From positions 1 through 31,000 of IMG/VR virus record IMGVR_UViG_3300043449_000698: DNA of 31,000 nucleotides; one strand, given 5' to 3'. Position numbers and translations under genes: made by a program. Position 1 is the first letter of the stretch, and every line of letters starts with the position of its first letter. This stretch comes from a virus. Of this stretch, positions 1 through 31,000 are shown in pieces. The notes below the pieces were generated by a model. That model was not told the origin of the DNA and did no database searches. It worked only from the letters and a program-made list of their open reading frames with translations.

Positions 1-1615
1 TCGCGCCGGTAGGCCCTGTTGGACCTATATCGCCAGTAGCGCCGGTAGGCCCAGTCGGGCCTGTAGCGCCAACAGCGCCGTTTGCGCCGGTAGGCCCTGT
101 TGGGCCGATATCGCCAGTAGCGCCCGTAGGCCCGGTCGGGCCTGTAGCGCCAACAGCGCCGTTTGCGCCCGTAGGCCCCGCCACTGTTGATGCCGCGCCT
201 GTCGGGCCCGTGGGGCCGGTAGGGCCTATCTGCGAATAGGTGACCTGAGTGACGGTAACGATAACCGACGGTGTAGCAGGAGCGGCGGCAGTAGCTGCAA
301 GGGTTTGCAAGCTAACAGAGACGCTTTCCGCGTCCCAATAGAGTTGGATTTTATCGTTAGCCGCAACCGTGAGAACGTAATTCACAGTTCCGATAAGATA
401 ACCATAAACACCCACAGATTTACGCGAAGACACTACAAAGCGCGAATTCGTGTCAGCCAGATCATTCGTGTTTAGTTTTAGCCATACATCGGCGTAATGC
501 TGCGCGTTGTCTGTGTTTTCGAACTGTGCGCTATATGTGATCGAGTACGTCCCCGCGTTGGCAAACGTAATCTCACTGCCGCTCTGGATGCTGACGCCGT
601 TATTCTCCAGCGTCGTGTTAATTGTAATGGCCTGTTCTGTTCCCGGCGTGGAGAACGCCTGATCGGTCGTGTCGTAGAACGAGCCATAGTACCCAAGCGC
701 GCCGCCAGTCCCGGTTGCGCCGGTTGCACCCGTGGGCCCAGTCGGGCCACTGGTGCCATTAAAGCCCGTGGGCCCGGTCGGGCCAGTAGGCCCCGGGGGG
801 CCGCCAGAAGGCCCTGTAGGCCCTTCCGAGCCCGTGGCGCCTGTAGGCCCGGTTGGCCCTGTAGCGCCCACCGGGGGGCCCCACACAGGGGGAGAAAAGC
901 CCCCCGCCGAGACAAGCACCTCGCCGACGTTGCCGACATCGGTCAGATACAGCTTGTCCGAGCCCGAGTAGACGACGGCCCCAAGAACGGGGGACAGTCC
1001 GTTCCCAGAGCCGCCGCTACCCAAGGGGAGCACGCCTTGGGTCTCGTTAGGATCTGACAGATCAACCGCCGGGTGAACGTGATCGTCTCGCGCGGCCTGC
1101 GTCCCGGTGCCAGCCGCCGCCGTGCCAAGGGGCAAAGGTGTCAGGCTGGTGAAGTCGATTGCAAAGGTGCGATCCGCCGAAAGGTTACCGCCGCCCGTAA
1201 GCCCAGAGCCTGCGGTCAGGTTGCGTGAGGTCGGAACGTAGTTCACCAGAACAATGGGAACGCTCGCCGCATAGGTAAGGCGCCCCGTGTCGTCGACCGT
1301 AAATGTCGCGACGCTGTCCTGCGTGCCGTAGGTTCCCGCCGCAACGCCGGTTAGATCGAGCTGATTGTAGCCGACGCCGCCGTTCTCAATGTAGATCGTG
1401 CGGTCCTGCGAAAGGTCGCCACCGCCGCCGAGGCCCGTGCCTGAATAGATTGCGCGTGAAGACGGGACGGCGCCGACCGCCGCGATATTGCTGAATTGAA
1501 CCTTGTAGGTGACACCGCTGACAACATAGGGCAGATAGCCCAGCGTGCTCGACCCGACATATTCGGGGAGTTGCGTAATGCGGGACGGGATCAGGTTGCT
1601 GGGTACGTCGGTCAT
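1..1615 (-). CDS. Collagen-like tail fibre protein, C-terminus beyond window
   Basis: Open from an ATG at 1615 to the left edge, at least 538 residues without a stop. The N-terminal ~245 residues look like a fibre shaft/attachment region with two glycine-rich [11 protein letters not shown]-type turns ([12 protein letters not shown] and [12 protein letters not shown]) common in phage fibres. A Gly-X-Y collagen-like block (about residues 247-307, [10 protein letters not shown] type) follows, then a ~150-residue beta-rich domain (about 304-457) resembling the C1q/TNF-like jelly roll of phage collagen-like fibres, then a second Gly-X-Y block from about 462 to the edge. Collagen-like blocks give trimeric stalks; the jelly roll could be a receptor- or glycan-binding head or spacer. 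The start overlaps the stop of the upstream gene (ATGA), so translation is probably coupled. It lies at the distal end of the visible late operon. Fibre assignment is firm at the level of architecture; the receptor is unknown. Confidence 0.85.
3..180 (-). repeat. 81-bp tandem repeat within fibre gene
   Basis: The sequence starting GCGCCGGTAGGCCCTGTTGG at 3 recurs at 84, and a third partial copy begins at 165, giving a period of 81 bp (27 codons, nine Gly-X-Y triplets). Copies differ by a few bases. Such in-frame repeats can change fibre length by slippage or recombination; the array may continue past the left edge. Confidence 0.85.
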
Positions 1616-1914
1616 GGCAGCAGATAATCCTCGCCGTCCTCAGTAATCACGAAGTAGTCGCCGTTCTCCGCAATAACGCCCGCCGGGTTCGTCGGAATAG
1701 GTGTATCCGGGCGCGTAAACGGCAAAACGATATTGTCGGGCTGCCGCGCAGGCAGACGGTACGGATCAAGTTGATCGCGGTCCTTGTCGCAGACCAAAAG
1801 GCCCGGATAGTTATTATCCGGCTGCAAGGCATCAAGCGGCATCTTTATGCCGCAACGCCCGCAAATGCCGATTGCCAGCGTCGTCCGGCCTCGCGTGTTT
1901 AGCCAGCGCGGCAT
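1612..1914 (-). CDS. Small CxxC (zinc-ribbon-like) protein, copy 1
   Basis: A 100-residue protein I do not recognise by function. An N-terminal core reads [15 protein letters not shown], then a PGLLVCDKD segment and [10 protein letters not shown], so there is one CxxC pair plus one later Cys. A full four-Cys ribbon is not present unless Asp or His supplies the fourth ligand. The C-terminal third ([20 protein letters not shown]) is absent from its neighbour. The gene is clearly paralogous to the one just upstream (1914-2144) and overlaps it by one base in a TGATG arrangement. Position between connector and fibre genes suggests a minor virion or tail assembly protein, or an HNH/Zn-binding relic. 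Real gene: high confidence; function: unknown. Confidence 0.8.
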
Positions 1915-2144
1915 CAGCTTAACGCCTCGTCCGGGCGCGGGTACCGCAAGGCAATCTGTTCAGGTGTGCGCGGGGGCTCCCGCCAAGGATCAAGCTGATC
2001 GAGATCCTCGCGACAAACGCGAAGGCCGGGGGAGTTTGGATCTTTGTAGAGTTCCTCAAGCGGAAACTTACGGCTGCATCTGTCGCAAATGCCAATCGCC
2101 AGATATTGCTTTCCGCGTGTGTCGAGGTAGCCTTCAACCGGCAT
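1914..2144 (-). CDS. Small CxxC (zinc-ribbon-like) protein, copy 2
   Basis: A 76-residue protein sharing with its downstream neighbour the order DTRGKQYLAIGICDRC, K-x-PL, PGLRVCREDLDQLDP, R-x-P and a closing RPD. The shared spacing of CxxC and the later VC-x-x-D indicates a common fold and a tandem duplication. It lacks the C-terminal extension of copy 1. It starts 3 bp after the connector stop and is coupled to copy 1 by a one-base overlap. Function not recognised; probably a small metal-binding accessory protein of the virion or of its assembly. Confidence 0.8.
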   Translation of the reverse strand: MPVEGYLDTRGKQYLAIGICDRCSRKFPLEELYKDPNSPGLRVCREDLDQLDPWREPPRTPEQIALRYPRPDEALS

Positions 2145-2147
2145 TGG

Positions 2148-3134
2148 CTACCTCGTATACATTGATATGTTGGGGGCGATCATCATGGGCGAGTTGTCGC
2201 GTTCTTCCATCTGCGCGATAGCCAGAGCCTGCGCCGCCTTGGCGTCAAGCACCGGAATAAGCCCCGCATCAACCTCGACCAGCTCGAGCGCCATCTTTGC
2301 AGCGAGCCCAGCGACGAGCGCTTCGTACCAGCGCTGCGGAACCTCTATCTCCTGCGTCATGGTGCCGACGTCCATGATATAGCGCTGGCGCCACAGCACA
2401 ATCTGATAGACCGTCGCGGCGTCATTAGGAACGGGCCATAAACGCATGACAGGGTTGTTTACTTGCCGGTCAAACCAGTACTGGAGGGGGCGCGTAGACT
2501 GAAAGCTCTTGTTCGGAAGGTTCGTGTAATCGTCGCGGTTCATGCGCGCGAGCGGAATTTCGGTCGGGGTGTTCCCGAGATAGACCTGATCGAACGAGAG
2601 CGTGCCGCTGGTGGCCCTGACACGGAAATACTGGGTCGCGACGCTGCTATTCAGATCATACCACGTCCACTCGCCGGCGGACGCGCTTGGCGTCTCGGTC
2701 TGAACCGTTGTCCAGATAACGCCGTCATCTGACCGCTCGAGCGCAATCGGCACCGACGCCGCAGTCCAAAGCACGCCCACCGTAGTGACAAAGGTGGCAG
2801 AGGCCCAAAAGACCGTTCGTGTCGTCGCCGTGTCAGTATTCGTGCCTGTGGCTTCCTGAAGCCAGCGAAGGTTGGAGTTCAGAATATCAACGGTGCCATC
2901 TGTGGTAGTGATATAGCCGACACCCGAATAGAGCGGGTATATCTGCTTCTCGATGCACCAGAGCGGCGTGCCTTGGTTCGCCAGATCAGACAAAAACAGG
3001 TAGAGCTGATCGTTCGCAATGTCGATATGTTCAGACGTAATCGACTGCGCCGGGATCTTGCACCGACGGATTGCGTTATCAATCACCTTGCGAGTGTTGA
3101 AGACGGTTTGCGATACGGTATTAGAAAATGCCAT
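2148..3134 (-). CDS. Putative head-tail connector / tail adaptor with discoidin-like insert
   Basis: A 328-residue protein. The N-terminal helical part (1-95) and the C-terminal part (195-328, with EVPQRWYEALVAGLAAKMAL near 264) resemble the all-helical connector/adaptor proteins that sit below the portal in podoviruses (P22 gp4 or T7 gp11 type) and are conserved in marine podophages. Between them residues ~110-187 form a beta-rich segment with SDDGVIWTTVQTE and QYFRVRATSGTLS, the pattern of an F5/8 type C (discoidin-like) domain. That insert could decorate the tail and touch sugars. Fold assignments are by pattern only. The gene follows a 110-bp gap holding a strong hairpin and has only a weak Shine-Dalgarno. 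Confidence 0.6.
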   Translation of the reverse strand: MAFSNTVSQTVFNTRKVIDNAIRRCKIPAQSITSEHIDIANDQLYLFLSDLANQGTPLWCIEKQIYPLYSGVGYITTTDGTVDILNSNLRWLQEATGTNTDTATTRTVFWASATFVTTVGVLWTAASVPIALERSDDGVIWTTVQTETPSASAGEWTWYDLNSSVATQYFRVRATSGTLSFDQVYLGNTPTEIPLARMNRDDYTNLPNKSFQSTRPLQYWFDRQVNNPVMRLWPVPNDAATVYQIVLWRQRYIMDVGTMTQEIEVPQRWYEALVAGLAAKMALELVEVDAGLIPVLDAKAAQALAIAQMEERDNSPMMIAPNISMYTR

Positions 3135-3244
3135 CAGAGCCTGCCCGCTGTTTCACGCAGCAGCCCGCCATTTTGGGCAGGCATTTCTGACGCGTAGATG
3201 ATACCGGAAAGGGCGCTTGGCAACAAGCCAAGCGCCCGATCCAG
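3135..3244 (-). terminator. Hairpin(s) between DUF6496-type gene and connector
   Basis: The 110-bp gap holds a perfect 11-bp stem, arms GGGCGCTTGGC (3211-3221) and GCCAAGCGCCC (3227-3237) with a 5-nt loop, just after the stop of the upstream late gene. On the minus strand it is followed by only TTT, so it is a weak intrinsic terminator or an mRNA-stabilising/processing hairpin. A second, longer-range inverted repeat (GCCTGCCC 3139-3146 with GGGCAGGC 3175-3182) lies just before the connector start. Confidence 0.6.
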
Positions 3245-4504
3245 CTACTTCTTATAGACGCCACCGCGTTTCATGGCGGGAAGCGCGCCAGCAGGCGGAG
3301 AAATCATAGGCGCCGAGGAATATGCCGGAACGGCTCCCGGCGTGTTACTCGCGGGAGCTGAAGGGAAACGCGATTGCAGTTTCTGCATAATTTGCGGCAT
3401 ATTTCCGTTTGCGATTGCAGAAGAAATACGGGCCTGCAGGTTTTGCATCATTTCCGGCGTCACACGTGCCAACATCTGCGGCGGAAGGTTCTGCAAGACG
3501 CTGTTAAGAGCAGATGTCGCCTGTTGGTTCATTCCAGTCTGCGGAACCGGCTGCGGCGCAGAAATTGGGCGCTGAACCATAAAGGCAGCGTTGCGCGCGC
3601 TTCCGTCACGCATGGGGCGACGATTATCGCTGTCCCGATAGGCGTGAGGATCCCTAGAATTTTCGTCAAAGCCACGGAACCCGCTTTCCTGATCTCCTTG
3701 ATAACGGCCCGAATAATCAACCGGGCTCTGGGCTACTGGAGCAGCCGTGACGCCTACCATGCCCGGCGCGGGTGCGGGGGCCCCGACCATCATCGGGTTA
3801 ACGACGCCGCCATCGGCCTTCTTCACAGGGCCGCCGCGCGCTTTCTTCATGACGCCGCCGTGCGCCTTTTTGCCAGCTTTGCGCGCTTCGCTAAGAGCAA
3901 TCGCGACTGCCTGCTTCCGGTTAGTAACCTCTGGGCCTTTCTTAGAGCCGCTGTGAAGCGTACCTTCCTTGTACTCCTTCATGACCTTGCCAATTTTGGC
4001 CGCGCCGACTTTGCCGCCCTTTTTAAGGACAGCGGGGCGAGCGCCCTTGGCCTGTTCCGGCAGCGCCGGGCGAGCGTTAAGAGCTTCAGTAGCCCTCGCG
4101 GCGCGAACGTCTCCGCCTTTATTGTAAGCGGGACGAGTGCCCTTGGCCTGTTCCGGCAGCGCCGGGCGAGCGTTAAGAGCTTCAGTAGCCCTCGCGGCGC
4201 GGACGTCCCCGCCTTTCGCGCGGTTAACCGGCTTCGGTCGCGGAATGATGACTTCCTTCTCCTCGCGGACAAGGGCTGTGCCTTCTTTCTCCATAGCCCT
4301 GCGCTGGCGATCCGTAAGACGACGGCCACCGGGCGTGACGCTTTCGAGGCGCCGGATCATGTCCGCGCCAGAGCGCGGAGCGGATCCGCCCTCAGCGTAG
4401 CACGCGCCGCCGCGAGCGTAGCCTTTCACCATCTGCTTACCCGCCGAAGCCGTGAAGCCTCCTGACGCGGGGAACTCAAAGTCTTTCACATACTTGCAAG
4501 CCAT
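3245..4504 (-). CDS. Basic virion-associated protein with DUF6496-like motif
   Basis: A 419-residue, Lys/Arg/Gly/Ala-rich, low-complexity protein. Near the middle it has KIGKVMKEYKEGTLHSGSKK followed by RKQAVAIALSEARKAGK, which matches my recollection of the DUF6496 signature seen in many phages and bacteria. Before it are two near-identical 32-residue units (GGDVRAARATEALNARPALP, with QAKG-x-RPA). The C-terminal third is Pro/Gln/Met-rich (QMLARVTPEMMQNLQ). KGG and ARGG tripeptides recur throughout. The basic, disordered composition suggests nucleic-acid contact, perhaps in the packaged genome or internal virion. Neighbour 4509-5210 is of the same style. Function unknown. Confidence 0.75.
   Translation of the reverse strand: MACKYVKDFEFPASGGFTASAGKQMVKGYARGGACYAEGGSAPRSGADMIRRLESVTPGGRRLTDRQRRAMEKEGTALVREEKEVIIPRPKPVNRAKGGDVRAARATEALNARPALPEQAKGTRPAYNKGGDVRAARATEALNARPALPEQAKGARPAVLKKGGKVGAAKIGKVMKEYKEGTLHSGSKKGPEVTNRKQAVAIALSEARKAGKKAHGGVMKKARGGPVKKADGGVVNPMMVGAPAPAPGMVGVTAAPVAQSPVDYSGRYQGDQESGFRGFDENSRDPHAYRDSDNRRPMRDGSARNAAFMVQRPISAPQPVPQTGMNQQATSALNSVLQNLPPQMLARVTPEMMQNLQARISSAIANGNMPQIMQKLQSRFPSAPASNTPGAVPAYSSAPMISPPAGALPAMKRGGVYKK
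4031..4215 (-). repeat. 96-bp tandem duplication inside DUF6496-type gene
   Basis: The block at 4031-4126 recurs at 4127-~4215 with a period of exactly 96 bp (32 codons) and few differences (for example CGAGCGCCC against CGAGTGCCC). It keeps the reading frame, encodes the doubled GGDVRAARATEALNARPALP unit, and looks like a recent duplication. Confidence 0.9.
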
Positions 4505-4508
4505 GACA

Positions 4509-5210
4509 CTATCCTTTTTTCCGCGCCGCGAAGGCGTTGTCTATGAGATTGGGGTAAGGGCGCCCCGCCGCCTTGGCCCGTCTTTTCGCCGCCGCCTTAC
4601 GCTTGGGCGCGAGCTTCTTGCTCTTCCCTTCAGGCGCTTCAGTTTCCCAAAACGGTTTCTTCTTTACCTGCCCACCCTCGGCGCGACAGTCCCACTTGCG
4701 AAGAGACAGCGCCTTGCGGGTCGGGCGTCCCTTCTCGTCTTCCATAGGACCGGGCATGCCGCTCATGCGGGCACAAAAGCTCTTACGCCGGGCAGCCGCC
4801 TTCGGGCTCTTCGCTGCCTGTTCTGAACTGACCGGAGGCTTGATGTCGTGGCCCTGCGCCCGGAGCGACGCGCGCCCCTTAGCGTTGAGCCCGCCTTCCG
4901 GGTTCTTTCCTTCTTTCCTAGTCCAAGCGCCGCCGCCGGAGGCAAACGCCTGCAAGCCGCCCTGCGTAGGGGCCTGCGGCATCTGAGGCTGCGGTGCAGT
5001 CGGAGCGCCCGGCATAGCCTGCTGGGCGCCCGGTTGTAGCTGCGGCGCCGCTAGAGGGGATCGCGGCGCCGCGCTCAAAGGCAACCCAGCCGCAGGCCGT
5101 GGGGAAATCTGCTGCGGGGGCGTGCCTTGACCCATAGACCCGCGAGGAACGCGGAGGGCGGACTCGATGTCCGCCTTCGCGCGCTGCACCCTGAGATCAA
5201 ACGGGCTCAT
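4509..5210 (-). CDS. Basic virion protein with DUF6321-like domain
   Basis: A 233-residue protein from an ATG at 5210; an upstream GTG at 5258 would overlap the preceding gene by 47 bp and is less likely. Residues ~30-80 are Pro/Gln/Ala-rich linker. Then WTRKEGKNPEGGLNAKGRAS, RRKSFCARMSGMPGPM and KGRPTRKALSLRKWDC follow the conserved order of the short basic domain I know from marine phages as DUF6321-like. The tail is a Lys/Arg/Ala-rich stretch. It starts one base after the stop of the upstream gene. Likely a minor virion or DNA-contact protein; the biochemical role is unknown. Confidence 0.75.
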   Translation of the reverse strand: MSPFDLRVQRAKADIESALRVPRGSMGQGTPPQQISPRPAAGLPLSAAPRSPLAAPQLQPGAQQAMPGAPTAPQPQMPQAPTQGGLQAFASGGGAWTRKEGKNPEGGLNAKGRASLRAQGHDIKPPVSSEQAAKSPKAAARRKSFCARMSGMPGPMEDEKGRPTRKALSLRKWDCRAEGGQVKKKPFWETEAPEGKSKKLAPKRKAAAKRRAKAAGRPYPNLIDNAFAARKKG

Positions 5211-5211
5211 C

Positions 5212-5871
5212 TTAGGCCGTGGACTGCTGGACGACAGTGACACGCAAATCGCCAACACCGCTGGCTACGTTTACGCGCACGGCGCGCATCAGCGTTGTCG
5301 TAAAATGCGTCTGGTCGGTAGTCGCGGAAGTAAACGCGCCGCCCGCTGCCGGGTGCGCCACCGCGAGCTGCGTAATGCTCGTGTCAAACGGATCCTCGTT
5401 AGTATACTGGACCGAGTAGGTTGCCGTGCCCGAGATAATGTTTGCAGAAATGGTCGTGACTTGATTGGGCGTGTAGATATCCAGCGGCCACCAAGCGGTA
5501 TCGCCAAGATCTCCGGCTTCAGTAGCACCAATCTCAACCTGTTCGGTCGTGTAAGTGCTTTCCGTAGCAACCTCAATCGAAGTAACCGTGGCAAACTCAA
5601 GCGTGGTCGTCACAGTTTCGTTGTTCGGCCCCACAATTTCTTCAGAAATTACATTGCCGTTGGCGTCCGTACCGATGACTGTGAACGTAACGTCCGACAG
5701 ATCATCCGCGCTTGTAAGAGTAACGGTGGTCGGTATCGGGAGCGTTGCGACGCCGCCGTCCGCGTAAACACCGTCAATCGTAAGATCGACGCCGTCCGCC
5801 GGAACCTGCCCTTCAGCAATACCGTTCGGATCCGCCGTCGCAAAAGACAGAACCTTTTGAATAGGACGCAT
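5212..5871 (-). CDS. Beta-rich virion protein (Ig-like)
   Basis: A 219-residue protein from ATG 5871, with TAAGGGA about nine bases upstream; a TTG one codon earlier is unlikely. The sequence is Thr/Val-rich with repeated short strands, for example TTVTLTSADDLSDVTFTVIG and EEIVGPNNETVTTTLEFATV. The pattern of N-terminal ATADPNGIAEGQVPADG followed by strands matches a family of uncharacterised phage virion proteins. No cysteines or catalytic motifs were seen. It lies three genes after the capsid gene, so a head decoration, head fibre or tail-tube role is possible. Confidence 0.7.
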   Translation of the reverse strand: MRPIQKVLSFATADPNGIAEGQVPADGVDLTIDGVYADGGVATLPIPTTVTLTSADDLSDVTFTVIGTDANGNVISEEIVGPNNETVTTTLEFATVTSIEVATESTYTTEQVEIGATEAGDLGDTAWWPLDIYTPNQVTTISANIISGTATYSVQYTNEDPFDTSITQLAVAHPAAGGAFTSATTDQTHFTTTLMRAVRVNVASGVGDLRVTVVQQSTA

Positions 5872-5874
5872 CAA

Positions 5875-5937
5875 TCTAATCCCTTAGAAACAACCAGTGA
5901 CCGCCGGGCGCTGGGCCCAGCGATCACCAGTTAGGTT
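5875..5937 (-). terminator. Palindrome between two virion genes
   Basis: The 63-bp gap after the stop of the 5938-6648 gene contains a perfect 14-bp palindrome, half-site CGCTGGG, at 5909-5922, flanked by GTGA and TCAC. It could fold as a short hairpin in the late mRNA. There is no T-run, so processing or partial termination is more likely than a strong terminator. Confidence 0.45.
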
Positions 5938-6648
5938 TTACCGTTCCTTCGCCACGAAGACGTAGTCGACGGTCATGGTTTTGGCTACGCCTTCACCATT
6001 TCCGAGCGCCAGTGTCACCGTGGTGTTTGCGTCCGGCAGATAAGACGACGACGCGTCAAGAGATCCGATAACGGAACCATTGACCTCGTAGTAGACCTTA
6101 TCGACGCCGTCGTAAGACCAGCCCAGCTCAATGTAGGTGTCGTCCTCAAGCGTAGCGACCGATGCCACGGTCTTTGAACCCGTGGTCGCGTTCTTACGCA
6201 CAAAGATGTCCACAGTGGCCGCGCCGTCTGCTTTGTAGAAGTAGACGCCGTCGACCCACGCATTGGTCAGTAGGCCGGAAGCATTTGCGTTCGCGAGGCC
6301 GACCATGACATCCGACTGCGTAGCGTCGGACACCGAAAAGCGGCAACGGAAGAACGCTTTCTTGCCAGCGGTAAACGAAAACGCCGCTGGGAGCTTCTGG
6401 AGCTGGTTAACGTCATTATCAGCCGCTGAGTTCGTCAGCAGGATAAGGCCGCCGTCACCCGCAGTAAGCGCCTGCGTGGCGCCAGCCTGCGTCTCGGTGA
6501 CAGTCCAGTCGCCGGCAGCGTAAGTATCAAAGTCGTTCCAGTATTCGTGGTAGAGCGTCGGATCAGTCTGCTTGAGATCCCCAAACAGATCGTCCTGACC
6601 GACGTTCGTGACACCATACGGGAACCGGGTGACGATATTGTTACCCAT
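5938..6648 (-). CDS. Jelly-roll (LamG-like) virion protein
   Basis: A 236-residue protein. It begins VTRFPYGVTNVGQDDLFGD, continues with YWNDFDTYAAGDWTVTETQA and later TQSDVMVGLANANASG and WVDGVYFYKADG, ending with TVDYVFVAKER. The order of strands and aromatic positions fits a concanavalin A/LamG-like beta sandwich, and similar proteins occur next to the capsid gene in marine podophages. It is preceded by a strong Shine-Dalgarno (AAAGGAGAG) and by the hairpin that follows the capsid gene. Likely a capsid decoration or head-fibre protein, possibly carbohydrate binding; this is inferred from fold pattern and position. Confidence 0.7.
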   Translation of the reverse strand: MGNNIVTRFPYGVTNVGQDDLFGDLKQTDPTLYHEYWNDFDTYAAGDWTVTETQAGATQALTAGDGGLILLTNSAADNDVNQLQKLPAAFSFTAGKKAFFRCRFSVSDATQSDVMVGLANANASGLLTNAWVDGVYFYKADGAATVDIFVRKNATTGSKTVASVATLEDDTYIELGWSYDGVDKVYYEVNGSVIGSLDASSSYLPDANTTVTLALGNGEGVAKTMTVDYVFVAKER

Positions 6649-6674
6649 GTTCTACTCTCCTTTCAGAGAGATTT

Positions 6675-6698
6675 GGGCAGGGGTTTCAGCCCCTGCCC
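6675..6698 (-). terminator. Perfect hairpin after major capsid gene
   Basis: Arms GGGCAGGGG (6675-6683) and CCCCTGCCC (6690-6698) enclose a 6-nt loop, 9 bp before the stop of the capsid gene on the plus map (just downstream in the minus transcript). AAAT rather than a U-run follows in the transcript. It is probably a 3' stabilising or processing hairpin that separates capsid dosage from downstream genes, or a leaky terminator. Confidence 0.65.
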
Positions 6699-6706
6699 TC
6701 ATCCCG

Positions 6707-7621
6707 TTAGATGCCCGGCGTACCATAAACGCCACGCGGATCGGTCCAACCGAAGACATAACGCTCGGTGGCCTTGTACCGCATGGAGTCGGTTTCGAAG
6801 TCGCCTTCCATGCTCTTCTCAAGACCACGACGCATCGCGAGCTTCAGGCCTTCCGGCGCGTCCGTCTGCACCCACCAAGCGGTGGTTGACGTGATACGCG
6901 ACAGGTTGCCCTGACCATCGGCAAGCAGCCCCATCGACTTGACGGGGTTGATGTCGTTGTTCGCGGTGCCGGCGCGGAGAACAGACTTAAGCAGAACTTC
7001 CGCCTGAAACACGTTGGACGGGCCAGTGACAATTTTCTTCGGGGTGAGCCGAATACGCTTGCCATTGTTGTCCACCGCGTTGCGGATCTGGATCAAGAGC
7101 TGTTCCAGCGACGTCTGCGACAGGTTTGCCGCAGTCGTGAGCTCGTTCGAGAACGTGCCCGCAGCAATCGGATGGTCGGTCGCCACCAGTTCCTTGCCGT
7201 CGCCGCCCGTGTACGAGGCGTTGAAGGCGCGGTTCAGGATGTTGGCGCCGAGCGTCTCCTTCGTTTCGATCAAGGACTGCGCGAGGTGACGCGCGTAAGT
7301 CTGACCGATACGAATGTGATCGCCGTCTTCCACCAGCACTTTGGTCAGGGCGAAAGCGAGCCCGTAGACCTTATAGACGTAGCGCTGGATGAAGAGCACG
7401 CCGCCCGACTGATACGTCACCGGCATGCCGTCAGGCAGTTCCGGGGCCGCACCAAAGCCGAAAAGCACAGGTTCTTCGTGGTAGTTGCGGGGGATACCCT
7501 TGAACTCCTTGAAGACCTGAGACCATTCGTCAGCGCGCTGGTCGTAGATGCCATTAAACTCTTCGTTCAGGATCGGTTCAACGATTGAACGAAAGTCAGT
7601 ACTTCTCATCGGCGTAGCCAT
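6707..7621 (-). CDS. Major capsid protein
   Basis: A 304-residue protein with the features of an HK97-fold capsid subunit of the Mu gpT/podophage type. N-terminal FRSIVEPILNEEFNGIYDQR is followed by a region with QRYVYKVYGLAFALTKVLVE, the helix IGQTYARHLAQSLIETKETL (spine-like), VATDHPIAAGTFSNEL, and KKIVTGPSNVFQAEVLLKS with INPVKSMG. The C-terminus is RYVFGWTDPRGVYG. The start has an excellent Shine-Dalgarno (AAAGGAGGG) overlapping the stop of the decoration gene. Size and its place after scaffold and decoration genes agree. No prohead protease was seen in the window. Confidence 0.88.
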   Translation of the reverse strand: MATPMRSTDFRSIVEPILNEEFNGIYDQRADEWSQVFKEFKGIPRNYHEEPVLFGFGAAPELPDGMPVTYQSGGVLFIQRYVYKVYGLAFALTKVLVEDGDHIRIGQTYARHLAQSLIETKETLGANILNRAFNASYTGGDGKELVATDHPIAAGTFSNELTTAANLSQTSLEQLLIQIRNAVDNNGKRIRLTPKKIVTGPSNVFQAEVLLKSVLRAGTANNDINPVKSMGLLADGQGNLSRITSTTAWWVQTDAPEGLKLAMRRGLEKSMEGDFETDSMRYKATERYVFGWTDPRGVYGTPGI

Positions 7622-7636
7622 TGTTCACGCCCTCCT

Positions 7637-8203
7637 TTAGTACGCGGCCTTATCAGCGACGTTCTGATGTTCGCTGATCTGGACCTGAACGATGGTGTAA
7701 GTATCACCCCACGCATTGTCCGGTCCCGGCGCGAGGCCGATGACGCGAAGCGATGCGTTGGACGCCGAGCTGCCCGTGTCGAGCATCATGGCCGAAAGGC
7801 CAGTGACGGTCGAACCCGCAGTGATCGTGGTGAAGTCGTACTGCTTGCCGATGCTGTCGACATCAAGCGAACCGTTCGCCTGAATTTCGTAAACAATCGT
7901 CGGGTCAAGAGTGACATACGCCACGATGTCAGTCGCCGTGGTAGACGCGGTCCACTTATTGGAAACGCGGCGGCGACCGTCGGTGTCGGTAAACTCAACA
8001 CCTTGGAAAGTGCCGATGAAAGTATCTCCAATGGCGGCGGTAGAAATCGTGCCTTCGCCCGTCGAAGATGGAATAATTCTCACCGGCTGGTTCTGCAAAA
8101 TGTTCGAGCCATAGGTCGAGCGGATCGTATACGCGGTGGGGCGAACCACACCGCTCGGCGAATACGCAGGACGGAGGCCGAACGGCTGGGACGTAGTAGA
8201 CAT
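7637..8203 (-). CDS. Putative capsid decoration protein
   Basis: A 188-residue protein beginning STTSQPFGLRPAYSPSGVVR, with FIGTFQGVEFTDTDGRRRVS, IVAYVTLDPTIVYEIQANGS and a Gly/Ser/Thr-rich C-terminus. This layout is typical of small proteins encoded directly upstream of capsid genes in aquatic podophages and is usually taken as a head decoration or cement protein. No transmembrane segment or enzymatic motif is seen. The stop overlaps the capsid gene's ribosome binding site, so expression of the two is probably linked. Confidence 0.7.
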   Translation of the reverse strand: MSTTSQPFGLRPAYSPSGVVRPTAYTIRSTYGSNILQNQPVRIIPSSTGEGTISTAAIGDTFIGTFQGVEFTDTDGRRRVSNKWTASTTATDIVAYVTLDPTIVYEIQANGSLDVDSIGKQYDFTTITAGSTVTGLSAMMLDTGSSASNASLRVIGLAPGPDNAWGDTYTIVQVQISEHQNVADKAAY

Positions 8204-8236
8204 AGCCTGTTCCTCGTCAAAGGTTAAACAAGCCTG

Positions 8237-8776
8237 TTAGCGGAAAATCCCACTAGCAGGCGCCTGTTGACGCAGTTCAGACAAGCCATCCCCTTCGTAA
8301 ATCGTGCTACCTGACCGAGCCGCCTGTTCCCGCACTAGATCGGCGGTCTCAGCGAGTTTCTCTTCCTCACGGAGCGGTGCGTCGTGGTGAGCTTCCTGCA
8401 TGAACCTCTGATACAGAGGCATGGGCAGCTTAAACGCGAGCATCTCGTTCACGCCAATGAAACCAGCCCATTCGCCGGTTTTCACAGAGGCGTATTCCAT
8501 ACCCGGCACCTCGTCGGGCCGCACAGGCTCGTAACCGAGCTGCATGCGGCGATGGATCGAGTCGCGCGGGTTGGTGGTCGTGAGCCAGCACAGATGATAT
8601 CCGGGGATTTCCGGCAAGTCTGGCAAAGCGTCGTTAAATAGTTGCTGTCGGAACATCTCAAGTCTATCGTCATCGCTCACGTCGCGGCGCTGCGTGACCG
8701 AACGGTCACCCATCTCGCGGGAGCGTCGATTGACACCAAGTTCCTTCTTAAGGCGATCATCGCCATCTACGCTCAT
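8237..8776 (-). CDS. Conserved phage head-region protein, unknown function
   Basis: A 179-residue protein. The N-terminal third is charged and helical (DDRLKKELGVNRRSREMGDR). Then come DLPEIPGYHLCWLTTTNPRD, RRMQLGYEPVRPDEVPGMEY, GEWAGFIGVNEMLAFKLPMP and YQRFMQEAHHDAPLREEEKL. I recognise this motif order from podophage head clusters, where it lies between scaffold and capsid genes, but know no assigned role. An assembly or minor capsid function is a reasonable inference. Confidence 0.7.
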   Translation of the reverse strand: MSVDGDDRLKKELGVNRRSREMGDRSVTQRRDVSDDDRLEMFRQQLFNDALPDLPEIPGYHLCWLTTTNPRDSIHRRMQLGYEPVRPDEVPGMEYASVKTGEWAGFIGVNEMLAFKLPMPLYQRFMQEAHHDAPLREEEKLAETADLVREQAARSGSTIYEGDGLSELRQQAPASGIFR

Positions 8777-8798
8777 GTTGTCTCACTCCTGTGTGTGT

Positions 8799-9788
8799 TT
8801 AGCGAGCCGAACTCTTGTCGTAGGCCTGATACGCCTTAACGTAGCGCTGTCGGAGCACGGGATCATCCCACACTCCGGCATCTATCATAGCCTGTTTTCT
8901 TTCCTGTGTCACGAAGGCTTCCCTCTTGGTCGAGGGCGGAACGTGTTCGCGGGTGTTGCCCGTCGGCGGAGCTTTCCGCCTCGGTGTCTCTGCAACCTCC
9001 TCGGTGTCATCGCCCCGCTGTTTCGAGGTGGTGTTCAGCCGCGTTGACACGCGCCGCGTGAGCTCGTGCCAGTAGTCGACGTTCTTCGGGTCGTAGCCTT
9101 CCCGCACCAGCCCATCATCGATAGCGCGGGTGATCCGGCTGTCCTCGTCGCCGCCCTTCGGGTCGTACCACGGGTTCGCCGCGACCCATTCCTGCGCCAG
9201 AGACGACACGCGGGTGTCCACCTTCGGGGCCGCCGCTTGCGCCTTGGCCTGCGCCATGTAATTCCGCGCCTGATCAAGTTGCTGGATGCGCAGCTTGGCC
9301 TCGTCGCGGATCCGCAGCGCCGCTGCGGCGTCGTCGCCGTTGCCCGCCTTGATCGCCTTGGCGAGGATCATCTCGGCCTGCTGCGCCTCGCGCGCCGCGT
9401 CGGCCAGACGCTGGTCAATCGTCGCGCTGTTCTGCGTCAGGACGTTGCCCTCGAGGGCCGCCAGACGCCGGGCCATGAGATCGTTCTGATCCCGCAGCAG
9501 CCGCAGCTCGCGCTCGGCGTTCTCTCTCGCCCGCTTGCGGACCTCGCGGCGCTTGAGGCGCCGCTTGCGGTTCGCCGACACGACCTCGTCGTCCGTGTCG
9601 TCCTGACTGGCCGCTAGGCGCTCGTCGCCCTCGTCCTCGTCGTCGTCGTCCGCGTCGTCCGCCTCGGGTTCAGACGCCGCAGCTTCCGCCTTGGGAGCCT
9701 CTTCGGCCTGCGCTATAGGCTTGCCATTGGCGTCGACCTCGACGATTTCGAGGTCTTCGTCCTTTTCTTCCAATACTTTATCTGCCAT
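8799..9788 (-). CDS. Putative scaffolding protein
   Basis: A 329-residue, strongly charged and helical protein. Residues ~1-60 are acidic (run EADDADDDDEDEGDE). A basic stretch (NRKRRLKRREVRKRARENAE) follows, then a long predicted coiled coil (about 75-170, Ala/Gln/Leu/Arg-rich) and a conserved-looking C-terminus (ERKQAMIDAGVWDDPVLRQR). Composition, length and position upstream of the capsid gene are those of podophage scaffolds, which chaperone procapsid assembly and leave before maturation. No protease motif was seen. Scaffold assignment is by composition and synteny. Confidence 0.7.
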   Translation of the reverse strand: MADKVLEEKDEDLEIVEVDANGKPIAQAEEAPKAEAAASEPEADDADDDDEDEGDERLAASQDDTDDEVVSANRKRRLKRREVRKRARENAERELRLLRDQNDLMARRLAALEGNVLTQNSATIDQRLADAAREAQQAEMILAKAIKAGNGDDAAAALRIRDEAKLRIQQLDQARNYMAQAKAQAAAPKVDTRVSSLAQEWVAANPWYDPKGGDEDSRITRAIDDGLVREGYDPKNVDYWHELTRRVSTRLNTTSKQRGDDTEEVAETPRRKAPPTGNTREHVPPSTKREAFVTQERKQAMIDAGVWDDPVLRQRYVKAYQAYDKSSAR

Positions 9789-9809
9789 GACCGGCTCTCC
9801 TTTGCAGCC

Positions 9810-10235
9810 TTATAGAAAGGCCTTGATCGCGAGCGGATCGCCCGTGACCTTGCCCACTAGGTCGAGATCGTTGAAAATAACCACGAGGGCCTCGTCGCCA
9901 TCCGTGGTCTTTACCGTCCACCTGTCACCGCCGTAACGGGGCACGCGCACAAACTCGCCGACCCGGCACCACGAGCCTTCCGGCCACGGTTCCATAGTGT
10001 TGCGGTTCTTGAACGCGAGGCTGCCGACCGAAAGAACTTTGGCGACCTGCGTGTTGTAAATCTCGGTCTCCCGAGTATCGCCGACGAGGATCACGCCCCC
10101 AGCCGTTTTCCGTTTGGGCGTGCGGATCTGTACCAGAACCCGGCTGCCAAACGGTTCAACGCCCGGGTCACACGCCGGGAATGCGTCGTCAATGTTGTCG
10201 TAAGCAAAGCTAATCTTGTTCGCGAGTTCCTGCAT
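9810..10235 (-). CDS. GroES-like co-chaperonin
   Basis: A 141-residue protein with the GroES (Cpn10) pattern: PFGSRVLVQIRTPKRKTAGG (28-47) runs into VILVGDTRETE, where TAGGVIL (44-50) corresponds to the GroEL-binding mobile-loop motif SAGGIVL. Then VAKVLSVGSLAF, GEFVRVPRYGGDRW and LVVIFNDLDLVGKV follow the Cpn10 barrel strands. The ~27-residue N-terminal extension and a short C-terminal tail make it longer than bacterial GroES (about 97). Phage co-chaperonins (T4 gp31 type) replace GroES to give GroEL a larger folding chamber for capsid subunits. Its place between portal and scaffold genes fits capsid folding. Confidence 0.85.
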   Translation of the reverse strand: MQELANKISFAYDNIDDAFPACDPGVEPFGSRVLVQIRTPKRKTAGGVILVGDTRETEIYNTQVAKVLSVGSLAFKNRNTMEPWPEGSWCRVGEFVRVPRYGGDRWTVKTTDGDEALVVIFNDLDLVGKVTGDPLAIKAFL

Positions 10236-10253
10236 GGGTGCTCCTCCTTGCAG

Positions 10254-10448
10254 CTAAAGGTCAAAATCTTTGCGGTCCTTCTCGGCTACGAAATCAATCA
10301 GCACGTCCTTGGCGCGCTGCAGACCGCCGTACAAACCGACCACGCGCCCGTATTCGTAGGCGTCGCGGTCCTGCGGCTGGCGGAGGCTTTCATGCGCTAA
10401 CCGCGCCTGCTCCTCGTCCAGCCGCCTTAACAACATCTCGATGGTCAC
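10254..10448 (-). CDS. Small helical protein of the head operon
   Basis: 64 residues from a GTG at 10448 whose last bases overlap the stop of the upstream gene (GTGA). The sequence is mostly helical and charged: MLLRRLDEEQARLAHESLRQ, DAYEYGRVVGLYGGLQRAKD. Similar short proteins sit beside portal genes in related phages; no function is known to me. Confidence 0.7.
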   Translation of the reverse strand: MTIEMLLRRLDEEQARLAHESLRQPQDRDAYEYGRVVGLYGGLQRAKDVLIDFVAEKDRKDFDL

Positions 10449-10594
10449 GCAGGCGCCTTCTTGCTGCCACCCTTGCCGCCCATCGCGCCCTTGCCGGCGC
10501 CGGTCTCGGCCATCTCGCCCATCGCAAGGCGCTTGTGCAGACGCACGCCTTCTTCGCCGACGGACTTACCTTTCGTGTCTTTCTGCTGTGCCAT
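10445..10594 (-). CDS. 49-residue Gly/Lys-rich protein
   Basis: ATG at 10594, stop TGA at 10447-10445. The product begins AQQKDTKGKSVGEEGVRLHK and ends in a Gly/Lys/Ala/Met-rich tail (TGAGKGAMGGKGGSKKAPA). It fills the gap between the portal and 10254-10448 genes and is coupled to the latter by a 4-base overlap. The start is preceded by GGAGACGAAGC. Small basic disordered protein of unknown function, possibly a virion or portal accessory. Confidence 0.7.
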   Translation of the reverse strand: MAQQKDTKGKSVGEEGVRLHKRLAMGEMAETGAGKGAMGGKGGSKKAPA

Positions 10595-10604
10595 GCTTCG
10601 TCTC

Positions 10605-13274
10605 CTACGTTCCGGGGTTGATGCCTGTTCCGGTCGAAACCGTGAACTTCTGGTCCGACGCCACCTCGAGCTGGGCGAGGTTCAGCGCCGTCATGTTGTC
10701 CTGCGTATTCATCTGGCTGCGGGCCAGCACCGCCGCGGCGTTGCGCCTGTTCTCGGCGTCCTGCCGCTCGCGCTCCATGACCATCCGCAGTTCCGACTCG
10801 CGGGCCCGGAGCTGAAGCTCGGCCTGCTGAATAGCCTGCTCGATCTGCAGCTTCTGCGCCTCGAGCTGCGCGTCGCGCGCCTCGCCCGCCGCGTCGAGCT
10901 GCAGGCGCATGGCGTCGACCTGAGCGCGCTGCGCCTCGATCTGCGTCTTCTGCTGCTGGATCTGCTGCTGGAGCTGGAGCTTCTGCGCCTCGGTCTGGGC
11001 GCTGATCTGCAACTTCTGCGCGTCGAGCTGCATGCGCTGCTGGTCGGCTTGCGTCCTGCGCTGCGTCTCCGCCATCGCCGCCTGCGCCGGGTCCATCGGC
11101 TGCGGTGGCGCGAGCTGCTGCATCATCTGGACAGCCTGCTCGATGATCGGTGGCAGAGAGCCAAAGACCTGCGCCGCCTGCTGCGACACGATCTGCGACG
11201 CCTCGGCCAGCATGCGGTCGAACGCCTGCTTGTCCTCGGCGGTCTTGTTCTCTTTCATCGCCTCGCCGATATCGGTGCCCGCCGTCTCGTTGCCAAGCTC
11301 GAACACCGTCGCCGCGTACCACAACGCGACGTGCTCCTTGATGTGGTTCAGTATCACCGGGATATAGGCCGGCGCGATAAGCCTGCTCATACCGAGCGCC
11401 GGGTTCATCATATAGGACAGGTGCGCCTTGAGGTGCGCGATGTGATCCTGCTCCGGGAACGCCACAATCGGGCGGCCCATCGTCGCCGCGACGTTCTCGT
11501 TCACCGCGTTCTGCTCTTTCGGCTCGACCGCCGGCGTCAGCAGATCCTTCGCGTTCGGGATCTTCAGCGTCTCGAGAAGACGCTCCTCGACCTTGCGCGC
11601 GTTGTAGAGCTGCGGCAACGCCGCCGCGCGCTGCGTCAGCGCCTGCACCTGCGCGAAGCGCTGCGCCTCGGAGAAAATATTCGGGTCGCTGACCGGCACG
11701 ACATCCATCGGGCCGTCGAAGTCGGCGCGCGTCGCCAGCTCCTCGCCGACCTCGTCCTCGACGTCCTCGTCGTTGAGATACATGCCATTCAGGCGGTGCA
11801 GGATGCGCAGCATCCGCGCCATCGCGTCGTGCAGGCGCGAATGGATTGCGCTGAATACCACCATGCCCTGCTCGAGCTTCGCCAGCGTCGTGCCGACCGG
11901 CGCGTTCGGGTTGCCGTCCGCAACGTCGTCCAGCGTCGTCCGCACCACGCCACGGCTCGCGTCGACGAGGAAGCCGAGTAGCTGATACAGCACCGAGCTT
12001 GGCGGGTTGAACGGCAGCGGCATCGCGATCTTACGCACGTCGTCGACGTTCAGGCCGCCCTCGATCTCCTCGACCTGCGTCGGCTGGATGTTCAGCGTCT
12101 GGCCGCCACGCGTGCCACCCTTCAGCTTCAGCATCGTCTGGCTGTTGCTGATGTGCGCGCTGTCGAGCAGCGCGCGCAGGGCGCCGGTCGCCGCAGCAGC
12201 AAGGCCGCCGATCATGTGCGGCAGGCCAATCGGGTAGGCGCCGCGCCACGGCACGAACGGGAACTCGACGAACCATTGCAGCTCTTCGCGGCTCTCGTCG
12301 TGCTCGTCCCAGTTCCGATAGATCGCCAGCACCTTGCCCGAGATCTTGTCGATCGAGATGATGTAGGGCGCGGGCTCCTCGTCGTCCTCGATAGACGCCA
12401 TAGCGTAGATCTCGTAGACCGTCCGCAGGCCGTCTTCGTTGTATGACGTGTCGCTGCGGCCCTCGATCTTGTCGTTCGCCACGTCAGCGACCGAGCGCTC
12501 GGGCTCCATGCTGGACGGGATCAGGTCGATGTCGCGGTACATGCCGCTCTTCACGCGCTGCTGGTAGTCAAGCGCCGTCAGATACTGGACGTGCGTCTTG
12601 CGCTGCGCGCTGTAGAAATTCGTGGCCGCGAACGGCAGGTACATGTCGTCGATAGCGACAAACAGAAACTCAGGGCGATTGCGCGCCTCGCTCCACGTCA
12701 CCTTCATGTACTGCGCGCCACCCAGCGGCACCTGCGTCAGTAGCTGCTCGAGCTCGGCGCGAAACTCCGGTGACTGCACCGTGAGCTGCCAGTTCATGAA
12801 CTTGGTCTTGCGCTGCGCCTTCTTCGCCTTGTCGCGCGTCACGTCGCCGGGGATGAAGTCCTTGACAGGCCCGCTCGGCGGAAAGAGCTCTTTCATCGCG
12901 CGGCTCGAGAAGTCGATGCACGCTTCCGTCAGCATCGGATGCACAACGCGCGACGCGCCTTGGAACTGCGCGCCACCCGGCGCGTCGTCGCCAAGGCCAG
13001 TGCGCCGGATGCCGTCTTCGTACTGCTCGTCGCGCTTCTTGCGCGCCTCGCGGTCGCGGCCAATCAGCTCAATGAAGCGGCTGCTGATGCGCTCGAGCTC
13101 ATCAGTCGGGAGCTCTTCGGCGAGGTTCTTGTAGAAATCAGGCGAGCGCGGCTCGACCTCGTCTTCGTCGGTCAGCGTAACAATCGCCCCGCCGTCTTCC
13201 GTGTCGACTACGTCCGACTTGTCGTCTTCGATCTCAACGGTTTCGCCCTCGGGGAGATCGTCTTCGTCTGCCAT
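10605..13274 (-). CDS. Portal protein
   Basis: 889 residues from ATG 13274 (a GTG one codon earlier is possible); GAGG lies five bases upstream. Landmarks: acidic N-terminus, GGAQFQGASRVVHPMLTEAC, MKELFPPSGPVKDFIPGD, LDYQQRVKSGMYRDIDLIPS, WFVEFPFVPWRGAYPIGLPH and LDSAHISNSQTMLKLKGGTR, typical of the large portals of podophages. The last ~160 residues (about 727-870) are a Gln/Ala/Glu/Arg-rich coiled coil, comparable to the extended C-terminal barrel of P22-like portals that reaches into the capsid. The portal forms the dodecameric DNA entry channel and docks the terminase. It lies directly after terL (7-bp gap). Confidence 0.9.
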   Translation of the reverse strand: MADEDDLPEGETVEIEDDKSDVVDTEDGGAIVTLTDEDEVEPRSPDFYKNLAEELPTDELERISSRFIELIGRDREARKKRDEQYEDGIRRTGLGDDAPGGAQFQGASRVVHPMLTEACIDFSSRAMKELFPPSGPVKDFIPGDVTRDKAKKAQRKTKFMNWQLTVQSPEFRAELEQLLTQVPLGGAQYMKVTWSEARNRPEFLFVAIDDMYLPFAATNFYSAQRKTHVQYLTALDYQQRVKSGMYRDIDLIPSSMEPERSVADVANDKIEGRSDTSYNEDGLRTVYEIYAMASIEDDEEPAPYIISIDKISGKVLAIYRNWDEHDESREELQWFVEFPFVPWRGAYPIGLPHMIGGLAAAATGALRALLDSAHISNSQTMLKLKGGTRGGQTLNIQPTQVEEIEGGLNVDDVRKIAMPLPFNPPSSVLYQLLGFLVDASRGVVRTTLDDVADGNPNAPVGTTLAKLEQGMVVFSAIHSRLHDAMARMLRILHRLNGMYLNDEDVEDEVGEELATRADFDGPMDVVPVSDPNIFSEAQRFAQVQALTQRAAALPQLYNARKVEERLLETLKIPNAKDLLTPAVEPKEQNAVNENVAATMGRPIVAFPEQDHIAHLKAHLSYMMNPALGMSRLIAPAYIPVILNHIKEHVALWYAATVFELGNETAGTDIGEAMKENKTAEDKQAFDRMLAEASQIVSQQAAQVFGSLPPIIEQAVQMMQQLAPPQPMDPAQAAMAETQRRTQADQQRMQLDAQKLQISAQTEAQKLQLQQQIQQQKTQIEAQRAQVDAMRLQLDAAGEARDAQLEAQKLQIEQAIQQAELQLRARESELRMVMERERQDAENRRNAAAVLARSQMNTQDNMTALNLAQLEVASDQKFTVSTGTGINPGT

Positions 13275-13281
13275 CACTGCC

Positions 13282-14769
13282 TCACGCGCTGTATGGGTTC
13301 ACGACCACGCGCGGAGGCGTCGGCTCGTGCAAGGGCTTCTGCTGCGATTTTACAGCGGAAAGCAGTCCTTTGTCCATGAGCAGGCGGATCGCTTGCGTCG
13401 TGCTGTCGACGAAGTCATCGTGCTTGATGCTGCCGCCGCCTGTAAATGAGCACAATTGCGCCACGAGCGGATCGGCCCACGTTCGCGGTCGCTTCGGGTA
13501 CTTGTCGCTCTCCGGCAACCAGATCTGACGCCGCGCGAAGATCGGCGACACGATATGCAAGCGCGAGAGCTTGTCGGCACGGCCCGGATTGTAGGCGTAT
13601 GCCGTGATGCCTTCTCGGTCGAGCATCTGGCGCAGGCTGATGCCGCTGCCCTTGTCTTCGATAATCACCATGTCGACCTTGCGCCCGGACGTTATCGGCT
13701 TCGCGGCGCCGAACATCGGCTTGATCAGCGCGGTGTCCTGATCGTCGCCGTAAGCGACGTTCAGCTCCTTTTTCACGCGGGCTATCAGCTCCGGCATGCC
13801 GAGCCTGTCTTGCCAGCAGTCGAGTAGCAGGACGTGGCTCGAGCCGTCGACGCTGAAGCCGCCCCAGACCGTGCAAGCGCTGTAGTCTGGGTCGCCGGTG
13901 CGCCTGTCGATCGTCGCCTCCGTGAACGCCGTGTCGAGCGACATGACGATCCAGTCGAACGCCGGCAGCGGCTTCTGAGCGGGCCACAGCCGGAACCAGC
14001 TCCGCTTGATGATGCCGCTCTCTTCGGGGTCGATCAGCTCGCCCTCGAGCTCCTGACGCCCAACGACCGTGCCTTCGTACTGCGCGAGCTGGTCGAAGAA
14101 CGTCTGTGGCAGGTTGTCCTTGTTCTCGTATGTGCTGCCGCGCACGATCAGGCGCCCGGCCTTCGGCTCGGTCAGTCGGCGCACAAGGTCGATCGGCTTG
14201 GGCGTCGTGGTCCACAGCACGCGGGGCGCAGGCCCGAGGCGCAGGCCCATCATTGCCATATCCCAAGTCTCATCAGGCCGGAGCCACGCCGCTAACTCGT
14301 CGCACCAAATGTCCGCGTGCTGTGGGCCACGAAGTCGTTCCGGCTTCTCCGCCGTGAAGCCTCGGATCGTGACCGGCTTACCCGTCACGCCGCGCACCCG
14401 GATGATCAGGTCGGTGGAGTTGTAGTCCTCGACCAGCTCCGGCGGGATGACCTTGAGCAGGCCCGCCGGGCCTTGAAAGCAGGTAAACTTAACGTCGGCG
14501 TAAGTCGGGGCGATGACCGCCCGGTCGAGCGCCAGCGGATCTTCGTAAGCCGCTGCGGCGAGCCACTGGGCGCCCGTGAGCGTCTTGCCGAACCCGCGCC
14601 CAGCCATGACGCCCGCCTCGGCCCAGCCCTCCGGGGGCAGGATCTGCTTCGGCCTCGCGGTCGCCGTCCATCTCGTCTGCCAGAGCAGATAGTGCAGGGC
14701 GTCGGACGGCAGCTTCGCGAGATCCGTAACCTCGAGCCCGTCGATGTCGTCCAGAGCCTCGAGCTTCAC
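13282..14769 (-). CDS. terL: Terminase large subunit (ATPase-nuclease)
   Basis: 495 residues from a GTG at 14769 that overlaps the TerS stop (GTGA). ATPase domain: Walker A GRGFGKT (57-63), Walker B DIWCDE (153-158) and a coupling-type TTTP (187-190). RNase H-like nuclease: SLDTAF (D279), IIEDKGSG (E371, D372) and HDDFVD (D451/D452). Length and motif order are complete for a packaging motor. The motor cuts concatemeric DNA and pumps it through the portal. The adjacent terS and portal genes complete the packaging set. Whether packaging is headful or site-specific cannot be told from this sequence. Confidence 0.95.
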   Translation of the reverse strand: MKLEALDDIDGLEVTDLAKLPSDALHYLLWQTRWTATARPKQILPPEGWAEAGVMAGRGFGKTLTGAQWLAAAAYEDPLALDRAVIAPTYADVKFTCFQGPAGLLKVIPPELVEDYNSTDLIIRVRGVTGKPVTIRGFTAEKPERLRGPQHADIWCDELAAWLRPDETWDMAMMGLRLGPAPRVLWTTTPKPIDLVRRLTEPKAGRLIVRGSTYENKDNLPQTFFDQLAQYEGTVVGRQELEGELIDPEESGIIKRSWFRLWPAQKPLPAFDWIVMSLDTAFTEATIDRRTGDPDYSACTVWGGFSVDGSSHVLLLDCWQDRLGMPELIARVKKELNVAYGDDQDTALIKPMFGAAKPITSGRKVDMVIIEDKGSGISLRQMLDREGITAYAYNPGRADKLSRLHIVSPIFARRQIWLPESDKYPKRPRTWADPLVAQLCSFTGGGSIKHDDFVDSTTQAIRLLMDKGLLSAVKSQQKPLHEPTPPRVVVNPYSA

Positions 14770-15242
14770 GGCTTCGCCTTCACGTCGATGATCTGTGGCT
14801 GGCGCTTGCGCTCGCGCAGCAGCTTCAGCAGCTCGGTCGCAAGCTCGGCGTTTTTGTCCTCGACGACCACCGGGGCATCGGGGTCGCCGGCCATAACGAT
14901 CTTATCGCCATATCGCTTCGGATCCCACTTCGCGAGCAGCTTGAGGTCCGTCTCGATGATCAGCTTGTCGCGCTGCACGTCGCCGGTCGAGTCGCCCCGA
15001 CCGCGCGCCGTCTCGCGTGCGACCACGGCGATGCGGTCGAAGCCCGTGGCGCGGGCTCGCGCGTATGCGATGCTTAGATCGGCGTCTTGCGCGCACCAGT
15101 CGTACCACGCCGTGTAATGCGGCATGCCCGGCTCGCGCAGGATCACGGCGAGGGGCTCGCCGGTCGACACACGCTCTAGGATCTCGTCTATTCGCGCCTC
15201 GTCACGAGTGACCGGCGCTTTCCGCGGAACGAGGCTCGGCAC
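14766..15242 (-). CDS. terS: Terminase small subunit
   Basis: 158 residues from a GTG at 15242. The N-terminal half is helix-turn-helix-like (DEARIDEILERVSTGEPLAV then PGMPHYTAWYDWCAQDADLS and YARARATGFDRIAVVARETA), and the middle has KLIIETDLKLLAKWDPKRYG, a pattern of the Sf6-type small terminase family. The acidic-basic C-terminal tail may contact TerL. Small subunits recognise the pac/cos site and stimulate the motor. Overlap with terL by 4 bases supports the pairing. The pac site was not identified. Confidence 0.88.
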   Translation of the reverse strand: MPSLVPRKAPVTRDEARIDEILERVSTGEPLAVILREPGMPHYTAWYDWCAQDADLSIAYARARATGFDRIAVVARETARGRGDSTGDVQRDKLIIETDLKLLAKWDPKRYGDKIVMAGDPDAPVVVEDKNAELATELLKLLRERKRQPQIIDVKAKP

Positions 15243-15245
15243 TGG

Positions 15246-15410
15246 CTATACCAGCGCGGCGCCAGCCACGAACCCGATGACAAGGGCGCCGAGGACGAAC
15301 ATCCACGCGCGCTTCACATTCGACGCCCAAGCGAAGCCCGCGTCGACTTCTGACGCGACCTCGACGACCTTCGCCGACGCCTTCTGGGCGACCTTCTTTG
15401 CAGCAGCCAT
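15246..15410 (-). CDS. Small single-pass membrane protein, first gene of late operon
   Basis: 54 residues from ATG 15410, chosen because GGAGGACAGA precedes it; a longer frame starting at 15503 would include the promoter. The N-terminal half is Ala/Lys/Val-rich (AAAKKVAQKASAKVVEVASE) and the C-terminal 20 residues (WMFVLGALVIGFVAGAALV) form one transmembrane helix that ends at the C-terminus. Topology resembles small holin-like or tail-anchored phage proteins, but no lysis partner is visible nearby. Function unknown. It lies ~27 bp after a predicted transcription start. Confidence 0.75.
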   Translation of the reverse strand: MAAAKKVAQKASAKVVEVASEVDAGFAWASNVKRAWMFVLGALVIGFVAGAALV

Positions 15411-15443
15411 TCTGTCCTCCGATGGGGTTGTGCTCCGAGTGCA

Positions 15444-15472
15444 AATATAAACCTGATCAGCGCCATTGTCAC
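15444..15472 (-). promoter_or_regulatory. Sigma70-type late-operon promoter
   Basis: Read on the minus strand: -35 GTGACA (15472-15467), 17-bp spacer, -10 TATATT (15449-15444). Each hexamer matches the consensus at five of six positions. Predicted start near 15437, leaving a ~27-nt leader with a strong GGAGG before ATG 15410. The 24-bp palindrome lies just upstream, so the promoter may be regulated from there. Confidence 0.7.
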
Positions 15473-15501
15473 CCCGCCCAGACTGGCGGACCTCTGCAAG
15501 C

Positions 15502-15525
15502 AAATCTGCAACCGGTTGCAGATTT
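15502..15525. promoter_or_regulatory. 24-bp perfect palindrome (candidate operator)
   Basis: Half-site AAATCTGCAACC is followed immediately by its exact reverse complement. The symmetry is that of a dimeric regulator's site. It sits about 30 bp upstream of the late -35 element, and an adjacent TCTGCAAGC (15493-15501) adds a third half-site related to the 12-bp repeats at 15794-15840. Confidence 0.75.
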
Positions 15526-15670
15526 AAGCGCGCAGCAGCGCAGCAGCGCGAGGACGTGCAGCATGCAGCACGAGCAAATGCTGCAGCGTGATGCTGCAGT
15601 GAAGTCTCGTATCGATCAGCGCAGCGTGCAGCAGCGCAGCGGTCAGTCCCGGTGCAGCATGCAGCAATCA

Positions 15671-15697
15671 GGGGGCACCCCTAAAGGGGTGTCCCCC
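15671..15697. terminator. GC-rich hairpin in control region
   Basis: GGGGGCACCCC (15671-15681) pairs with GGGGTG and CCCCC (15686-15697) around a TAAA loop, with a single T bulge at 15692. Neither strand has a following T-run. It could block read-through between the divergent units or present a structural element. Confidence 0.5.
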
Positions 15698-15698
15698 C

Positions 15699-15751
15699 AA
15701 ATGCTGCTGCAATGCTGCAGCAACGGTGGCTTCTGCAGCATTGCAGCATTT
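15699..15751. repeat. 19-bp inverted repeat with 3-nt bulge
   Basis: Left arm 15699-15720 and right arm 15733-15751 are reverse complements (AAATGCTG...CAATGCTGCAG against CTGCAGCATTGCAGCATTT) except for an extra CTG in the left arm. The 12-nt loop is 15721-15732. The arms are built from the TGCAGCA heptamers, so the structure may be a consequence of the array or a cruciform/origin element. Confidence 0.75.
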
Positions 15752-15793
15752 GCAGCATGCTGCATTTTGCTACATGCTGCACTTTGCTGCAGC

Positions 15794-15840
15794 GCTTGCA
15801 GAACTGCTTGCAGAACTGCTTGCAGAACTGCTTGCAGATG
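15794..15840 (+). repeat. 12-bp tandem repeat GCTTGCAGAACT
   Basis: Three full copies (15794-15805, 15806-15817, 15818-15829) plus a partial fourth (15830-15838). Its core GCTTGCAGA is present inverted at 15493-15501 beside the 24-bp palindrome, so the same protein may bind both ends of the control region. Confidence 0.85.
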
Positions 15841-15904
15841 CCCTCGCTGTCCGATCCTGTGGCCGATCTTTTCGAACCCCCAAAACGGGGGTATGATTTA
15901 CGAC

Positions 15905-16288
15905 ATGATGCCGAACCCAGTGACGCACCCGACTGACACCTCCGACTTCGTCGTATCGTGCGACGGCGAGGCCGAGCTGATCGAAACCAAAGCCGGGCGC
16001 TGGTGGAAGCGTAAGGGTCGCATCGTCATCGAGCTGGACGATCCGAACATCTATTCCGTTCGCGCCATGACGCCTGCCGCGCGGCGCTGGCTGCGCAAGC
16101 ACGGGATCCGGGCGGTGCAGCCGAGGGGCGACAGCGCCGAGCGCGAGCCGGACCACGACGCCCTCGCGATCATCACGCCGCTCGACACTGACACAGTGCA
16201 GACGCTCGCTATGCGCCTCCTGCAGTGCGGATTTGTGGTCAATGGGTTCAATAAATCGAGCGACGACGTCCGCGTCACGCTGAATTAA
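15905..16288 (+). CDS. First rightward gene, unknown function
   Basis: 127 residues from ATG 15905; an in-frame ATG at 15893 and one at 15908 are alternatives. An imperfectly placed GGGGG lies in a hairpin (ACCCCC 15876-15881 with GGGGGT 15887-15892) that could hide the ribosome binding site. The protein has GEAELIETKAGRWWKRKGRI, ELDDPNIYSVRAMTPAARRW and HDALAIITPLDTDTVQTLAM, ending VTLN. No family recognised; a small alpha/beta protein, possibly an early host-takeover factor. GC-rich codon use matches neighbours. The 13-bp repeat array begins right at its stop codon. Confidence 0.7.
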   Translation: MMPNPVTHPTDTSDFVVSCDGEAELIETKAGRWWKRKGRIVIELDDPNIYSVRAMTPAARRWLRKHGIRAVQPRGDSAEREPDHDALAIITPLDTDTVQTLAMRLLQCGFVVNGFNKSSDDVRVTLN

Positions 16289-16289
16289 T

Positions 16290-16484
16290 CGGCCAATTTA
16301 ATCGGCCAATTTAATCGGCCAATTTAACCCGCCAATTTAACCGGCCAATTTAACCCGCCAATTTAACCGGCCAATTTAACCGGCCAATTTAATCGGCCAA
16401 TTTAACCGGCCAATTTAATCGGCCAATTTAACCGGCCAATTTAATCGGCCAATTTAATCGGCCAATTTAATCCGCCGATTTGCT
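16290..16484 (+). repeat. 13-bp direct repeat array, about 15 units
   Basis: Units of exactly 13 bp, consensus CSGCCAATTTAAY, run without spacers from 16290 to 16471 (14 units); a degenerate fifteenth (CCGCCGATTTGCT) ends at 16484. Unit variants differ only at position 2 (G or C) and position 13 (T or C), and the T/C variants alternate in part. The period is not a multiple of three and each unit carries TAA, so it is not coding. Each unit has an AATTTAA core between GC blocks. Confidence 0.95.
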
Positions 16485-16557
16485 TAAATATAACCCTATG
16501 GTTTCAAAGCTAATTCTCTCTTATGTCCCGAAACCCCCACCGGGACCGGGACATCCC

Positions 16558-16640
16558 CGCCAATTTGCCGATTTAATCCGCCAATTTAATCGGCCAATTT
16601 AATCCGCCGCCGATTTGCCGATTTATTCTGCCGATTTCCG
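16558..16640 (+). repeat. Second, degenerate cluster of the 13-bp repeat
   Basis: Related units recur about 75 bp after the main array: CCGCCAATTTG, CCGATTTAAT, CCGCCAATTTAAT, CGGCCAATTTAAT, CCGCCGCCGATTTG, CCGATTTATT, CTGCCGATTTCC. Lengths vary from 10 to 14 bp, as in an ageing array. Confidence 0.8.
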
Positions 16641-16683
16641 GGCCAGCGGGCTAAACCCTTGATATCGCTATTAAACAAAGCGC

Positions 16684-16713
16684 TTGCATGGAGTAAGCGT
16701 TTGGCCGTATTGT
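16684..16713 (+). promoter_or_regulatory. Candidate early promoter
   Basis: TTGCAT (16684-16689), 18-bp spacer, TATTGT (16708-16713), about 32 bp before ATG 16745 with AGGGAC as ribosome binding site. Hexamers match consensus at four of six positions each. GCTTGCA, as in the 12-bp repeats, overlaps the -35, and CGCTT/AAGCG flank the site as a short inverted repeat. Confidence 0.5.
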
Positions 16714-16744
16714 GCTTGTGTTGAAACCAACAAGGGACACCGCC

Positions 16745-17227
16745 ATGACCGACCTCGCCGACGCCCTCGCCGCCCACAAGCCTGCTCTGGCGCAGTACTA
16801 CGCCGCCAGAGTCGAGCGCCGCTTCGCCAATCTTGTTCAGCGGTTCGGCTCGGGGCTTCGCGGGGTTTACAGTTCCGACGCCGCCACCCTCTGGCAGAGC
16901 ATCGCCGGTCTGGCTAGGCGCGTGAACGGAGTTGTGGTTCTCGACGCCGAGCGTGTCGCTGCCGCCGCGGCAGAGTTCGCCGACGCCACCGTCGCCGCGT
17001 GGGAAGGCAAAATTCAGTCCAAGCTGGGCGAACTCGAAGAGGCGAGCGTGTCTCACCTCGACGGCTACCGCTTCCTGATCTGCGGTCTGAAAGCTGGCCG
17101 CAAAGTGCGGATCGAGCAGGACATGATCCTGAACTTCTCGTCGAAGGGCACGCCCTTCAACCAGTTCCCGGCGCGTATTTACGTCGACGGGAAATTCACC
17201 CCCGCCGCTAAATACGCGGCGCTCTGA
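16745..17227 (+). CDS. Conserved phage protein, unknown function
   Basis: 160 residues from ATG 16745, chosen over an upstream in-frame ATG at 16712 that lies inside the promoter region. The N-terminal ~100 residues are helical and Ala-rich (LADALAAHKPALAQYYAARV, AAAAEFADATVAAWEGKIQS). The C-terminal part, LKAGRKVRIEQDMILNFSSK then GTPFNQFPARIYVDGKFTPA, resembles a conserved ending seen in many small early phage proteins. No catalytic motif is seen. It is the first gene behind the repeat array and candidate early promoter, which suggests an abundant early product. Confidence 0.75.
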   Translation: MTDLADALAAHKPALAQYYAARVERRFANLVQRFGSGLRGVYSSDAATLWQSIAGLARRVNGVVVLDAERVAAAAAEFADATVAAWEGKIQSKLGELEEASVSHLDGYRFLICGLKAGRKVRIEQDMILNFSSKGTPFNQFPARIYVDGKFTPAAKYAAL

Positions 17228-17234
17228 CCAACCG

Positions 17235-17256
17235 GGGGGCCGGGCAACCGGCCCCC
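17235..17256 (+). terminator. GNRA-loop hairpin, copy 1
   Basis: Arms GGGGGCCGG (17235-17243) and CCGGCCCCC (17248-17256) close on a GCAA tetraloop. It is located after a stop codon and just before AAGGAG of the next gene. No T-run follows. An identical 22-nt element is at 18479-18500. Likely an mRNA stability/processing element. Confidence 0.7.
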
Positions 17257-17276
17257 ATCACCCAAGGAGAAACGCA

Positions 17277-17477
17277 ATGACCGACGACATCACATTCATC
17301 CCGCTGGCGGACGGCGACTACCGCCTCCGCATCGTCTCCGACGCCGCGCGCGAGCTGTTCGCGCTCGACTACCCGCGCTATCAAGACGGCGTCGACCTGA
17401 CGCCCGACGAGTGCGACGACCTGATCGAGGTTTGCCGCTATGAGCACCTCACCGCCAACGGCTGGAGGTTCAGATAA
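17277..17477 (+). CDS. Small acidic early protein
   Basis: 66 residues with an AAGGAG ribosome binding site 7 bases before ATG. Sequence TDDITFIPLADGDYRLRIVS, LFALDYPRYQDGVDLTPDEC, DDLIEVCRYEHLTANGWRF. Acidic with an Asp-rich middle. No family recognised. It is coupled to the next gene by TAATG. Confidence 0.7.
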   Translation: MTDDITFIPLADGDYRLRIVSDAARELFALDYPRYQDGVDLTPDECDDLIEVCRYEHLTANGWRFR

Positions 17478-17695
17478 TGAGCGAGGGCCCGTTCCTTTAC
17501 GCGCCGAGGTTGCGCCCGCCGGGCACCGCCACGCTGCCTCGGGGCGGCTGGCGCCTTGTCGCCGCGCCGGTCGACACCGCCTATCTGCGCCCGGACCTGC
17601 CCTGCCACGCCTGGCGCCGCTACGGCATCATCGCCTACGACACGCCGCTCAGTGAGGCGGATATCGAAGCGTTCGCGTTGGAGGTGCTGTCATGA
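17477..17695 (+). CDS. Small early protein, unknown
   Basis: 72 residues, GGAGGTTCAGATA before ATG 17477. Pro/Arg-rich N-terminus (LYAPRLRPPGTATLPRGGWR), then CHAWRRYGIIAYDTPLSEAD and ALEVLS. No recognised domain. Overlaps both neighbours (TAATG in front, ATGA behind), so part of a tight early operon. Confidence 0.65.
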   Translation: MSEGPFLYAPRLRPPGTATLPRGGWRLVAAPVDTAYLRPDLPCHAWRRYGIIAYDTPLSEADIEAFALEVLS

Positions 17696-17865
17696 CCGAC
17701 AACACAACGCCCTTCAGGCCGCCCCTGAAGCCCGTCCCGGCGGCAACCCGCTGCCGGTGCGGGGCGTGGCTGCCCCACGGCTCCACGGCCCGGAAAACGC
17801 CGCACGGCGAGTACTACGACTGCTATGCCTGTCGCCCCCGCGACGCTGAACCTGTGAGGTACTAA
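17692..17865 (+). CDS. 57-residue zinc-ribbon-like protein
   Basis: ATG at 17692 overlapping the previous stop, TAA at 17863-17865. Four cysteines are spaced as a small metal site: CRC (C21, C23) and CYAC (C44, C47), with GAWLPHGSTARKTPHGEYYD between them. Pro-rich N-terminus. Small phage zinc proteins often bind nucleic acid or host RNA polymerase, but there is no direct evidence here. Confidence 0.65.
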   Translation: MTDNTTPFRPPLKPVPAATRCRCGAWLPHGSTARKTPHGEYYDCYACRPRDAEPVRY

Positions 17866-17868
17866 GAC

Positions 17869-18126
17869 ATGCCGCGAATATCTGAAGGAGAGGCCACATA
17901 TTACGCCGTCCTGACGCTCCGGGGCCTTGGTTTTAAAGTCAAGCGCAACCCCGGCGCTAGGAACGCTCACGCCGTGCAAGGCGTCGCGGTGACGACAGAA
18001 CAGCTACTGATCCTCGCCCGCATGGCGAAAGACGTGCAGCAGCGAGCGCACGAGATGGTGCGACAGGACGCCGCACAAGCACCGGTGCAAGAGTGCACTT
18101 GCAAGAAAAAACGGGGCGTGATTTAA
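17869..18126 (+). CDS. Small early protein with Cys/Lys tail
   Basis: 85 residues from ATG 17869. YYAVLTLRGLGFKVKRNPGA, then VAVTTEQLLILARMAKDVQQ (helical) and a tail ECTCKKKRGVI. No family recognised. The start has little Shine-Dalgarno, so coupling to the gene 3 bp upstream is likely. Confidence 0.65.
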   Translation: MPRISEGEATYYAVLTLRGLGFKVKRNPGARNAHAVQGVAVTTEQLLILARMAKDVQQRAHEMVRQDAAQAPVQECTCKKKRGVI

Positions 18127-18162
18127 CTACGTCATCGAATCGGTCAACAGGAGGGACACCAC

Positions 18163-18471
18163 ATGACCAATGTAGCTTACATCACGAACGTATCGCCCAT
18201 CGACCGCCTCGGCGCGATCCGCGCCCAGATCGCGGATCTCAAGAAAATTGAGGACGCGATCCTCGCTGAGGTGAAAGATCTCGGCGTCGGCGAGTACGAC
18301 GGCGCGGATTATCGCGCCACGGTTTCTGAAGTCGCCGAGCGCAAGTCGCTCGACGTGAAGGCCGCGGAAGAGAAGCTCATCGAGCTGGGCGTCGACGGTC
18401 GCTGGTTCTCGCGCAACCAGAAGACCACCAAGGGGTACACGACGGTGCGCGTCACCGCTCGCAAGTCGTAA
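18163..18471 (+). CDS. Small coiled-coil early protein
   Basis: 102 residues after AGGAGGGACACCAC. N-terminal helix IDRLGAIRAQIADLKKIEDA and ILAEVKDLGVGEYDGADYRA, then TVSEVAERKSLDVKAAEEKL and a basic end (TTKGYTTVRVTARKS). The arrangement of a short coiled coil, an (Y/F)RATVSE strand and a DVKAAEEKL helix is common in uncharacterised phage proteins of Gp157-like size. Its 36-bp leader contains one of the very few GANTC sites in the window (GAATC 18137-18141). Confidence 0.7.
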   Translation: MTNVAYITNVSPIDRLGAIRAQIADLKKIEDAILAEVKDLGVGEYDGADYRATVSEVAERKSLDVKAAEEKLIELGVDGRWFSRNQKTTKGYTTVRVTARKS

Positions 18472-18478
18472 CGGCAAC

Positions 18479-18500
18479 GGGGGCCGGGCAACCGGCCCCC
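18479..18500 (+). terminator. GNRA-loop hairpin, copy 2
   Basis: Same 22-nt element as at 17235-17256: GGGGGCCGG, GCAA, CCGGCCCCC, again just after a stop and ~20 bases before the next start. The two copies bracket a block of five small genes. Confidence 0.7.
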
Positions 18501-18520
18501 CCTAACCAAGGGACAAAACA

Positions 18521-18670
18521 ATGGGGATCTACATACCACCGGAACCGCCGCGCCGCCGCGTCGTTGAGTTCCTCGGCTATTTCGGCGCAACCGTCCTGCT
18601 CGGCACTATGCTGATCTCAACGCTAGTGCTCGTGTATATTCTTGGCGAGATTGTGGTGGGGGTGTCATGA
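18521..18670 (+). CDS. 49-residue membrane protein
   Basis: ATG 18521 preceded by AAGGGACAAAACA; TGA 18668-18670. MGIYIPPEPPRRRVVEFLGY is a short basic, Pro-rich N-terminus followed by one transmembrane helix (FGATVLLGTMLISTLVLVYI). Positive-inside rule suggests a cytoplasmic N-terminus. No family recognised; possible superinfection or host-membrane factor. Confidence 0.65.
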   Translation: MGIYIPPEPPRRRVVEFLGYFGATVLLGTMLISTLVLVYILGEIVVGVS

Positions 18671-18834
18671 GCAATCTCGCCACACATTTTGCCCGCGTTC
18701 ATATCACGACAACTCTGGCGGGTCTTGATCTTTGCGCCGCGCAGGATCCCAGCCGCGAGGCCTTGTTCAAGGGGTTTCAGGACAGCCTGCGCGACATGCT
18801 GATCGCGCTGGAGGAGGAAGAGGGCGATGCGTAA
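18667..18834 (+). CDS. 55-residue acidic-tailed protein
   Basis: ATG 18667 overlaps the previous stop by 4 bases. SNLATHFARVHITTTLAGLD, REALFKGFQDSLRDMLIALE, then EEEEGDA. Mostly helical. No family recognised; overlaps next start by 8 bases. Confidence 0.6.
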   Translation: MSNLATHFARVHITTTLAGLDLCAAQDPSREALFKGFQDSLRDMLIALEEEEGDA

Positions 18835-18997
18835 AATAATCACTGATTACGTTTGCCCGCCCATCCCAACGAGCCGCTACGATTGGTGCGCATGGTTCGA
18901 AGACGACGAACCGGACAGCCACGGGAATATGCTCGTGGGTTGGGGCGCGACGGAAGAGGACGCAATTGAGGATCTGCGCGAATGCTCCGAGAGCTAA
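18827..18997 (+). CDS. 56-residue conserved small phage protein
   Basis: ATG 18827, with GGAGGAAGAGGGCG before it inside the upstream gene. Contains SRYDWCAWFEDDEPDSHGNM and VGWGATEEDAIEDLRE; the YDW, GxGxTEEEAI-like pattern is frequent in short proteins of many phages and plasmids. Function unknown to me. Confidence 0.65.
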   Translation: MRKIITDYVCPPIPTSRYDWCAWFEDDEPDSHGNMLVGWGATEEDAIEDLRECSES

Positions 18998-19278
18998 TCC
19001 TCATGGCGTCTGTTGCGCTAGGCTTGGGGATGGCAGTGTGGGGCCTGACACGCCCCTGCCCATCTCTTGAGCCGCACATTGGAACATCACGCTTGAGTGG
19101 AGCTTACGGGAGGGTCGATGACCAAATACTTTACTGCCCCTCATCCTACGGGTGCTTGGTCTGGGCTGTAGTAGAGGGTCGGATCACGGTCTGGACGACA
19201 GACCATGCCGGAGCGCAGAGGATACCAGAAACGCTAGACGCGGCGACGGATTTTGTGGTCGGACTGAAAACATATTGA
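18982..19278 (+). CDS. Membrane-anchored small protein
   Basis: 98 residues from ATG 18982 (GAGGAT upstream), overlapping the previous gene by 16 bases; ATG 19003 is an alternative. N-terminal hydrophobic helix (LILMASVALGLGMAVWGL) followed by TRPC could be a signal anchor or a lipoprotein-like signal, although the Cys is not in a clean lipobox. The rest (QILYCPSSYGCLVWAVVEGR) is a small presumably periplasmic domain with Cys pairs. Exported phage proteins of this kind can act in exclusion or lysis; no direct evidence. Confidence 0.6.
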   Translation: MLRELILMASVALGLGMAVWGLTRPCPSLEPHIGTSRLSGAYGRVDDQILYCPSSYGCLVWAVVEGRITVWTTDHAGAQRIPETLDAATDFVVGLKTY

Positions 19279-19288
19279 TGAGGCAGCT

Positions 19289-19651
19289 ATGACACAATTT
19301 CACAATGTGAATTATGGCCGCGCTTATGTGTTAAGAAGCACAGCGAGGAAAATAGCCCCGTATCGCGAGGAAGTAGCTGTAAGCCGCGACAGTAAGTGGC
19401 GGAAGCTAAAGGTAATAATCTTGCAGCAAGGGGTGTTTTTACGCGAGGGCGATGGGAAAACCATTCCCGTCACTTACAAGTGGGCTGTAGATCAATTGGA
19501 GTCTTTCAGAATATGCTTGCCGCCTTGGCGCGCTAAGAAGATTTATCAAAACCTGTTACGCCGACCATCAGGTGGCGGACCCGTTATAGTGTCGCGAAAG
19601 CAGATTGCGTGGGCGCAATCTCTAAGAGCGCGTGCCGAAACTGTTAAATAG
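19289..19651 (+). CDS. Basic protein, unknown
   Basis: 120 residues, Arg/Lys-rich: TARKIAPYREEVAVSRDSKW, PVTYKWAVDQLESFRICLPP, RKQIAWAQSLRARAETVK. No recognised domain; basic charge suggests nucleic-acid binding. Lower GC than the structural operon, as for several genes between 19 and 22 kb, hinting at a different origin for this segment. Confidence 0.6.
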   Translation: MTQFHNVNYGRAYVLRSTARKIAPYREEVAVSRDSKWRKLKVIILQQGVFLREGDGKTIPVTYKWAVDQLESFRICLPPWRAKKIYQNLLRRPSGGGPVIVSRKQIAWAQSLRARAETVK

Positions 19652-19676
19652 CGCAACGTATTTAGGAGAGGCTTAG

Positions 19677-19898
19677 ATGCAGACGCGCCGAATGTCGTGG
19701 CTTGAGGCGACCACAAATACGATTGTCGGTTTCCTCGTTGCGCTGGCGACGCAGTACGCCGTCTTTCCGTTTGCGGGCATAGAGCTTGACGCCGGCGGCC
19801 ACGTTCTCGTCGCGGTGCCGTTCGTTCTGACGTCGATCCTGCGCGGTTTCTTGCTGCGCCGTTTCTTTAATTGGGTGGACAGCCGATGCGGGCGCTGA
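19677..19898 (+). CDS. Two-helix membrane protein (DUF7220-like)
   Basis: 73 residues after TAGGAGAGG. SWLEATTNTIVGFLVALATQ, YAVFPFAGIEL and VPFVLTSILRGFLLRRFFNW follow the pattern I associate with DUF7220, a small phage membrane protein family of unknown function: two transmembrane helices and a basic C-terminus. Overlaps the next small membrane gene by 13 bases. Confidence 0.7.
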   Translation: MQTRRMSWLEATTNTIVGFLVALATQYAVFPFAGIELDAGGHVLVAVPFVLTSILRGFLLRRFFNWVDSRCGR

Positions 19899-20047
19899 TC
19901 GCAAATAACTGGCCGATGATGGCGGCTATGGTCTTATACACCATCCAAAGTGTACTTTCCCTGCGTAGCGGAAACGTAGGGATCGGCATCGCTTTCATCT
20001 TCTACGCCCTCGCGAACGTGGGGCTGATGCTGGCGAACAAGCCGTGA
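19886..20047 (+). CDS. 53-residue two-helix membrane protein
   Basis: ATG 19886 to TGA 20045-20047. NNWPMMAAMVLYTIQSVLSL and IGIAFIFYALANVGLMLANK form two hydrophobic helices joined by RSGNVG. The pairing with the preceding membrane protein suggests they act together in the inner membrane. Function unknown. Confidence 0.65.
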   Translation: MRALIANNWPMMAAMVLYTIQSVLSLRSGNVGIGIAFIFYALANVGLMLANKP

Positions 20048-20087
20048 TAAACTCCGCGCACGGAACGATGGGGACTAGCGATTAACC

Positions 20088-20103
20088 CGCGCCTGCTGGC
20101 GCG
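20088..20103 (+). other. Short hairpin before metallophosphatase gene
   Basis: CGCGCC (20088-20093), loop TGCT, GGCGCG (20098-20103), followed by AGGGGGG, the likely ribosome binding site of the 20118 gene. Could limit access to that site. Confidence 0.4.
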
Positions 20104-20117
20104 CAGGGGGGCATAAG

Positions 20118-21185
20118 ATGCCGGTAGCACCGTTATCAGACGAGATATTAAAAGACGTTATTGAGGCGATGCGAAAAAACGGCGGCAATAAAGCCGCCGC
20201 TGCGCGAGACCTAGGCATTCCACGCCCGACACTTCAAAGCCGCGTCGAAATTGCTAAGGCTAAGTTTAAGTTGGGCGATGATCTTTTGCCCAATGGCGCA
20301 GCGACACACATTGTCATTCAGCCGCCCTCAGAAGACATGCCTGTCGAAGAATTGATTGCGTGGCGCAAGAAGCAATTTGAGAAAAAGCGCGCGCACAAAG
20401 AGGCCGCCAAATTAATCGACATTCATATTAAAATGCATGGGCCGATTGGCATCGTGCATATCGGCGACCCGCACGTTGATGATGACGGCACGGACATCGC
20501 GCTCATCGAAGAACACCTGAAGATCATTAAAGACACGCAGGGGATGTACGCAGGGAACCTTGGCGACCTTCAGAACAACTGGATCGGACGGCTGGCCCGT
20601 CTGTACGCGGAACAAGGGACTACCCACAAACAAGCGTGGCAGCTCGTCGAATGGATGATGACAAGCGTCGAGTGGCTATATCTCGTCGGGGGTAACCACG
20701 ACGCATGGTCAGGGCAGGGCGATCCGCTAACCTGGATTATGAAAAATAGGAACACAGCGTTCCAGTACCACGGGGCGCGGATGAACCTGATGTTTCCAAA
20801 TAAAAAAGAAGTCCGCATAAACGCCCGCCACGACTTCAACGGCCACAGTATGTGGAACCCGGCACACGGTCCCATGAAAGCTGTGCAAGGCGGTTGGAGG
20901 GATCACATATTAACTTGTGGTCATAAACACACTAGTTTTATAGGCGGCCCGTTGAAAGACCCAGCGTCGGGCTTGCTGTCTTGGGCGATACGTTGCGCAG
21001 GATATAAAACATTCGACAGGTATGCGGAAGATTTAGGCTTGCCGGATCAAAACGCATTCCCAAGCGTCGTCACTATTATTGATCCACGGTATGCGGATGA
21101 TGACCCACGTCTCATCCACGTTGTTCCAGATGTAGAGCAGGGCGCAGATTTCTTGCAATTCTTACGGAGGAAGGCGGGTGTGTGA
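20118..21185 (+). CDS. HTH-metallophosphatase fusion protein
   Basis: 355 residues. Residues ~10-50 (VIEAMRKNGGNKAAAARDLG then IPRPTLQSRVEIAKAKF) form a Fis/NtrC-type helix-turn-helix. From ~110 a calcineurin-like phosphoesterase follows: GDPHVD (D117, H119), GNLGD (D150), GGNHD (N193, H194, D195), RHDFNGH (H238) and CGHKHT (H269, H271), i.e. all metal-ligand motifs. Such enzymes hydrolyse phosphodiesters in nucleic acids or nucleotides. The HTH could place the nuclease on DNA or regulate the gene itself. The fusion is known in phage genomes but its role is not. Overlaps the next gene by one base (TGATG). Confidence 0.8.
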   Translation: MPVAPLSDEILKDVIEAMRKNGGNKAAAARDLGIPRPTLQSRVEIAKAKFKLGDDLLPNGAATHIVIQPPSEDMPVEELIAWRKKQFEKKRAHKEAAKLIDIHIKMHGPIGIVHIGDPHVDDDGTDIALIEEHLKIIKDTQGMYAGNLGDLQNNWIGRLARLYAEQGTTHKQAWQLVEWMMTSVEWLYLVGGNHDAWSGQGDPLTWIMKNRNTAFQYHGARMNLMFPNKKEVRINARHDFNGHSMWNPAHGPMKAVQGGWRDHILTCGHKHTSFIGGPLKDPASGLLSWAIRCAGYKTFDRYAEDLGLPDQNAFPSVVTIIDPRYADDDPRLIHVVPDVEQGADFLQFLRRKAGV

Positions 21186-21535
21186 TGCTGCATTTGACGC
21201 CGGACATGCTGGAAGCCTCTTACGAATTGTTGCGCCAGACGCCGCCTTTTAGGAGATGGAAACTGCCTGAGGCGGATGACGTTATATTTCGCGTCATACG
21301 TTCCGACGATGTGCGCGGCACGTTCGAGCTCGTTAAGGGCCGCATGGTGATTTCGATCAGTGGCAAGTGTGTGGGAAATCTGCACAGCCTGAACGCCACA
21401 ATGGCGCACGAGATGGTGCATCTTTACGAAGACACAATACACAACGCGCGGAAAGACGTGATGCATTCGTCAAGGTTCAAGGCGCTTGCGAAGCAGGTCT
21501 GCAAACATCACGGGTTTGACGAGTTACTGTTTTAG
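21185..21535 (+). CDS. SprT-like zinc metalloprotease
   Basis: 116 residues from ATG 21185. LNATMAHEMVHLYEDTIHNA contains HExxH (H75, E76, H79), followed by a downstream His (H94, VMHSSRF) and HHGFDE. This is the compact SprT/Spartan-like arrangement; cellular members remove proteins crosslinked to DNA. In a phage it could clear covalent protein-DNA blocks or restriction proteins, by inference. Small for the family, with no C-terminal zinc domain. Confidence 0.7.
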   Translation: MLHLTPDMLEASYELLRQTPPFRRWKLPEADDVIFRVIRSDDVRGTFELVKGRMVISISGKCVGNLHSLNATMAHEMVHLYEDTIHNARKDVMHSSRFKALAKQVCKHHGFDELLF

Positions 21536-21547
21536 AGGGGTTCTAAA

Positions 21548-21745
21548 GTGAGAAACAGAAGACACGCTGTAAATTTTGATGTTGGGCCGTTTATTTGCAC
21601 GGTGGGGTTCAACCCGGAAACCGGAGCCCCGTGCGAGTTGTTTCTTGTCTCTCGAGGTAAGTCTGGCACGGACCTAGACGATTGGCTGTACGAGCTGGGC
21701 GTGAAGGCGTCGAAGATCATGCAGGACCGGGAACACGAAGAATAG
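21548..21745 (+). CDS. Small TSCPD-like protein
   Basis: 65 residues from a GTG at 21548. RRHAVNFDVGPFICTVGFNP, TGAPCELFLVSRGKSGTDLD, DWLYELGVKASKIMQ follow the TSCPD-like fold seen in short phage proteins related to a ribonucleotide-reductase accessory domain. Ends in an acidic tail. Function in phages unknown. Confidence 0.6.
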   Translation: MRNRRHAVNFDVGPFICTVGFNPETGAPCELFLVSRGKSGTDLDDWLYELGVKASKIMQDREHEE

Positions 21746-21805
21746 CCTTGCAAGGCGTTCCTTTCAGTGTCTATTGTTACCAAGTGATTTGCCGTGGGGG
21801 CATCA
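21745..21805. promoter_or_regulatory. Gap before gcrA with a perfect 12-bp palindrome
   Basis: The 60-bp gap begins with GCCTTGCAAGGC (21745-21756), a perfect palindrome overlapping the stop of the upstream gene. CTTGCAAGGC also occurs in the gap at 25684-25749. Candidate operator; no clear promoter hexamers. Confidence 0.35.
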
Positions 21806-22183
21806 ATGTGGTCGCAAGCTGATTTAGATTTATTAAAAGACATGTGGCTTCGTGGTTTCTCGAGCGGCATAATTGCTGCCGCGATTGGGAAGTCGCGTGG
21901 CGCTGTCATGGGTAAAGTCTTTCGTCTTAATCTTAAGCGCGAAAAGAAAAAACCAACACACACAACGCAGTCTAAAGACGAAAAAGATTGGTATCGCATT
22001 TGCGAAACATCGGGCGAGTTGTATTTCCCCGGTGCGTATTCGTTGCTGGGATTGAAAACGCGCCAGTGCCGTTGGCCGGTGGCGTACAGTAATCAGCATC
22101 TGTTCTGTGGCGCGGCGCGTATTGGGGCGTCGGCGTATTGCGCCGACCATACTAAGCAGGCTTGGAGGACGAAAAATGGATAG
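21806..22183 (+). CDS. gcrA: GcrA-type cell-cycle regulator homologue
   Basis: 125 residues from ATG 21806 (a GTG at 21794 is less likely). The N-terminal domain SQADLDLLKDMWLRGFSSGI, AAAIGKSRGAVMGKVFRLNL is the GcrA-type helix-turn-helix. The linker is Lys-rich. The C-terminal LGLKTRQCRWPVAY, HLFCGAARIGASAYCADHTK repeats the GcrA signature C-x-WP, FCG, YC-x-x-H (C88, C101, C112, H115). In Caulobacter, GcrA binds sigma70 holoenzyme and activates promoters carrying CcrM-methylated GANTC. A phage copy could redirect host polymerase or compete with host GcrA. Shorter than cellular GcrA (about 170). Strong family match. Confidence 0.88.
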   Translation: MWSQADLDLLKDMWLRGFSSGIIAAAIGKSRGAVMGKVFRLNLKREKKKPTHTTQSKDEKDWYRICETSGELYFPGAYSLLGLKTRQCRWPVAYSNQHLFCGAARIGASAYCADHTKQAWRTKNG

Positions 22184-22367
22184 TGAACAGGAAGAAGCGG
22201 AACGGCGCCGCAGAAAGTATTTAATCGGCGCTAGACCCGAGAGCGTGGAGCTTGTGCGCTACACGTTTGGGCGCGGAATGCGGATGCAAACCATGTACGG
22301 GATTTGGGGCCGTAATTTCGTCGATGCGTGTTTAGGGGAGGACGGGGCAAATGGGCGTACACTATGA
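22176..22367 (+). CDS. Small basic protein
   Basis: 63 residues from ATG 22176 (GGAGGACGAAAA before it, overlapping gcrA by 8 bases); a longer frame upstream lies inside gcrA. EQEEAERRRRKYLIGARPES, VELVRYTFGRGMRMQTMYGI. No family recognised. Coupled to the next gene by a 17-base overlap. Confidence 0.65.
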   Translation: MDSEQEEAERRRRKYLIGARPESVELVRYTFGRGMRMQTMYGIWGRNFVDACLGEDGANGRTL

Positions 22368-22572
22368 CAGAGACGCTCGCGAGATACTTGCGGAGATGAC
22401 GGCTGGTAAAACCGAAGCGGAATATCGCGACTTCATCTGGTCGCTTCGCGAGCCGGTGAAGCCGAAGCGGTCTAGCAGCGGCTGGCCGTATCGTGGGTTG
22501 GAGATTAACGCGCGCGTTGTCACGCCGGCGGGTTCCCGGCGGCTGCGCGCTACGTTTGAGGTGATTAAATGA
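22351..22572 (+). CDS. Small protein, unknown
   Basis: 73 residues; AGGGGAGGACGGGGCAA before ATG 22351. YDRDAREILAEMTAGKTEAE, YRDFIWSLREPVKPKRSSSG, RVVTPAGSRRLRATFEV. Possibly a short phage regulator; no domain recognised. ATGA overlap with the next gene. Confidence 0.65.
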   Translation: MGVHYDRDAREILAEMTAGKTEAEYRDFIWSLREPVKPKRSSSGWPYRGLEINARVVTPAGSRRLRATFEVIK

Positions 22573-22853
22573 CGAAGGCTAAAACGACGCCCGGAGCAGA
22601 CATGCTTCTGGAAGCGGTCAACACCGTCACCCAGCGCGGTCAGGTGTACGGGCCGCCCGCAGTTAATATGCAGCGGACGGCGCGGATATGGAGCGGGATA
22701 CTCGGCGTCGAGGTGACGGCGGTGCAGGTCTGCTTGTGCATGATCGGCGTGAAGATGGCGCGACTGGTTGAGACGCCGGATCACGGCGACAGCGCTCTGG
22801 ATATAGCCGGTTGGGCTGCGTGTTTGAGAGATTGCCAACAGGAGGAGGGTTGA
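22569..22853 (+). CDS. DUF6378 family protein
   Basis: 94 residues: MLLEAVNTVTQRGQVYGPPA, VNMQRTARIWSGILGVEVTA, VCLCMIGVKMARLVETPDHG, DSALDIAGWAAC. This is the DUF6378 pattern (Y-G-x-P, N-x-x-R-x-x-x-x-W, K-x-x-R-L, DHxDSxxDxAGxAA), an all-alpha family related to MazG-like nucleotide pyrophosphohydrolases and frequent in phages. Likely acts on nucleotide pools, but catalysis is unproved for the family. Overlaps its upstream neighbour by 4 bases. Confidence 0.8.
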   Translation: MTKAKTTPGADMLLEAVNTVTQRGQVYGPPAVNMQRTARIWSGILGVEVTAVQVCLCMIGVKMARLVETPDHGDSALDIAGWAACLRDCQQEEG

Positions 22854-22854
22854 T

Positions 22855-23028
22855 ATGACCGAAGAAGAAAAAGGCCTGATAGACGTTTTCGCCTGCGCCG
22901 CGCTGGCGGGGTTTCTTGCGAAGGACGGGAATTTAGCGTTTACGCGAGACACGACGAATTGCGCGTACCGGATCGCGGTTTGGATGGTGAAGGCTCGCCA
23001 GCAGGCGTTCGAGGCGCTCCATGACTAA
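22855..23028 (+). CDS. 57-residue helical protein
   Basis: ATG 22855, preceded by GGAGGAGGGTTGAT, TAA 23026-23028. TEEEKGLIDVFACAALAGFL, AKDGNLAFTRDTTNCAYRIA, VWMVKARQQAFEALHD. Short, probably soluble, helical; the pattern of FACAALAG then AYRIAVWMV is often seen next to DUF6378 genes. Function unknown. Overlaps next start by 8 bases. Confidence 0.65.
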   Translation: MTEEEKGLIDVFACAALAGFLAKDGNLAFTRDTTNCAYRIAVWMVKARQQAFEALHD

Positions 23029-23365
23029 GCCGCGCCCCGAGGTAAACGACCCGTCGTTTAGGCGTGCGGTCGTCGATGATTACGCAACTAAGACAATCGG
23101 TCTAAAGAACTTAGCCGAGAAGTATTGTGTGTCTATCACGACGATACGCAACATATTGAAGATGGAAGGCGTCGTCTTTCACGCAACTGGCGTGCCACTG
23201 AGTAAAACGAAAAATCGCGTTGCACCCGAGAAAATACAGGTTAAAAGCAAAGATGCCAAAAAAACAAAAACTGAAAAGACAGACACCAAAAAAACAGACA
23301 TCGGAAATTACGTTAAGGGCTCTGCGTTCCCTATCTCGCGGGCGCGTCTCATGGCGGGGAGATAA
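23021..23365 (+). CDS. HTH DNA-binding protein with Lys-rich tail
   Basis: 114 residues. DPSFRRAVVDDYATKTIGLK, NLAEKYCVSITTIRNILKME is a helix-turn-helix of the transposase/sigma4-like type, then a Lys/Thr-rich linker (KSKDAKKTKTEKTDTKKTD) and GSAFPISRARLMAGR. Candidate regulator or DNA-binding protein of replication. One base separates it from the next gene, another HTH protein. Confidence 0.7.
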   Translation: MTKPRPEVNDPSFRRAVVDDYATKTIGLKNLAEKYCVSITTIRNILKMEGVVFHATGVPLSKTKNRVAPEKIQVKSKDAKKTKTEKTDTKKTDIGNYVKGSAFPISRARLMAGR

Positions 23366-23366
23366 A

Positions 23367-23606
23367 ATGGACAAGCGACCTATTTCTGATGCAGTCGAGA
23401 AAGCGGGCGGCGCGGTTGTGCTAGGCAAGAAGCTCGGCATCACGCATCAGGCAATTTATCTGTGGGTGCGGCGCGGCTACGCTCCAGTTGAGCGGGCTAT
23501 TCAGCTTGAGAAGCTGTCGGGCGTCGCGCGGCATCTGCTGATTAATCCGAAGCTGGTTAGCGCGATCATTGCGACAGATAAATACGACGCAGCGGATTTG
23601 ATATAG
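23367..23606 (+). CDS. Cro/YdaS-like HTH regulator
   Basis: 79 residues from ATG 23367. SDAVEKAGGAVVLGKKLGIT, HQAIYLWVRRGYAPVERAIQ, LEKLSGVARHLLINPKLVSA matches YdaS/Cro-like repressors (HTH with GKKLGITHQAIYLW recognition region and VERAIQLEKLSG helix). In phages these control early promoters, often as dimers on palindromes such as that at 15502-15525; that link is inference. No partner CI-like gene or integrase is seen, so this does not by itself indicate lysogeny. Confidence 0.8.
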   Translation: MDKRPISDAVEKAGGAVVLGKKLGITHQAIYLWVRRGYAPVERAIQLEKLSGVARHLLINPKLVSAIIATDKYDAADLI

Positions 23607-23610
23607 GGGG

Positions 23611-25683
23611 GTGCGCGTGGCAACGGTGAGCGTAATCGCGCCGCATCATCGGCGCATAGAAGCGCCCGAGGATCTGCGCCGGCTTACCGGCTGGCTGATC
23701 TGGCGTTACGAGACAGTCGACGGCGAGACGAAGCCGCGAAAGGTGCCGTATTACACCGACGGCGGGCGGCGACACGGGCAGCAGGGCAGTCAAGTTGACC
23801 GGGCGAAATTGACGTCGTATGCGGCTGCGCGTGACAGCGCGGCGCGGCGGAATTTCGACGGCATCGGCTTTGCGATGCTGCCGGACTGGCAGATCACGGC
23901 GCTCGATTTCGACGGTTGCGTCGACGCGAACGGCGACATCCCGAGCGAGGTTCTCGAGATCGTCGGTCGGACCTACGCCGAGTATAGCCCCAGCGGCAAG
24001 GGCGTGCGGGCATTCGTGCGCGGCAATCTCGGCAATCATAAATCGCACGCAACGCTGGAGCGCTACGGCTTTGAGACGTTCTCAACGACGGGCTATGTGA
24101 CGTTTACTGGGCATGTCCTGCCTATCGTCGAGATGCTGGGGTTTGAGGATGTCGTCACGCCGGCGGGCGATGCTGTGAAGGCGTTGTGCGCGTCCCGGTT
24201 TGAGAATAGCGCCAGCGGCGGGCAGCTCGAAGACGACCCGTGGGCGGGCTTCGAGCCGAAGCTCAATCTGACCATTGAGCAGATGGAAGCTGCGGTCGCG
24301 CAGCTCGACCCGGATATTGGCCGGGATGAGTGGATCCGCGTCGGCATGGCGCTACACCACGAGACAGACGGCGACGACACGGGGTTCGAGATCTGGAACG
24401 ACTGGTCTACCGGCGGCGGGAAATACCCCACCGAGGAGGCGCTCAGAGCGCAGTGGGAGAGTTTCACGCGGCGCGCAGGGCCCGGCAGGCGTCAGGTCAC
24501 GATGGCGTCGGTACTCAAGATGGTAAAGGCCGCAGGGGGCGTCCTGCCGCGCCCTACGTTGGCGGCGACGGCAGAGGAATTACAGGCCGTCGTCGCTGAA
24601 GCTGCTGCGCTGGCTCAGCCGGGTGCGGGGATGTCGACCCCCGAGGGGTTTACCGGGAAGTATCGGGTTCTCGGGATGGACGCGCTGACGCGCCTGCCGC
24701 CCGTGGACTGGCTAATCAAGGGGGTGCTGCCCCGCGCTGATCTCGTTGTGATGTTCGGCGCCAGCGGCGCCGGGAAGACGTTCGTCGCGCTTGATATCGC
24801 GATGTCGATTGCGCGCGGCTCCATGTGGCGCGGCAAGCGCACGAAGGCGGGCCGGGTGGCGATCATCGCCGCCGAGGGCACGGGCGGGCTTGGCAAGCGG
24901 GTGCAGGCGTATCGGGACTATCACAATCTGTCGGGCACGCTGCCGATCGGCGCGATACTCTCGGCGCCCAATTTCTTACAGCGCGAAGAGATAAGCGAAG
25001 TTGTGGCGGCGGTAACAGCGTCCGGCGGTGCGGATCTGATCGTGGTCGATACATTCGCGCAGGTGACGCCGGGCGCGAACGAAAACGCCGCTGAGGATAT
25101 GGGCCTCGCGCTCTCGCATGCGAGGGTGCTGCGTGAGGTCACAGGCGCGACGGTGCTGCTGGTACACCACGCGGGTAAGGATGCGAGCAAGGGCGCGCGC
25201 GGCTGGTCGGGCATCAAGGCTGCCGCCGACGCGGAGATCGAGATCATCCGTCACGACAGCGGAGAACGCGAGATCGCGATCAGCAAGATGAAAGACGCGG
25301 AGGACGGCGCGCGGTTTGGGTTTAAGCTCGAGACGCTGGTTCTCGGGCTGGATGGTGACGGCGACGAAATAACATCTTGCGTTGTCGCAGAGGCCGAGAC
25401 GCCGAGCGCGGCGTCGGGCGGAGACGAGGATCGTAAGAGCGTCAAGAAGCTCGGTCGCGTGGCGCAGCACATTCTCGACTGCATAGAGTTGATAGACCCG
25501 ACGCGGCAGACCATGCGGCTCGATAGCTTTATCAGCCTGTGCGCAAACGGCATGCCTGCACCGGAGGAAAACAAGCGGGACACGCGGCGGCATTCTGTTA
25601 AGCGCACGCTGATGTCGATGTCGCGGATAAAAGACAACCCGCCGTTTACCGTGGAAAAAGACTTTATTGTTTTTGGTGTTTAA
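23611..25683 (+). CDS. Primase-helicase (PriCT-2 and RepA-like ATPase)
   Basis: 690 residues from a GTG at 23611; a GTG at 23617 has better spacing from AGGGGG and may be the true start. N-terminal primase-polymerase-like region: FDGIGFAMLP, ITALDFDGCVDANGD (D99, D101), AEYSPSGKGVRAFVRG. Residues ~222-290 (AAVAQLDPDIGRDEWIRVGM, ALHHETDGDD, FEIWNDWS) are a PriCT-2 domain. From ~362 an AAA_25/RepA-like hexameric helicase: Walker A GASGAGKT (383-390), Walker B LIVVDT (476-481), LLVHHAGKD. It would unwind DNA and lay primers for the polymerase encoded downstream. Complete. Confidence 0.9.
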   Translation: MRVATVSVIAPHHRRIEAPEDLRRLTGWLIWRYETVDGETKPRKVPYYTDGGRRHGQQGSQVDRAKLTSYAAARDSAARRNFDGIGFAMLPDWQITALDFDGCVDANGDIPSEVLEIVGRTYAEYSPSGKGVRAFVRGNLGNHKSHATLERYGFETFSTTGYVTFTGHVLPIVEMLGFEDVVTPAGDAVKALCASRFENSASGGQLEDDPWAGFEPKLNLTIEQMEAAVAQLDPDIGRDEWIRVGMALHHETDGDDTGFEIWNDWSTGGGKYPTEEALRAQWESFTRRAGPGRRQVTMASVLKMVKAAGGVLPRPTLAATAEELQAVVAEAAALAQPGAGMSTPEGFTGKYRVLGMDALTRLPPVDWLIKGVLPRADLVVMFGASGAGKTFVALDIAMSIARGSMWRGKRTKAGRVAIIAAEGTGGLGKRVQAYRDYHNLSGTLPIGAILSAPNFLQREEISEVVAAVTASGGADLIVVDTFAQVTPGANENAAEDMGLALSHARVLREVTGATVLLVHHAGKDASKGARGWSGIKAAADAEIEIIRHDSGEREIAISKMKDAEDGARFGFKLETLVLGLDGDGDEITSCVVAEAETPSAASGGDEDRKSVKKLGRVAQHILDCIELIDPTRQTMRLDSFISLCANGMPAPEENKRDTRRHSVKRTLMSMSRIKDNPPFTVEKDFIVFGV

Positions 25684-25749
25684 TGCTTGCAAGGCATAGA
25701 TTGCGGCATTAGGTTGTTAGCGTTAGTGCATTGTTTTATGGAGGGACAG
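25684..25749 (+). promoter_or_regulatory. Gap after primase-helicase gene
   Basis: 66 bp with CTTGCAAGGC (25686-25695), shared with the gap before gcrA, then an AT-rich run and GGAGGGACAG before ATG 25750. A weak TTGTTA-N17-TATGGA pair is visible but not convincing. Confidence 0.3.
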
Positions 25750-26046
25750 ATGGGTAGTGTACACGCTTTGCGTGATCGTAATTATTATCGAATGTTGAGT
25801 GACGGTCAGCTCATTGAGTTGACGAAGAGCGCCCAGAGCGAATTGATGCTTGTTCTGGGCGAGCGGCTTGAGGAACTGGAAGCCGCAGAACAAGCGGTTG
25901 CTGAATTGTCTCAAGAGGTGAACGACCTCGAGGAGCGACTCGGTTTATATCAAGACGAGGTTCTGCACATGCAGGCCCGCATTGATGATCTTGAATTGCG
26001 AATTGCTGACTTGCAAAATGAAGGGGACAACGATGAGCGGATTTAA
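25750..26046 (+). CDS. Coiled-coil protein
   Basis: 98 residues from ATG 25750 (GGAGGGACAG). After a short basic N-terminus (HALRDRNYYRMLSDGQLIEL) almost the whole protein is one heptad-rich coiled coil (RLEELEAAEQAVAELSQEVN, EERLGLYQDEVLHMQARIDD, LELRIADLQNEGD). Likely dimeric. No family recognised. Overlaps next gene by 14 bases. Confidence 0.7.
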   Translation: MGSVHALRDRNYYRMLSDGQLIELTKSAQSELMLVLGERLEELEAAEQAVAELSQEVNDLEERLGLYQDEVLHMQARIDDLELRIADLQNEGDNDERI

Positions 26047-26404
26047 GCTACAGGTCACGCTGACAGGCGCGACCATCGAAGAAATGGTTGCGGCGCTTGA
26101 TGCAGCGCGTGAACAGCTTGTGGGCGGCAAGCCTGCAAAGGCTGAAAGCGTTGCGCCCGCGCCGAAGGTTACGGAGAAGCCGGTCCAGAAGCCGGTTGAG
26201 AAGGCTCCAGAGCCGAAAGAGCTTACCTACGACTACGAAAAAGACATCGTGCCGAAGGTGCTGAAGGCCGTCGAGGTTTGCGGCAAGACGTTCGTGGCGG
26301 AATGTCTGGCGAAGTATGGCGCGAAGCGTGCGAGCGAGATCGACGCTACTTGGATGCCGGAGTTCCTTGGCCGGCTGGAAGAAGGCATCAATGGCTCACG
26401 CTAA
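26033..26404 (+). CDS. Conserved protein before DUF2800 nuclease
   Basis: 123 residues from ATG 26033 (AAGGGGACAACG). GFKLQVTLTGATIEEMVAAL opens, then a Lys/Pro/Glu linker, then DYEKDIVPKVLKAVEVCGKT, CLAKYGAKRASEIDATWMPE, FLGRLEEGI. The C-terminal helical domain recurs in phage proteins next to ssDNA-binding and nuclease genes. Exact role unknown; a recombination or replication accessory is plausible. Overlaps the DUF2800 gene by 14 bases. Confidence 0.7.
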   Translation: MSGFKLQVTLTGATIEEMVAALDAAREQLVGGKPAKAESVAPAPKVTEKPVQKPVEKAPEPKELTYDYEKDIVPKVLKAVEVCGKTFVAECLAKYGAKRASEIDATWMPEFLGRLEEGINGSR

Positions 26405-27587
26405 GTTCAGCCCGAGTGCAGCGCACCGTTGGATGCGCTGCCCCGGCAGCCTCGTGCTTGAGAGCACGGTGCCGGATAAGCCGTCTGCCTATGCGGCGGA
26501 GGGCACGGTGGCGCATGAGATCGCGGCGCAGTGCCTTACGCTAAATGTCTCGGCAGATAAGTATATCGGCCACACGATCACGCACGACGGGTTCTCGTTT
26601 GAAGTGACGAGGGAAATGGCTTCGCACATCGACGACTACGTTAAGCTCGTCCGGGAGTACGCGGAAGGCGGAAGCCTGCTAGTTGAACAGCGGGTTGAGT
26701 TTTCAGACACGATAAACGTGCCGGATAGTTTCGGCACGGCGGACGCGCTTATAGTTCACGGCGACCGCATTACGCTGGTCGATCTGAAATACGGGATGGG
26801 CGTTAAAGTAAGCGCCGAGAACAACGAACAATTGAGGTTGTACGCCCTCGGCGCGTTGTCTCAGTACGAAAGCGTCGGCGACTTCAAAGAGGTATTGGTG
26901 GTGATCCACCAGCCCCGACTGAACCACGTCTCCGAATGCTACATAGATCTGCCCTCGCTGAAGAGCTTTGGTTCTATGGCGCAGGAGATGGCGGACAGGG
27001 TTGAAGACGCACAGCGTAACTGGAACTCGGCCCCCGACTGGAACGATACCTATCTCGCCCCCGGCGAGAAGCAGTGCCGTTTCTGCCGCGCAAAAGCTAC
27101 ATGCCCTGCGCTGCGTGCTGAAATAACAGACGTTGTCGGAGACGTTTCTACCGTGTCCGATTTTGCTGATCTGGCGCAGGTGCCGGACGATCAGCTATCG
27201 CGCAGCATGGCGCGCGTAGATATCGTCGAGCAGTGGTGTACCGCTGTCCGCGCTGAAGTGGAGCGGCGTCTGCTCAACGGCGAAAGCGTGACAGGCTGGA
27301 AGCTCGTCGAAGGCCGTAAAGGCGCTCGCGCTTGGGGCGATGAAGCAGCCGCCGAGAAGGTTATGCGTAAGGCGCTCAAGGCTGGTGATATCTGGGAAAA
27401 GAAATTGATTAGCCCCGCGAAAGCGGAGAAGCTATGCAAAGGAAGTCCGTCGTTGTGGAACGAGCTTACAAAAGTCGTGACGCAATCTGCGGGTAAACCA
27501 TCAGTGGCACCCGCCATTGATAGACGATCAGAACTGATCGTTTCTAATGTCGCGGACGAACTCCGCGATCTAGCTGCGAATAGCTAA
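26391..27587 (+). CDS. DUF2800 Cas4/RecB-like Fe-S nuclease
   Basis: 398 residues from ATG 26391. SAAHRWMRCPGSLVLEST (C17), AEGTVAHEIAAQCL, then PD-(D/E)XK core FGTADALIVHGDRITLVDLK (D118, D131, K133) with GMGVKVSAENNEQLRLYALG (Q147). A late cysteine cluster KQCRFCRAKATCPALR (C229, C232, C238), together with C17, forms the four-Cys iron-sulfur site of Cas4/AddB-like nucleases. C-terminal ~130 residues add a KLVEGRKGARAW-type domain usual in DUF2800. The family lies beside phage DNA polymerases with DUF2815 and probably processes DNA ends during replication or recombination. Confidence 0.88.
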   Translation: MAHAKFSPSAAHRWMRCPGSLVLESTVPDKPSAYAAEGTVAHEIAAQCLTLNVSADKYIGHTITHDGFSFEVTREMASHIDDYVKLVREYAEGGSLLVEQRVEFSDTINVPDSFGTADALIVHGDRITLVDLKYGMGVKVSAENNEQLRLYALGALSQYESVGDFKEVLVVIHQPRLNHVSECYIDLPSLKSFGSMAQEMADRVEDAQRNWNSAPDWNDTYLAPGEKQCRFCRAKATCPALRAEITDVVGDVSTVSDFADLAQVPDDQLSRSMARVDIVEQWCTAVRAEVERRLLNGESVTGWKLVEGRKGARAWGDEAAAEKVMRKALKAGDIWEKKLISPAKAEKLCKGSPSLWNELTKVVTQSAGKPSVAPAIDRRSELIVSNVADELRDLAANS

Positions 27588-27613
27588 TTGCTATCTGCTA
27601 AAGGAGAAGTGCA

Positions 27614-28180
27614 ATGCAAATCCGTTTGAAGAGTGTTCGTATCGCGTTCCCGGCGCTTGCTGAACCGGAAGCGTTTGGCGATGGAGAGCCTGCGTATCAG
27701 GCCAAGTTTATCATCGAGCCGAAGAGCGAACAGGCGAAGCTGCTCACAACGACCTTGAAGAAGGTTGCCGAGGAGCAGTGGGAGGAGAAGGGCAAGGACG
27801 TTCTTTCCCTGCTGACGGAACAGAAAAAGGTCTGCTATGTTGAGGGGCCGTACCGCAGCAATAAGACCGGAGAGGCTTATGCCGGTTTTGAAAATAACTA
27901 CTATCTGAGCGCCAGAAACGCCAAGAACCAGCCCAAGATCATTGATAAGCACGGCGTGGAAGTGTCCTCGCCGCGCGATATCAAGAACCTGATCTACTCG
28001 GGCTGCCACGTTCATGCGATTGTTGATCTCTGGGCTCAGGATAATAAGTGGGGGCGCCGTATAAACGCCACGCTGAAAGGCGTGATGTTTGCGGCGGATG
28101 GTGAGAGCTTTGGCGGTTCTAGTGTCGCGACCGCTGACGACTTCGCCGACCTCGCTGTTAGCGCCGAGGACTTCGTTTAA
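27614..28180 (+). CDS. DUF2815 single-stranded DNA-binding protein
   Basis: 188 residues after AAAGGAGAAGTGCA. IRLKSVRIAFPALAEPEAFG, PAYQAKFIIEPKSEQAKLLT, AYAGFENNYYLSARNAKNQP and SGCHVHAIVDLWAQDNKWGR, INATLKGVMFAADGESFGG follow DUF2815, an OB-fold ssDNA-binding family of phages. The C-terminus is acidic (DDFADLAVSAEDFV), like the protein-interaction tail of SSBs. Located between nuclease and polymerase genes, it should coat ssDNA at the fork. Confidence 0.9.
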   Translation: MQIRLKSVRIAFPALAEPEAFGDGEPAYQAKFIIEPKSEQAKLLTTTLKKVAEEQWEEKGKDVLSLLTEQKKVCYVEGPYRSNKTGEAYAGFENNYYLSARNAKNQPKIIDKHGVEVSSPRDIKNLIYSGCHVHAIVDLWAQDNKWGRRINATLKGVMFAADGESFGGSSVATADDFADLAVSAEDFV

Positions 28181-28191
28181 GGAGCACAACG

Positions 28192-28449
28192 ATGTCTAAT
28201 ATCGGCCATAACAGCGTGGCGGCGGACCTAGTCCGTAGCTATGTGGAACGGATAGAACGCCTCGAAGAAGAGAAGAAGGCTATATCCGATGACATTCGCG
28301 AAATCTGCGTTGAAGCAAAAAGCGCTGGTTTCAATGCGAAGGTCATCCGCAAGCTGGTTGCGTTGCGGCGGCAAGACGAGGGCAAGCGGAAGGAAGAACA
28401 ATCCATGCTTGATCTCTACGCCTCGGCAATCGGACTAGATCTCGTTTGA
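28192..28449 (+). CDS. gapR: GapR/DUF2312 nucleoid protein homologue
   Basis: 85 residues after AAGGAGCACAACG. LVRSYVERIERLEEEKKAIS, DDIREICVEAKSAGFNAKVI, RKLVALRRQDEGKRKEEQSM, LDLYASAIGLDLV is an excellent match to GapR (Caulobacter GapR is 89 residues), with the IERLEEEKK coiled coil and the VIRKLVALRR helix. GapR is an alphaproteobacterial protein that clamps overtwisted, AT-rich DNA ahead of replication and transcription and stimulates type II topoisomerases. In a phage replication operon it could manage positive supercoils at the fork. It is encoded just after the DUF2815 gene and followed by a terminator. Confidence 0.92.
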   Translation: MSNIGHNSVAADLVRSYVERIERLEEEKKAISDDIREICVEAKSAGFNAKVIRKLVALRRQDEGKRKEEQSMLDLYASAIGLDLV

Positions 28450-28454
28450 TTTAA

Positions 28455-28490
28455 GGCCGGCGGCGGGAAGCTGCTGCCGGCCATTCTTTT
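28455..28490 (+). terminator. Intrinsic terminator after gapR
   Basis: GGCCGGCGGC (28455-28464) pairs with GCTGCCGGCC (28473-28482), ten pairs including one G-U, loop GGGAAGCT, followed by ATTCTTTT. It is the best rho-independent candidate in the window. It would lower polymerase expression relative to GapR and the SSB unless read-through or a second promoter serves the downstream genes. The rest of the 134-bp gap holds a GCGCGC repeat pair (28499-28518) and no gene. Confidence 0.7.
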
Positions 28491-28583
28491 CTGGCGGGGC
28501 GCGCATCTGGTGGCGCGCGTTAAGGTGTCCCTCCAGCGCGGTCGCGCAGCCTCTTGCGCGCCCTCCCAGAGAAGAACGATATC

Positions 28584-30542
28584 ATGACGACACTTTGGTT
28601 AGACCTCGAAACGTATTGCGAACTGCCGATCACGGTGGGCACGCACGCCTACGCCGAGAAGGCGGAGGTGCTGCTGGCTGCCTATGCGGTAGACGACGCG
28701 GATCCCGTCGTGCTCGACCTGACGAATGGCGCTACGCTTAACGATATCCAGACGCTGATAGACAACGCCGACAAGGTCGTGATCCACAATAGCGCGTTTG
28801 ATCGGACCATTCTAAAACACCAGAATGTTCACCTGCCCGTTCAGAAAATACACGACACAATGGTGCAGGCGCTGGCGCACAGTCTGCCGGGGTCGCTTGG
28901 GGCGTTATGCCAGACCCTTGGTGTGCCTGTCGACCAGAGCAAGGACATCGCGGGCAAGAAACTAATTCAGCTATTTACCAAGCCGAGGCCAAAGGCGCAG
29001 AAGCTGCGCCGGGCGACACGCGAGACACACCCGGACGAGTGGCGGGCCTTCTCGGATTACGCCGCCCGCGACATTCTCGCGATGCGCGCCGTGAGCCTGA
29101 AGCTGCCGAAGTGGAACCTTGCCGCCTTCGAGCGCGCCGTCTGGGAGGCCGATCAGGCCGTGAATGATCGCGGCATCGCCGTGGATCTTGATCTGGCCCA
29201 CGGGGCACTACGGGCATTCCGTAGTGAAGCCCAGCGGCTGGCGGTTCAGATGTTCGACCTGACAGGGGGCCGGGTCGTGAGCGCGACGAAGCGCGATAAG
29301 CTGTTAGAACACCTCGTCGGGGCGCACGGTCTTACGCTTGAGAGCCTCACCAAAGGCGACGTCGACGCTATTTTGAAAGACGCTGGCACCGGCACAGAGG
29401 TCCGCGCCCTTTTGAAAAACAGACAACAGGCGTCGGCAACCAGCCCCGCGAAATACAGCGCGCTGATTAAAGGAACGTCGAGCGATGGGCGCCTGCGCGG
29501 CACATTGCAGTATTGCGGGGCTGGCCGCACCGGGCGGTGGGGCGGTCGGCTTTTCCAGCCGCAGAACCTGCCGCGCCCGACGCTGTCCGTCACGCAGATT
29601 GAGAATGGTATCCGCGCGATGAAGGCGGGCTGCGAAGACCTTTTGGTCGCCAACGTGTCCCAGCTCTGTTCGAGCGCTGTGCGCGGCGCGCTGATTGCGG
29701 CGCCGGGCCGGAAGCTGGTTGTCGCGGATCTGGCGAATATCGAAGGCCGAATGCTCGCATGGCTGGCGGGCGAGGAGTGGAAGTTGCAGGCGTTTCGTGA
29801 TGTCGACAGGGGCGTGGGGCATGATCTCTATGTGCTCGCGTACTCACGCTCGTTCGGCGTCACCCCCGAGGCGGTGCTCAAGAACAAGAAATCGGGCGAC
29901 GGCAGGATGAGGCAGATCGGCAAGGTGCAGGAGCTGGCGCTCGGCTATCAGGGCGGCGCCGGGGCGTTTCTGTCGATGGCTGGAATTTACGGCATTGTGT
30001 TGAGCGAGACGGAAGTCGCGGAGATCGTGAAGGCGTGGCGCAAGGCGCACCCCGCGACTACCCGGTTCTGGTACGATGTGGAACACGCCGCGAGGCGCGC
30101 TGTGCGGGGCGCGGGCGATGTCTTCAGCGTCGAGGCCGTCCGTTTCGACGTGAAGGACGGGTGGCTTAGGATCCGCCTGCCCTCGGGCCGCTATCTTTGC
30201 TACCCAGACGCCGTCGTAGGTGATGACGGGCGCCTCACCTACATGGGCATGAACCAATACACGCGGAAGTGGGAACGTCTCGAGACTTATGGCGGAAAGC
30301 TGGTCGAGAATATCGTGCAGGCCGCCTCGCGCGATGTCCTCGCGCATGGGCTTCTGGGCGCGGAGAAGGCAGGCTATCAGGTCTGCCTGCACGTTCACGA
30401 CGAGCTGATCACAGAGACGCCGGATAAACCTGATTATACGGCTGAAGGGCTTGAGCAGATCATGGCGACGAACCCCCCGTGGTCTCTAGGCCTGCCCCTC
30501 GCAGCCGCTGGCTACGAGGCCTACCGCTACAGGAAGGATTAG
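28584..30542 (+). CDS. Family A DNA polymerase with 3'-5' exonuclease
   Basis: 652 residues from ATG 28584, with a weak GAGAAG upstream; a TTG at 28554 lies in the leader. Exonuclease: DLE (D7, E9), HNSAFD (N69, D73), YAARD (Y159, D163), all catalytic acids kept, so proofreading is expected. Polymerase: motif A VVADLANIEGR (D382), motif B RQIGKVQELALGYQGG (R443, K447, Y455), motif C VHDE (H605, D606, E607). Motif A reads DLANIEGR instead of the common DYSQIELR, as in the DUF2800/DUF2815-linked phage polymerases. No 5' nuclease domain. This is the replicative polymerase; it ends 2 bp before the VRR-NUC gene. Confidence 0.93.
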   Translation: MTTLWLDLETYCELPITVGTHAYAEKAEVLLAAYAVDDADPVVLDLTNGATLNDIQTLIDNADKVVIHNSAFDRTILKHQNVHLPVQKIHDTMVQALAHSLPGSLGALCQTLGVPVDQSKDIAGKKLIQLFTKPRPKAQKLRRATRETHPDEWRAFSDYAARDILAMRAVSLKLPKWNLAAFERAVWEADQAVNDRGIAVDLDLAHGALRAFRSEAQRLAVQMFDLTGGRVVSATKRDKLLEHLVGAHGLTLESLTKGDVDAILKDAGTGTEVRALLKNRQQASATSPAKYSALIKGTSSDGRLRGTLQYCGAGRTGRWGGRLFQPQNLPRPTLSVTQIENGIRAMKAGCEDLLVANVSQLCSSAVRGALIAAPGRKLVVADLANIEGRMLAWLAGEEWKLQAFRDVDRGVGHDLYVLAYSRSFGVTPEAVLKNKKSGDGRMRQIGKVQELALGYQGGAGAFLSMAGIYGIVLSETEVAEIVKAWRKAHPATTRFWYDVEHAARRAVRGAGDVFSVEAVRFDVKDGWLRIRLPSGRYLCYPDAVVGDDGRLTYMGMNQYTRKWERLETYGGKLVENIVQAASRDVLAHGLLGAEKAGYQVCLHVHDELITETPDKPDYTAEGLEQIMATNPPWSLGLPLAAAGYEAYRYRKD

Positions 30543-30544
30543 CT

Positions 30545-30847
30545 GTGACGCCGGAAGGGAAGATCGAGGCATATCTCAAGCGCCGTGTCGAACAGACCCA
30601 CGGCCAGATACGCAAGCTCGCGTGGCTGGGGCGCCGTGGCGCGCCCGACCGCATGATCTGGTGGAAGGGGCCTTGGGGCCCCCTGCTGGCCTTTGTTGAG
30701 GTCAAGGCCCCCAACGGGAAGGCGACGACGCTACAGAAGCGCGAGCACGCCCGGATGCGCGCCGCTGGTTTCAACGTCTATGTCGTGGCGTCTGAGGAGG
30801 CCGTAGAGGCCTTTCTGACTGAGATGCTGGTACTATCGCTCCAGTGA
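30545..30847 (+). CDS. VRR-NUC nuclease
   Basis: 100 residues from GTG 30545. KIEAYLKRRVEQTHGQIRKL, WLGRRGAPDRMIWW, LAFVEVKAPNGKATTLQKRE, HARMRAAGFNVYVVAS is the stand-alone VRR-NUC form of the PD-(D/E)XK fold: PDR (Asp), EVK (Glu, Lys) and the following Q. Members cut branched DNA such as Holliday junctions and flaps, and are encoded beside polymerases and SNF2 helicases in phages. Overlaps the helicase by 4 bases (GTGA). Confidence 0.9.
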   Translation: MTPEGKIEAYLKRRVEQTHGQIRKLAWLGRRGAPDRMIWWKGPWGPLLAFVEVKAPNGKATTLQKREHARMRAAGFNVYVVASEEAVEAFLTEMLVLSLQ

Positions 30848-31000
30848 GCCAGCATTTCACCCCCCACGACTATCAGAAGGGCGCCATACGGCACCTGTAC
30901 GAGAAGCGCCGCGCCGCGCTCTGGATGCCGATGGGCGGCGGGAAGACGGTGTCGACCCTAACGGCCCTCGTCGATCTGGACCTCGTTGAGGACGTTTTCC
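30844..31000 (+). CDS. SNF2/DEAD-type helicase, N-terminal part
   Basis: Starts at a GTG overlapping the VRR-NUC stop and runs off the right edge; 52 residues visible: SQHFTPHDYQKGAIRHLYEK, AALWMPMGGGKTVSTLTALV. A Q-motif-like HDYQ and Walker A MGGGKT are those of superfamily 2 SNF2-like helicases found directly after VRR-NUC genes in phages. Likely unwinds or remodels DNA for replication or recombination. Confidence 0.85.
   Translation, partial: MSQHFTPHDYQKGAIRHLYEKRRAALWMPMGGGKTVSTLTALVDLDLVEDVF

Follow-up and report, generated by a model that had tools for sequence, protein, structure and literature searches.

GcrA and GapR homologues in a GANTC-poor marine bacteriophage fragment

A bacteriophage that encodes homologues of both GcrA and GapR raises the question of whether the two proteins act as a pair, together commandeering cell-cycle transcription and chromosome topology in the host, or serve separate ends. 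We examined this question for a marine bacteriophage fragment of 31,000 nucleotides (hereafter the window), which comprises positions 1-31000 of IMG/VR virus record IMGVR_UViG_3300043449_000698. An earlier note on this DNA had proposed that two such regulators in one early region reflect a strategy of capturing host control. The account that we favour, and consider fairly probable, is an RW-like replication module with GapR as one of its components, joined by an accessory GcrA that would act as a sigma70 cofactor, the two proteins having separate functions and GcrA having host promoters or non-canonical sites as its targets. In place of the tempting story of two captured regulators and one strategy, this account offers two claims that can each be tested: that GapR belongs to a replication module, and that GcrA is an accessory.

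Layout of the window and identity of the two proteins

The left arm of the window carries terminase, portal and head protein genes on the minus strand, while the right arm carries small open reading frames (ORFs) followed by replication genes on the plus strand. The window is most likely part of a tailed phage whose host is an alphaproteobacterium. A 51-kb sibling contig, IMGVR_UViG_3300017766_001762, shows ~95% identity to the window over most of the common stretch, and its GcrA and GapR proteins are both 98% identical to those of the window, with two amino-acid changes per protein. Among the other genes, a GroES-like co-chaperonin match (phrog_3188, E 1e-8; 9810-10235, minus strand) adjoins the large portal-protein ORF, and a metallophosphoesterase-type protein with an N-terminal Fis-type helix-turn-helix (HTH) and a match to a PHROGs DNA repair exonuclease family (20118-21185) precedes a SprT-like gene. 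The tail-gene arm of the sibling encodes, at its positions 16488-18707, a 739-residue protein with a beta-1,4-glycosyltransferase match (phrog_13126).

The gcrA (21806-22183) and gapR (28192-28449) genes are both on the plus strand, ~6 kb apart, and share a block with the replication genes; gene content is the basis for calling this block early. The neighbouring genes described next lie on the same strand. A YdaS/Cro-like HTH gene (23220-23606; PF15943, E 1e-10 on 23220-23603), kept across the phage family with 36-49% matches in relatives, stands 5′ of the primase-helicase gene, and its HTH occupies residues 55-101 of a TTG-started ORF whose start codon is tentative. The primase-helicase gene (23611-25683; phrog_2850, phrog_906 and phrog_15962) is followed by genes for a DUF2800-type exonuclease (26316-27587; phrog_69, E 3e-107), a DUF2815, Gp2.5-like single-stranded DNA-binding and annealing protein (27614-28180; phrog_112, E 3e-35), GapR and DNA polymerase A (PolA; 28554-30542; phrog_17, E 6e-122).

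Judged by its sequence, the product of the gene at 21806 is a genuine two-domain GcrA. The ORF encodes 125 amino acids from its ATG, or 129 from an alternative GTG 12 bases upstream, and matches the PF07750 profile in two stretches with 77.3 bits against a curated cut-off of 26.9 (E 2.2e-21). The protein also matches the solved GcrA of Caulobacter crescentus (7ye1, 5yiu, 5yix) through both an N-terminal HTH (residues ~2-45) and a C-terminal sigma-interacting-type domain (~76-122), which are separated by a linker (~48-75). The HTH and the C-x-W-P, FCG and YC-x-x-H signature that the earlier note had read from the letters are borne out, the latter as CRWP, FCG and YCADH with C88, W90, P91, F100, C101, G102, Y111, C112 and H115 all kept. 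This C/W/P/C/G/Y/C/H core varies little or not at all among 56 chromosomal GcrA proteins, a panel found with a query of two joined Caulobacter GcrA segments and biased by having been picked in part via the helix motif NAVIGKVH.

Structure prediction, which the earlier note had proposed alongside profile searches, is consistent with this assignment. In the AlphaFold2 model, confidence is high for the HTH, fairly high for the C-terminal domain and low for the short linker. Foldseek aligned it with 5yiv, a structure of the GcrA DNA-binding domain together with methylated DNA (0.8 Å over 44 residues), and with 5yix, in which the sigma-interacting domain is paired with domain 2 of sigma70 (2.0 Å over 47 residues), although this agreement depends on sequence evidence, given that cellular GcrA proteins were in the alignment and AlphaFold was probably trained on the same structures. 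With its sigma-binding core retained, the protein could plausibly act on the RNA polymerase of the host.

The 85-residue product of gapR deserves its earlier description as a near-textbook GapR. It covers the PF10073 (UPF0335/DUF2312) profile from 1 to 72 of 72 with 96.9 bits against a cut-off of 22.6 (E 5.3e-28) and matches solved GapR structures (6cfx, 6ozz and others) with E values down to 1e-22. When aligned to 6cfx, most basic positions overall are kept or exchanged between lysine and arginine. Six lysines line the DNA channel of GapR (PMC6853979).

A conserved GapR and a sporadic GcrA

The gapR gene lies between the genes for the DUF2815 protein and PolA, and the order primase-helicase, DUF2800, DUF2815, GapR, PolA is common to the window, ten IMG/VR relatives (L004, L084, L085, L086, L088, L089, L090, L092, L093 and L107) and Caulobacter phage RW (gp051 to gp057); one more relative, L105, is colinear up to GapR. 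Searches of 31 contigs carrying a related primase gave PF10073 matches in 14, and GapR is widespread in phages, with 153 phage records matching. On this gene order, the most likely role of GapR is that of an accessory to replication within a conserved phage module. It would be a long-standing component of the RW-like module, an ancestry read from gene order in the case of so short a protein. By comparison with its Caulobacter counterpart, it most likely encircles overtwisted DNA in front of the phage replication fork and assists host topoisomerases in relaxing that DNA.

The distribution of GcrA is far more restricted. The near-identical sibling carries PF07750, which was detectable in none of 30 further IMG/VR contigs with a related primase; many of these contigs are fragments, such that absence in some could reflect truncation, and several span 38-58 kb. 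In two sets of further GapR-bearing viral contigs, those with a GcrA score above the cut-off numbered 4 of 49 and 6 of 29. Isolated phages that carry both families are RW and three of its relatives (GB2A, RLK and KcrB), Atu_ph08, DMCA and Gurke. The pairing is recurrent, not obligatory, and GcrA, as far as profile matches reveal it, is an accessory of this phage family that occurs sporadically. Phage GcrA, phage GapR and their co-occurrence in isolates were each already known.

These distributions bear directly on joint capture of the host. Each protein is a true member of its family, and the two are found together in several other phages, where their genes may be adjacent (Atu_ph08) or within 1.4 kb of each other with an adenine methyltransferase gene nearby (DMCA). 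However, colinear relatives keep GapR without detectable GcrA, which argues that GcrA is a separate accessory regulator, and the small fractions of GapR-bearing contigs with GcrA above the cut-off also count against a joint strategy, which we consider unlikely. What survives of the capture interpretation is the membership of both proteins in their families and the retained sigma core. In Caulobacter phage DMCA, the GapR, GcrA and adenine-specific methyltransferase genes fall within ~3 kb (418-3777).

GANTC depletion and the GcrA recognition helix

Methylated GANTC is the site of action of canonical GcrA (PMC3667746, PMC7403470). The window contains nine GANTC sites where dinucleotide shuffles predict 132 (s.d. 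11), and seven of its large genes contain none where synonymous-codon shuffles predict 16.6. Twelve module relatives of the same primase lineage, all lacking GcrA, together have three sites against 766 expected; ten of these have GapR on the contig and two end before the GapR slot, and the contigs are related and do not count as independent events. Near-erasure was thus seen in the window and in the twelve relatives L004, L084, L086-L093, L105 and L107. Depletion is milder in 15 primase relatives without GapR, whose modules are rearranged (385 sites seen, 760 expected), in 80 GapR-bearing viral contigs pooled (0.28 of expected) and in host chromosomal loci (0.32 of expected). Some GANTC depletion is thus usual among alphaproteobacteria, whereas the near-erasure in this phage family is not. 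Several of the GANTC-poor relatives are also strongly short of CCNGG (0.12-0.26 of expected).

Because GcrA-less relatives are the most depleted, near-erasure is independent of GcrA. A stronger depletion in GapR-bearing phages with GcrA than in those without was sought and was not significant (median 0.20 versus 0.27, p 0.10).

One conceivable role for GcrA is that of a stage-specific activator of the phage itself, which would turn on phage promoters by way of methylated GANTC, the canonical site. In favour of this role, the gcrA gene is grouped with the replication genes, and the scanned ORFs revealed no RNA polymerase of the phage's own, so the phage must direct that of its host. However, eight of the nine GANTC sites lie inside listed ORFs, and the only one outside them (GAATC at 18137-18141, 26 bases 5′ of the ATG at 18163) is AAATC in the sibling, which led us to reject the remaining sites as GcrA promoter marks. 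Likewise, no match to an N6/N4 methylase (PF01555) was found in the window or sibling. Such an activator is quite improbable, although a minor canonical role for GcrA on phage DNA through the few remaining sites may exist. A promoter scan of window positions 16200-23700 gave fewer matches than shuffled sequence. Other alphaproteobacterial phages encode GANTC methylases (PMC5537653, PMC7139368).

The recognition helix provides a second view of GcrA targeting. The phage helix, SRGAVMGKVFR, keeps R31, A33, V34, G36, K37, V38, R40 and L41 of cellular GcrA and differs by T30S, N32G, I35M and H39F, changes of possible functional weight. In a second panel of 12 cellular GcrA proteins, chosen for their resemblance to the phage protein without a helix pattern, Asn is present in 12 of 12 and His in 11 of 12 (Asn in the remaining one), where the phage protein has Gly32 and Phe39. 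Among 20 phage GcrA proteins in an alignment read by eye, Asn is kept in nine and His in three, with phiCbK among those changed; the differences from the cellular panel (Fisher's exact test, p 0.002 for Asn and 3e-5 for His) involve phage sequences that are not fully independent. A retargeted GcrA would rest on two helix residues, Asn to Gly and His to Phe, and may be a general phage device given how common changed helices are among phage GcrA proteins. Of the surfaces whose loss would have spoken against the capture interpretation, the sigma-binding core is kept and the DNA-recognition helix is partly changed (N32G and H39F).

This combination is also what might be expected of a decoy that sits on domain 2 of sigma70, does not bind DNA productively and turns off host promoters that depend on GcrA. 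In phage RW the two halves are even separate genes, gp049 being SID-like and gp061 HTH only. A pure decoy, however, would not need the HTH fold or the many core and basic residues kept in the phage protein (W2, W14, R31, K37 and R40), and we regard inhibition of this kind as an unlikely function.

The tie of GcrA to DNA methylation put forward in the earlier note is doubtful, with GANTC nearly absent from the phage, the lone intergenic site lost in the sibling and helix positions changed that are invariant in cells. The near-absence of GANTC together with the altered helix suggests that GcrA probably acts on promoters of the host or on some other sequence instead of methylated GANTC in the phage. 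In the favoured account of an accessory cofactor gained by this phage line, the GcrA C-terminal domain most likely docks on sigma70 domain 2 of the host while the HTH steers host RNA polymerase and biases transcription during infection; both steps are predicted from the retained domains. Its targets would most likely be host promoters or non-canonical sites in preference to methylated GANTC in phage promoters.

Enteric phages avoid GATC. We found no paper on phage avoidance of GANTC in the literature searched, and such reports may exist elsewhere. As a tentative and rather doubtful extension, this family may have purged GANTC beyond the depletion of its likely hosts, hiding phage DNA from the cell-cycle circuit that relies on methylation, after which the line represented here could have added an altered-helix GcrA that steers host RNA polymerase without titration by its own genome. 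Restriction avoidance is an alternative to evasion of CcrM and GcrA that would account for the depletion as well. The near-erasure of GANTC makes this family well suited to asking whether phages of alphaproteobacteria escape the CcrM/GcrA network.

Comparison with known systems

The closest known systems are RW and its relatives GB2A, RLK and KcrB, which share with the window the primase-helicase (54% identity to that of RW), the DUF2800 and DUF2815 proteins (the RW homologues are annotated as such), GapR and PolA (59%) in the same order, and which also carry GcrA-family genes. In RW, however, the GcrA signature is split between gp049 (3300-3863), which falls below the family cut-off and lies just upstream of the primase-helicase gene, and gp061 (14254-14571), ~10 kb away and downstream, whereas the window has a single two-domain gene upstream of its primase-helicase.

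Phage-encoded GcrA is also exemplified by gp222 of phiCbK, for which up-regulation of host replication functions has been proposed (PMC3556154). The phiCbK genome is far larger (205-216 kb), and its GcrA has 182 amino acids with the helix TKSAVCGKADR. Agrobacterium phage Atu_ph08 (PMC6630229) resembles the window in carrying both families, with gp5 (GcrA) next to gp4 (GapR), but the neighbourhood consists of cytosine methylase and terminase genes and its GapR bears only a 'hypothetical' annotation. Erythrobacter phage R34L1 likewise has a GapR, but the paper describing it mentions no GcrA; its authors call GapR an auxiliary gene and the first in a phage (PMC12185513), a claim that, judging by the 153 matching phage records, describes something widespread. 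Finally, the GcrA and GapR proteins of C. crescentus share domain folds and core residues with those of the window, whose GcrA differs in its shorter linker (125 versus 173 amino acids overall) and in the Asn-to-Gly and His-to-Phe changes of its helix.
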